Below are positions 1 through 64,000 of a stretch of DNA of 64,000 nucleotides, piece after piece. A program made the position numbers and the translations under genes. The stretch's first letter is position 1. Each line of letters opens with the position of its first letter. The notes under the pieces were generated by a model. That model was given only the letters and a program-made list of their open reading frames with translations, had not been told where the DNA came from and made no database searches. This stretch comes from Terfezia claveryi. Its lineage: Eukaryota > Ascomycota > Pezizomycetes > Pezizales > Pezizaceae. Location of the stretch: positions 248,001 to 312,000 of the forward strand of contig WHUX01000019.1 in the NCBI GenBank assembly GCA_015179025.1, given 5' to 3'.

Positions 1-2162
1 AACCTTAGGATATGTCAAAAATGCGTAAGCACTAAAACCTAGCTCCCCAAGTGCCTATAAGCCATGCATGAAATAAGTACTACTGTGTGTATCTTGAACA
101 TAGAACACCACCAGTTTTGATGGTATTTCTTGCTTTTCCAACACACCCCTCCAAAAAAAAAACATAAATCCACATCCACTCCACATTCAATGTGATGCTT
201 CTTACTTCTTCCCCTCCCGTCATCTGCACCACCACCACGGCCCCGTCTCCCCGCCGACCAACCCCCACTCCCCTCCTCTTCCTCCTTCCCCAGCAGCACA
301 GAGTAAATGCACACCAACATCGCTCCCCAAGCCGCTAAGCCACACGGTACTAAACTCACCGCTGGCGCGGATAAATGTACAATTACTAGTCTCCTTGCAC
401 CTAGGTGAGGTGGGGTCGGGAGGTTTGGGAGATTTGGTTGGTGGAAAAAGAGAGGAGAGGAGAGGTGGTTGCGGGGGTGTGTTGAGAAGTAGGTATTCCG
501 GAGAGCGGTATGGGGCATCTTTAGTTTTAATTGTGGCGATGTCGGGTGCGGTTATTGGAGTGAATACCAGCATTTTCCATTTATACCCGAACCCTATACA
601 GATTCCCTCTATACTCACTCATGTTCCAACCTGCCAAACCTTGCGCTTGCCGACGATCCTGCAACCAGTCTGTGCTCCCCCTTACACACCACCCCCTCAT
701 CAGAGAAAGAGAAAAACACCACCTTACCCCAACTCCCCCTAACTCCCGCACCAGGATGACCGCCCTCCGGGTCCGAAATGACTGATATTTCACCAAGGCC
801 GTCTTCCACCTGCGAAGGCGTATGGGCGAGAATGCGGTATCGACGGGGTACCCTCTTCCTCTCCACAGTGCCAATAGCACCGAAATCACCACCATCCCTG
901 CTGCTCATACTTTCCTCACTGAGCCTAGTCCGAGGGTGGTGGACCTGCTCCCGTCACAGGGACGGTCTCCACTTTCCTCTTAAAAATTCTCTTTGCCCCT
1001 CCAACCCCAGCGAAGACGCAATACTCAGCGATACATTACACTGATTGATCTCGATCCAGGGTATCTGTTGATTCCGGAGAAGTGGATACCAAAGCCACGT
1101 GTGGTAGATGGTGGTTCGGGCTGGTGACCCCGCAGACCAAGTCCCCAAACACGACTCACTAATCACACTCCTGATAAACGACGCTGAGATTCCCCTCTGA
1201 TGTCCCTCTAATGTTTAAGTAGGCTCCTGGGAGTTGGTGCTGGGCGAGTGCCTTTTTACGACGGAAAGCACTGCCGAAGTTCAGAGTCGCATAATCTTGT
1301 GATGCTCAATATCAAGCTCTGGAATATTGCCGTAGTTGTAATAAAATTATCTTTCTCCTTTTGTTTCTGCCGACCCCCCCCCCCCCCCACAAAATCCTGT
1401 TCGGCTCCTGCAGAACATATCTTCAATCCCGTGTCACGTTGAACGGTGTCCATTTCTGTCGATTCGATTCATGCTGCTCATGCAGGTTTCGCTTTGTTTA
1501 TAAATATATTCTCCTCTCACCCTCCCCGCTCCCGTCCCCGCTCCCGCTCAAGAACCCCAATAAGTTATTTCTTACATATCGCAATTTCCCTTGTACGTCC
1601 TTTTTCGCAAATTATCGTTGATGGCCCGTGCATGTTGCCCACTATATGTACCGAAAGGACTTACCAAAAGGACAGGATGATATTCCGGACGTTAGCACAC
1701 GACAATTTCGCAAATTCCTGGGTTTAGTTATCTGCCTCGTCACTGATCGATCACCACCTGGCCGGCCTGGGACCACCGTTAGCAAGTGTACACCTCACAT
1801 GTACTTTGCAAAAAGAAAATAAAGGGGAGAAAATAAACTAAAGCCAGAGGTATATCAATCTCAGAATACCCTCAAAAATAAAAGGTATGGAGATAAGAAA
1901 AAGAAAAGTAAAGATAGTTTTACATGCCCCATTATATAGAGAGCCTTCAATCCACTCCCAAGAAACCGCTAGCAGTGGGAGGTACAGCATCTCAGACAAT
2001 TGGTTATTCCGAATTCACGAACCCCGTCACTGCTGCGTTCTGGTTTTTTTTCTTGCCCGGTTGTCCGGCCGTGGCTGCCACTTTGAGCGGCTGGTGTTGG
2101 AGTACTGGTTCTGTGCTTATGTAGTTAGGTAACGTTAGGTAATCAGCATCTACTTACCGGTA
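1..2162. other. Gene-free stretch at the left edge
   Basis: I see no supportable gene here. Open frames around 40-740 are rich in Pro, Gly and simple repeats on both strands and have no recognisable domain. A C-rich homopolymer lies near 1374-1389. The stretch may be the regulatory region of a gene beyond the left edge, but nothing in the sequence shows that. Confidence 0.5.
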
Positions 2163-2342
2163 CCGGGAAAACTGGTGAATAAGAGCCCTTGTCAAAAGTT
2201 GAATTCACAACAGTGACAGCGGTAGAATAAGTCACAATCGTGTAGCCAAGTCTGCCTATTTTACCACAAGTAGTAACGCTGCTACCATTAAAGGGAAGAT
2301 CAAAAGATATTGACAAGGGCTCTTATTCACCAGTTTTCCCGG
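2163..2342. mobile_element. 180-bp MITE with 33-bp perfect terminal inverted repeats
   Basis: The left end (2163-2195) begins CCGGGAAAACTGGTGAATAA, and the right end (2310-2342) is its exact reverse complement over 33 bp. A TA dinucleotide flanks both sides (2161-2162 and 2343-2344). The 114-bp interior has no open frame. Perfect TIRs plus a TA target-site duplication are typical of non-autonomous Tc1/mariner/pogo elements. The TIR does not match that of the pogo element at 30,280 nor the long-TIR element at 46,055, so its autonomous partner is not in this window. The identical TIRs suggest a fairly recent insertion. Confidence 0.9.
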
Positions 2343-2344
2343 TA

Positions 2345-3593
2345 TGTAACGTCCCGCAGTGTGACCTCAATGGGACACACGTGCTGTGTAACCATAACTG
2401 GCCGCGGCCAGATGCAACAAGACTAACCGGATGCGACCGTGAGTCGCACAACCAGACTAAAGAACAAGCTGAATAGGTTTGGCTTTGGGATGAGAGAACC
2501 AACCACTCCCGCGGCTATCATATATCGCCATCGATCGGAACACGACAGCGCCAGCGGGAATCATTGCTGTCCCAAACTCGCCACTATCGTACATAGTTTT
2601 GCCATGCGACCTCCACTGTGACTGCTGTACTACTCCCGGACAAATGATAGAGTAATGGTGATCGCGTGCTCCCGTACCCGTTATGTACCTAAGTAGTCTG
2701 GCGGGCACACGAAATAGGGAAGTGTGACCTGCCTCCTATTATTGTCCCATCAATCCAGTCTCGGACCTTTTGAGAGTCTCGAGAACTCGTACTGTACATT
2801 CACAGTACCTACCAAGAGAACTTCAGGGGTTCGACACGAAATAAAAAAATTTGTCTTATCTCTGCTGAAGTTCATATATGTCGTGTGGTTCGGGATATAC
2901 TGGATTGGACATCCGCAATGCAAACCAGCGGGTATACGAAAATGCGGCACAAAAACACTGATCAAACATGGCTTCTAACAAACTATACTAAATCGCCCAC
3001 GGTCACTCAGCATCCCTAGTCCATCATACTCAACCGGGGCCCACCCATCCCTCCTAGATACGGAAACGTATATACAAATACATAATCAGAAAATACAAGG
3101 TCGATCAGAAAAGAAAAAAGGGCGTAAAGGTAGCAAGAAGCCGTCAAGCAACCAGCGTCATGAAGAACAAGTGGAAGAAAGAATCAACACAAATCTCACA
3201 GGCTCAACAAGATCAGGCTTAAAGTCATCATCATCAAACTGCACCACCTTCCCCCCCTCCTCCCCCTCCGATTTCCTAGTCATACATTGACCACTCGATA
3301 ATAGGTAATATATCAAACGACCCCCATACTTGACTTTCCTCCGTTTTATCCATTTGTAGACGCTGTAGAATGCCACCCAGCCCATTACTCCTCGAAAGCC
3401 ATCTCTGGGCGCCAAAGAAGCCCAGTATCTAATTTTTCCAGTTTTCCATCCCAGCCTCCGAATTTAGAGGAAGCGTGCCACATAGTAAAGCCCTAAACAT
3501 TAAATAAACACCAACAAAAGTCTGGAAAGGTAACAAACGAGATATATGAGCGAATGGTATAGGAGAAATTAGACCCTAGGTGAAGAAAATTTA
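2345..3593. other. Intergenic and 3' flank of the ssn6 gene
   Basis: No gene is supported. A degenerate micro-insertion core (AACCAGACTAA near 2450) and a variant TAGTCTGGCGGGCAC near 2694 lie here. An 85-codon minus-strand frame at 3158-3415 ends in acidic low complexity and falls where the 3' UTR of the neighbouring ssn6-like gene is expected, so I do not call it. Confidence 0.45.
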
Positions 3594-6480
3594 TTACTCG
3601 TTGGCCTGCCCCACTGGAACACCATTGCTGGCATTGCTTCCACCCGGGCTAGTCTTCTTCTCCTGGCTAGCGGAGTTTGGGTGTCCGTTCAGTCCAGATC
3701 TCTTAAGATCCTCGTCGGCATCATCGTCATAGTTTTCATCGACTTCAACCTTCCGTGCCGCAGGCTCAATGACCTCTTTCCTATCACGATCTTCATCGGG
3801 ACGGCGTGGTGGTTCGTGCCGCGAGCTATCCGAGATGGGAGCTAACTGGTGATTGGTTGACATACTACTATTAATGGAGGGGAGTGTCTGGTGTTGATGT
3901 TGTTGTTGGGGGGCTTGATGGTAGTCATCGTTTCGGGGTATTTCAGAGGAGCTTCTGCGATCTGGCGATCCCAGTCTAGCACCAGGCCTTGGAGGCGAAT
4001 GGCGATGACTAATTTCTTCCAACCTTGCTCTGGCATCCTCGGAAGCAGATTTCTTCACAGATATACTCTCATCCTCTTCCCACTCGCGTCGTCTCTTTCC
4101 CCTAATATCGACTCCCTTCTCTTCTCTATCCCTTTGCGCAGCCTCAGCAGCGGCAGCAGCAGATGCTGGAACGGGTGCGCCGCTAGCTATACCACCTCCT
4201 TGTTGATGATGCGAGCCATAAGAATGAGAAGCAGTGGGCGAAGCAAGCCTATCAACAATTGGCTTCACCTCTGGGGGTGGGCTGGGACGAGCGTACGGCG
4301 GGAGAGTCATTCCGCTCCCGTTTGGTGCAGGGGGGAGAATATGTTGCGAAGATTGGCTGTGATGTGGGTTTAGTATGCGGCCTGGGGGAGGTTGTTGCTG
4401 TGGTGGTTGTGGTGGTGGTGGTGGTGGTGGTGGCGGCGGTGGGCCGGGTTGTTGCTGGAGGGGTGGAGGATAGCTTGGGCCATTTGGATGGCCAAATTTT
4501 GGTGAAGGAGACAGACCACGCCTCACTGGAGTATGACGAGTGTCATTATGCGGTTGACGAAGGTGATCCGGGCTATGGATTGGGTGGCGAGAAATCGGCG
4601 GCTGCTCGGATTGACGGTAGGGCGATTGTGAGACATGCTGCTGTTGAGGCTGCTGCTGCTGCGGTGGGATTTGCGGTAATGTCTGTGGAACATGATTTCT
4701 TGGTGGAGGTTGAGATGGCTGTGGCCCTTGAGATGCCCATTGAGGATTCGGTGGGCCATTGACACCTGCAGGCTGGTACGAGTGAGGATGAACATCCTGT
4801 GGTGGGGGCGCCGAGTTCTGGTGAGGGATCCCCGTGGCTTGTCCATTTCGAAGCAACTGAAGGCGAGCTTTGATGTGAGGGTTAGTGGGGTCAAGCTCTG
4901 CGGCTCGTTGATACGCATCAAGAGCATCGTTGATCTGGTTGTTGCACGATTCATACTGCGAAACTATTAATGTCCAATCCATGGCTAACGGGGATAGCAT
5001 AGCTTACCAGTGTACCCAAATCGTACCAGACCTCAGAAATATATGGGTTCAAGCGGATAGCCCTACTGTATGCATCCAATGCATCACGGTATTGATTAAT
5101 CTGGTAGTAGAGAACACCGATAGAGCACCAGAAAGTGGGATTACGCCCATCTCGGTAAACAGCTTGCTGATACGCCTCGTAAGCCTTAGGATACTTTTGC
5201 TGTGACATGTAGCAGCGCCCCAGAAGGTACCAGCTCTGTGCGTCCGAATTGTCTACGAATATATGGTCAGACAGGCAGTAACAAGTACCAAGGCTACGAA
5301 TCTACTTACCGGAACTGACCGACTTCTCAAGATACTCAATTGCAAGATCTTGACTTGCAAAACTGTTGCTTTGCTGGTGGTGCAACCAACCCAGCTGTTG
5401 CAAGACTTTGGCATGACCGGGATCGTTCTCCAGCACTCTCTGATACGCCTCCTTGGCAGCATTGTACTGATGAAATATGTCAGAATGGGGCCTGCATTCC
5501 CAACCAAGGTGCGCTTACGTCTTTCTGTTGCTCATGGACGTGTCCGATCTGAAACCATATATCCTCTTCGGTCAATGGTCTAGGAGGATCCGACACAATA
5601 TATCGAAAACACTACAAAGCGTTAGTCAGGAAATTTCTACTCAGTTGCAATTATCTTATACCTCTAAGCTCTGTTGATACTTCTGCTGTTGTTTGTATAT
5701 TATCCCAAGCCTAAAGTAAATTTCATTGGCCTTCTCGAAGTTTGGATCCATTCTCATGACTTGTGAAAAGGCTTCCTCGGCATGTTCCAATGACCCATAT
5801 CGATCATAAAGAATTCCAATGCCATACCATAATTTCGGTTCCTGACAATATAGTATAAGTAAATGATCAATCGGAAAGACATTCTGCGCAGGCAGTCTCA
5901 AAACAAGTGGTACCTTGGGATCACGCAAATGATACAACGCTTGTTGATAGGCTGAGTACGCTTTCTGGAGGTCGTCCATCATGAGATAGCAATGGCCTAT
6001 GAAATAGTGTTATTAGATAAATAGACTTTATCTATGACCACCATGAGGCTTAACGTACCCAATGAGCCCCAAATGTCGCCATTTGAGTTATCCAGGTTCA
6101 GGATACTTTGCAGATACTCTACTGCCTTCGAGAACTGCTCCTTTGTTCGTAGAATGCACGAAATCGAGTTCATAGCAGGAATCGAGTATGGGTTGTGACG
6201 CAAAGCCGACTCGTACGCACTCATTGCGCGGTCCAAATCCCCCATCAACTCCGTCAGAGATCCTGTTAAACCGTCAGAACTCCAAGAATCCACAGAAGAC
6301 GCGTTATGAAAGTCAAGAAATTATCCTACCTATCTGTAGCCAGACATTCTCATTGACACTTTGCAACTGTTGGAAGACTGTTGGCTTGCTGTGCTGCTGC
6401 ATAGCGGGCGGAGGATGTCCATTTGTCTGCACTAGTGCCTGCGACTGCCCTGGGGGCGTCGACTGTGGAACATTGGACAT
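3594..6480 (-). CDS. ssn6: General transcriptional corepressor Ssn6/Cyc8, TPR protein
   Basis: This is the TPR subunit of the Tup1-Cyc8 corepressor, which promoter-bound repressors recruit in the nucleus. Eight exons give 824 aa: 6330-6480, 6059-6262, 5914-5996, 5662-5841, 5519-5611, 5310-5466, 5008-5252 and 3594-4955. All junctions have GT...AG ends, keep the frame and sum to a multiple of three. After a short Gln/Pro-rich N-terminus, about ten consecutive tetratricopeptide repeats run from roughly residue 45 to 405, for example the segments at FQIGHVHEQQKDYNAAKEAY and AYEAYQQAVYRDGRNP. The C-terminal half, encoded by the last exon, is Pro/Gln/His-rich with poly-Pro and poly-Ala runs and a charged tail, as in filamentous fungal homologues (SsnF/RcmA type). 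Start choice: the first ATG upstream of the TPRs, in frame. The identification is firm; exact splice sites are inferred by reading. Confidence 0.95.
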
Positions 6481-7134
6481 CTTCAGGTGAAGCGGTAGGG
6501 ACGCTATTTTGACTGATTTTAGAGTAACCCTTCGACAATATGATTAGCCCCAGGCGCACTTAGGAGCTGGTGATAGGCTGAAGCCGAAGCCGCAGTATGT
6601 TGGTTTTGTATGCGGTATCAGGTTGTGGAGCGTTCGTTATCGGTTAAGAAAATTACATAGACTTCCCGCGCAGTATCGACTTTCTATTTGGGAAACGTTT
6701 GAATAAGGTTGCGAGACTCGTTTGACTCGGGAGCGGCAAGCCGATAAAAAGATTGCCAAAGAAACTAACCCGTGATACGTTGTCTCGGCCCTTTATGGAT
6801 AGCGTAACGTTTTGAGAGATAATAAATAAGCTTTCCTCGCTCAGAGGGCTGTGTGGGGTGAAAGTCGATAACTTATTTTCCTTTTCGTTGACGATGACCA
6901 GCTAGTGCCGAGATGTCGATATCTGGGCCACTGGGAGGGGGGCTCAAAATCTCGCGATCGTGCAGGCGAGGTTGAGGTGGAAGGAAGACAGACGACGGCC
7001 GACGTTTGGGTGTTGGGATGTTTTAAAAAGAGGGGGGAGCGTTGGTTGTTATTAGAGTGCAAGGGTAGTCGGGATTATTGACGGATGCGTGACACACGAA
7101 GATTTTCCCTTGTTACCTGGGGAGAGGAGGGGGG

Positions 7135-7195
7135 TTTACGGTATGGGGGGAGAAGGGGGGGGAGAAGGGGGGGGGAGAAGGGGGGGGGGAGGGGG
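7135..7195 (+). repeat. G-run array, possible G-quadruplex
   Basis: A degenerate tandem of G runs separated by AGAA or A, with individual runs of 6-9 G, lies about 650-700 bp upstream of the ssn6 ATG. On the G-rich strand the spacing is compatible with G-quadruplex folding; this is inference from the pattern only. The run lengths are also the kind most prone to base-calling error. Confidence 0.6.
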
Positions 7196-10100
7196 TCTGC
7201 CGGTCGCTCAGCGACAGATATAGAAGCGTGTGTGTATGTGCGTGTGCGTGTGTATGTAAGTAAGGTTAAGCAAGGTGAGAGAAGCAAGGTGATTAAGCAA
7301 CAAGTCTGTGTGGCAAGACAACAAATCTCAATGGGCTTGTGGTGGACGATATGTGCCCGTAGGGGGGGGTATAAGGGAAGGATGCTTACTTCTCGCGAGG
7401 GGGGGAGTTGCAGTGCGGGAGTGTGTAGCAGTGTGTGGTGTGGAAGAAGCGAAGGAGGCGGGAGGGGAGAATGGAGGGAAGAGTGCGAGAGAGGAAAGAC
7501 GATGATGGGGCAGGCCGATGGGAGGGCAGAGCAGGGCAGGGAGCTGAGGGAAGAAGCCGCCGTCGGGACTAGACTACAACAAGGGCTTGCGTAGATTGTA
7601 TCGTGCGTTGCGCTGCGGTTGTGGTGCGGTGCAGGTGCAGCGGGTGGCCGGTGAGTAGAGTTCCGTTTGAATTCGAATAGGAGAGCAATGGAGGCGGGCA
7701 CAGCATCTGGCAGCCACCAGGCAGCCACCAGGCAAGTTCCAGTCCTGCTGCGACAATTCTCTAGTTTACTGGAAACTGGAGCTGGGATACCTCTCGATAC
7801 CTCATTGTCCTACCTAGTCATTATTCTGCCCTCAGCGCTGCTAGTGCCCCCTAGTCAGTGCATTTGGATGGGGCTCCGGGATGAAGCGAAAGATGAAAGG
7901 GTGCCATTTTTGCCGCCGGGGCACTGGGAAGCGTGGAGCCAAGTGGTGGCCCACACGGCGAACTCTAAAGGCTCTAGTCCTGGGGAAGGATGTTTTGCGT
8001 GTGGAGGGCGGCCGCTGGGAGAGAGCTGGAGCCGGGCTTAAGCTCAAACAGTTAAGCGGGAGGGGCCTTCGCTGCAGCCCAGGCCACGCCCTGCCTCCAA
8101 GCTTTGGCTGACCGCAACGTTCTCTGCTGACAGCACCCGAACCGCGGGTAAAAAAGTCTAAAACGAACCCTACATCCTGCCGCAATTATGGGACGGTGTG
8201 AATGCTGAAGAGTCGTATATGTCCCGACAATTACATAATCGGGCCTGGGCGCAGCCAGATTCTCTTGCTGTACATTGTTTCTTTTTTTGTCTCGTGCCTT
8301 ACCTGTCCAGCGGAGGGGATGGCCCACCCCTCGAGTCGTCGCTCATGAGCATGCCACTGGCTGAGCAAGCTTCGGAGCTTTGGAGGTTGCAGATCAGAGA
8401 GGGATAGTGCTTCACCAGAAGGAGGGAAGCCGCTTTTTTCCTTTGCATACCCCCCCCCCCCCCCCCAAACCCAGCGACGGGCGCACTTCTTTTGCCCTCA
8501 AATTCCAGATTGGAACCGATTTCTGCTGCTGGTAGTTGTGGACGCACGCCAAGCTCTGTGGACACCTACCTAGAACCTGACTTAGCTGCGGAGGGAACGA
8601 ATACCGGGAACTCCGATAGTTCCGGAGTACTCATTTACAAATATGTGTGCATCTGCGGATTTTTATCGCTCGCAGAAGAGGCTAGTATGAAGGCTACTTA
8701 GATTTGCTCTCCTCAACCCCGTGTGGCTCGTCATGGCGACCCTTCCAACACTTAACCTCAATCGCCATGGCTAATTAGAAAAGTCACTACGTAAGCGTAA
8801 GAGGAAATCACCCTCACCGTCAACCACTCGCCTTCTCCGCCCATGCACTTACCAGGGTCGCAACTCAGATTTGGCGTTCTCAACAGCAGCACCACTGATG
8901 CATATGAGGTCCTGCCGGAGAAAAAAGCAAATAAATTACGCCTAGGTACATGACGGGAATTGTGGGTCGGGTGTATAGGCCGCGCTAAGGGTTAGGGGAC
9001 GCAGGGGCGTGAATGCAAGCTCCCATGATGGGTGGATTATTCATAAAATCGTCGGCCACGCCTGGCGTTGCTTATTGTTCCCAGCTAGCCGGAACATTGC
9101 GTTGCGTTGCGACTGCGCCCATCCCGGGCTGGCATTGGTGTAAGTAGAGTACAGACTTGTGATACAAAGCATCTGCTCAAGTGGAGGTACTCCAACAGCC
9201 GTTCTGACACCTCCGCAGAACTGCAGCACAGCAGCAACCCACCTCATCCGCACTCGTACATAAGGATCTTTGCGGGAACTGTGTTTATGGTCGTTTGGCA
9301 AGTCGCGACTTGCCTATATGGCCTCTGTGTCAAGTAGAAATAAATGACCCATAGGGTCAACCTCCACCCCATCCTCCAACATGCGTTGCAGTTTTATTTC
9401 CGCGCTTGCCAGACCCTCCGCAGTTTTGTACTTTCTTGTTTTCTTGTTTTTCTTCTTTAAGCCAATATCACAAACACAAACACATGCGTGCATACCAGCC
9501 TTGGTCCCAATGGCTGCCTGCCGCACGATCATAGGAAGATCAGAATTGGGACGCAACCCCGCGATTTTCAAAAAAGCAGCAACACTTCTTGAATTTCTGT
9601 AAGGTTAGTTATTCCCCATGCGCTATTTTCGGGTGAGTGAAAGTTCGATGTGTGGTAGAAAATGAAATCCTAATAATCATCGAAGGGGGGTGATCGTAGT
9701 TTAAGTCATCAGCTTGATTTTCCTCCCTGTGATGTAATTTATTTAGACTCGTTCTAACTACTGGCTGCTGTATCGTAGTCTCCTCGTGCCTGTGGCTCTT
9801 TGATGTCAGCTTAGAGACCTCGCATCCTTTGACAGCAACAACGATGTAAAAAGTATATCAACCCTTTGCAGGAAATGCTCATGCACCTTGATCCAAGATA
9901 CCATTTAGGAAGGGTATGGCAGATCGGCTCCACGCATGAGAATCTCTTTTTGCAACAGGCACATTGTGCCATATATATCCCAAACGTACCCGCTTTAGAT
10001 TTCGAGGCAATCAGCAGTGTTACAACTGGGGTTACCAGCATGATTGCTTGCCGGCGAATGCAGGTAAGCCCAAGAAGCGGGAGCAAACACTCTACCTAGG

Positions 10101-10751
10101 TGTGGGGGCTTCAACCTAGCTATGTGGCGCTGGCTTGCGCTGCAAACGGGGCTCTTCATTCGGCCCGGCATGCCAAATAACAGGCCTTTCCAAGGATGCT
10201 TGAGACATCGCCAGCCCATGAAATTTTTGGAAATGGAAGTTGCCAAGTCAGCAAACCTATACTAGAATCCATGCGACAATAATATTCTACGAGCGAGCCC
10301 ATGTGGGTGGAGGAGTCATATAACATTCAGGCTTATGAGGATGTGACTTAGATGGGATGCGGTTAGACCCGTAGATGCAGGAAGAAGTTTCAATGACTTC
10401 TACATATTCAGCTGGTTACACAGTTCTACTTCACCCGGCAGTTTCTCTGCCCGGCACTTGCCGCTGGGAGAATACTTGATTACAACGTGATATTCACTGC
10501 CGCACCAGATCACGATACCCGGTTTTTGCAGTCTACAGTCCTCTACGACAGGGAAAGTGCTCAGCGTTCTCGAATACATTTTGCTCAATTTATACAGTGG
10601 AATATGCCAGGGCATTAACAGCAACGCTGATCATTTCATATATATAAACAATATATGCTGTGGCAGCCGTATGATGTGATCTGGAGGGGGGGGCGTGTCT
10701 ACCTGATTCCGGCCCTCTGTGATTACCCTAACCCAAGGAAGTCGCCATCAT

Positions 10752-10765
10752 ATTAGTCTGGTAGA
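10752..10765. repeat. Possible micro-insertion, 14 bp, with CATCAT flanks
   Basis: ATTAGTCTGGTAGA is bracketed by CATCAT at 10,746-10,751 and 10,766-10,771. The TAGTCTGG end matches the micro-insertion family, but the rest does not match its consensus and a 6-bp flank can arise by chance. It is listed as a weak member. Confidence 0.3.
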
Positions 10766-11287
10766 CATCATTTGCTTTTTTCGATCACAATCGCTCAACA
10801 TTGGAAAGTATCTTCAGGGTAACTATACCTCTTATTTTAGTATTTGATTGACTTAATCCCCACCATACATAGTAACAATTTCCACTTTGCTTCGGGTTTT
10901 CGTGTAACGTGACTACCCGGCCCCTCTCACAGCAGCCCATCATCAACGACTAAAGAGGCCGAGTGTTCTTTGGCATTGCTTACCCATTGCAGAGCAACTA
11001 ACGTAATAATGGGTTAGATGTAATATTTTATGCGAAGACTAGATATTGGCGCGGATAAATGATGATTTCCTGTTGAGGAACAGAGGTAGATTATGGTTTT
11101 AGCGTGGCGAAGACAATATTCTACCCGGTATTGATCCAGGCAGGTGGGGGCCACGACACAATCAGTTGCGGCAGATATATAATATAAAAGCAAATAGAGC
11201 TGCATCTCCAGCAAGCTCAAGTGGCGTTCCGTCCGACTGCAGATGCAGGAGTGGTTTGGGGAGAGGTGTTGGTAGTGGAGGGTGTTG

Positions 11288-11302
11288 TGCCAACCAGACT
11301 AA
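11288..11302 (+). mobile_element. Micro-insertion, 15 bp, 7-bp direct repeats
   Basis: TGCCAACCAGACTAA is bracketed by perfect GGTGTTG copies at 11,281-11,287 and 11,303-11,309. The insert matches the recurring core found at 14,428, 36,361, 36,984, 38,967 and 62,765. Confidence 0.75.
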
Positions 11303-12883
11303 GGTGTTGGGGCCCTGAGCCTTGTGATTTTCACAAGCCGTCATCCTGTGTCTATGCAGCAGATTCAGAAGTGAGAGAAATACGAACATGGCATGCCCCT
11401 TTGTAGTCAGCAACTTCTTCTGGTGGTCTTGGCGTCTCTATGCTTATTCTCGATCCCGTGCTGCCAAGACCGAATAATTGAATATGAGATCACAATGTTG
11501 CTTGTACCACCCCATCTCTTAGCTAGTGTCTGAGGCGCACGTGCGGTGCTATTCCCCGTGCATTCGGTTGGAGAGGGTGGTGAAACAAAAGCCGCACAGA
11601 TAGATGCCGTGCGCACGGTGGCGGGATGGACCGGCTGAACGTTTCATTTTTTCCAGGAACTGTATATCATTCTCAGGCTCGCTAAAGCGGTGGGCCTGTA
11701 TGATTGTACAACAGGAAATCGATATTTGGTGTAGAGGCCTCGGGTCCGAAAGGCGATCCGAATCTATGTAGCACGTAAGGCATAAGGATAAGTGCAACAA
11801 TTTTGTAACTACCAAGAAGTTATGAACTTTCTATTAGGGAGTATGTATGCGGAACCAGACTATGTATGCGGAGTCTGGAACCCTTAAATTATGGTTTAGA
11901 TTTATTTGACGATAATTGTCTAAAGAAAGATGGTGGGGCTATTGTCATTAGCTACGGTAGTATGAGGGCTGTGATGTTATTTGTGCATCTCCCCAACAAG
12001 CAGAAGGCTGTAAGAAAAAATCCCCCTCTCGTGAAGTGGGGCGAACGTTAGAGGTGGCCGGGGTTTGATGCTCCCTGATATGACAATACCTGTTCCCTTT
12101 TCATTTTCCTTATCTGCATTGCAGTCACGTTTTTCTCTTTTCTTCTCTTCTGGGGTACCACAGGTTTACGATAACTCTAACTCGATTCCTCCCATCATAG
12201 TATCCAAGAGTCGAGCAACGTATTACTTGCATCTGACAGCGCATCAGGATGATCGTAATCCCCGCCCCGTCCCTTACCCACACGCTCTAAGGGGATATCA
12301 TTGATATCCCCGCAAGCAACCAAGGCTGCGCAGGCACGGCCTTTTCATGTGTGACGGTAAGAATGTTTGTTTGGGCAGACTAGATAGATTGAATATATGG
12401 CCGTTGTAACGACCAAGGGGTTAGAGTGAAGGTGGAACTGGGGAAGGGACTTGAGCTTGGCAACTGTACTGTAGGTGCATGTATCCAAGAGGTGCATGCA
12501 TGGAAGCAACCATGTATATAATCATTCATTCTGCATGGGGCCTGAGACGTGTGAGAAGCGAGCTGTTGGTGCATGGACCAGTGTGGTAATGCGCGGTGGA
12601 AGACAATGATCCATGATAGGTGGGTTTCCATGGCTATTGTTGGTACAGGTGTTTAAGGCTTGATGCTTGTGATAAAGTAGACCACTGGTATTGGTTGGGT
12701 ATAAACTGCAATTCCAAATATAAAATCGGAGGAAAGAGGAAGTGGGAACAATTTAAATGTGGTCTATCGACGAAGACAATCACGATCATTTGAATGTTTG
12801 TATACCCAATGATCATGTGCAATGCACGCCACTACTTCTCCAATGCTTTTGTTAACACATCGATTAATGCCTTGTGACCCAAT

Positions 12884-13577
12884 TTATTTACCAGGCTCTA
12901 AATCTGCTGCAAGTAGCTGTATGCCAATTGTAAATCCTGCGACTGGTTGTTGGTTAGCGTTCTCATATATAATTGTATACGTCGACAAAAACAAGTCTGA
13001 ACCCCATTTCCACTGTAGCTGCGGGGCAGCCTTGCCGTTAGAACCAAAGGAAATCGCATTTGAAACTCGGAGATCATTGTCAGGTGACTTGGGCGCCGTA
13101 TAGTTCATAGTCTGGTTAATCTTGCTTACAACGGGAGTCTCGCTATCGATGTCCATGAGCGCTGGGCCGTATGAGGTATTGCACATTTGAATCGTTGATC
13201 TATCTACCCATCAGGTTAATACTTCATTAGATCTGTCCATGTCCAGCCAGCTGGCATGATCAGTTTGGGTGAAAATGTTTCACCGAAGACCGTGGTACGG
13301 GAAAGGTTGCGACAGATATCAATGTTGGAAGCCACTGTTGCCTTCCCTCATATTCCAAGTCTGGTTGTCATATTTCATCTGATTCACCATCAGCAGATGC
13401 TAGTTATTCCAGTTTTCGATCGCCATACCTGTGTTCAGGCTAACTTCCTTTCTGTTATCATGGCCATAGAACCCTAGGGGGGTACTACAGGAGATCACTA
13501 ACCTGCCTTGCTGTATTCCCACAATTTCATGAAGAGAAATGCAACTAAGAGCTAATAGTAATTTCAAAATTTCCATT
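12884..13577 (-). pseudogene. Possible secreted protein gene or pseudogene
   Basis: I do not recognise this product. A minus-strand start at 13,577 opens with a signal-peptide-like segment (MEILKLLLALSCISLHEIVG). A downstream frame (about 13,186 to 12,884) encodes about 100 residues of normal composition that include NQT and NTS glycosylation sequons and end in a clean stop. Between them, coding-like pieces appear in different frames, so introns or decay must separate them, and I could not find a splice set that keeps the frame. The composition suggests a secreted beta-rich protein, but no family motif is visible. It could be a real multi-exon gene, a decayed one, or chance. Confidence 0.3.
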
Positions 13578-14583
13578 GGAGATTCTGCGACCACGATTGT
13601 GGGGACGAGTATGCCATTACTCTTATCGGATTTTCCGCTAGAGCTCCAGTTGCTGTGAAGACTTTGATCAACAATTTCATATTTGGCCCAGGAAGCGTCA
13701 GGCCATCAGTTGAGTCTTAACACCCACCTTGACTCAACTCCCGCAGCGGAGAAGGCTAGGACCTCAACTCTTGTTGTTGGCCATAAGCCCCGGCTCTCAT
13801 AGTCTGGGGATTATGATTTCGAGCTGCAACTTGCCGTCGGGGAGCTGCATCCGTCTGCCTGCCTATAGCTCTACGTAACTCCATGCAGCTGATTTAGACT
13901 TTCTGCAATCGGAGACGGGTGGAAGAAATGATGCCCTGTCTCAGATACGTAATGTTGGTTCTGGCTGCTTCCTCTTTGATGTATTACTCTGAACCTGCCT
14001 TAGCACTTTTGGGTTAGTTTTGTTTTTGGGGAAATATGAGACTTAGTGAATCACAGTCGGGATTTTTGAGTGGACGATTTACAGATGTCCACTCATTTTC
14101 CATATGTGTTCATCTCCGAGAAGAATAATGATTCATCGTCCTGAAGCTTCTTTACCTATTTTCCCAAAATTCTCGATACGTATTATCTGGTTATCAACTT
14201 GGATATTGCCCAATCGGTAAGCTTATGAAATGAAACATGTGATCGTCATCTGACATTGACTCTTGATTAGACTTATGTACATGTAGTCAAACTCGTCGGC
14301 TTGTGCCAATCAGACTACTTACATATAACGTTCTTTATATTACTTCTGGTTTACTGCATATGATTAAAGCAAGATCTATATGATATATCTTTGCTGAAGC
14401 AGAAGGTTATTCTCTCTATGAGAGGTTCTGCCAACCAGACTAAAGGTTGTTATTAACTTGACAAACTGTACTGGCAGTAACTGACTGATTTAAACCTGAG
14501 TTCTTTGGAGACATGTTGAGTATGGTCATGTTCTCGTGACTGCTACATATGACCTTGCCAAGCCCCAAGCTAAGACTTGCTAC
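13578..14583. other. Gene-free flank left of the copia element
   Basis: No gene is seen. Before the copia insertion, the right part of this stretch must have been the immediate upstream region of the nicotinamide riboside kinase gene now at 20,091, because the 5-bp target duplication joins position 14,583 to 20,080. It contains one micro-insertion at 14,428. Confidence 0.6.
14428..14443 (+). mobile_element. Micro-insertion, 16 bp, short direct repeats
   Basis: CTGCCAACCAGACTAA is bracketed by AGGTT at 14,423-14,427 and 14,444-14,448. The core is a perfect match to the family; the flanks are only 5 bp, consistent with a decayed longer duplication. Confidence 0.6.
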
Positions 14584-15011
14584 TGTTGGAATGACCTTGT
14601 AGGAGTAGCAACACTAGCGAGCGGATAAGATAGCTAATGATCAACGAAGAGTCACTTCACTAGTATGAGAACGTATGAGCTGTACGAGAACGTATGAGTT
14701 GCTTATCACTTAACCTCTAAAGAAGAGGCAGTCAGGCCAGCTCTATATACACTTAAGGGATAATGCTAAAGGAGTATTGCTGGAAAGCAGGAAATGCTAG
14801 AGATACGTGAGTGAGTGTCGCAATAACATGAGTGACCGACATGACATCGGTGGCAGACATGACATATGTTAATGAATGTCATTGTATGACCTGAGTAGCC
14901 GCAATGACATGAGTGGCAGACATGACATATGTTAATGAATGTCATTGTATGACCTGAGTAGCCGCAATGACATGAGTGGCCGACATATGTGAACTCACGT
15001 GCTTTTCAACA
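14584..15011 (-). repeat. Left LTR (3' LTR of the element)
   Basis: It is identical to the right LTR except at 14,661 (T versus C) and 14,799 (A versus G). It contains an internal tandem duplication of about 63 bp (roughly 14,860-14,985), present in both LTRs and therefore older than this insertion. Confidence 0.97.
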
Positions 15012-15111
15012 CCCCTCCTCAGCAGATACTGCTGAATAGCAAGACGAACATGATTAGTCTCGTTAAAAACCTCAAAACCCAGTAGGAAAAAGCAGGTGAA
15101 AAGAGTGCTAA

Positions 15112-18100
15112 TCAAGATGTTCGCATTATTTGTTCCCTTAGAGTAAGAAAATGAGGCCGTGGCAGCGGCTTTGTGCAGATATCAGCTAAGTTGCTGTTAC
15201 CTGGTATCCATAAGACGTTGATTTTGCCAGTTTCCACAAGATCTCTGATGTAGTGGTAGGCAACGTCTATATGTTTGCTTTTGTCACTGATACGGGGATT
15301 GTCTGTAAGATCAATAGTCCCGTTATTGTCAGCATTTAAAGCAGAAGGAATCACAACATGGAGTTCTTTCAGTGTATTCTGCAACCAAATTAGCTGTTTG
15401 GAAGAGGTAGAAAGAGCGATGTATTCAGCCTCGACCGTAGAGGTTGAAACACAACGTTGCTTTACCGATCTCCAACAGATTGTATTGCCAGCAATCTGAA
15501 ATATGTTTCCCGTGGTGGATTTCCTGTCATTTCTATCACCAGCAAAGTCTGAGTCAGAATAGCCGATAAATTCACAGTAATGGGTTTCCTGTAGGTGAGT
15601 GTCAGATTTCTCGTTCCCTTAAGGTAACGAAGGGTCTGTTTTAACACCCCCATATGGATCTTGTGGGCTCTGACGAGAACTAAGAGAGAGAAGAAACGGT
15701 GAAGGCAAGATCAGGCCTGGTACCAATCACTAGGTACATAAGAGAGCCAATTATCTGCCTATAGTTAGAGGAATCAGCAAGGTCGTCTCCCTCACGGGCC
15801 TTTAGCAAATTCTTCAATCTGCTGGGATCCATGGGAAGAGAGACCGGGTTGCAATCCTGCAGTCCAAATTTTAGAGCAATTAGTCAATATATGCTTGCTG
15901 TGAGAGGGTAACACAGTCAATATGCCATTCGATCTGGATGCCCAGTAGCCAGCTTAGAGGACCGAGATCGCTGAGATTGAACTCCTCCTTAAGGGAATTT
16001 TTCAATTTTTCCCTTTCTAAGCTGTTGGGACCCGCAAGAGTGATATCGTCCACATATATGGTGATAATCACTTGTAGTTTGACATGTATTAGTATACATG
16101 GATCAAAGTTTGCTGTCACGTATCCAAGTGGTAAAAGGAAGCCGGTCAACCTCTGATACCATTGTCTCGGTGACTGCTTAAGGCCGTATATTGACCTGTG
16201 AAGACGTGCACATTGCCCTGGTTGTTCGTTAGCAGAAGGTCTTAGTTCTGCAAACCCAGGAGGAAGCTTCATATAGATTTCCTCGTTTAGAGAACCATAT
16301 AGAAAAGCTCCTTTAATATCAAGCTGATCAGGTTGCGGCCAGCTAAGAGAAACTGATAGAGCAATCAGTAATCTCAATGAATCATACCTCACAACAAGAG
16401 AGAAGATCTCGTCAAAATCCGTCCCCGGTTGCTGAGAAAACCCTTGAGCAACAAGCCTTGCTTTGTAGCGGCTTATGTTGCCTGCTGAATCCCTCTTAAT
16501 CTTGTAGACCCATTTGCAGCCTACGATATTGTGCCTTGGAGGAGGTAGGGGCACAACCGTCCAAACAGACTGATCCGTCAGAGTTTCAAGCTCTTCCTGC
16601 ATGGCCTTATACCATCGTGGAGAGTCTGCGCACTCGGTTGCTTGCTTGAACGTCCTAGGTTCAGTCTCATTAACCGCAAGAGCGGTTGCAAGCAATGTAT
16701 GCACATTAGTGGATTCAGTGGATTTGGTGGATTCAGTGGATTTGGTGGATTCAGTGGATTTGGTAGGCTCGAGTTGAGGTAATTTAGCTGATGTTTGCTC
16801 AGCTCGATTAGCTGGAAATTGCTCAGCTTGACTCGCTGGTATGTGCTCTAATTGCTCAGCTCGACTCGCTGGTATATGCTCAGCTCGATTCGCTGGTATG
16901 TGCTCTAATTGCTCAGCTCGACTCGCTGGTATATGCTCAGCTCGATTCGCTGGTATGTGCTCAGCGAATGTGCAGTTGGATGCCTTAACGGTAAATATAT
17001 GCTTATTAGCTAGCTGGACCCTATAAATGGACGGGGATTCTGTATAACCAACGAATATTGCTGTTTCAGCCCTTGGCTGGAGCTTGCTTCCAGGAAGCCT
17101 GCGTTCTACAGGTATATGGATGTAGCAGATGCTGCCAAAGGGCTTGAGGTGAGCAATAGAAGGTTGTACATTATGCAGCATCTCAAAGGGGGTTTTTCTC
17201 TGAGGAAGCTGAGAATGGGGTAAGCGATTACGGATGTAGACGGCGGCTAGACATGCTTCTGCCCAAAGGCGCGGGTCTGCAGAGCTGCCAGCTTCTGCAG
17301 AGATACCGTTAGCTGGGTTTAGGTCAATTAGCATGCTGCGGACCATTGTCTGTATTGTCCTATTATAGCGCTCTGGGACCCCATTTGACTGATGGGAATA
17401 TGGAGGTGTATAGATATGCTGAATCCCCTTAATTCTTAGATATTTGTCAGCTTCTATATACTCTCCACCATTGTCAGTAATCATGCTTAAGACAGTGGTA
17501 TTATACTGCCTTTCCATGAGGGTAATATATTCCTGAATGATCTGTTGAGCATCCGGAGATTTGTTCTTTAAGAAGTATATCCAACCCATCCTGGTAAAAT
17601 CATCAATAAAAGTAATGTAATATTGTGAGTTTCCGTAGGAAGGTATAGATTGCTTTCCACTCAGATCGCTGTATATCAGCTGGAAAGGGCGAGTGGATCT
17701 GCCTTGAGTAAGGCTCTGTGGGACTGCGTTCACGGATTTAGCCATAATACAAGATCTGCAGAAGAATTCAGCAGGCATAGGGGGTAGGAGCGATCCGTCC
17801 ATATATGCCTTGTGAGTCATTTTGCTCGAATGAGCTAGAGATCTGTGCCAAAAATCATAAGAATGTATTGCCTGCGTTTTGGGCTTTTTGGCTTGTTTAG
17901 TGGCTTCCGTTGCAGTTTCGAGGGCTCTTTTGGAGGAGGTTCCGGAGGCCTGATTAGAGGCAAGCAACGAGCTGTTTGTATGTTCGATAATAAAGGGGAG
18001 ATTGCCTTTGAATTCGGCCATAAATACAGGTTGCTCGGTTTCTTCCTCAGAAGTAATAGTAGAATTGCCTGAAAACATAGAATTGTCGGAAGACACAGAA

Positions 18101-19521
18101 TTGGCAGAACAACAAGCAGAACGTAACACAACAATCTTATTGCCATACGCTTTCATCATAAATCCCTTATTCCTTAATACATTCCATGAAACAAGCGAAT
18201 GACCTAGTAAAGGAACGTAAAGCATGGCAGTAAGACGAACGATTCTGTGAACATTATTTGGAAGAAGGCAATTCAGTAAGACTGAGCCAATTCCTTCCAC
18301 AGAGAGAGAGTTATTCCCTCCGACATTCACAGTTCCAGAACTCTGCTGTAAGTGCTCAAATCGTCCTATATCAGAGGTCATATGAGCTGTTGCACATGTA
18401 TCAAGCTTCCAGGAGTATGAATTTGTACTGACATGAGCGAGATCAACGTCCATGGCATCAGTAACAAGAGCGGTTGTAATAAGACCTTGGTTAGGTTGCT
18501 GGTTGTTGCCAGCATTGTCCTTGTTTGCCTTATCCTGCTTGCGAGCTTGATCTCGCTTGAGTTTTCGGCATTCTTGCCAGTTATGGCCGTTGGAGATTCC
18601 TTCATGTTTCTTGCAGTAAGTGCAGGTCTTCTCACTATTCTGCTCTTTTGTGCCCGAAGGGCGTTTTCGGTCTTTCTTAGGACCACGAGCCTGAGTTAAC
18701 AGAGCTGCGTTAGGTGGGTTAACTGAGAGATCCAATTGATTATTGGATGCGAGTCCCAGAAAATGATGTCTGACTTCTGTATATGTCAGATTAGCTTTGG
18801 TAGTCAAATTATCCACCGGATTGGGATACTCATGGCTTAAAGCCGCCAATAAGAAATCCCGCTTTACCTTATCTGCTTCTAGGAATTTTCTGAGCATTTG
18901 CCTATACTCATCAGGACCGGTTGCCATTTGATAGACCCTGTTCCATTGACTGTCAAATTTATCTAAAAATTCTGATATAGGCTTGCCTTTTTCAAGTTTC
19001 CCAGAGAAAAGAACACCGAGGCAAGCGACTTAGTGAACAAATGAAAAAGCAGTGTCTTTAAAACAAGTCTCTCTTAAGTACTTCCAAATATCATGAGGTG
19101 ATCTGTATTTAGACACCTTATTCAGAAAAGGGTTGCTAATAACTCGAATAAGGATTAGCATTGCCTGTTTTGAAAGAGACAAGAACCCCTCCTGTTCAAC
19201 TGAAGATGCATTTGGATCGGGATGAACACCATCAACAACGATATCCAATACATTTATGGTATAAAAAACCATGGTCATCTGTGCTGCCCAGTTCTCATAG
19301 TTCTTAAACCCCTCGAGAGGCTCAATACCATTGAGCTTAACTTCAGGGTGAAAGTCTTTTGAGAGAGCAAAAGACCTAGAACTTACAGCTGAAGGAAAGG
19401 GAGACATGATAGGAGGAAGAGAGATTGTGGTAGGAGTCGTTGCAGGGGCCGAAGTCGTTGCGAGTGCAACCCGATTTTGAGAGCTGCCAGCAACAATCGT
19501 TGCGGGTGATGTTTCTTCCAT
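15112..19521 (-). pseudogene. Copia gag-pol, broken by four frameshifts
   Basis: The frame opens at 19,521 (MEETSPATIV...) with a Gag capsid region of 163 codons ending near 19,030, where a one-base shift is needed to continue. The main frame (18,927-15,880) then holds a CCHC zinc knuckle (C102, C105, H115, C120 counted from 18,927), a protease with DTCATAHM in place of the usual D-S/T-G, an integrase with an HHCC finger and the D, D, E motifs YSDLSG, TDNGGEY and NGVPERYN, and an RT with the YVDD box. Between integrase and RT lie two tandem peptide repeats. RNase H follows in other frames, with shifts near 15,885, 15,682 and 15,580, and the last frame ends at 15,112. There is no long deletion; the damage is all single-base. 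Whether it is real decay or sequencing error cannot be told here. Confidence 0.9.
16690..16965 (-). repeat. Minisatellites inside copia pol
   Basis: 16,700-16,765 repeats an 18-bp unit encoding Ser-Thr-Glu-Ser-Thr-Lys. 16,800-16,965 repeats a unit of about 30-66 bp encoding variants of EHIPA(N/S)RAEQL. Both sit in the linker between integrase and reverse transcriptase, where length change is tolerated, and the unit lengths keep the frame. Confidence 0.85.
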
Positions 19522-19651
19522 GTTAAAGAAGATCGTTATAAAGTTCTCGTAGAGAGGAGTTCGTTATGGAGATAGAGGAGTTGTGGATGGAGTTCTCGTG
19601 TAGAGGAGTTGTGGTGAATACTATCTTGCACGTGCGCCGGGGGTCATAACC

Positions 19652-20079
19652 TGTTGGAATGACCTTGTAGGAGTAGCAACACTAGCGAGCGGATAAGATA
19701 GCTAATGATCAACGAAGAGTCACTTCACCAGTATGAGAACGTATGAGCTGTACGAGAACGTATGAGTTGCTTATCACTTAACCTCTAAAGAAGAGGCAGT
19801 CAGGCCAGCTCTATATACACTTAAGGGATAATGCTAAAGGAGTATTGCTGGAAAGCAGGAAATGCTGGAGATACGTGAGTGAGTGTCGCAATAACATGAG
19901 TGACCGACATGACATCGGTGGCAGACATGACATATGTTAATGAATGTCATTGTATGACCTGAGTAGCCGCAATGACATGAGTGGCAGACATGACATATGT
20001 TAATGAATGTCATTGTATGACCTGAGTAGCCGCAATGACATGAGTGGCCGACATATGTGAACTCACGTGCTTTTCAACA
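19652..20079 (-). repeat. Right LTR (5' LTR of the element)
   Basis: It carries the element's presumed promoter, directed leftward into gag. Its outer end is 11 bp from the ATG of the plus-strand nicotinamide riboside kinase gene, so that gene and the element are now arranged divergently around the LTR. Confidence 0.97.
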
Positions 20080-20090
20080 GCTACCACTCA

Positions 20091-21023
20091 ATGCCAACCT
20101 ACGTCATCTCCATCTCCGGCCCCACCGCCTCGGGCAAAACCACCCTCTCCCGACTCCTCCTCCGCATCTTCGATGGCCTAACATTCACTCCTCGTACCCA
20201 TACTACTGGCACCCCCATATCCATCTCCACCACCATCCTCCACCAAGACGACTTTTACTTCCCAGAAACCAAAATTCCAATCAGGCGTATTCCCAAAGAA
20301 GATACACCTGGTGAATATGAAGAACAGAGGGACTGGGATTGCCCAGAGGCAATTGACTTTGACAAGCTGAAATGCTGTCTGAAAAAGTTTCGGGATGAGG
20401 GGTGTGTGGGGCCGGAAGACCATGCGAGGATTTTGGATGAATTGGGAATTAAAGCTATTGAGGCGGAAAATTCGGTTGGGCCAGAAAGAGTTTCACAGGG
20501 AGAGGTGAATGAAATTAGGGGGAGGATATTAGATGAGTTAGAGAATTTAAAAGAACTTGGAAATAGTGCACAAAGGATCCATATTCTTATACTTGAAGGA
20601 TTCCTCCTCTATTTCAACGAAACACCACATACTGAAGAACTCTCCCCACTGCTCTCCCTCCTCGACGCTCGCCTCCTCCTACATACTACCCTCGCCCACG
20701 CGGTTTCCCGCAGAAAGATCCGGATGACGTATGTTACCGTCGAGGGTTTCTTCGAGGACCCACCAGGGTACATTGAGAATGTGGTGTGGCCGAATTACGT
20801 GAAATACCATCGCCATCTATTTGTGGATGGAGATGTGGAGAAGGGGGAGCTGTCTGATTGGGCGCAAATAGTGGCTGGGATAAAGAGGCAGGAGAGGAAG
20901 GGGATGGAGATGAGGGAGCTGGTGGAGTGGGGGCTAGGGTTATCGTGCAGGCTTTATGCCAGGCACAGAGTGGATGATATTTGGGTTCTGGGTTTGGGGG
21001 TTTGGTTGGTGTTTGGAATTTAG
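20091..21023 (+). CDS. nrk1: Nicotinamide riboside kinase (Nrk1 family)
   Basis: It phosphorylates nicotinamide riboside to NMN in NAD salvage, in the cytosol. A single exon encodes 310 aa. Visible motifs are the P-loop GPTASGKT (10-17), HQDDFYFPE (51-59) and WDCPEAIDF (82-90), typical of Nrk1, then a strand with ILEGFLLY, a lid with SRRKIR, and the C-terminal VDGDVE segment. Yeast Nrk1 is about 240 aa; the extra length is a charged insertion around residues 95-165 with two similar RILDEL pieces, plus a longer C-terminus. The ATG at 20,091 is right before the conserved first strand and is the natural start. The copia element ends 11 bp upstream, so the native promoter and most of the 5' UTR have been displaced 5.5 kb. 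Uridine kinase is the main alternative, but the DDFYFPE and WDCPEA boxes favour Nrk. Confidence 0.9.
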   Translation: MPTYVISISGPTASGKTTLSRLLLRIFDGLTFTPRTHTTGTPISISTTILHQDDFYFPETKIPIRRIPKEDTPGEYEEQRDWDCPEAIDFDKLKCCLKKFRDEGCVGPEDHARILDELGIKAIEAENSVGPERVSQGEVNEIRGRILDELENLKELGNSAQRIHILILEGFLLYFNETPHTEELSPLLSLLDARLLLHTTLAHAVSRRKIRMTYVTVEGFFEDPPGYIENVVWPNYVKYHRHLFVDGDVEKGELSDWAQIVAGIKRQERKGMEMRELVEWGLGLSCRLYARHRVDDIWVLGLGVWLVFGI

Positions 21024-21521
21024 GCTGTGAATTACCCTGATATCATCAGCTTGTTAGTGGCCAATACAAATGTTAGAAGCAATTCACGGGGTTTACCTCC
21101 AGACTATACTTACACTATCAACCAAATGTCGCCCACCATTGCAATCTTTTAGCTCGGAAACAAGCAGATAGGATAGGTGGCAACAAGCACTATCTACGAT
21201 TATTATTGTCGAATGCTCTACACTGGGTTCTACACTCGTTTTTTTGTACCTGGAAGTCCGGGATGTTGGTGAGGTCACTAAACGAATCCATGCATGCAAA
21301 GCTAGAGAGAGGGGCAGAGCCGGTGATAGATCGGAGGAAGTTGAGGAGTGGAGGTAGATCTGGGATAGGGGTCTCAGCATTTAAATAAATCAAAGATTTA
21401 AGCTTTCAAGGTAATACATCATGGGTATGACCACCCCCTCCTCTCCGGCCCCCCAGCTCCCTGTTAGAGCTTTCAAGACTACTAGCACTCCAATCCCTCT
21501 CATCTCACCCTCCCGCGTCCA
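21024..21521. other. Convergent intergenic region between nrk1 and ggct
   Basis: Two genes end towards each other here. I see no further gene; the short frames on both strands have no domain. Confidence 0.6.
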
Positions 21522-22205
21522 TTAAACCTCCGTAGGCACCCAATGCTTTACCTTCGCCTTCATCCCCACACCCTTTCTCTCACCAACATCCTTCTCCTCA
21601 ATCTCACTCTCACTCTTCTCCTTCAACTCTTCCACGCCTACCCCTTTCGGGATCCACTTCCTGATCACCTTCTCCACCCACGTCTCCGGCAACCCCGCAT
21701 CCTCCAATCCGCGATTAATTCTCCCAATATACTCCTCATGGACATTTCCCAGATCTGTCCGCGGGTCAACATACACCAAGCACGGTAACTCCACCCCCTC
21801 ACCCTTCTCATGCATCTCAATATCCATAGTAACCTTCACATACGCCGGAACAGGCTTTATATCCACTCCCTCATATATATCCAATACCGCCATATCGCTC
21901 TTAGTCAGGGTATACACTACTCCATAAGTATCTAGCTCCTCGGCATCTTCTTCCTCGGTTTCGTCGCCTGACGCGATTATATTTGCGTAGCCACGCTTAC
22001 TGATCACCCAGTTGTACCCTCGTAAGACGCCTCTACCGATGTAGCTGTACTGGGAGCATCGGTGGTGCATCTGTTCGAGCCAGAGGTTGGAGCCGTAGGC
22101 GAAGTAATAATACCGGGTTTGGCGGGGTACGGGGTTGGCGTCTCTAGGGACGGTAACGGTGGAGGGATCCCAAGGGGAGGGATAAGGTGGGAGGATGGAT
22201 GGCAT
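21522..22205 (-). CDS. Gamma-glutamylcyclotransferase-like protein
   Basis: Members of this family convert gamma-glutamyl amino acids to 5-oxoproline plus the free amino acid in glutathione breakdown. A single exon encodes 227 aa. The hallmark substrate-loop YFAYGSNL is at 34-41, followed by the conserved M.HRC region and a beta-barrel with TYGVVYTL. The glutamate of YEGV (E112) aligns by position with the catalytic acid of GGCT enzymes. A Lys/Glu-rich tail (about 195-227) is family-atypical and probably disordered. The start is the ATG at 22,205, giving about 30 residues before the core. AIG2-like cyclotransferases share the fold, so the exact substrate is inferred. Confidence 0.88.
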   Translation of the reverse strand: MPSILPPYPSPWDPSTVTVPRDANPVPRQTRYYYFAYGSNLWLEQMHHRCSQYSYIGRGVLRGYNWVISKRGYANIIASGDETEEEDAEELDTYGVVYTLTKSDMAVLDIYEGVDIKPVPAYVKVTMDIEMHEKGEGVELPCLVYVDPRTDLGNVHEEYIGRINRGLEDAGLPETWVEKVIRKWIPKGVGVEELKEKSESEIEEKDVGERKGVGMKAKVKHWVPTEV

Positions 22206-22687
22206 GGTGGGCCGAGGTGAGGTTGGCTTAAATGGTTTGAAATATTGGTGACGTCGTCTACTGTGAGGATCTTATGGTTAGCTAGTCTGGTTGTAGGCTA
22301 AAACTCAGTCTCGGCGCCTACTCTGACTAGCAGCAGGTTTCCAGTCGCCGCTAACGGTTTCAAATAAAATCTCTTTGCTTCGCCTGAACACGTGAGTAAG
22401 AAACCTATTAGGTAAATATACGGAGTCATTTATTATAAATAGATTAGGATCTGCTTTCATATCTCAAGCAGCACGGGTAATAAACAACACAGAAAAGGGA
22501 TATCTACAACGAAAGAATCCAAAGTTTACAACAAAAGCTAGAGAAGAACCAGACATATCCGCTCGGATGTCAAGTAAAGAGGGTAGAACAAAACAAAAGT
22601 ACACCCACCCTATCAGTGTATTAGATCGTGATTTCGTTTCCTTCTCTCGGTTTTACCCCAGCCTAGCACCTCCAACAACGAAGCTCA
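22206..22687. other. Intergenic; degenerate micro-insertion core
   Basis: This is the upstream region of the cyclotransferase and the 3' flank of the TMEM115-like gene. A TAGTCTGGTTG core without clear flanking repeats lies at about 22,275. Nothing else is seen. Confidence 0.5.
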
Positions 22688-23914
22688 TCAGCTGTGGTTA
22701 TCAAACTTAGTTTCACCTAAGCCATTGCTTCCGCTGGAACTGCTCCCCGCATTCACCGTTGTGGGCATAGCTGGCACAGTCGATGTAGCCTTGCTGCTAG
22801 CCGCATGTAGCCTCTGATCCAATGCCTTCAACGCCATTGCTCGTCTCCGCTCCGCTTCTGCCCTTGTACTTCCTCCAATTCCCCTTCCGCCTGGCGGACC
22901 TCCTCCACCACTGATGAATATTGAGCTCAGTCCAACGTCTCCACCAGCTCCATTATGGCGAATATTGCTTGCTGAGATGTCCTCCTCCGAGAAGGGGGTA
23001 CAGATCTTAAGTGTAATCAGGAAGTTGTAGACGACGTCGGAGGCAATGGCGACGGGCCGATGGATTGGGTCCGGGAAGAAATTAGCAAGAGAAAACGTCT
23101 CGGAGGCGTCACCCTTGATCTTAGGGGGCTCGGCAGACCCAAGGTCGATATATGACGCTTTGAAGAAGCGAAGGTATGTCCAGGAACTAAAAAAGCCGAG
23201 GAAAGCAAGGATCATGGAAACATCGGTGCGGAATATTGGCCATGATATGAGGTTAATAAGCAAGAAGAGGGCCGGAAAGTGCTTGATGGGATATCAGTTG
23301 GTATCTTTATAGAATTATCAAATACATGAACCCATACCTTCACTCGGATCTTTACAACGCCCTTGAATATAGTGACGGTATGCTCAGGGACAAGCTGCTT
23401 GAAAGCAACAAGGTATCCTGCCTGAAGAGCTATTCCACCACAGACTGTCACGAATCTATCCTCAGTTACTTTAGCATGCATCAACAACCGTCTTGAAGAG
23501 AGGGCATCCCTACGTAAACCGAGTGCTTCCCGTAAGCACGTACCACAAATTGAACAACGTGAAGGCCACGAAATTGGGCACCACGCTGACCACTAGAAGG
23601 AACTTTCCAAACTCCTTTGATCCCCATGCCCGCTCTAGATATTTCCCCCCATAGAACAGAGTAGACAATGTTATTGCCAACGTGAAGATGTTAGCCTCAA
23701 CCAGTGTGGCGATAGCAAAGACCCATGGGTAGATTATCGATAGCCCTGGGACGATGGTAAGAGATGGAATTGTGTATCCCTGCGGGTGTGTGGCATTGTC
23801 TGGGGTGCTATGGATTAATTGGTTGTATTTAAGTATTCCGTACAGCACAGTGAGGGATATCGACGATAAAAGGCAAGTTCTGGTTAAGGGGGGTATATTA
23901 AACCGCGGAGGCAT
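22688..23914 (-). CDS. TMEM115-like rhomboid-fold Golgi membrane protein
   Basis: TMEM115 (DUF1751) proteins are rhomboid-related multi-pass Golgi proteins without protease residues, linked to retrograde traffic. The N-terminal exon (about 23,540-23,914) has a first membrane segment, then PGLSIIYPWVFAIATLVE, matching the family's P-G...W-T-x-x-T-x-x-F-x-E box. The second exon (about 23,338-23,460) encodes LVAFKQLVPEHTVTIF, the most conserved stretch of the family. The third (22,688-23,281) begins at HFPALF and adds further membrane segments, then a Gly/Ser-rich cytosolic tail. Intron 2 (23,282-23,337) is clear. Intron 1 is not: no GT...AG pair I tried joins the exons well except a weak GTGCTT donor at 23,539 with the acceptor before 23,460. 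The total is about 370 aa. Confidence 0.85.
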
Positions 23915-26900
23915 GGTCGATCTGAATCGAGGCAGCTTGAGTGATGGGCGTTGTCTGGTAGATCGGAAGACAGCTTGTCAGTTGGTTGTCAGTGCTTCTA
24001 GGTTCACTCCGGCACTGTTCTTTATGTTGCTGGGGGCAGAAGCCGTAGTGATTAGGTAGTCTCGTGCCCGTGATTAGGCGGCCACCGAAAGGAAGCTTTC
24101 AGCGGTTGGGGGTGGCGTTTCCGCGAAAATTTCTCGACTGCTGTGGGATATAGGAGAGTAACGTAACGCCGCAACACAACCAGTCCGGCGATTAATATTG
24201 CTTGGGATTACGACGATTAGCCAGAAAATAGAAGAAAAAAAAAGCCCTGCACGCTCAGCCTGGAACTCCGCCGTGATCGCTGGGTATGCAAGGAAGCAGA
24301 TTTAGGTATGTGCCAGTACCGTAGTGCAGCAAGCATCGGCGGGGTAGGTAGGTACGGTAGAGTATATATGATATGCAAGGTAACAAATGTATGAATGTTA
24401 TGTAGCTATGCATATGCATAAAAACGGTTGATATACGAATGCACGGAGAGACGTTTAGAGAAGAAAGGTGGACGACAGGCTGGGTGTGCCAGCTGGGGTT
24501 TTCTTTGGACGGTCGAAAGGGCAACAGAGCAAGGGCCGCCGAATATAATGCTGGCCGGTCGGTCAGTTTCTGCTGTTCCTTTCACTCTCTCTTCTGGTGC
24601 GCGATTGGTTGCTGGTGCCTCCCCACAGGTGAGCCCGCCGGCCCTCTGCGTGCCTAATCGCGATTGATGTTAGTCCAGTGCCAGGGACAAAAAAAACCCC
24701 GTTATTGGTTTACTAGTCCCGAAACTGATTTCGAGGTTTTGCTTTCTTTTTTCCTTTGCTTGCCACCTCTCTTATTCTCCGTCCTCGCAGAGAAGTAGGG
24801 CCACAAAACGATTCTCAGCCCTGAGTCGATCAGTCAGCTGCAGACACTCATCGAGCCGTATCACATCGGCCGGAAATCCGCCGTGAGCTTGCAGGTGCCT
24901 AAGGCCGAACTGGCATTGGATGTACTGTGCCTCTACGAGTGGTGATTTCGACTGATTTGAAAGCTGCGAATGTGGTGGAGCATTGGGAGCATTGTTCACA
25001 ACAAACCTGCCCCACATAGCGCATTACGGGCGGGCGGGCAGTCAAGTCTGTACAGTAAACAGTACAAGTACAAAATACCTACTGTACCTACCTACCTACG
25101 TAGTCTTGTAGTCATGTGGTCTTGTATGCGTCTTTTGCCTGCATGGCCAGAAGGAACTCAGGGAAGCGATGGTGGCCACCCTTTCCGCATGGACAATCTA
25201 GTGCTCTTGTGAGGTTTCGATGGGGTTGGGCAAGCCTGTTCTCTGGGGTTTGCCGGCAGCACATACGGTACATGTACTTTACAGGGATGTGTTCTCCCTC
25301 CTCAGGACCCACGGCGGTGGAATACTGTCGGTTCGAGACGACGCAGCAGTCAAGACTGCTGATGATGACTTAGCCGGAAGGGTCCCAAGTCTAGGCTGTA
25401 GATTCCACATAGGAAATCTCAAGAGAAGTAGGTGTCTGCTTCAACGATTCATACCCATCCAGGCGATCTCCGCATGTGGATTCAATCAGCTGCAGAAGGA
25501 AGGAGGAACCTGGTACCCAGGCAGCAAAGGCAATCTCGACTCTCTGCTGTTCTTGTTTCATCCAACCTGTAGAGTATCATACCGAACTGCACTTTTGATT
25601 TGGGTCAGGGGACGGGACTGTGTTCGGGGGTAGGAAAGTACCGTAACTTACAGTACAATGCCAAGGCCGAGAAATGTGTAGTTAACTCTGCTCTAACTCT
25701 GCCTTCACTCTCCGTGGAATGCTTATAACCTGCGTGCAACTTCGCCCAAACAACTGGGTCAGGGCCTTGAGATATGCCCAAATGCAGATGAATGAAGCCG
25801 GGGCAAATGGTGACCTGGCCGCTGGGTGTATAGCAGTGCAGTGCCCATGGCCGGCCGCGTCCTGATGAACGCTGAGCTGAGTTCTGGAATCACCATATTA
25901 CACCTTAGGGTACCCATATGTAAGGTAGCTGTCGCAGCACACCACCCTTCGGCGTGTGCGACTCCAGTCAGAGACCTCCAGGTCCTACTCCAGGTCCTAC
26001 TCCAGGCCCCGGTTTGAACAGTCGGACGCTGCTTGCTTGTTGTCACTGTCCAAGTACCGGGCTTTACACATCTACACCCTCTGGGCGAGGCATTGGCGCC
26101 CCCTCGCACCCTGTCCTAGTATACTATAGTTCTGGGACTGTCTTGCCTGCCCCTGCTTCGCATTCACCCACAAGCTGTCTCTTTGAAGCGTACCCACAAG
26201 CTGTCATACTGTCAACGGCCCGCTACTCACAAACCGAGTCTCAGTCCCGCAGCCTTAGGCCCAGTGCTCTCGTCCGCGATTTTCAAAGGTCAAAGGTAGT
26301 CAGTCAGTCAGTCAGTCGGTTCCGTCTCTCCAGGCCAACCGAACCGCTCGACTCTAGGGGTGCTTGCGAGTACGGTGCACGTCTGCATCAGGGAGCTGCA
26401 GTTTATCGGAGAACTGTACTCTCTCCCTGCACTGCAAGAGGTTTGACACTCAATCGCTTGCCCTCCTTTCAAGCTGCTCTATACTGCTGAAGCCCGCTCT
26501 CGCGACCCCAGGCTTGTACTGCAACCCACGAAAAAAAACGCCCGCTTGGGGGAGCCCACTGCTAGCTCTGGGATTCTCTGCTCTCTGCTCTCTGCCCTCT
26601 GCTCTCTGTTGTGTGCAAGGCTCGTTGCCCCCTCTCATTAACCCGAGCCCGCCTCACAATCACAGCTCTCCCGCTGTGCTGTTTTGTGCTTTTCATTGCT
26701 TGGTCACCGCAACCAAACTACACACTCCCGAGATCCCAACTTGTTCGTTCGGCACGGCTGCAATAAATCTTTAGCTAGCATCCCAATATCCAATCCCGAT
26801 AGTTCTATTACCCTAACCCCCCCCCCCCCCCCCCAAACTCTCCCCCTCCCCCTCCCAGTGAGTGGGAAAAAGGAGCAGGAATCGAGAGTAGGCTTTTGCT

Positions 26901-27198
26901 AGCATCGGCATTTTCGAATTCATTCCTCCCCCCCACCCTACCCCCCCCCCCCCCCCACACACACACAGAGGACATTCTTAATTTCATCCATCCGCTGCTA
27001 AAACCCGCCTTATCGAAGAAACAATCCGTCGTCACAACAATCCCCGTAACTCACTGTTGCTCACGCTAATCACGCTTGAGGCCCTAGTCACAGTGTGTTG
27101 CGCGCGAAAGCTTAACCTCTGCAAACCTCATCGCAGAATCCCTTCAACACAACAGTGTCTTAATCACCGGACCATCAGGAACCACAGTGGATGCCCCG
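23915..27198. other. 3.3-kb gene-free region between divergent genes
   Basis: This is the shared upstream region of the TMEM115-like gene (minus) and the TBL1-like gene (plus). Frames at 25,220-25,633 and 25,954-26,774 are Ser/Pro/Cys-rich with no domain. Simple repeats include (TACC) runs near 25,080, two and a half copies of a 12-bp unit near 25,978-26,005, AGTC repeats near 26,300, CTCTG repeats near 26,575-26,610, and C homopolymers at 26,818-26,834 and 26,940-26,956. Other than one micro-insertion (24,057), I see no element. Confidence 0.55.
24057..24069 (-). mobile_element. Micro-insertion, 13 bp, 9-bp direct repeats
   Basis: TAGTCTCGTGCCC is bracketed by perfect GTGATTAGG copies at 24,048-24,056 and 24,070-24,078. 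The reverse complement ends ...GAGACTA, a variant of the ...CAGACTA end of the main family and the same variant as at 59,501. It lies about 140 bp upstream of the TMEM115-like ATG. Confidence 0.75.
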
Positions 27199-27217
27199 AT
27201 GGCCAACAACCCTTTAA
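27191..27217 (+). promoter_or_regulatory. Overlapping upstream ORF at the TBL1-like start
   Basis: An ATG at 27,191 opens a frame of 8 codons ending in TAA at 27,215-27,217, overlapping the main ATG at 27,199 in another frame. Ribosomes starting there would miss the main ATG, so it could lower translation. It matters only if the transcript begins upstream of 27,191, which is not known. Confidence 0.4.
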
Positions 27218-29668
27218 CCTCTGAGCAGGTAAATTACCTGATATGGAGGTAAGTCTTCCCCTTCTATCCCATGGAGAGATCTCATCCACTGGCTCAGTAT
27301 TCCGCATCTGGGTAAGGGCTGCCATTGACAGTTACCGTGTTGAATTATAGATATCTCCAAGAATGCGGTTCGTGTGCAGCTCTCCCTAGATTATTGACTC
27401 TCGCCGGCATTTCTTGAAGATTAATATTTCTGACGGGTTATACGTTAAGGCTACACATATTCGATTTATGCATTCCAATGCGAAACCAAAGCAGAAACAT
27501 ATCATGAGCAGTACGGACCGAAAATCAAACAAGGCAGCTTAATTTACTTGATTCAACGAGGTTTATTGTATCGAGACCTTCAATTGCAGATTAACAAGGC
27601 GCGTCCCATTCCTCGAAGTATCGCATCGCCGCTTTATCAATCGGAGGCCCCAGAACTAATTGGAGGGTTTTGGCTATTACAGGATGGTACAAGAAAAGAG
27701 TCAGTTAGTGAGGTGGAGCCTTTCTTTCCCTTGGCATCGAAGGACTCAAGACATGTGGGCTCCGCTGGTGCAGGAAATGGAAATATGGAAGTCGATGACG
27801 ATGAGGATGATGAGCGAGCATCGGTGGCGACTGCAGTACAACAGCCACCCTCAGTGACCAATTCCCGGAAGCACGGCCGTGTAGAAGAAGGAGCAAATGG
27901 ATTATCGAGTGGAGGAGAGAAAACAGTGGTACCTGACAAGAAAAAAAGAAGGAAAACGGGAGCCCCACCAAACGTTGCACCAACTGCAGCAGACAGGCCC
28001 GATGGTGTGGACGGAGACAAGACTATGGTTGACACGTTAAGTGGACAGTCGCCACTAGTTGAAGAGATTCGTCCAACAACAAACGGTTATAGCATTGGAG
28101 TGCAAGTCGAAACTGTGACAGAGATAACGGCAGCTGAAGCTTTTGTCCTGACGAATGAGGAACAAAAGGTGAACGCGCTTGCATGGAGCCCAATTGAGCC
28201 TGGGAAGCTAGTATCTGGGGCTCGCAGTTCAATGGCAAGGTTATGGTCGATACCCGAAGGATCGGGCGCCCCATCCTTCAGGTTACTGGATCATGAGTCC
28301 CGTGTAACAAAGAAACAAGAGATTACCGCAGTACAATGGTCAAATGATGGTACAATACTGGCAACAGCGACTTTTGATGGTACGATTAAGTTATGGAATC
28401 CGTTAGGAGGACCCATTGAGGTCCTTCCTGGGAAACTGTTGTCTATTCTTCAGCTGCGGTGGAATACAATGTCTTCCATACTCTTAACGTTATACCTAGA
28501 CGGTAGTATACTAGCATGGGATGTGGGTACCGCGGAAATGCTTCCGGGCTTTGAAGAGAAGCAGGAAGTACAGGAGGTTCAGGACATCGCCTGGGTAGGA
28601 GATGAAGCATTCGCGGCTGCCGGGATAGGTGGAGATATCGTTATATATGAAGCCAAGACAGGAGGAATCAGAGAAACGTTTAAAGGAGAAGGAATCGGAA
28701 TATTGTCCCTAGCATGGGATGAGTTTGGAGAGAGGCTCGCATCCGGGGACGCAAGAGGAAGGATTGCTGTATGTCTAACCAAGGACATCTATGACGGTGG
28801 AGTAGCAGCAGTACTGACATGCACGCAGATTTGGCGCCACTCTAATGTCACACCTAGTTTCATCGTTCAGGCTCATGGATCTCAAGTCTCACAGCTTTTA
28901 TGGCAACCAATACGGTCACCCCAATCATTGGTTTCAATGGCAGGCGAAATATCTTCGGAGGCCCGTATCTTGGCGTCCAGAAGCGATATGGATACAGTAA
29001 TTAAGCTATGGTCAGTTAATACATCAGATACAACACCACCTACAGTATTCCTTGAGTTGCTACATGACTCAAGCGTATGCAACATGTCGTTTAGTCCCGA
29101 TGGGAAATATATCGCAACAGGCTCGAACAGGAGACTGTTTATTTGGAGAACCGAAGATGGATTTTTAGCATATGTGTATAAGGCTACCAAGCAGGAAAAC
29201 GCTACATTGACGAATGGAGATACACATGGAATAACAGTACCAAAAACGAATGGAGATGTAGAGATGGGTGGGATGGACGATAATGAAGTGGATACGGATA
29301 CAGATAGCAGCAAAAGTGCACCTGATTCCTTTGACATAGCGGATATTTCTTGGGATATTACGGGAACAGTACTTGCTGTAGCCGTGAATGGCCTCGGGGT
29401 AGGTTTAACGTACTTCTAATGCTTTATGATTCTGAAGGTACTGACACGGTGGTAGTGTGTACTGCTCCCCCTCACGCCCAAGTTGCAAACTCCACAGTAT
29501 CACTCCCCTCCTCTACTCCCTGCTGGAACAGGCGAGAACGGCTCGACAGTGGAGAGAACTACATCACCAGCCACCGTTGATATGGCGATAACACCGCCTT
29601 CGCTCGTCAATGGCACACATGCAGATGAACAGGTGAATGGAAACTTAGAGAAGCAAACTGTACGGTAG
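27199..29668 (+). CDS. LisH-WD40 protein of the TBL1/Sif2 family
   Basis: TBL1 (animals) and Sif2 (yeast) are WD40 subunits of NCoR/SMRT and Set3 histone-deacetylase complexes in the nucleus. Exons: 27,199-27,248, 27,351-27,367 (only 17 nt), 27,450-29,398 and 29,456-29,668. The sum is 2,229 nt, or 742 aa, with the frame kept. The LisH motif (residues 6-35) starts LTSEQVNYLIWRYLQECG, very close to the TBL1 N-terminus, and is followed by the QRGLLYRDLQLQ helix. A linker has an acidic run (about 138-145) and a KKKRRK nuclear signal (about 186). WD40 blades run from about 258 to the end, with SWDITGTVLAVAV as the last blade. The final splice (donor 29,399, acceptor before 29,456) is chosen because it keeps the frame; without it the frame stops at 29,419. 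An upstream ATG at 27,191, out of frame, overlaps the start. Confidence 0.88.
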
Positions 29669-30277
29669 CACGACGAGAAAAAAAGTGAACTTGTTTATCA
29701 GTCCATCACCCCTACCAGTGACGCGGGACGTCTTCTCGGCCCTTATTCTTGACATATATTTATACTTCTACCACGGATCTTACTGTCACTGATGCTCTTT
29801 TTGGCACAAAATATCCTACTTCTCTACTGCGCTATCGCATCAACTCGGCATTGGCATCGTCATCATCCTGGCCTTATTCACCATACTACTTACTACTAAA
29901 ATCCTTCGGTTTCTAATCTTCTTAACTTGTGTTCTAGGGTTTGGGATTATAATCTTTTTTTTTTTACCAGGTGTTATTTTTTTTTTGTTTGTGCGTTCCC
30001 ATTACTGTGCCACACAGAGAGAGGCAGAGAAAGAAAGAAAGAATGAAAGCGTGTGTATGTGTATGTGTGTCATGGTACACGAAGACGTCTCTTTTTTGTT
30101 TACCCTCCCACTTTCGAGGCCGCTTACAACTTTTTGGAAGGGTGGAGGTCTTTGCAGGATGTGTTCGGTTCCTTGCTTTTTTGCTAATCCATCGAGTTGT
30201 TAAGATTAGGTTGCATATAGTTCTATTATTGCGTACAATTTTTTTTTTTTTTTTTTTTTTTTTTGGGGGGGGGTTAC
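29669..30277. other. Intergenic with simple repeats
   Basis: This is the 3' flank of the TBL1-like gene. It contains GT-rich repeats near 30,045-30,070 and a T24 run followed by nine G at about 30,240-30,273, directly adjoining the pogo element's target TA. No gene is seen. Confidence 0.6.
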
Positions 30278-30279
30278 TA

Positions 30280-32564
30280 CCATACTTCACGGGGATGCCG
30301 ATCATCACTGGGAAACCGATCAATTTTTCGGCTATCTACCGGACATACGAGATCTAGTTACATAGACCTTAGAAGAAATATGGGAGGTCAGGGAGGGCCC
30401 TGGGGTAGGGGAGGGGGGTGTCTGAGGCCGTTCTGACCCAGCTGGGAGCCCTGTAGCAGGTGTAGCGAGTGTAATAGTAGATAAAATAGAACTAGACGAG
30501 GTAATAGAAATAGTTTCCAAATCACTGTCCCATTCATCAAGCTCTTCCCCACTGATACTCTCTTCCCCATCCGATGAACAAATAGTGACAAATGAAACTG
30601 CCTTACGTTTTCCAGATTGCTTGCGGAAGGGATGGGGGCTGGGTTGTAGAGGTTTGCCGAGCTGTTTAGAGGACTTCTGCAGCCGTTTCTTCTTTTTTGC
30701 TTCCATTGCCTCTCGTTCAATATATAACTCCTTGAGGGTCTTTCCATCCATAACCCGACCATGAGACCTTCCTAGCTCCCTCCGATCAACTTTAGCTTCA
30801 AGCTTCTGTGCCTCTTGCCACTGCTGTAGTGTTCTCCGCTCTAGCTCCCGGTCCTTATCTGCAGCAATACCAAACTTCTCAAGTTGCTGAATTAAGTCTG
30901 CCAAATCTGCACGATCAAGGTCCGCTTCTTTGGATTTTAGTCGAAGAGTAGCCTGTCTTACTCGTCGATGAAGCTCGGCTGTATTACGAGGTGTAGGGGG
31001 TTCTGATGGTGGGGCAGGTGCACGGGCTCTTGGCAGAGCTTGTCCATGCGTTAACTTGTCTAAGACATGTCTTGAATTAAATGGAATGAGACCTGCTCCT
31101 CGCCATGCACTGAGGATATTCTTCTTAGTATATGTTGTAGTTCGTGCTATTATAAGCATAGGAAGAAAGTTGCCTTTGGTGACTGCCACATTCCCAAACC
31201 GAACAAGACGATCAACCTGTACCCCATAAGCTTTCTGTAGTGGTGAAAATAATCCGACATCGAGTGGTTGAAGTAGATGAGTAGAGTGTGCTGGTAAACA
31301 GTAGGCAATGATGTTAACACTAAGGCAGAATTCAACAAACTCAACTGTAATATGAGATCCATGACCATCCACGATTAGCAGTCTCCATTCTCCACCCATC
31401 ACTATTTCTTTTGTTACCTCATGAAAATGTTTAATCCATTCCATCCCCAACATATGACTAGTCCAACCTTTTTTCGAGTAAGTAAACTTCCAGCCATCAC
31501 AATCCACTTCCGGATTTTTCAAAGATTGATACCAGCCCATATAATGTCCTGCACCTTTATATATAATTAAAGGAGGTAGTACAATGCCTTCTCCAGATAT
31601 TGCTTCTACCACTGTAATCATCTCTCGATTTCCATCTGTTGCTAGTTTACCAGTCATACCTCGACCACGTCTTAAGCAAATAACCTTAGCTCGATCTGAA
31701 ATCCCTTGCCTAAATCCCTTCTCATCCATATTGTAGGTTGTAGCATCGGTGATTTGGTAAAGCCGCTTAAGCTGTAAAAGCTTATTGAAGTGATCTCGGA
31801 TAATTTCAGGATTGCTAGCCTTGATTCTTTTTTTGTCAAACTGGCTGCTGAGCTTTGAAACAAGAAAGGGGTAACGATCCAGAAAGCGAGTAATCCAATT
31901 TTTCCCTACTGCAGATTTTTCATTCCACTCGGTACCTTTTAATAAGGCAACACCCTCCTTCACATGTAAAATTCGAGGAGGGAATCCCCACTCCTCTAAT
32001 TTTAAAATCCATCGTATAATTGCCTTCTCTTCTGCTGGTGTACACAACTGTTGTACAACATGCCCCTTTACACGGGATTCTGCACCATTTAACCGCCCAT
32101 GTAATGTAGCATAGGGAAGTCCAAAGGCTGCTGCTGTCTTCCGGATTGATGTGTATTTTCTCTGTTCAAATGCCAAAATTGCGCGCCGAATGTGCAGCTC
32201 TCGTTGAGCCTCTGAAACTTGCTTGCGTTGCTTTAGCCTTCCCATTGCTCGTTCCCGGCTTGCACTGGTCCCACATTAGCTTATACATTCCACTTGGTCG
32301 GTTTTCTAAACCTCATATAAAGAGTAGATAAATACCGGACAATTTTTTCCCAGCGCTCAAACTATGTCTTAGATACCCTAAAATGTGTAGGATCCCTCGG
32401 AGTTGATGCTGCAAGGACTGCTGATTCTAATGTTACCGCTGGTATTGAAATCCGTCGCGAACTGATGTTGTTGTAGCCTCGGAATTACCCCGCAATGCTG
32501 CGCCACTGATCGGCCTGTGGCTGATCGGCATCCCCGTGATGATCGGCATCCCCGTGAAGTATGG
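30280..32564 (-). mobile_element. Intact pogo/Fot1-type DNA transposon, 2,285 bp
   Basis: Terminal inverted repeats begin CCATACTTCACGGGGATGCC at 30,280 and, inverted, end at 32,564. The first 29 bp are identical, and similarity continues to about 44 bp. TA flanks both ends (30,278-30,279 and 32,565-32,566), the target of Tc1/mariner/pogo elements. The subterminal regions contain short tandem copies of GATCGGCATCCCCGTGA on the right and a related pair on the left, possible transposase-binding sites. One uninterrupted transposase gene fills the interior. Intact TIRs, the duplication and the open frame suggest a recently active copy. Confidence 0.95.
30332..32245 (-). CDS. Pogo/Fot1 transposase (HTH-psq, CENP-B-like, DDE_1)
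   Basis: It cuts and pastes its own element at TA dinucleotides in the nucleus. The 637 aa are uninterrupted. A pipsqueak-type helix-turn-helix lies at about 15-55 (IRKTAAAFGLPYATLHGRL), a CENP-B/Tc5-type second DNA-binding domain at about 68-130, and the DDE_1 catalytic domain at about 165-370. The acids are D174 in YNMDEKGF, D293 in LLIVDGHGSH and D329 in LLQPLDVGLF, giving the DD35D spacing of pogo elements. The C-terminal part is charged and probably coiled (about 420-540), then Ser/Pro-rich. The ATG at 32,245 precedes the first HTH by a few residues. All three catalytic residues are present, so the enzyme may be functional. Confidence 0.95.
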   Translation of the reverse strand: MGRLKQRKQVSEAQRELHIRRAILAFEQRKYTSIRKTAAAFGLPYATLHGRLNGAESRVKGHVVQQLCTPAEEKAIIRWILKLEEWGFPPRILHVKEGVALLKGTEWNEKSAVGKNWITRFLDRYPFLVSKLSSQFDKKRIKASNPEIIRDHFNKLLQLKRLYQITDATTYNMDEKGFRQGISDRAKVICLRRGRGMTGKLATDGNREMITVVEAISGEGIVLPPLIIYKGAGHYMGWYQSLKNPEVDCDGWKFTYSKKGWTSHMLGMEWIKHFHEVTKEIVMGGEWRLLIVDGHGSHITVEFVEFCLSVNIIAYCLPAHSTHLLQPLDVGLFSPLQKAYGVQVDRLVRFGNVAVTKGNFLPMLIIARTTTYTKKNILSAWRGAGLIPFNSRHVLDKLTHGQALPRARAPAPPSEPPTPRNTAELHRRVRQATLRLKSKEADLDRADLADLIQQLEKFGIAADKDRELERRTLQQWQEAQKLEAKVDRRELGRSHGRVMDGKTLKELYIEREAMEAKKKKRLQKSSKQLGKPLQPSPHPFRKQSGKRKAVSFVTICSSDGEESISGEELDEWDSDLETISITSSSSILSTITLATPATGLPAGSERPQTPPSPTPGPSLTSHISSKVYVTRSRMSGR

Positions 32565-32566
32565 TA

Positions 32567-33225
32567 ATATGTGCGAGGGGTAGGTTGAAACGATGTGGCA
32601 TGGGATGGGATGGGCTAGGCTATAGGGGTTTTTCTCACTTCTGGGCGTATGTTTGGATACCAAAGAAGATGGAGGAGGTGAGGGAAAACATATTAGTGGG
32701 CGAAATGGCATCTGGGAAATATATACAGCATATTACGTCAGGTCTGATAGCGGTTACCCTGAGTTTTATCACGGACCACGATGCGAAGGGCAGTGGAATT
32801 GCTACGATGGGGCAAAATATCATCTACCACTCGTAACCAATTTGAAACCCCATACATTTCATTTCATCCTGTGTAGAAACTAGCTAAGTTCATGAATGAA
32901 TGAGAGTAAGCTGAGATGCCTGTGAACAAAATGCATGGCAATGAAACTAAGTAGGTAGGTACATAGATGTACATTTTTACTCTTAAAAGAAAAGGCCAGG
33001 ACATAAAAATACAGTGTCGGTCGGGTGGGAGCGACGGCCCGATGTTGTGAGCTGTTGCTTTGCTGGTAGGTAGCAATATGCCAGTTGGTATCATAGTGAG
33101 ACTGACGCTGTAGTGTCGGCATGAACTTGACCACTTACTCTCCATCATCCAGCCTCTCATCCCCTATCTCATTTTACAGTCATCCTCCACAAGACACAAC
33201 TTACAAGACACAATAGTAGCGTGCT
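32567..33225. other. Intergenic between pogo element and ies2
   Basis: No gene is seen. The short frames on both strands have no domain; the right end is the 3' flank of the Ies2 gene. Confidence 0.55.
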
Positions 33226-35000
33226 CTACGCCCCCGCCATAACCACATCCCCCTCATCCAGCACCTCCTCTACCACCTTCCTCTTCCTGTGCCCCAACCT
33301 CCCCCCCATTCCCTTCTCAAACACGCTCCCGGCCGGCGTGCCAATCCAGCTGCCAGGAACGTAAACCCTCACTCCGTCTTTATTACTAACCCACCTAACC
33401 ATTTTCGGATCCGGTATTACCTCCTCCAACCCCCCCGCGGCAATTTGCCCTTCACTCTCGACAGCGGGTGTTGCGTCTCCGCCTGCTTTACCGGCGTTGT
33501 TGACTTTTCCCCGCATTTTTGGGGCCTGGCGTTTGAGGAGGCGGTTGATGGTATCCATTTTCTCTTCTTCGAGACGTTGGTCTGTAAGGTTTTTCCGCCG
33601 GCGGGCCATTTCCGCGCGTTTGAGGGCGGTTTCTTCGGCGGTTTCGGGGGGGCGTTTATTTACGGGGACACCTCGCTCTGTATAATACATTAGCACCAGG
33701 ACACACTCTATTGGGTGGGGGGTTATCTTACCAAACCCATCAGGAAGCTCCATCAGGTCGGCATTATACACTTCATCCAGCCTGCTCTTTTGTCGTTTCG
33801 TCAGGCGCGACATATCCGGCGTGCTCAATCTCGATCCAGTTGCTGGAGTACTAGCAGCGGCAGATGATGGCGCAGCGATTGAGACTTCATCATCAGTTTC
33901 ACCCTCGGCATCTTCATCGTCATCATCATCTTCCTCCTCCTCCTCTTCCACCTCCTCGTCCTCGTCTTCTTCATCTTCTTCATCTCCATCTTCTTCGTCG
34001 TCGAGCTCAGAGGTGGAATCTTGTGGAACAGTCTTAGCTGGGGGTTTTGGCGCGGGTTTTGGAGGAGGCTTTGCAGTTGCCTTGGCGGGAGGTGCAGGTG
34101 GAGCTTTGGCTTTCGCTGATGCGGGGGTGGTAATCTAGGGGCTGGCAATCGGGGAGGAGGAGGAGGAGGTGGTGGTGGCAGTATTGGAACTTCATCGTCA
34201 CTCTCTCCTTCAGCATCTACATCCACCATCTCATCGTCATCTTCACCTTCAGCATCAATATCATCATCATCATCATCCTCATCGTCTTCTTCCTCCTCTT
34301 CACTCAGCTCCTCGTCATCATCTCCTTCATCGTCCTCCTCACTCTCCTCAGTCGAGCTTTGTACAACCTTCCTGGCCCCTGGCCTCGCACTTCGATTCAA
34401 ATTTGCATTCGGTTTTGGTGCCGGCACCGCCTCCGTTGACGTAGTCCTACTCCGTTCGGTGGGCTTCCTTGCCTGTGATGCTTGAGTTCTGGCCATGGCA
34501 TTTTTATTCTTGCTATCCCAAGAAGCAGTTGCTTCTCGTAATTTATCCTTTCCCATCTTTAGAACCAATCGGGGCGCTATCGGTGACGGCGAAGTTGATG
34601 GGGCTGTTGCTCCAGCTCCGGCTCCAGCTCCAGCGCCAGCTCCGAGGTGTGGCAGTCCAGAAGTGTTTAGTCGCGGCACAGAATCTGTATTATGTTGTTG
34701 TCTAGACGCTGCACCCGAATAATTCTGCGTGTCTGCTGTATTCGTGTGGCGAGGTTTGTTAGAATGCGAGCTGTGGGAGTTGGGAGAAATTTGGCTGTTC
34801 CTAGTAGCATCTCCGCTGCTCGTTGAGGAGCCAGGGTTATAGCTTGCCCCGGCCGGCCCAATAATCCGGGGCTTAAGCGTGATGGTGTCCCCCACCTCCT
34901 CATCGCTGACCTCGACTGCCACCGCCGCCGCCGCAGCAGCAGCAGCAGCAGCAGCCGTCTGCGATCCAAAAGCTGAGCGCCGTCGCGTGGGGCGACTCAT
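33226..35000 (-). CDS. ies2: INO80 complex subunit Ies2/INO80B (PAPA-1 domain)
   Basis: Ies2 helps activate the INO80 nucleosome remodeller in the nucleus. Exons 34,191-35,000, 33,732-34,134 and 33,226-33,677 give 554 aa in frame. The diagnostic part is the C-terminal PAPA-1 region: SRLTKRQKSRLDEVYNADLM, then ALKRAEMARRRKNLTDQRLE and KMDTINRLLKRQAP. It is followed by a segment with VRWVSNKDGVRVYVP and a basic tail. The N-terminus has a poly-Ala run from a GCA/GCC repeat, Ser-rich stretches and two long Asp/Glu runs. Intron 2 (33,678-33,731, GTAAGA...CAG) is well supported because it restores the PAPA-1 helix. Intron 1 (34,135-34,190) has a weak GTTCCA donor; an alternative GTGACG donor about 15 bp upstream with another acceptor also keeps the frame. 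Confidence 0.88.
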
Positions 35001-36351
35001 ATTTATATTACTCGAGCCTTGGAGCTGCTGGGCTGGGGGGAGGTTTGCTCTTTATGCGTGGTGCGTCTGTTGTGGCAACGCAGCATGCTTTGTTGCGATC
35101 GGTGAAGGAGGAACGGTCAGGGCAGGCAACAAAGGGCTATTTCGATGCGATGGCGATGGCGAAGGCGATATATTGAGCTTAAGTATTAGAAGATATTAGA
35201 AATAAAGTGTGTGCAGCTATTGCGATGAGCGATGACGGTAATTCGATGATGATGTGGCTACACTTTGCTTATGTATCGTAGCAGGGAGGGCATGACTTTA
35301 TCCTCCCGAGAAGTAAGTATACATGAACTCCAGCAGCACAGCAATTTGCAGCAAAACCTGATTATCCGAATGGCGGTGGTGATGGGGACGAAGTAGTCGG
35401 CTGCACGCTGTATGGGGGGAAAGGGGAAGCCGTAGGGTGAATAGGGATGAATAGGGGTGAATAGGGATGAATAGGGATGAATAGGGGGAAGGAGGGGGTT
35501 TGAATTGGGCGGGGTGGGGAGGGGGGGGGGATGATGGGATGAATGGGGGGATATCGGCGACAAGTATCGTGGCCAGCAAAGCTTGAAGTAGCATGTATGA
35601 CCCGGGACTCGAATCCTTCTGGTGTCGTAACAGTTGAAACGTTCATTGTGTACAGGAAACTACAGGCTGACAGGACAGATGCCTTACTATACAATGTATA
35701 TCATTCCCCCTCTCTTCTTTTCAAAGCTCAGAGTGAAACATGGACGGCCAGGTGGTACCCAGGACGAAGGGGAAGGGAGCAAACAAGATGCATGCCCCAG
35801 CCCAGCAGTGCCCAACAGCTGGGAATATGTCTTGGTACAAGTATCCGGCGATTGACGGGTCATACAAGATGTCTCTGTTTATTGCGAGGTAACCTTGGTA
35901 TCAGTCTTCTGCCCGATCACGAGGGCAAGCTGAAGGTTATTCAGTTTTTTTGATTCAATCTAGGGAGGTAGGAACTCGGGGGCTTGTTGGGGCCAGGGGA
36001 ACCCGAGAGAGCACACCGAGGTAAACCAAACTTACATCCAATGTAAATATTAAGGCGAAGCTCTCTTCTGCAGCATGATACCGACCGGTAAGTACTCCCA
36101 GCAACTGCTGTGCTGAGAAGAGGCAGAATGAGGGGCATAAGCAGATACAGTATGACTTGTAAACTTACCACCACCATATCAAACTATTAAATTGGGTACC
36201 CCCATCTACCTACCGGTACATATATGATATGTTTAAGATGCGCCTAGACCTTGGCCGATGGCATAATACTATACCGCATAATACATACCCCTACTAGCCC
36301 CTGTGGTTCTGGAACCAGCCTCTCTAACGTAACGAGTTTTATATATATGGG
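35001..36351. other. Upstream region of ies2 and gene-free DNA
   Basis: No gene is supported. The frames at 35,258-35,694 on the minus strand are translations of a minisatellite. The rest is intergenic, with scattered short frames. Confidence 0.5.
35438..35492 (+). repeat. GAATAGGG(A/G)T minisatellite
   Basis: Five or six tandem copies of a 10-bp unit GAATAGGG(A/G)T are followed by a G-rich tail. It lies about 450 bp upstream of the ies2 ATG. Confidence 0.85.
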
Positions 36352-36360
36352 GGGTTTATC

Positions 36361-36375
36361 GTGCCAACCAGACTA
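36361..36375 (+). mobile_element. Micro-insertion, 15 bp, 9-bp direct repeats
   Basis: GTGCCAACCAGACTA is bracketed by perfect GGGTTTATC copies at 36,352-36,360 and 36,376-36,384. This is one of the cleanest members. Confidence 0.85.
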
Positions 36376-36589
36376 GGGTTTATCAGGAACCCATACTTAG
36401 GGGCAATGATTCGATGGGTCACGGGACAAGTAAACATGACCTAACAGAGTAAATATTATTTATTTTAGTTACTAGAACTAGTTACCCAACTCCAATGTTG
36501 AAAAATACTTCCCTTCTCGCTGACTCATGTTTTTTCCATCGACTTCCTTTTCTAGTAGTTAGTTACGCTCGGAGCGCTCGGGTCCTGGC

Positions 36590-36668
36590 ATGAGACTAGT
36601 ACTGTAGTCTACCACACTCTAGGTACGAGGGTCTGATCGAGACTAACCACCCTTAGTCTGGTTGGCGC
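36590..36668. repeat. Cluster of degenerate micro-insertion sequences
   Basis: Three family-like pieces lie together: GGCATGAGACTA (about 36,589-36,600), a longer piece ending TACGAGGG...CGAGACTA (about 36,605-36,646) that matches the reverse complement of the 59,501 insert, and an inverted core TAGTCTGGTTGGC (36,654-36,666) with imperfect AACCACCCT/AACCTTCCCT flanks. The flanks are eroded, so these may be older insertions, partly nested. Confidence 0.5.
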
Positions 36669-36983
36669 AACCTTCCCTTTTCCGAAAACTCAACCACACT
36701 TCCACTAAGAAAATACTTAGATTAGCAATTCAATTCAGTTGCACCCGACCTCGTAGAAGTAGGGGTAGATATATAGCCCCCGTCTATCAATAGTGAAATA
36801 ATTTCTGAAAAAAACACTGCCCGAAATAAAATAATAATCCTATTATACAGACTACCCTCTCAATCTAGCCGCGACTTCCATTTCCAATCTCTCTTTTGCA
36901 TACGGCTCCTTGCTTATCACCCCAATCATATCCCCCCCTGAAAAATCATGCTCGAATATCGCAAGTGTGGAGGCATATCCTAG

Positions 36984-36998
36984 GGGCCAACCAGACTA
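36984..36998 (+). mobile_element. Micro-insertion, 15 bp, 7-bp direct repeats
   Basis: GGGCCAACCAGACTA is bracketed by perfect ATCCTAG copies at 36,977-36,983 and 36,999-37,005. Confidence 0.75.
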
Positions 36999-37093
36999 AT
37001 CCTAGAGATGGGACCGGAAACAGGAGGGCATGTTGCCTTATCTTTGGAACAGCCAGGAGTGCATGGAGCTGCGGACGATAGCAACAGCTGGGA

Positions 37094-37128
37094 CCCCGTC
37101 ATGATTGCACTACAAAAAATAAAAAAAC
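37094..37128 (+). repeat. A-rich tail preceded by CCCCGTCATGATTGC, relic retroposon end
   Basis: CCCCGTCATGATTGC followed by an A-rich stretch matches the first 15 bp of the poly-A insertion at 38,395 at 14 positions. Two independent copies of the same short sequence just before A-rich DNA suggest the 3' end of one retroposon family. I cannot see a longer body or clear flanking duplication here. Confidence 0.4.
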
Positions 37129-37394
37129 ACGAGAAGTTATTGGATCGGAGATTTAAGTAGCTTAGACATTGCTGTTGTATGCTGATGTTACGTCAAAATA
37201 TATTTATTTTCATTACTGTAGCAGTGGTTTTGCACCCTGGCAAAAACCACTAACTACGGTACAGCAATAATGCACCTGCAACATTTGTGTCAGGATATGT
37301 ATCTTGGCGTTGTAGTATCAAAATTTCTTAGGTGTAACGAATTCAAGTATCTCACACCTCACACATACACAGCACATATACAAATCATTCACAC

Positions 37395-37880
37395 TCTATA
37401 GTTACCAACATGTCACAATTTTGAAACGCTACCGAAAAAGCCTACACAAGCATCACAGCTATCTACCTCTACCGAGCAGACTGTACAGGCGGTAGAGACC
37501 AAGCAAAAGCGGATTCATTCTCCTGAGCTAAAGTTGCTTCTTATTACGTCTATATACTGAACCAAGAGCGATACCTTTAAAGAGCCTACCGAAACTTCAT
37601 TCTGGCAGTTCATTACTGCACCATTTAAAGCGATGACTGGCCACAAGGGTGGCTGATCTACGGAAGAAGTCGATCTGATAGTTGGGGACCGAAAGGCAGC
37701 AATTGGAGGCTCGGAAGGTAGGTACTCTCTGGAGTAGCTTTTGCCTTCCAATAACCGACTTAGAACAAGCAATCGATTTATATGGATCGAGACTTGTGAA
37801 CACCCGTACCGAATTGCGTGAGACAGCTAAGGCTGAAGGTTCTGCAGACGTTAAGAGAGAAAAAAGCCATATCAGAAAAC
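37395..37880 (+). pseudogene. Decayed copy of an unrecognised gene family (copy A)
   Basis: Reading across stops and frame changes, the plus strand encodes pieces such as KRIHSPELKLLLITSIY and SFWQFITAPFKAMTGHKGG, then a helical stretch with NTRTELRETAKAEGS. The last piece resembles EARTDLARTALT in the second copy at 39,300-40,160. The first piece looks like the start of a Myb/SANT-like helix bundle, but this is weak. I do not know the family. Repetition and decay suggest an element-borne or lineage-expanded gene. Confidence 0.35.
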
Positions 37881-38084
37881 CATAAGAGATATAACCTGAC
37901 AAAACGATTATCAAAACAATGTTGATTTTCAAGCAGTTGTTGAAGCTCGTGAGGTAGTAGACCTTACAGCTCCAGGCCATAATTTATGAGCACGAATAAA
38001 AGTGATAACGACAGCAAGAGCAAGATGAGGGAGGATTTTAGCAGGTTGACGGAGGATTTTATTGATTATATAACCAATGACCGC

Positions 38085-38140
38085 ATGTCCTCCTCCTGCG
38101 TTCCAGTCCATATTCCTCCTGCGTTCCAGTCCATCTTCCT
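38085..38140 (+). repeat. 27-bp tandem repeat
   Basis: About two copies of a unit CTCCTGCGTTCCAGTCCAT with variable links. It lies at the left edge of the mariner relic and may have arisen within it. Confidence 0.5.
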
Positions 38141-38189
38141 CCGGCTCCAATCCACCTCCAATCCATGGTTCTCCGGCTCCAGTCCCATT

Positions 38190-38790
38190 TCTCCAGCTAG
38201 GAAATGCCCAAAGTTATCAGATGCAAGAGCTGCATGGGCACCAGGGAAAGGGATTAGACTACGGAGGTTTTCAGAGTACGATTTGGAGTGATGAATGCTT
38301 AGTGGAGAAGTCGGCACATGCACGGCAAATTTCGAACACCAGAAGAAAAGTGGGATAAAGACAGTATTTATGCAGTTAAGAAGGGACAAGGAACCCCCGT
38401 CATGATCGCGGGTATAGACTATTAAAAAAAAAAAAAAAAAAAAAAGGGACAAGGAACATCTCTCCTGCCGGTCATTGACCACATAAACCGCACCATTGGC
38501 AACGCCAAATTCCAGCAAGACAATGCTCCAGTACATACTACAAACATTATCATTCTTATCCTCAAGCGACGTGGCATTGTTGTTGACAAACATCCTCCCT
38601 AGAGTCCAGACCTCAACCCTATTGAGCATGTTTGGGTTCACCTGAAAAGGTCCCTCATCAAAAGTACCCTGACATTTCCAACACCCCTAAAGGGCCAGAT
38701 ACAATAAGTGCTAGGCTTGCCTGAGGCCTGGGAGGCAATTCCGGAGTCTGTGTTTGAGTCGTTGTGGAGGAGCACGTCTGACCGAGTACT
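38190..38790 (+). pseudogene. Dead Tc1/mariner transposase fragment
   Basis: Pieces of the DDE domain are readable in several plus-strand frames: IWSDECLVEKSA (first D, about 38,281), WDKDSIYAVKKGQGT, then after an insertion KFQQDNAPVHT (second D, about 38,510-38,542) and SPDLNPIEHVWVHLK (about 38,601-38,645). A TAG at 38,598-38,600 stands where the family has an aromatic or other residue before SPDLNP. The N-terminal DNA-binding half and part of the central domain are missing or unreadable. It is a relic and no longer codes for a protein. Confidence 0.85.
38395..38443 (+). mobile_element. 49-bp poly-A insertion with 14-bp target duplication
   Basis: A 29-bp body (starting CCCCGTCATGATCGCGGG) and a run of about 20 A are bracketed by perfect 14-bp copies AAGGGACAAGGAAC at 38,381-38,394 and 38,444-38,457. 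Removing the insert and one copy of the duplication restores continuous transposase reading across the site. A poly-A tail, a long duplication and a short body are the signature of a severely 5'-truncated retroposon made by LINE-type target-primed reverse transcription. Confidence 0.85.
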
Positions 38791-38966
38791 CGCTATTAGC
38801 CACACCTTCAACTTTCAATTTTCCTGAAATCTTGGATTTTATTTCGTTACTATTGTGGCGAGGCTTGCCAAGTGGCTCAAAATTGTGTTTCATCAAGACT
38901 TTTGCCCACGGACTGTAGCTGCAGGTGTGAGTACCTTACTACGACAGCTTTGATTGACGGTGAATG

Positions 38967-38998
38967 TAGTCTGGTTGGCACAAGCCCCTCGACAGACT
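38967..38998 (-). mobile_element. Longest core-type micro-insertion, 32 bp, 10-bp direct repeats
   Basis: The insert begins TAGTCTGGTTGGCACAAGCC and ends CGACAGACT. It is bracketed by perfect ACGGTGAATG copies at 38,957-38,966 and 38,999-39,008. Counting the next A, the ends form a 7-bp inverted repeat TAGTCTG...CAGACTA. This copy may show more of the parent element than the 12-16 bp copies do. Confidence 0.85.
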
Positions 38999-39296
38999 AC
39001 GGTGAATGGCGGGCTGGAAGGACAAAAAGAAGAGATTAGACAGCCACATATGCCTGATGGTGTTGTGAGTTTTAGGGAGATGGTCTGTCATTCTATTGTC
39101 ATACGGCATTATATGGTTGGGTTTGATATATCCACAGGCGCGCCTGCGAGAGTGCAGGACCGAGTGGCAATATGACTAATATATCGAGGGTCACGTTTAC
39201 TTGTGATTTCGAATGGTGTTGAACATATGTCCGACAGTATAGCTTAACGAAGCCATCGCCCACAATTACACATGTGTCAAGCGGTTTCGAACATGA

Positions 39297-40160
39297 GTGA
39301 TCTATTTATACGGATTGATTACTGATCGGTTGGCAGGATTTGGTACGATAAGCGACGATAGCAAGAGCCAAAAAAGAGAATGGTTCACTACGAAGTCTAA
39401 CACATCGTATTCGAAAATGACCGTGAAAGAAGCCAGTCTTGTGGAAGCGATGAAACAATGTATACTTGCTATGAAGAAGATTGGAGGATGCTCAGCTACG
39501 ATGGCACGAATTTTGCATACACGCAAGTTTAACGCAATGTTTGATGGAATGGAAAATGACAAAGTCCGATGGATGAAAGATTATTCCATTCTGATAGAGT
39601 GTATGTTGTACACATTGAACGACGTAGGAGATAGTGGATGTCGACAATAGAAGGTAAGTTTATTTTTCATTCAGTGTATCATAGCGGTAGCTTACGAAGG
39701 ATACTGTAGGACGGAAGAATGGGAAGTCAGGGGACAAATAGATCGGAGGTTTAGTATCCTTAGAAATTGCCGTTGTATTTGAATAAATACGAAGGTTACA
39801 TCAAAATATATTTACTTTTCTATTGAAAGTAGCAGGAGGCGAAGCCCAAAGAGTGATGAAAAAGGAAGGATCTACAGTAACATGCCAATTTAAGCCAATT
39901 GGTCACGCCATCTACACGTCAAGTTTAACGATACCGATTGACCATTCGTTAGGTTAGAAACGTTTACTTTTACGATGCAAGATTACCTAGGGATGCTTTA
40001 GGAGTACTCATTCAGAATGGTTCAGTTACGGATGCCAATTTTCTGGACATGCTGGGGATCCTTATTACGGAGATGCCTACTTTGTAAAACGACCAGCTAA
40101 CCGAAGCCCGTACCGACCTTGCCAGAACCGCTCTCACGAATCTTACTCAATTTAAATGAT
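39297..40160 (+). pseudogene. Unrecognised decayed gene family (copy B)
   Basis: An open frame of 117 codons (39,297-39,650) contains a helical segment around MKQCILAMKKIGG and MENDKVRWMKDYSILIECML. Further coding-like pieces continue to about 40,160, including GSVTDANFLDMLGILITEMP and the LTEARTDLARTALTNL helix, separated by stops. The last piece resembles copy A at 37,395-37,880. Between the pieces, DNA near 39,745-39,820 (CGGAG(A/G)TTTAGTA... to TCAAAATATATTTA) also matches 37,140-37,205. The two copies are therefore parts of one dispersed repeat with a body of at least about 500 bp. I do not know the function. Confidence 0.35.
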
Positions 40161-41520
40161 AGGCAAACTCTCCGCTCCGAAAGATTTGTTCCCGTGGAGT
40201 GGGATTAATACTGGTACTATGGCGGATGGGAAGGAGGATTTGACATTGACCAATTTATAGTAAATTACTTTATAATTTACTTTAAGAGGGAGGTTAGGAG
40301 TGTTAAGGGTTTGTTGAATTCGAAGAAGTTCCCGGGGGACAAGATAAGATGGTTGGGAGGGGTGTATAATTAGGGGGAGAAACTAAGGTTGAGGTGGAGT
40401 GGGGTTTTGTTTATTTGCGTATTGCGTATTACTATGACTATGAACGGCAATGTCTTTTTGGAAGTATGTTCTTGGTTGTATCTCACTGCGCGCCTTCTTA
40501 GATAGCTATGAAATATACACGAGAAATTAAGGAATTCGTGATTGTTAAATTATTTAGGAGTTTGTTTTCCGCCCGGTGTATCTAGGGTAACGTTTGGCCT
40601 GGCATCGGAGTGTTACAGAAGACCTGCCCCTACAGAAGAATCCTGTTTTCGACATGAAGATTCTGTGATTGTATTGCTGTACTGATCGGGGTTATTGCTA
40701 GACCTCCTATCGAGCCCCGGTTTTATCACTACTGAAGTATTGACCCAAGAAGAGGTACCTAAGTATATGTAGAATCGAAATGGTGAGGCTACATATTCTG
40801 ATGGCTCTGTTGTCTTAGATGCGGAGCTACATGTGCCTCCTGTGTGGAAGGAGATGTGTATGAAATAGATAAGGGTTACATCAGGGTAACGGCATAGTAC
40901 TGTTAGTTTGGGGACTGTTCTCTCAATGCTCTCTCACCCTTGGCGCAGCCACATCTCAAACTCACAAGCAATTCAAACAATTCGTTTAATTCGTCTCCAG
41001 CAGATGATGATGAGAGATATTAGGGGAGATATATAACTTGGAGGGATTCTACAACACTCCGGCCAGCGGTCGAAAGGGATCCTTGCAGCTGAGCCACACA
41101 TCACGCGGATGTCTCTAGCCACAGGAGCTGCATATTCGAGACAGTTGCGAATCTGCGTCTGAAATTACGCCGTGACTTCTCGGCGATAGTTTTACGTCCC
41201 TGTAAAAATAGTCCCTGGCTGTTTCCCCCAGCTAAGCTTCTTTTGTTACAAAAGCCGTTTCTATATTTCTCCTGTCCTCATTTTGTTCCTATACCACTCT
41301 GAATTTGAAGCATCAGCTTCATCTGCCCTCGAGATTTTCGCCTCCAGTCGTTTCCGCGAGCTCACGCTTATCTTTCTACGATTGAAGCCTGAAGTACCTC
41401 TCAGGTTACCGCAACTTTACAAGACACACTACAACGCAAACATATATACGCACCGGGTCTGTGATCGACCAAAAAGGCGAGAGACAAGGGGACTATCCTC
41501 AAAAGGCCTCCCCATAATCG
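40161..41520. other. Gene-free DNA upstream of the mannosyltransferase
   Basis: No gene is supported. An AT-rich near-palindrome lies at about 40,255-40,285. The right end should hold the promoter and 5' UTR of the downstream gene. Confidence 0.5.
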
Positions 41521-42651
41521 ATGCAATTCGCAGTTCCAACCCGCAATCACCGGTCGTCGCCGTTCATGTTCTCGTCCGTGTCAAGGCAGCTTAGTCGGCG
41601 GAGGCGCCCACTCTATTTAGTCCTTGGGTTACTGGCCATACTTTTCGTGGCAGTGAAGCTATGGGGTAGTGATCACGGCTTGATGCGTCCGGGGGATGCG
41701 CCCGAGGTGGTGTTGGTGACGGTGTTGGATAGAAAAAAGTATTCCGAGGAGTATTTGGCGAAGGTGGTAGAGAACCGGAAGGAGTATGCTGCAGCTCATG
41801 GTATGTGACATTGCGCGGAGAAATGTTGGGTTGAGAAGAGGCAGAGAGGTTGATTCTTTTGGGCTTTGCCTTGCTTGGGGATTATAGGATATGGACTATT
41901 CATACGGGACTCGACCGAATACGATATTAGCGATGCGCCTGATGTATGTAGGCTCAATTCGGGGATTCCCAGTCCAGTTATGCTCACAATTTTTATTAGG
42001 GATGGGCTCGCGTCCCAGCTACTCGCCATGCTATGTCCGTTTACTCCTATAGCGAATGGTTCTGGTTCCTTGACCAGAATAGTATCATTATGAACCCTTC
42101 CACCGAAATCGAAACTACCATCACCGCACCCAAGGCCCTTGGCCTTATAATGCGTCGAGATGTCCCGATAGTGCCGCCAGATAGCGTAATCAGGACATAC
42201 CGTCACACCCCACCGGAAAGGATTAATTTCATCTTGACCCAAGACCACGATGGCCTGAACCCAGGTAGCTTTCTCATTAGACAGGGGCCATGGGCGAAGT
42301 TCTTCCTGGATGTATGGATGGATCCGCTACTCAAAAGTTATAACTTCCAAAAGGCTGAACAGATGGCTTTGGTATGTGGATATTCATATTATAATGCCCA
42401 GCCCTATCTATAGTTACTTATATGCAGTCTTACAGGAACATATCGTTCAATGGCATCCTACTATTCTCGTCAAACTAGCCCTCATCCCACAAAAGACTAT
42501 CAATTCCTACCCCACCTTGCCAGGGCAAGAAGGCAGCTACACGGAAGGCGATTTTGTTGTGCACTTCCAGGGTTGTGAAGCCCCAGAGCGGAGCTGCGAG
42601 AAGGAGTTTGAGCGATTCTGGGAGAGCAGAGGAAGGGCACTTAAGCGGTAG
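41521..42651 (+). CDS. Alpha-1,6-mannosyltransferase, GT34 (Mnn10/Mnn11-like)
   Basis: GT34 enzymes extend the N-glycan mannan backbone in the Golgi. Exons 41,521-41,800, 41,888-41,943, 42,000-42,371 and 42,436-42,651 give 307 aa in frame. It is a type II membrane protein: a basic N-terminus (RRRR at 26-29), one signal-anchor segment (about 31-47), then the lumenal catalytic domain. Family features seen are HGYGLFIRD, WARVPATRHAM and the core FWFLDQNSIIMNP (D137), then DHDGLNPGSFLIR and the QKAEQMALEHIV segment, ending with VVHFQGC. The variant LDQN in place of DxD is common in the Mnn11-like branch. Spliced junctions fall exactly inside conserved blocks, which supports them. A second ATG at 41,566 is possible but would shorten the basic tail. 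Confidence 0.9.
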
Positions 42652-43576
42652 TCTCGCTTTTCAGCCAACCTGCAAAAAAAAAATGTGGTCTGTTCCATTT
42701 TATAGCACTGGTATCTATGTATTACGAAAATGATCGCAAAATTGGAAATATGGATCTCTAGTTATTTTTTTCTGGGTTTTCATTGGACCTTTTTTGTGTT
42801 GCTGTCATGGGGGATTGAGGGGGAGGCGGGGGAGTAGGGTGTGGCTAATATACATGTAGCTGATAGAATTTCTTGTTGAAATATGCGGTTTCTTCTTTCG
42901 TTGTTGATTTTTTTTGGCTAATTATATTGGTATTTTTTTCTTGTGTTTGGCCGTTGTTGGTCTGCTGCCTTCTAGCCTTCTGCCATCTACATGTTATCTG
43001 CTTCGTGAGTTCAGCTTATCAATATCGGGGATTTCTCCGTCCTTTAATCCGCTTTTTTGTTCTCTTTATATATACCGTTTCCCTCTCACCGGATCAGAAC
43101 TTCCCCGGCCTATTCCTAGTCTGGTTGCCCAATCCCCTCCTTTGTATCATACTATCAGCTCTCGGATAAGGTTGAAAAAAGACGGTCAAGGATGTAGATC
43201 TAAAATGGCATTGAATCATATCCTACCGAGGACAAATAATATTCTAATCACGGGAGTCGCTTCGTTTCCAGTTACCCTGAAAATATCGGCCCTGCCAAGC
43301 TTAAGGATAACTGCGAAATCTTGGCAGAGTTCGCTTGGAACAAGCAGGAAAAAAAGTTCGATTCTCATGAAAAAACCCCCACCACTCGGTGTACCCGCGA
43401 TCCGCTGTAGCCTTCATTCTTTCGGCTTTTGGGGCTCGGCATTTCCAACGTCTGCTTGTTTACCATTGACCCTTAGCTGTGCATCTCTCCCCCGCATTCC
43501 CCGCATACAATCTTGGGCTCGAGGTCTGTACCGAAGGACAGGTTTGGGGCTCCAAAACCATCAACAAGCTGGAACG
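42652..43576. other. Intergenic between mannosyltransferase and rrg9
   Basis: Open reading continues in frame upstream of the rrg9 start to about 42,914, but lacks protein-like features until the ATG at 43,577. A degenerate TAGTCTGGTTG core lies at about 43,118. Confidence 0.5.
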
Positions 43577-45620
43577 ATGCCCTCCTGCCTAGCATGCACG
43601 ACCCGCCTGCTCCGGATATTCGTCTACGACACAGCTACGACATCTCTCCTCGCCTCTGTCTCCCCAGTTTATCGTAGGCCATTCACGAAACAGCCCTACA
43701 CCCGGCGAATCACCACCACAAAATCCTACAGCACGGCAACAAGCACCACCGATAGCTCCTCAGGTGCACCGACAATAACTAGAAGTTACCAGACAAAGGT
43801 TCTTAGCCAGCACCATCCTAGGAAGAATAATGGGGTTGCGTATGGAACGCAGAAGAGGTTGTCGGATAATGATTACATGCCGTTCATTACAGAGCTGCCG
43901 CCTCCACCGCCACCATCGCCGTTGCAGGGGTTACCGATGATGAGTGGGATACCGCCGGGAGTGCCGAGGGCAGTGGATCGGGGGTGGGGGCGGAGTTTGG
44001 GGTGCAGGAGGGGAGGGAAGCGGAGTGGAGGTGGGAGCAGGAGAGGAAGTTGATGCAGGAGAGAACAAGGAGAGTAGAAGATATTATGGGAAGGGCCAAG
44101 GGAGGAGGGAGGGTTAGGCCCGGGAGGGGGGGTCGTTGAGGGCGGTGCGGCAGATTGAGGAGGTTGAAGAGATTGAAGAGGTTGAGGAAATTGAGGAAAT
44201 TGATAGGATATATGTTGGGGCGAATGTCGAAGGTGAGGTGTATGTTGGGGAGAATATGGAGGAGGTTAGGGAGATTGAGCAACAGCAGCAGGAGGTTGCT
44301 AAGAGCGAAGAGAGATTGAGTAAGGTTGAGCAGAAGAAAGGGGGATTGGTCCATGCTGCATTTGAATCTACTACATCTACGGCTGTTGTTGAGGAGAATG
44401 TGCAAGGGGAGGAGCAGCCGGCAAAATCGAGAAAGGAGAATAGGTTAGCTAGGAAAGAAAGGAGGATGAAGAAGAAATTGGAAGAGCTGCAGGCGTTAGA
44501 AGGGAGTGAGGGGGCAGAGAGTTTCACGCCAGGGGCCCTTCATTTTCCACAGCGCTGTCAAAAACATTCCTTTGGAAAAAAATATATTGAGGCCCAGGTC
44601 AAGGCCCAGGTTTTTAAGAAGATAGAAGATCTTGCATCTGATCCAGCTACACCTCCCCCACTGTTGCCAGTTCGCGGAACTCTCCCGGCCCCTTCTGAGA
44701 AAGCCAAACCAGTCAACGTCACGGAATCTCAACCTGAATCTGGGAATGGAAAGGTAGATATGAAGGCACGTGTGAAGAAGTCCCAGGTTGTCAAGAAGAT
44801 GAAAGAGCTTTCGCTTGATCCAGCTATACCCCCGCGACCCCTGCGACCCCCGCAACACCCGCAATCGCTACCAGTTCGCGGCACTCTGCCGATGCCCTCC
44901 AGGAAAACCGAATCAGTCAAACCCGCAGCCTCTACACATAAGTTCATGCATAGAACTGAAAAAAGAGCACTGAAAAAAGGATCAACAGAATCCGAACCCG
45001 AGCGGCCGAAATATAAAGGTTCTTGGGCTCTTCCCACTATCGATCTCCCCCCTCCTCCTGGCTCTAAACCCAAGAAAGTAGCAGCGGTACCTCCCGCTCT
45101 CAAGTCTCTCGTCGGCACGAAGCCCACCCCTGAATCCATCCTCCGTAACCCCAAAAGGCATCCTTCCTGGGTCGTACAGAAGGCGGCTCTACAGAAGAAA
45201 TTTAAAGATACCCCTTGGCAAGCGCGCAAAAGGATTTCCCCCGGCACGGTCAGTCTTATCAAGGCTATCAACGCCGAAGCTCCACATATGCTTAAAGCAC
45301 AGGAGGTTTCTGCGAAGTTCAAGATTAGCACTGAGGCGGCAAGGAGGATATTGGGTAGTAAGAGGGTGATGTCGGATGAGGAGAAAGAGAGGAAAGCGAG
45401 CAAATGGCTTGAGAGAGGCGAGATGATTAAGAGGGCAAAGATTGATTTTGGGGAGATTTGGACGAAGGACAAGAGGAGGAAAGTTTGGGAGGTGCAGGAG
45501 AAATTGAAGAAGATTAGGGAGATGAGTGACAAGTTTGGGATTGAGACGGAGAAGAAGGAAGGAGGGGTGCAGGTAGAGAGGAGCTTGGGGAGGATTAATT
45601 GGGAAGGGAAATTTGTTTGA
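43577..45620 (+). CDS. rrg9: Mitochondrial Rrg9/neugrin family protein, two G-run frame breaks
   Basis: Rrg9 is needed for respiratory growth and mitochondrial genome maintenance; animal neugrin acts on mitochondrial rRNA. The N-terminus (MPSCLACTTRLLRIF..., then many Arg/Ser/Thr and no acids) looks like a mitochondrial presequence. The domain is at about 530-620: WVVQKAALQKKF, WQARKRISPGTVSLIKAI, LKAQEVSAKFKISTEAARRI, LGSKRVMSDEE. Between lies a long Glu/Val repeat region and Pro/Lys linkers. As written, the frame breaks twice, near 43,980-44,000 (runs of five G) and at 44,126-44,132 (seven G). Adding one G at each restores one frame of 681 codons with sensible sequence between, which suggests base-calling loss rather than a pseudogene. 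At 681 aa it is longer than yeast Rrg9 (about 214 aa) because of the low-complexity middle. Confidence 0.82.
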
Positions 45621-46052
45621 GTGTAGTTATGGAGTAGCAAAAGGCTTGTATAGATTGGAAAGTTGAGGTGTTTTATTTTTTTTTTTGTTTGGTGAAGTTG
45701 GCGGGGGAGGGTTTATTTCGGTATTTAGTTTCCATTATCTTCTTTCGGGCGTTACTTTTTGGGCTTTGCATGATGTTTTAAAAGCAGTGGGTTTTGCATA
45801 GATATATAGATATAGTAGTATAGTAGTGCTGCTGATACAATCGAATGACAGGCGGATTGGAATGATATCATGATTTTAATTTGGGGTATCCGATACAAGA
45901 CCATGATGAGATTGGAGATCTAGTATCCCGGCACATGTCCCATAGATTATAATTTGATTGAAACACAGTTCATCTCTTCACCATTTCTTATCGACAAACC
46001 CAGCCATTTTACTTTCGAACCAGGCTTCCTCATTGGAGGGAGAATAACACCC
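45621..46052. other. 3' flank of rrg9
   Basis: No gene is seen; the DNA is AT-rich up to the long-TIR element. Confidence 0.6.
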
Positions 46053-46054
46053 TA

Positions 46055-47860
46055 CAGTTTTTGACCTAGTACCGATCCGTGATGGTGAAACGATCCATGT
46101 CAACTACCCCTGCCAGACACATATCCCGAGATACTACGCTGGCTAGATATCCTCTACAGACCGGGCAAATTGTTTCCTACACTCTTGAATATGCTCTACA
46201 ATATGCGCACACTAGGTAGTTGAATAACTCATGTGAAGCTATCATATGCACCAATCCACCTCAAAAAGGATGAAATTGCCCCCCCCTCCCTCAGTGTGAC
46301 CCCTTCACCCACAGATATAATGAACTAACAAGCCTACATAGCGCCAGTACCTTAACTTAGCAGCTATATTTATGTTAGGATACAATATATCGGCATAGTG
46401 CTATATAAAAAGTTATTATTGTTTGGTACCTAACATGCATAATTCAGCCATTTCGAGCTTTTGGACCATGTCCGCCAGTTTTTCAGTATTTTGATCCTTC
46501 TTGACCTTTCGTATCTTCTTCACCACTCATTCTGTACCACTCCTACACTCACTATACCCTGTGTATCCTGTTATCCCGTAGGCCCGGTAACTTAGGTCTA
46601 TTTACTCCATACTATTGATTAGATAACTGAGCAACCTGGCTGCAAGAATAGTATACCTTTGGCAACATGACAACGGCGGGAGTAGATATGAGGTCAATAA
46701 AGGTACACTTCACCTAAAATAGTTCGGAGATATTGAAATAGCTAGAGATATGATATGGATATATGCAAATGATATCTTGAGCTCTATATCCTATAGCAGA
46801 AATAGGATATTGTAGCTATTTAGCGGAACCTAAAGCAGCTATATATAAGGAATGAGCCAGACCAGTACAAAACAGCCTCGAAAGCCTTTCAGGAGCCATA
46901 TATGGATGAAAATCCACATACCTAGATAGATATTGTATGCTAGACCAACTAGGTAGTTATGAGCCATGATTAAAATATTACATGAACTGCTATATAAGGC
47001 AAATGCGGTTGCTATGATAGACAGAGACCTGCAGACTGCAATAGACCGAGACCTCCAGACTGCAATAGACAAAGTCTCTAGATTGCAATAAGCAGAGGCC
47101 TCTAGACTACAATAGATAGAGGTTTCCTGAGCGAATCTAGAAGTATAGGCTATGGACTTCCAATACCCCCCCTTAGCACATACAGGAGCTGTGGATGTAA
47201 ATGAGTATTGACCTGGTTAAAAAATCTTCAAGAAACCTTATATATATATATGTTTTATATAAGGAAAAATATAAGGCAAAATGATCATTGAGCAACCTAA
47301 TTAAGCCTGGTGTGTAGGATAGAAGATAGAAGGTGAGGATGTGTAGGGTATAAAGGATATAGGAGTTGTGCAAATAGATTGGTAAAGAGGCTGCAGAAGA
47401 TATGAAAGGTCGAGAAGGATCAAAATACTGAAAAGCCTGCGGACATGGTCCAAAAGCTCGAAATGGCTGAATTATGCATGTTAGGTACTAAACAATAATG
47501 ACTTTTTATATAGCACTATACCAATATATTGTATCCTAACATAAATATAGATGCTAAGTTAAGGTGCTAGCACTATGTAGACTTGTTAGTTCATTATATC
47601 TGTGGGTGAAGGGGTCACACTGAGGAGGGGGGAGCAATTTCATCCTTTTCGAGGTGGATTGGTGCATATGATAGCTTCACATGAGTTATTCAACTACCTA
47701 GTGTGCGCATATTGTAGAGCATATTCAAGAGTGTCAGGAAACAATTTGCCCGGTCTGTAGAGGATGTCTAGCCAGCGTAGTATCTCGGGATATGTGTCAT
47801 GGCAGGGGTAGTTGACATGGATCGTTTCACCATCACGGATCGGTACTAGGTCAAAAACTG
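46055..47860. mobile_element. TA-flanked foldback element, 1,806 bp, arms of about 470 bp
   Basis: 46,055 to about 46,530 is repeated, inverted, at about 47,385-47,860 with a few percent mismatch and small indels; weaker similarity extends to about 46,590. The outer ends read CAGTTTTTGACCTAGTACCG and TA flanks both (46,053-46,054 and 47,861-47,862), a mariner-like end and target. The middle of about 850 bp has no open frame and carries a tandem repeat. It is probably non-autonomous. The long arms could fold into a large hairpin, and read-through RNA would be double-stranded. Confidence 0.9.
47010..47135 (+). repeat. Tandem repeat of about 28 bp inside the long-TIR element
   Basis: Four to five diverged copies of a unit like GACTGCAATAGACCGAGACC follow each other. 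This is the only structured part of the element's interior. Confidence 0.75.
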
Positions 47861-47862
47861 TA

Positions 47863-48558
47863 CCTACCTACATTCATACTGTACGTTACTGTACATCAGT
47901 ATCCGTACTTGACCTGTTTTCTTTTCACACGCATATCACACGCATATCACACGCACACGCACACGTTGCTCGCTTCTTCCTTTTTGCCAGCCCAGCCTTT
48001 TGCCAGCGCTGTGACCCCCAAACCCCAACTCTCTAGCCCCCCCCAGCAAATGTGCAGTGATCATGATGGCTGTAGGTACACTAGCGACGTAAGGCAACAG
48101 TAACTGGCACATCTTGGGTAACGGGTGAAACAACAACTCATCAAGCCCAAGGTAAAGGGAAAAAAAATAAAAAAAAATAAAAAAAGAAAAAAGAAAAAAG
48201 AAAAGAAAAAGAAAGGAAAAAAATATAAGAGGTATCAAATCCCATTATTTCCTTTGGTGTACGTCGGTCACATGTGGGTTTATACGGAATTGAATATCAC
48301 AAGCCAAAGAGAACACGGAAGGAACAGATAGCTGTTACTTTTACGTGGGGAGGTATTTACTTTTATAACGCATACATACTGTACATACATAGTACGCCTA
48401 TTCATCTATACTATTCAACAGAAGCAAGAACTCAAAGATCCATACTCCGCTGCCTTCAGAGCAACTCCCCCAACTTCCCTCCCAACACCACCCAGAGACG
48501 AAAGCGAAAACACAAAAACCGTGACAGCACCCTCATTACCCCCTTCGCCATCTTCGTG
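47863..48558. other. Upstream region of the TM-protein gene
   Basis: It contains CACACGCA repeats (about 47,928-47,965) and an A-rich purine stretch (48,155-48,235). The frame of the following gene stays open upstream to 48,274, but the translated sequence is not protein-like. Confidence 0.5.
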
Positions 48559-50425
48559 ATGCTGCTCCTCACTCTACTCCTTCCCCCCCTAATCATCTCC
48601 CTCCCTCAATCTCTCTCCAAGCTCTCCCATCTCCCCTCACAGCTAAGATCCGCCTTCGAACATTTCCGGTCCACGAGTCCGCCCATTGCACCCATCGACT
48701 CCACCGCGCCAATCGAAGGAATCCCAGAACACATACCCGAGCCAATCGTCGATCCGATACCCCCAGAGCCACTGAAGCCAGCCTACGCACCGCTTATCTT
48801 TGCGGGTAGGGACGCATGGAGAGCGTTTAGCGAAGACCCAGCCGGGGCGTGGGAGACGGGCGATAGAGAGCATATTTGGTTTTTCTGGTTCTCCGGGGTG
48901 GAGGTTGATGAGGAAGGTTCTGTGGGGTCCCCGTTGATTGAAGGGACTGAGTGGCCGGGGTTGGTAGAGGATGTCAATATGGAATTTGAGCTGAGAAGGA
49001 GGAAATTGGAGATTGGGATGTTTTCGGGTGATAAAAAAGATGAGGTATACTGGGTATGTACGACGGCAGATTCCTAGATGGGCACAAGTAGTTGATACAA
49101 GTCCTCCCTTTAGGATACCGCAATCACAATCAGCAAGCACCAGCAACAGGTGCAGTTTGAACAACAGCAGGCTGCGTATTTATCATCAGTTTCGTCGACC
49201 TCAACAAGCACAAAGACTTCCAGTGTTGACCCAATTTTCTCGAGTGAATCTCCAGTCACACCACAATCCTCCTACGCTCATTTTGCATTTGTGAATTGTA
49301 ATGATAAGGAAGAGCGGCCTCTGTGTTACAAGTTCCTCGCGGTCAAGGAACACAGGCAAATATTGTATGTTGTAACAAGAAACACGATCACCATCGAACC
49401 AACGCCAGAACAAGCAAAGAATGCAGAAGCAGAGGTATCTCCAGTGGTACCGGAGTTTGTTCATATGGAGAAACAGGATTCTGGAATGACACAGCAGCTT
49501 GGAGACGATGCTGTGGGCCATATTGAATTCGGGGAGCAGAAAGCTATGAATGAAGATCCAGTGGAAAAAGCAGTCGACGTTGAACCACTACAACCGACGA
49601 TAATTCATAAGCTTATCCTCCGGAGGGTCCCTCTGAAGCTTAACCTCTCGACTACGGATTTGCACAACTTCTACGAGTTTCAGCACTGGGAAAAGTTGTC
49701 TCCATGGGAAGACGTGTTGAATCCAGCAGACGGGTTGGTAGGAACTGCAATGGAGGGGAAGGTCGGAGAGATTATTGGAATGGGATATGAGTACTGGTAT
49801 AAGACGCCAAAGTGGGCTTTCCTGATGGTGTTGGCGCTGTTGTTGAAATGGATTACGTATGTATCCCCAGGGTCACTTTTTCGTGATGATATGCTCTGTG
49901 AGAGAATTGCTAACTGATTGTAGTGCATCAATTTTTGAAAAGGGGAATGAGAGGGGGCATAAGAAGGGGAAGAAGGGGGGGCCCAAATTGCCTGAAGTGG
50001 TTGCAGCTGCCGCTGCGGAGGCAGCACTGATTCCGTTGAAGGCACAAGCGATATTACCAGAAATGCCGGAGAAGCTAGAAATAGCAGCCGTGTCGGCGAA
50101 GCCGGAAATATCGGACGTGCCGGCAAAATTAGGAATACCGATGGAGACCCAGGTGCCAGAAGAAATTGAAGTTGTGGAGCATGCGGAGTTGACAAAGGCT
50201 GAGGAGGTCGCGAGTATTGCGGAAGTCTTGGATAAGGCAGAAGTGGAGCAAGTTAAGCCTGAGATGGAGGATGAGGTGGAGAATGAGGTGAAGGATGAGG
50301 TGGAGGAAAAGATTGATGCCAATGGTGAGGCCAATGGTGAGACTAATGGCAATGTGAAAGACCTAATGAAGGGTGAGAATCTGGTAACGAGATTAGAGGA
50401 TAAGGCAAGCATGGAGGAATTCTGA
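48559..50425 (+). CDS. Unrecognised protein with two membrane segments
   Basis: I do not recognise the family. Exons 48,559-49,053, 49,114-49,856 and 49,924-50,425 give 579 aa in frame with GT...AG introns. The N-terminus (MLLLTLLLPPLIISLPQSLS) is a signal peptide or anchor. A Pro-rich linker follows (about 45-85), then a globular-looking part with HIWFFWFSGVEVDEEGS and ELRRRKLEIGMF, a Gln/Ser/Thr stretch at the start of exon 2 and a region with AHFAFVNCNDKEERPLCYKF. A second membrane segment (about 396-412, WAFLMVLALLLKWIT) precedes a basic patch (GHKKGKKGG) and a long acidic Glu/Val/Ala tail. The start is chosen at the ATG that begins the hydrophobic segment. A secretory-pathway membrane protein with a soluble middle domain is the most that can be said. 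Confidence 0.7.
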
Positions 50426-50714
50426 ATAGGATACATTGATGGTTTGGTACTGCTGGGATGGCTATATGGATGGGGTTGCTCGGATTGGCTGGATTGCCAA
50501 AGGAACTTTAGGTATATATGGGGCTTGACTTTTGAATATCTCATCTCTTTTCTCCTGTTCTCTTCTACTCATGGCTGGAGTTACTTTTTCTAATATTCTT
50601 CTGTCTTCGTATGCCTTAATGAGATCATGATAATGCCCACTATAGAAAACTGCATGCTGCTCAAGGTCGTTGCTCAGTGTCTTTCTTTGGCCGCCTCTGG
50701 CTCACTTCTGGAGT
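50426..50714. other. Convergent intergenic region
   Basis: Short region between the TM-protein gene and the nkp2-like gene, which end towards each other. No gene is seen. Confidence 0.6.
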
Positions 50715-51319
50715 TCACCTTTCACCGTCCCCTTCCAATACCCTCTCACATGTCTCCTCCAAATTCTCTAGCTGCTCAGTTACTTTGCTCTCAATCCCTG
50801 CTGTCGAGAACTTGCCATAGATCAAGTCACTCAGCCCGCCAACCCACTCCTGCATCTCCTTCATCATCTTATCACACTCCTCCTCCAACCTCCTCTCTTC
50901 CTCCGCAAACTCCTCCACTGTATCCTCCATCTGTACCAGTAACTCCGCCAATGGCATCACAGGCTCAGAGTTACTCGTCCCAAACAGCTCGACTCCCACC
51001 ATCACATCTCTAGTCAAACCTTGGGTGTTTGAGCCTGAAGCTGAGTTAGACTGCCGTAAGCGTTGGACCTGTCGTTTGGACTGGGAGACTTCGAGATCAA
51101 TGTTTTTCTTGACGCGGGAGATGGTTTGGGTGCGGGAGAGCTGGAGGTGCCGGTATAAGAGGCGGATTTGTGGGTTTGAGCGGGAGGGGGGGGGAAGAGG
51201 TTGGTGAAGACGGGGAGGGGAAGGAGCTCGGGGAGTGGGGCGCGGGAGAGGAGGTAAGATGTTAGGAGGGAGTGTTCCGTTTTGGTGGGATCGGGGGCCA
51301 GGGCTGGTGCGTGAGACAT
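50715..51319 (-). CDS. Kinetochore protein Cnl2/Nkp2, one frame break in a G9 run
   Basis: Nkp2/Cnl2 belongs to the inner-kinetochore CCAN. The N-terminal part (SLLTSYLLSRAPLPELLPLP, then VFTNLFP) matches the family's opening. Then LLYRHLQLSRTQTISRVKKN leads into a coiled coil. The downstream part (TRDVMVGVELFG, then PLAELLVQMEDTVEEFAEEE) is helical and acidic. The two halves are in different frames. Adding one base to the run of nine G at about 51,186-51,194 (C on the coding strand) joins them into 201 codons, with the conserved NPQIRLLYRHLQLSR block restored. The usual family length is 150-220 aa. I read this as a base-calling loss and the gene as intact. Confidence 0.82.
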
Positions 51320-51883
51320 GCTATCGAGGGGTGGCTGCCGCGGTAACTGGGCTCTTCCGTTTGATTTCTTTTTTTTTTTTTTTCTTTTGGAGAGGAGGAT
51401 GAGGTGCAGCTCTGGTGGCTATGGGAGATGCTCCTGAGTTACATGTGGGATTGTGCCAAGCGATGATTCCCAGTCTAATTGAATATGCTGTAGCTATTGG
51501 CGTGTGAACTTATCGCATTCCACTCTACCTATATAATTCCCATTGAGACATAAGTTATACCTACAATCTTAGATCTACTCTGCGGCTGGTTCACGCGTTT
51601 TTACGCGGTTTTGATGCACGTGTGGATATCCTTGTCTCCAGCAGCTAACGAACGAGAGCTTGTATATTTCGCAACAATTGCTATATGAGTTACAGTACCC
51701 TACGAAACCAAGCAGGAAACCCTTCTTCACCCAACACAGCCAAGTGAAACTCCCAGAACGTCGAAGCTTGAAGCTCACACCACCACCCTTCCACAACCCA
51801 CTCGCTTGCAGCTAGCAGCAGCAGTAGGGCAGCAATTTGCTTTCATACCACACCCAATATACCCCCGTACAAAGCAAGCAGAC
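51320..51883. other. Divergent promoter region of nkp2-like and eaf3
   Basis: A shared upstream region of about 560 bp, with a T16 run near 51,370. It includes the 5' UTR of eaf3. No other gene is seen. Confidence 0.6.
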
Positions 51884-53093
51884 ATGCCACCTGCCCCCCC
51901 AGTCCCCTCTGTGCCGACGTACAAAGTCGACGAGAAGGTCCTATGTTTCCATGGGCCAATGTTGTATGAAGCCAAGGTCATTGATGTTAAGCCCGGTGCA
52001 GACAAGAAGGATTCTCCGGAATATAAAGTGCATTACAAAGGGTGGAAGAACACGTATGTGCAGAATCTGTTCCTTTCATACAACACAAGGTTTTTGCTGC
52101 ACTACTAGAGGCCTACATCTACATTATCTGGCTTGAAGAATGGAGATGTGTAGATCATGCTTGCTAACTCTCCGTCGAAATACCAGTTGGGATGAATTCG
52201 TCCCGCAAGACCGCCTCCGCAAGATGACGCCTGAGAATCTCGAACTGCAGAAAGCCCTTAAAGAGGCTGCTCGCCCAACGCAGAAGGGTGGAGTGAAAAG
52301 CACTCCCGACGGAAAGAAAGCTAGTGGGAATATGGCTGGTGGTAAAGCCAGTAGCGAGGACTTTTCCACAGCGCCGCCCACAGCACGTGGGCAGAAGAGG
52401 ACCAGGGAGATGGAGATGGAGAAGGAGGATGACTTTTTACGCAAAAATGAGATTAAGCTATTTATTCCAGACGTACTCAAAGCGACGCTTGTCGACGATT
52501 GGGAGTATATCACGAAAAACCAACAACTTGTACCACTCCCGAAAAATATCAATGTGATAAAGATTTTGGAGAACTACAAGGCAGCGTCTGCCAAGAGACG
52601 CGAGGGGAGTGCAGAAAGTGATATATTTGAGGAGATTGTGGCAGGGTTGAGGTTGTACTTCGATAGGTGTTTGGGGAATATTCTACTCTATAGGTTTGAG
52701 CGGCAACAGTACCTGAATATGAGGAAGGAGTACCCGGAAAAGGAACCAAGTGAGATTTATGGAGCGGAGCATCTGTTGAGGTTGTTTGGTAGGTTGCTTT
52801 CTCGCCATGCGGAAGTAAAGGTGAGAGCGTATTAATGACTAATTGTGAGCTGGTAGTCTCGATGCCGGAACTCCTGGCACATACAAATATGGATCAGCAG
52901 AGTGTCAACAAACTCCGGGAGCATCTTGACGAGTTCATTCGATATATGGCGAAAAATCACGAGCAGTACTTTCAGTCGTCGTCGTATGAAAATGGTTGAA
53001 TCCCTCCTGCTTTAGCCCGTCCTCATGACTAATTCTGACAATAATCGTCACGTAGCATCCACAAAGTACATTGAGCAATCGAAGGGCGTTTAG
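51884..53093 (+). CDS. eaf3: Eaf3/MRG15 chromodomain protein
   Basis: Eaf3 is shared by the NuA4 acetyltransferase and the Rpd3S deacetylase, and reads H3K36 methylation in the nucleus. Exons 51,884-52,053, 52,187-52,788, 52,857-52,994 and 53,056-53,093 give 315 aa in frame. The chromo barrel is at about 10-75 ([40 protein letters not shown]), with the aromatic residues that form the methyl-lysine cage. A basic/Ser linker follows, then the MRG domain at about 140-310 ([52 protein letters not shown]). The third exon start is chosen because it joins HLLRLF to [10 protein letters not shown] as in the family; reading through the donor would add an unrelated tail. The last exon is only 38 nt. Confidence 0.94.
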
Positions 53094-53766
53094 TTACAGC
53101 CTGTCGCCGAGTGGGTCCCCGACCATCCGATCAAGACGTTTGCGGAGACATTTGAGTCGCAGTACCTGTGACTATGGCGTGCTTTTCACGTTCTTTTCCT
53201 TTTTCCTATCCTGACTCAACTGGGTTTGGTCATCGAGTTTATATCTTATGGATGGCAATGGCAATGGCGTTGTATTTGGTTTTTCTGTCGTTGAGAGCAT
53301 CTTGAGAGTTAGCCGTGGGAGGAAGATTGACTTCGAATATTTCCAGCTATCTATATCTGTTTGCCTGGTTTTTCCTCCCCGTTTTCTTCCCCCTGGATTC
53401 CGTGATATACGAGAATGGAGGGGGGTTAATTAAATTATGGTTCTGTTGATGGAATTCTGCAGTTTCTGTTTATAACGTCTTGTATCACGGCAGATTGTGG
53501 TGGCCTCATGATGCCAAGCCAGGGCCCAATGATCGCGGGCCGTCAGGGTGTCTGTGCGCTACCTATCAAATCAAATACAGATTGACAGGAAACAAGATCT
53601 TGGATCCTGGAACTCGCTTGTTTCTATATGGGATGAAAGTTTTGCACCCTAGCAACTGCTGCAGGAACTGTCAACACAGTGCAGGCAGATCATTGTACGA
53701 CGGTAACGATATAGTACCCGCCAGACTAGTACACAAGCACGAGACAGTAGTGAGAGCTTAGCAATA
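53094..53766. other. Intergenic between eaf3 and mgs1
   Basis: No gene is seen. A possible weak micro-insertion CCGCCAGACT (53,718-53,727) is bracketed by AGTAC copies at 53,713-53,717 and 53,728-53,732, about 40 bp before the mgs1 ATG. Confidence 0.45.
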
Positions 53767-55799
53767 ATGGTCCAATGTCCCGTCTGCGAAAAGGAGATCT
53801 CCATGAACTCCATCAACAAGCACCTTGATCGCGGCTGTGCAGACGACCCAGCAGATGCACAACCCAGTACTGTATCCCCTGGTGCGGGTGGCTCTACCCC
53901 GGTCAAGCCCGTAGCGAAGATATTCCAAACCCCGGCGAAGAGGGCCGCACCTCAATCGCAGCTTGACGTGCGTGCATCATCAACGTATACCAATGGGAGG
54001 AATATGAATTTATCGCCGGTCTTGAAACGGGGAGGAGGAGGCGGGAGTGGGGAGAAGATGGATATACCTAGCATTAGTAGTGGCAATTACCCCGATAGCT
54101 CAATAGCTATCAAAGACGAACTCGAAGCCCCTGCACCAAAGCGTCAGAAAAAGAGTTCAGAAAAACTCCAAGACGTAATGCCACTCGCTGAGAAGGTGCG
54201 GCCAAAGATCCTCGAAGACATCTGCGGGCAAGACCTTGTCGGACCCAACGGGGTCCTCCGTGGGCTGATCGAGCAGGAAAAAGTCCCTTCGATGATTCTC
54301 TGGGGAGCTGCCGGGTGTGGAAAGACTACGATAGCGAGGGTGATTGCACAAAGGACAAAGTGTAGGTTTGTGGAGATCAGCGCGACGGATTCAGGAGTGG
54401 GGGAGTGTAAGAGGATTTTCGGAGAGGCGAAGAGCGAGTTGTTGTTATCAGGGAGAAAGACGATATTATTCTGTGATGAGATTCATCGGTTTTCGAAGAG
54501 TCAGCAGGATGTGTTCTTGGCCCCAGTGGAAAGTGGGCAGATTACGCTGTGAGTAAGGCCAAATGGGATAACGGTTGGACTTACTTTTACTGATGTTTGG
54601 GCGCGATCTAGGATTGGAGCTACGACGGAGTATGTATTGTTGCTGGGAAGCCGGAACCTGATGGAGAGCTGACTTGTGAAATTCTTAGGAACCCGAGTTT
54701 TAAAATCCAGTCTGCGTTATTATCCCGATGTCGAGTGTTTACCCTCAAGAAGCTCACGGAGCAAGATATTGAATTTATACTACGCCGAGCTTTGGAGGCA
54801 GAATCCCCTCAGGATGAATCTGGACAACCCCTAATCCCACAACAGCTCGATGATGAGATGTTATCATATCTCTCTATCTTTGCCGACGGAGATGCCCGGA
54901 CAGCATTAAACCTTTTGGAGCTAGCAATGAGCTTGTCAAATAAGAATAAGAATTTTACGAAGGACGATATCAAGAAGGCATTGACTCGGACATTAGTTTA
55001 TGATCGCTCGGGAGATATGCATTTTGATACGATTTCAGCGTTTCATAAGAGTGTGAGGGGAAGTGATGCGGATGGAGCACTGTTTTGGCTGGGGAGGATG
55101 TTGAAAGGTGGGGAGGTTAGTAACACCACACGAGACTACTAGATCAAGGGGTCAATAGCTGATATGCGATATGTAGGACCCATTATATATCGCCCGCAGA
55201 ATGGTAGTCATTGCAAGTGAAGAGTACGTATACGACCAGCCCTCTCATCTACTCTCTCCTTACCTGCTAACTTAACACCCCAGTGTAGGACTGGCAGACA
55301 ATGCCCTCCTCCCCCTTGCGACCGCCACCCTCACCGCAGTCCAACAGATCGGTCTTCCAGAAGCACGCATCAACCTCGCTCACTGCGCCGTGGCGCTAGC
55401 TGAAGCGAAGAAATCTATACGGGCATATAAAGGGTTGAATGAGGTTATGCGATTACTTGATAGTGATCCGTTAGCAAGTGGTGCGCCGGTGCCGATGCAT
55501 TTGAGAAATGCACCAACGAGGTTGATGAAAGAGGGCGGGTGGGGGGCAGGGTATAAATATAATCCAGATTATGTGGATGGAAAGGTGTTACAGGAGGTAT
55601 GTATGGTCTAGGATTAGCAGATGAGGAGTATTGAGCTGACCTATGGGTTATTTGTTAGTATTTACCGGAGAAGCTTGCAGGAAAGAAGTTTTTGGAGGAG
55701 AGGCATTTGGGGACGAAGAGGGACCTGGAGTTGATGAAGTCAGGATCTATTTCTGTCAGAGAACGGGTGCAGATGGAGAGGTATTGGGGCGGCAAGTAG
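53767..55799 (+). CDS. mgs1: Mgs1/WRNIP1 AAA+ ATPase of replication-fork maintenance
   Basis: Mgs1 binds ubiquitinated PCNA at stalled replication forks. Exons 53,767-54,548, 54,612-54,629 (18 nt), 54,689-55,115, 55,177-55,223, 55,284-55,596 and 55,659-55,799 give 575 aa in frame. A UBZ4 ubiquitin-binding finger opens the protein (C4, C7, H19, C24). A disordered linker follows, then the AAA+ core: ICGQDLVG, Walker [10 protein letters not shown] (180-188), Walker [10 protein letters not shown] (about 235-243) and sensor 1 IGATTENPSF, which spans two splice junctions. The MgsA C-terminal domain follows ([38 protein letters not shown]) and the family-typical end with [18 protein letters not shown]. 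The start is the ATG right before the finger. All parts are intact. Confidence 0.96.
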
Positions 55800-56388
55800 G
55801 GGTGGCGCTGGCTATGTGGAATGTATGAATATTGCTGTCGTGCTCTCGGGGAGTTGTGCATAGCGATTCTGCCTCTGATCGCAATTATCAATTGGGGTTG
55901 GTTTGCGCCTATATATCATATATCCAGTGAGCATTATTATTGCATGGAGTTTGGGTTTCTTTTGTTTATTCCTTTTGGAGCGGGAGATGAGATTTACATG
56001 CACACAAGATACATATATATTTAGTAATTCACGAAAAGCATTGGATAGAAAAGTAAATCATTCTTTAAAGCAAGGAAAATGTGCATGCGCGCAAGAGTCA
56101 CACAAATGATGAGATAGAGATAGGACCCTGTATGTCGATTATTAGATAGATAGATGCCCAGGGTCCACAAAACCCCCGACGACACCCGCCCAAAACAATA
56201 TAGCATTCCCACCCACCCGAACGGGCCGGCACCGCTTATAAACAACCTCTTCCCCTGTAGTGTGTGAGCAAATGCAGGCGTTAACCAGGCCTTCTCCGAC
56301 TTGCATTCTTTCGTTCCTCACTCGAATTTCGGCTCTGGGGTTAAGAGTTCCGTTGGGCAGACAAAATCAAATCCAATTCTCCAGGAAT
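55800..56388. other. Intergenic between mgs1 and the aminotransferase
   Basis: It holds the 3' flank of mgs1 and the promoter of the next gene. In frame with that gene, an ATG at 56,272 would add 39 residues rich in Arg, Ser and Leu with no acidic residue, like a mitochondrial presequence. Confidence 0.6.
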
Positions 56389-58207
56389 ATGGCGTCATCG
56401 GCACCGGCAGCGTTGGTGAGGCCGGCGCAGAGGGTTGCGAATCTGTCGAAGGATGTTTGGTATGTATGCTTTGCAATTGAGGAGTCGAGGTTACAATTGT
56501 ATGAGGCACTTTGCTAATTGTAGGAATTGGGCGATTAGGAGTACAGTCAATGAAGCAGCAGCATCATGCTCGACTCCAGTGATCAACTTGGGGCAAGGAT
56601 TCTTGTACGTAACACCACCCCAAAAAAGCCCACACAGCTCGGACAAAAATACTGACATCCTAGCATACAGCGGCTACAACCCTCCCCCATTCGTGGTCCA
56701 GGCGGCCAAAGAGGCCCTCGACCGCGTCGAATGCAACCAATACTCCCCCACGCAAGGGCGTCTCCGCCTCCGCAAGGCTCTCTCTGGTGCATACTCCCCG
56801 TACTTCGAGCGGACCTTGAACCCTGACACTGAGATTGTCATTACTACTGGTGCGAATGAGGGGATGCTTTCTGCATTTATGGGGTTTGTGGAGCCGGGGG
56901 ATGAGGTTATTGTGATGGAGCCGTTCTTTGATCAGTATATCTCGAATATACAGATGGCGGGGGGAAGGTGGTTTATGTCCCGCTGCATCCACCAGAGAAG
57001 GGGGCGAGTGAAGTGTGTCCGGCAAGTGAGTGGAGGTTGGATTTGGAAGAGTTGAGGGCGAAGGTGTCGGAAAAGACGAGAATGATTGTATGGATTTCCA
57101 ATTCCAGAGATATTGTGGAAAGTTAAGGAATTTGCGGGTGCTGACTGGGTGGGAATAGGTTCTTAATACACCGTAAGGGCCCCTTGTGATCTTCAATGGT
57201 GGCATGAGTAGTTGTAGTGGGCTAACGTGGAAATTTCTTGCTGGAATAGACATAACCCAATTGGTGAATTTTCTAAATTCTGACATATCTGCTTCACTAA
57301 CATATTTTTTTCTATCAGGAAAAATCTTCACCCGAGAAGAACTAGAGGCCATTGGTAAGATCTGTGTAGAAAAGAACATTATCATCCTCAGTGACGAAGT
57401 CTACGACCGCCTCTACTACAAGCCATTCACCAGAATAGCTACTTTATCTCCAGAAATCAGCAGGCTTACTATCACCGTTGGCTCTGCTGGGAAGAACTTC
57501 TACGCTACTGGGTGGTGTGTATCCTGGGACTCATGCTAGTCGTAGTATCTAGGATGGAAGCTGATTGCTGTGGTGGGTGATAGGAGGGTAGGCTGGTTAA
57601 TTGGTGAACCGCATTTGATCAAATACTGCGGTGCTGCACATACTAGGGTAATCCCACCCTCCTTCGCCATGTATTGGATGGATCCGCTAACCATATCATT
57701 CAGATCTGCTACTCCTCCGTTTCGCCCCTTCAAGAAGCCGCAGCCATCGGCTTCGAGCAAGCCGACCAAGTAGGGTTCTGGGAGGAATCCAAGAGGGATA
57801 TGCAGCGCAAAATGGCCCTCTTTAATGAGATCTGGGATGAGCTCGGAATTCCCGTACGGCCTACCCCAAAAACCCCCATCTGAGCTATCTAACTTTAATA
57901 ATACTGATCACCACCATAGTACACCGAACCCGATGGAGGCTATTTCGTCCTCGCAAACCTCTCCAAAGTCCACTTCCCTGAAGACTACCCCTTCCCCAAT
58001 CACGTCTCTAGCAGAGCAAGAGACTTCAAGATGTGCTGGTGGCTGATCAAGGAGATCGGTGTTGCGGCGATTCCGCCAACGGAGTTTTATACTAAGGAGA
58101 CGGAGAAGGAGGCAGAGGATTATATGCGATTTGCGGTTTGTAAGGAGGATACAGTGCTTGAGGCAGCGAAGGAGAGATTGAGGAAGCTGAAGGATTATAT
58201 AAGATAA
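56389..58207 (+). CDS. bna3: Kynurenine aminotransferase (Bna3-like), one G-run frame break
   Basis: This PLP enzyme converts kynurenine to kynurenic acid by transamination. Nine exons: 56,389-56,459, 56,539-56,604, 56,671-57,087, 57,159-57,172, 57,250-57,263, 57,319-57,514, 57,584-57,647, 57,704-57,853 and 57,920-58,207. Two neighbouring exons are only 14 nt each and together encode the VLNTPHNPIG motif. Class I aminotransferase features are NLGQGFFGYNPP, ITTGANEGMLSAF, IILSDEVYDRLYY and the PLP-lysine site GSAGKNFYATGWR (K253). The exon sum is one short of a multiple of three. The reading breaks at GCGGGGGGAAGG (six G, 56,959-56,964), and one added G restores GGKVVYVPLHPPEKG and 426 aa. The upstream in-frame ATG at 56,272 could make a mitochondrial form; the choice of start is open. 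Confidence 0.9.
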
Positions 58208-58615
58208 TTAGAGAGTAAATATGGTGGGAAAGTAATTTGCTGTTACCCTCATATCTCTTTTTTTTTTTTTTTTTTTCCATTTTTAATTTTTTTTAATTTT
58301 GTGAACTCTGGTAGGTATATTGCATATATATACCTAGATAGATCATGATAGTTTATGGCGGGCACAGAAGAGGAATTTACGTATACGTTGTTGCAATATC
58401 TCATTGTCCCTGTTGTGCCCGGTCGCTCTGCGAATTTCCATTTTTCTCCATAAGGTATCAATATGGCGTGTAATGCATATTCAGTTATACAATTGATCCC
58501 ATGACAATAAATCAAGAAAAAAAAAAAGCCCCCACCTCTCCCCACTTCACAAATTACATATCTTCATGCACCCCCCCTCCCTCCCTGGGCATCCATCACC
58601 CACCGACTCGCCCGC
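58208..58615. other. Convergent 3' flanks of bna3-like and smd2
   Basis: A T18 run and an A12 run occur (about 58,258-58,276 and 58,515-58,526). No gene is seen. Confidence 0.6.
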
Positions 58616-59207
58616 TTAACTTAACAACACCAAAATAACCCCATCCCCTCTCAAAAACATTTTACTCACAAACCTATCCCTATTGACCGGCCTTCCTTTA
58701 CTTCCATCCGCCTTCCTTGGCGTCTCAGTCCACATCTCCTTGACGTTCTCTAACACCATGTTGCAGTGGCGATCAAAGGCCTTGACGCGCGCGAGGAGCT
58801 TGCGGTTGTTACGTAGGGAGATGAGCACTTGTGCATGCGTGCTGACGGCGGTTTTGAGGATGGAGAGGGGGCCGGCGGAGAATTCGTATTTCTAGTTGGG
58901 GGGGAAGAAAGCCGTTAGGAGGGCGTGAGGATGGGGGAGATTGGAGGGGGGGACGGGTACCTCGAGTTCGGCGATTTCGTATTCGGTCAGCTAAGAAGGG
59001 TGGGGGGGGGGTTAGCTTGAGTAATTGAGTTGGCAGATTGAGGGGAAGCATGGAGGGTGTGTGTGTGAGGAGGGCAGCGAGGGGCATTGATTGACGAGGT
59101 GAGGGCGGACGTAGGTAGGTAGGTTGTATATAGATATTGGGGAGCCATTATATTCGCGTGCGCACCTCAGACCTAGGTCGGTTCACAAGATCACTACCAT
59201 CCACCAT
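58616..59207 (-). CDS. smd2: Small nuclear ribonucleoprotein SmD2
   Basis: SmD2 is one of the seven Sm proteins that ring the U1, U2, U4 and U5 snRNAs in the spliceosome. Exons 59,166-59,207, 58,961-58,990 (30 nt) and 58,616-58,891 give 115 aa in frame; human SmD2 has 118. The N-terminal extension [19 protein letters not shown] is split over the first two exons. The Sm fold follows: Sm1 with [20 protein letters not shown] and [15 protein letters not shown], then Sm2 with [18 protein letters not shown]. An ATG two codons upstream (59,213) is also in frame. The first intron (58,991-59,165) is long for this window and contains a C9-10 tract close to its acceptor. Confidence 0.95.
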
Positions 59208-59213
59208 CAGCAT

Positions 59214-60053
59214 CACCACATTAGCACAAATGTCACATTAGAGACACGGGGCCCGGGAAAAAAAAATATTGACGTACGCCATTGTTGGGCTCGGGTATTC
59301 TCAAAGGACTAGCTGTCGTAGAAAATCACCCGTAGGATTAGAATCGTGAACGGTTCGTAGACGGGGCGAGGCCGGTCTGGACGAAAGAAAACGGGTATAT
59401 TGTTCAAGAGCTAAGCGTGAGAGTTGCCTCGTGAAGGTTTGGACTTGCTGTTGTTGGCGCTAAGCTTGGCTGGGTAGGCACCGGGGCTCTATTTGTTAGT
59501 CTCGTGCCCAGACCCTCGTAAGAGGACTACAGTAGCCCTGTTAGTGGAGGGCCCGACATATCTTGTCACTACGAAAGTCATACTCGAAGGGGGCAGATAT
59601 TAAGTCAAACAAAATAAATGGCGATACTATTACTACTACGCGCAGCTTAGTGGCGCTCTAAAAATCAACAATACATTGAGGATTTCCTTCCTACTGTCTC
59701 CTTCCGTAGTATTTCCCCGCTTATTGTATGTTCGTTAAATGTATATGATTGTGACAAGATGAGATATTCCATGTAAAATGATCCCACCAGAGCCAGCCAT
59801 TGCCAAAAAAAAAAAAAAAAAAAGGAAAGCTATACATTGCATATAAACCCGCAATTCCACTCAGGATTTAGAGCCACGGGGTTTATATGCGACAATTATG
59901 TATGATATAAGCAAAAATAGCTGAAACTCCGAAATGCAAACAATAGTAGTACAGCAAAAGATGACAGCAATGTGAAGGTAACTAGAGAAAACGAAAATGA
60001 AATGAAATGTCTTGATCTGGATCAAACCAGCTGTATAGATGAATCAGACGCCC
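59214..60053. other. Intergenic between smd2 and prm1
   Basis: It holds the smd2 promoter and the prm1 3' flank. It contains one micro-insertion (59,501) and an A19 run near 59,805-59,823. No gene is seen. Confidence 0.6.
59501..59538 (-). mobile_element. Micro-insertion, 38 bp, 7-bp direct repeats
   Basis: The insert begins CTCGTGCCCAGACCCTCGTA and ends ACAGTAGCCC. It is bracketed by perfect TGTTAGT copies at 59,494-59,500 and 59,539-59,545. Part of the duplication (TAGT) may belong to the element, since the 13-bp copy at 24,057 begins TAGTCTCGTGCCC. The reverse complement also matches a degenerate copy at about 36,605-36,646. Confidence 0.7.
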
Positions 60054-62328
60054 TTAGTAGTTATCATCTGTAATGTGTCCCCGCTTCTTCTCATCAATCC
60101 AGCCTCCAGGGGCGACAGGTGGAGGCGTGATCCTTCTCGAACTTACCCTCCCAAGGCGAAAGGTCTCAGGGCCACTGTGGCGATTATAGGTTTGGCTCGG
60201 GTAATCCATTCCATGATCATCATTTTCTAGGCCAGCCTCAGGCCTAGAGTTCGCCTGTCGACTAGTGACATATCTTGGAGGAGGAACACCCGCAGGGGCT
60301 GCCACCGGAAGCTGACCACCACTGAAGTTGGTTCCTTGTCCACCGCCGTCACCCCGGACATTATCAAGCCCCCACCAAAGAGAACCAGTTCGAATGACAG
60401 CAATAAGTATAACGAAGACCCAGATCAATACGACACCGCCAGAGATAGCTGCTTCAGTGGAAAGTCCTTCTTGCCATTTTTTTGACATTTTGAACAGAGT
60501 GTCAGTGATCATATCGCTTGAGGCGTTCTCTGGATCGGCGAGGAAACTGTCGGATTTGTCGTCGTTGAGAGAGCCCAAGGCGCCAATGGAGAAGATATCG
60601 GCGGGAATCTGAGGGAAGGATATGTGTGCGTTTTCATGTACCCAAGTTAGTCCTTCCTGTAGCGCTTCGATTTTGAGTCCCACCAGACAGTTGATGATCT
60701 CCACAGCCGGCTTCTCCAGCATAGTACCTCCCACATACTGGTTGATTCCCTGTTGCATTGTGTTGGAGAAGGCGGTCAAAGTATCGTTCAATGATTGAGT
60801 ACCATTAGTAATCCAACCAAAGACTTCCTTGTTGAGTTCATCCGAAACACCTTGCATCACATTATTCGTGGAAGCGGCGAATTTAACAGAGGAGTTGTTC
60901 AAAAAATCGACGACTTCTCCGGCAAAACCTCCGACCTGGTTTGCAAGCTCTGGAACCGCTTTTTCGACTTGCTTGAGAACGATGTATTGAGAAAGGGCGC
61001 TGATCAAACCGGCAACACCAAGAGACAGGACGAATAACGCGGGCGGAGAGGTAACATAAGCAACAGTCCATCTCATCAAGACCTGGCGCCTCTCAGACTT
61101 CAACACACTCGCAAAACGCAAACCCCAGGTACCTGCAGAAGGCCTTGAGGCAAGGTAGGTTATATCAACAGGGTCGTAGTTGGGATTCTCACTGAACATG
61201 TTCGCTCGCTGCCTCATAATTCGCCATCTACGAATTTCAAGCCAAGCCATCGGTATGATAGCAAGAACTGCCAGGACGATAAGAACCACAACAATGACAG
61301 TCTTGGTCTTGCCGACAGTTTCCTTGAGGTTTTCAAAGAAAGAGCTGACGTTATTGTTGTCAGAGCAGAAGGTAAGCTTCTCCTTTGGCGGAATTGGAAA
61401 CATGGATCGATCAAACTGGTAGACACTAAGGGAGTTGTTTACTTGTTGCTATGCACAAACATAATTTAGCAATGAATGAGCTTATGGAAGTGGCGATGCA
61501 TACCTGGATATTATTGAATGGCACCCTGATGACATTCTCAGCGGCATCCTTGACATCTTTAAAATCAGGTAGATTGTCTTTCATCTCCTGGATTCTATCG
61601 AGAAACTTCGTCGGGATTGCGATTTTGTTAAGTTTATCCAATGATGGCAACTTGAGCTCTGGGAGAGTAATAGTCCTTCCGAAAGAGTTTCCCATATTCT
61701 CAATTTGTTCTTTGAGCTGGTCAAAGTCGTTTGTAAAACCTCCCACTTCATTAGTTATGCTCCCAGTAATCACCTTGAGAGTATCATTGATAAATACTCC
61801 AATTTCCTCAGTAGCATCAAGGACAAGTCCAATACCCCCGGAAATTGCAAAAGTAATCAAGCAAACATAGGTACCGACGAGCATGTTGATATAAAAGATG
61901 ACAATCTCTCGAATTATTGAGATTCCAAGCATCAATGCTTGCTGAAGCGCTCTGACAGACGTCTCGACTGCCTTTGCACTGAGTTCATTAGCACCAGGGG
62001 CCATGTAGTGTGGCATAGACGCCAGGGCACTGCCGGCCCTCTCCACTGAGGTACAAGCGGAAAGAGCCTCTCTCTCAGCTGAGTTGATATCATTGTCAAG
62101 AGCTTGGGTGGACAGGAATACTCTGACAACGATGAGAACCAGAAGGAGGGTCCATCTATTAAACCAGACTTGAGAAAGTCTGGATCGAGTACCGAGATAA
62201 GGTGTGAGATGTGGAATAGTCGACGGTTTGAATTGTTGAACTTCACGGAGGTTTGGGTACCGGTAAGATGAGTGCATATCATGAGAACTGAAAAACTGTG
62301 ACATCGAGCCAACAAGTGGGGGGGCCAT
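60054..62328 (-). CDS. prm1: Plasma membrane fusion protein Prm1
   Basis: Prm1 promotes plasma-membrane fusion during mating and hyphal fusion. Exons 61,504-62,328 and 60,054-61,448 give 739 aa in frame, with a 55-nt intron. Five clear membrane segments are seen: WTLLLVLIVVRVFL (about 58-72), a long one around VGTYVCLITFAISGG, VIVVVLIVLAVLAIIPMAWL just after the junction, ALFVLSLGVAGLISAL, and GVVLIWVFVILIAVI near the C-terminus. Two extracellular loops carry amphipathic helices and several N-glycosylation sequons (NDT, NNS, NGT), as in Prm1. A disordered Pro/Arg/Gly tail (about 640-739) is cytosolic. The frame is open a further 17 codons upstream but only from GTG; the ATG at 62,328 is the first proper start. 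An ATG eight codons in (62,304) is also possible. Confidence 0.94.
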
Positions 62329-62489
62329 CCTGGGCAGAATACGTTGAGGTCGTTTCAAGAAGAATGGACGGGGAAACACTCAAATCACAGGATAGAGGAA
62401 GGCAGCCCGGCTTATGTACTGTCCTGGCGGTGGTCAACACCTTCGGTTTGTATTCCGTACCTGAAATCTTCAAAACGAGAAAGAGAATG

Positions 62490-62570
62490 GAAATAAGAAA
62501 AGAGAGATGAAAATAAGAAAAGAGGATGAAAATAAGAAAAGAGGATGAAAATAAGAGAAGAGAATGAAAT
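62490..62570 (+). repeat. AAAATAAGAAAAGAGGATG tandem repeat upstream of prm1
   Basis: Three to four copies of a purine-rich unit of about 18 bp lie 160-240 bp upstream of the prm1 ATG. On the prm1 strand this is a polypyrimidine tract, common in fungal promoters. Confidence 0.75.
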
Positions 62571-62764
62571 GAAATGAAACTTAATTCGGTTGCCGTGAGA
62601 TAAGGCAGAATATATTGAAGGTGCCCTTCAATATCGGCCTCGCGATTCAGGGGAAGATGGGACAACAAAGAAAAGAATGCCCACTGAATAAACATGAATG
62701 ACAAGAAACTGTTGGGTATATATGGCCATGCTATGGGATCTGCACTGACTGAGCAACCATCGTG

Positions 62765-62776
62765 GCCAACCAGACT
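62765..62776 (+). mobile_element. Shortest clear micro-insertion, 12 bp, 9-bp direct repeats
   Basis: GCCAACCAGACT is bracketed by perfect ACCATCGTG copies at 62,756-62,764 and 62,777-62,785. It lies about 440 bp upstream of the prm1 ATG. Confidence 0.85.
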
Positions 62777-62811
62777 ACCATCGTGTCTAGGTCGGCAGAT
62801 TGTGAGACTGA

Positions 62812-62854
62812 GAAACATACGGAGACTGAATGAAGCATACGGAGACTGAATGAA
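62812..62854 (+). repeat. 20-bp tandem duplication
   Basis: The unit CATACGGAGACTGAATGAAG occurs twice in a row, preceded by a partial GGAGACTGA-like piece. It lies just right of the micro-insertion at 62,765. Confidence 0.8.
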
Positions 62855-64000
62855 GCAAACTTCACAATAGGCTGAACAAGCAATGAACCAATAGCAAACC
62901 GAGTCCACCATTGCTATTTGACGGTTTGAAGATTTGGAACGTCACTTGAGACGCCAAACCTTGAAGATCGCCGCCACTGACATGATCTGCAATCTGGTAT
63001 GTTTATTTGTGGCACAGCTTTTGATCAACATTGCGCGCGACCGTTGGTAATTGGGCTGCACGGTTGTCGCACATTCTCCGTCTCCAGGTGATCTGCGCCG
63101 CTCAAAATAACCAAATTGGCTCTTTATTTGGATTAATTAAGGGCATTTCGATTCATCGGCACAGAAACGTGCTAGCGCGATGCTCATCACATTGCAAGCC
63201 CAATGCTGCGCCGGCAGTGGCCATGGACGTCCAGAATACAGGCACCCATCCGAGGGATACTTAGAGGAGTGATTGTTTTCCTCGCTCAAATCTGCTGCTG
63301 GCCGTCAACAAGCAGCTCAAATCGGAAGATGGTGCAGCATCGACTTCAATGGTGCCAAGGAACCATTCGTGGACAACTACCTGGTTTGGACAATGCACCC
63401 CAGCTAAGAAAGCTACTCGTTATAATTTGTACTCTGCCCTAACCCAAGATTGATTAAAGGTTGATATTGATTGGTATTAACGAGGCTATGCCCCTCGAGC
63501 TACTGTTCACTGAACACGGTGAGCCATAAATTTGAGGCAGGTTTCAGTACCTATCAATATCTATAGCTATGATCGTCTTATGACTCAATCCCAGTTATCT
63601 CGAAGATAGTTTTTCTGCATTCTTGCCAGTAGTTTCCCACCATCCCCTTCCACAAGTTTTGCGACACTTATCGCAAGTTCGCCGAACCTCTTGAAGTTGG
63701 TGGCATCAGTTACCCTGGGCTCGTATTAGTGATGGGTGGGTGTCCCGGTAAAATCAAATGGAATTTGAACCCTTTGAATTCAACAGCTTTGTTCCAAGCC
63801 TAACAGCTTAGGGTTAGCTGTGCATTGAATCGATAATATAGTTGACATAACGTACCGTCGTCGCGAGCCAGCGCAGTTCCTCTTCAGGATATTTTTCATC
63901 ACCCTACACAAGCTGGTGAGTATCTCGCAACACTCTGGAGCTTGGGGCGAATAACTTTGGATCCACGAATCCAGTCCAGCACCTCACCAATCAGTTGTGC
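62855..64000. other. Gene-free right edge
   Basis: No gene is supported. Short plus-strand frames at 63,031-63,442 have no domain. The stretch may contain the far promoter of prm1 or decayed repeats, but nothing in it is recognisable. Confidence 0.5.

Follow-up and report, generated by a model that had tools for sequence, protein, structure and literature searches.

Terminal remains of a rare 8–9 kb DNA transposon across the Terfezia claveryi genome, most likely excision scars

Excision products of P elements retain the terminal 16–17 bp of the element. In these elements the 5′ strand is cut 17 nt inside the ends, which leaves long 3′ single-strand extensions (PMC7776569). Because that cut falls inside the inverted repeat, the donor flanks keep matching tails. 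AcademH, the helicase-encoding Academ lineage of animals and fungi, was reportedly defined by Kojima in 2020. Low-copy fungal DNA transposons of this lineage carry a DEAD/Helicase_C helicase and have been reported from Ascomycota (PMC10799480); none of the titles and abstract openings that were listed named AcademH excision scars. In the hAT superfamily (Ac/Ds) excision followed by end-joining repair likewise leaves a scar where the element had been; the Ds footprints shown in one report have an altered target duplication and keep no element-end sequence (PMC1978519). Excision repair is ordinarily untidy, as in rice, where 8 of 94 excisions were perfect, with clean duplications (PMC4423477). 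Excision of the Mutator-like element (MULE) Muta1 in yeast was mostly precise where duplications flanked the element (PMC5225508).

The short inserts described here, from the desert truffle T. claveryi (Pezizaceae), can be compared with all of these systems. In our judgement they are probably the excision scars of a low-copy 8–9 kb cut-and-paste transposon that carries a DUF6589 gene and a gene for a RecQ-type helicase. The window, by which we mean the whole 64-kb stretch of DNA that was analysed (C101:248001-312000), holds seven exact copies of the 12-mer CCAACCAGACTA. An exact word count over the assembly (72.6 Mb, 794 contigs) gave 4,088 copies of this word against 34 of its reversed-word control, and 2,885 copies of the 15-mer GTGCCAACCAGACTA against none of the corresponding control. 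The focal site (Table 1) is a one-armed scar of the 15-bp class.

Table 1. Inserts and end-word copies in the window, with their flanking repeats
Feature	Positions	Strand	Description
Focal site	36352..36384	+	9-bp repeat GGGTTTATC at 36352-36360, 15-bp insert GTGCCAACCAGACTA at 36361-36375, GGGTTTATC at 36376-36384
29-bp insert, 11273-11301	11264..11310	+	TAG and right arm of the GGGTGTTG subfamily; exact repeats AGGTGTTGG
10-bp insert AACCAGACTA, 11853-11862	11844..11871	+	exact 9-bp repeats TGTATGCGG
31-bp insert CTCTCTATGAGAGGTTCTGCCAACCAGACTA, 14412-14442	14403..14451	+	9-bp repeats AAGGTTATT / AAGGTTGTT, 1 mismatch
13-bp insert TAGTCTCGTGCCC, 24057-24069, variant-end subfamily	24048..24078	+	exact repeats GTGATTAGG
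13-bp insert GCCAACCAGACTA, 36986-36998	36977..37007	+	repeats ATCCTAGGG / ATCCTAGAG, 1 mismatch
33-bp two-ended insert TAGTCTGGTTGGCACAAGCCCCTCGACAGACTA, 38967-38999	38958..39008	+	exact repeats CGGTGAATG
12-bp insert CCAACCAGACTA, 62766-62777	62757..62786	+	repeats CCATCGTGG / CCATCGTGT, 1 mismatch
End-word copy	36654..36665	-	weak 9-bp repeat only: 1 mismatch, 38-bp insert
11-bp end word	2449..2459	+	no recognisable 9-bp repeats
11-bp end word	22283..22293	-	no recognisable repeats
11-bp end word	43117..43127	-	no recognisable repeats

The window also contains a Ty1/copia element (14583-20054) whose direct repeats (14583-14882 and 19651-19950) are 99% alike and whose adjoining repeats of about 100 bp are identical, with a minus-strand pol ORF at 15880-18927 bearing RVT_2, rve and SH3 domains. 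A Pogo-type transposon lies at 30275-32569, with 48-bp inverted repeats (92% complementary) and a minus-strand ORF (30332-32245) encoding DDE_1 and a Tc5-type HTH, and a large near-perfect inverted repeat with arms of about 470 bp and a centre of 869 nt occupies 46053-47862.

The repeats around the inserts were counted in a sample of 107 copies of the 12-mer, made of the 7 in the window and 100 from stretches of contigs C1 and C2 that had been picked for containing listed 12-mers, a perfect palindrome being counted once per strand. Exact 9-bp direct repeats enclosed an AGACTA-ending insert at 38 of the 107 copies, against a mean of 0.79 (maximum 4) in 200 permutations of the flanks; when up to one mismatch was allowed, the count rose to 55 against 2.09 (maximum 6). 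In the window by itself, 46 sites were tested and five distinct AGACTA-ending inserts had exact 9-bp repeats, compared with a mean of 0.29 (maximum 4) for shuffled 6-mers of equal composition (mean of 30 sites). The duplication is 9 bp long and fixed, since 30 exact repeats out of 38 end at 9 bp when they are followed outward from the fixed border (the 8 longer ones being about as many as chance would give) and a 7-base seed also gave a peak at 9 (29 of 46 repeats; 5 were 7 bp and 6 were 8 bp long). No 9-bp repeat was found at the other 52 of the 107 copies, even with one mismatch. Trimming of their repeats could not be demonstrated: when shortened repeats were looked for on the left, the signal was weak at k = 5 (5 against 1.02 permuted, maximum 5) and at k = 4 (7 against 3.65), and gave 1, 1 and 0 at k = 6–8 against 0.37, 0.17 and 0.10.

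Two observations concern the choice of target. At the position of the duplication next to the AGACTA border, only 1 of 35 sampled scar sites had a T, a weak target preference. On C1 the short inserts were clustered, with 13 neighbour pairs less than 200 bp apart among 76 copies, some of them the two ends of one palindrome, against 0.99 pairs (maximum 5) if placement were uniform. Re-insertion nearby or a preference for certain targets would be consistent with such clustering.

An earlier note on the window had described a family of mobile insertions with a common core. The family is real, both by the number of words (4,088 against 34) and by the exact repeats (38 of 107 against 0.79), and the comparison of flanking repeats with a control, which the note had proposed for the whole genome, returned a clear excess over permuted flanks in the 107 sampled copies. 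Its range of 7–10 bp for the repeats has to be replaced by 9 bp, the longer matches fitting chance extension. The site at 11,288, for which 7-bp repeats had been read, is a 29-bp insert with 9-bp repeats, that at 14,428, credited with 5-bp flanks, is a 31-bp insert whose 9-bp repeats differ at one base, and the 10-bp insert at 11,853, with its exact 9-bp repeats, had been overlooked. One of two proposed variant-end sites stands (24,057, with a 13-bp insert and exact 9-bp repeats), and at the other, 59,501, the repeat was not found. Cores listed as lacking clear flanks do lack them at 2449, 22283 and 43117; the one at 36654 has the weak repeat given in Table 1.

The anatomy of the inserts was examined in 57 distinct cases with exact 9-bp repeats, drawn from the sampled copies and including variant ends. 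One arm was present in 53 and two arms in 4. Bases of a second arm were absent altogether from 35 of the 53 one-armed inserts, 14 had 1–2 such bases, which chance could match, and 4 had 3–5. The lengths of the one-armed inserts were bimodal, with 33 at 7–16 bp (10 of them at exactly 15) and 17 at 27–36 bp; a single insert measured 21 bp and two were longer. Members of the longer class consist of the 15-bp core followed by a subfamily-specific stretch able to form a small hairpin. A perfect subterminal stem of 4–7 bp with a loop of 3–5, at about arm positions 18–35, was found in all nine of nine hand-picked arms; its length was reached by only 2–5 of 2,000 shuffles for three of them and by 20–297 of 2,000 for the remaining six, and the whole single-strand DNA folds of six arms were no better than those of shuffles (z from -0.03 to -1.17).

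Two-armed palindromes were rarer, numbering 46 genome-wide under a strict pattern (at most 30 bases between two 15-bp ends). When 40 two-armed copies were examined with their flanks, a set that includes one locus twice and one locus (L106) that is rather two one-armed scars sharing repeats, 18 had exact 9-bp repeats and 2 had repeats with one mismatch; palindromic copies of 30–54 bp with exact repeats occur. Nine of 19 distinct two-armed inserts correspond to the left and right arms of one known past-hairpin end, overlapping by 0–5 nt, while the remaining ten require 2–9 nt of filler or an unknown subfamily, and the same centres recur at different sites in two instances (L098/L101 and L108/L113). 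Pairs of TAGTC...GACTA with a 9-bp repeat (0–1 mismatch) were never more than 91 bp apart in the 264 kb of the window and 10-kb stretches and in a number of short loci, spans of up to 9.9 kb being covered. Repeated scars in a single 9-mer were seen at L106, at L014 8440-8500 and near 2755 of L140, in one example as three copies of the repeat with a 15-bp left arm between the first and second and a right arm between the second and third.

Insertion was documented by an empty site. At locus L010 a 34-bp insert, CCTCCAACAGGAGGGTGTTGTGCCAACCAGACTA, lies between ACAGAGGCT repeats, and in a paralogue that lies only some hundreds of bases off and is 92% alike over 124 columns, the flanks are joined with a single ACAGAGGCT. 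This one clear empty paralogue shows that the scars are insertions. The earlier note had asked for empty sites in other strains; the check, run on paralogues, thus gave at least one clear case among the matches listed, together with a weaker one at L013, where a diverged paralogue (80%) spans the junction without the insert and two more are gapped at the repeat itself. C457 holds a candidate empty paralogue of the window site at 38,967, whose alignment runs through the junction (108 bases for 112) without space for the insert; a search of it for the 20-base junction word, with up to three mismatches allowed, found nothing. The matches listed for the other seven window sites included no junction-spanning paralogue. 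Three further loci considered as empty sites (L107, L046 and L073) were set aside, their matches being tandem repeats or arm-to-arm.

A parent element was sought end to end via convergent long arms. The first full-length copy, C135:449886-459000, is 9,115 bp long, has the arm sequence at its start and end, and possesses 120-bp perfect inverted repeats and an exact 9-bp duplication, CGTTCTGGT; the ends of the parent begin TAGTCTGGTTGGCAC. A second full-length copy with the same ends occupies C235:51350-59448 (8,099 bp). Its right flank led us to expect GGCGTTGTG as the duplication on the left, and GGCGTTATG was found exactly there, a match at 8 of 9 bases. With its inverted repeats and fixed 9-bp duplication (in C135, with C235 as second copy), the parent has the marks of a cut-and-paste DNA transposon. 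The end sequence, the 9-bp duplication and several subfamily tags are common to scars and parent, and for this reason the inserts are the remains of insertions by this 8–9 kb transposon family. The short inserts are not free-standing mini-elements; each is one, sometimes two, of the ends of an 8–9 kb DNA transposon. The two-ended window insert at 38967-38999, for instance, joins 25 bp that match one C135 arm to 7 bp from the opposite arm, with a single base in between.

Few ends extend beyond the subterminal hairpin. A strict pattern recovered 13 genome-wide against 2,885 exact 15-bp ends, the 13 being a lower bound because more bases are prescribed in it than in the 15-mer and ends with changes in those bases are missed; they include both ends of the C135 element and both of the C235 element. 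From the geometry of C135, parent ends were also predicted beside copies of DUF6589. An arm was present in two of the five stretches, on C235 and C95, of which only that on C235 was newly found, the C95 arm having been listed beforehand; the stretches on C300, C62 and C268 held no arm, and a past-hairpin end of C300 is located away from the predicted stretch. The C235 and C95 arms have two other subfamily tags, both of which also occur among the scars. The C135 element itself contains three short inserts flanked by exact repeats; one is 12 bp long, one 15 bp and one about 15 bp. A 15-bp scar is located in the DUF6589 region of that parent (L140 near 7038-7063) and, judging by relatives, may be intronic. 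End pairs on C29 (470 bp), C150 (834 bp, within a larger inverted repeat) and C179 (6.8 kb) were discarded as elements, as they had no matching 9-bp duplication.

Both end-to-end copies carry DUF6589 and RecQ-like sequence in genes that look broken. A Pfam scan of 10 of the 27 listed ORFs of the C135 element (L140) identified a RecQ-family helicase in pieces (DEAD, Helicase_C and Zn-binding) and, on the opposite strand, broken pieces of DUF6589. Genome-wide, DUF6589 gave 43 exon-level matches, many with stops. Relatives of the helicase lie within 2–3 kb of DUF6589 on C95 and C235 and about 8–9 kb from it on C300 and C242, with further relatives on C656 and C734. The DUF6589 protein, of which the literature searched made no mention, is a candidate transposase. 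Its conserved acids are D416, E437 and E579 (P0002 numbering); structure models were poor (pLDDT 53 and 59), and structural searches with them returned no convincing match.

Set against the known systems, the Terfezia family would resemble the P superfamily (Drosophila; THAP9) in behaviour. The likeness lies in the proposed cut deep inside the end, and scar sizes of 15 and 27–36 bp fit tails of the P kind. The P superfamily, however, has an 8-bp duplication, whereas the Terfezia scars and both end-to-end elements have one of 9 bp; the two scar sizes (15 and about 31), the RecQ-like helicase gene and the thousands of end words are further differences. The scanned ORFs (10 of 27 of the C135 element, and 3 relatives) matched DUF6589, the helicase and weak, chance-like domains, and no THAP or P-type transposase. 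By analogy, then, the process appears to work like P-element excision, yet the element is not a P element. With AcademH it has in common a helicase gene inside the transposon, and it may belong to that lineage. The Ds footprints shown in PMC1978519 are without element ends, unlike the Terfezia scars with their arms and intact duplications.

A Mutator-like origin had been raised in the earlier note, and MULEs do have the 9-bp target duplication in common with the Terfezia family. The MULE domain (PF10551) was nevertheless matched by none of the 10 of 27 scanned C135-element ORFs, and a genome search placed none of its matches on C135 or C235. That search gave 21 matches; seven of eight MULE loci, each of about 3.3 kb, had no end words, and in the eighth (L054, with its extension L117) the word sits inside long repetitive inverted arms and not at an element end, while a longer stretch around a second MULE locus (L119) has different inverted repeats. 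L117 1-7001 (C773:253500-260500) is foldback-like, with a MULE-domain ORF between two long inverted arms, each about 2 kb and made up of repeats. The same note had more generally proposed transposase-type insertion with target-site duplication, and in this it was right. Among its guesses at an origin, elements shrunk to their termini are possible, and MITEs and truncated retroposons found no support, the source being an 8–9 kb DNA transposon.

Excision is the most economical reading of how the inserts arose. As no site was observed both full, with the whole element, and scarred, excision is our inference. We propose that the 3′ ends of the transposon would be cut flush with the target duplication, and the other, non-transferred strand at a point some 15 or some 31 nt into the element, close to where the subterminal hairpin has its 3′ side. 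Because of this inner cut, each donor flank would keep a 3′ tail of element sequence, with the double-strand border exactly at the duplication. In the usual repair, ligation would connect one tail with the recessed 5′ end on the opposite flank and fill-in would follow, while the second tail would be clipped at the single/double-strand border, giving duplication, one arm and intact duplication; now and then both tails would be joined, with a two-armed palindrome as the product. Every jump would in this way leave behind an oriented scar that can be read. The size class of about 31 would represent a tail up to the hairpin and that of 15 a shorter tail to the end of the conserved core, produced either by two cuts or by one cut and trimming, and the RecQ-like helicase might, speculatively, expose the hairpin. 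The neatness of the Terfezia scars is unusual, since rice excisions are rarely clean and the Ds footprints shown in the cited report lack element ends; with ordinary excision repair so much messier, neat scars require the tail model or another mechanism.

The main rival to excision is an abortive or one-ended insertion, in which an end joined to a 9-bp staggered target breaks 15–31 nt in, or only a short end fragment integrates, and the site is repaired; excision is unnecessary in either case. Such an event accounts for a single arm, an exact 9-bp duplication, the scarcity of full copies and most one-armed cases, and terminal fragments bound by transposase could be protected at 15 or about 31 bp. 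We nevertheless regard it as rather unlikely: standard concerted integration needs a second strand-transfer event to make the duplication, and the two-armed inserts with exact or one-mismatch repeats (20 of 40 examined) require both ends at one site. It is very unlikely that the inserts are free-standing ultra-short MITEs transposing as units of 15–54 bp. The palindromic 30–54 bp copies with exact repeats and the recurring two-armed centres would be expected of such units, but a MITE is a two-ended non-autonomous unit with many near-identical copies, whereas 53 of the 57 exact-repeat inserts are one-ended with lengths that vary from copy to copy, and the subfamily tags match full-length or past-hairpin ends.

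Perfect palindromes of 30–51 bp are expected to be unstable, and one could imagine that a two-armed scar or mini-element came first and lost one arm later through replication slippage. We consider this highly improbable, as slippage would not end exactly at the border of the duplication, and the one-armed inserts retain no second-arm base in 35 of 53 cases and a chance-level 1–2 bases in 14 more. Retroposition of a small RNA that is constant at its 3′ end and truncated to differing extents at its 5′ end, which the fixed right end and variable left end of the inserts might recall, is scarcely credible; it is largely refuted by the existence of a full-length element with inverted ends and a 9-bp duplication, and the fixed duplication length and the two-armed palindromes also speak against it.

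Returning to excision, we put forward a more specific version only tentatively: a self-excising transposon with a hairpin-defined break, a RecQ-type helicase that exposes the end, DUF6589 as an unrecognised transposase, long 3′ donor tails and ligation of one tail. If this version is true, one-tail ligation closes the donor site, and an oriented, subfamily-tagged scar is therefore kept for each jump, so that thousands of jumps would stand recorded against 13 past-hairpin ends (strict pattern). Overall, the feature is unusual but most likely has an ordinary kind of cause, the terminal remains spread genome-wide being excision scars of a rare 8–9 kb transposon. What is new is that so many end words can be read where so few past-hairpin ends were found, together with the end processing that this implies.

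The history of excision is normally hard to read, most transposons leaving a few bases or messy deletions. The scars in T. claveryi are recognisable singly, can be sorted by subfamily and oriented, and apparently number in the thousands; they would let the number, place and relative age of the jumps of a low-copy transposon be measured. For a fungal genome they also constitute a large source of short insertions, each made of an arm and the duplicated target, and they link DUF6589 and a RecQ helicase with a mobile element whose ends are processed in an unusual way.
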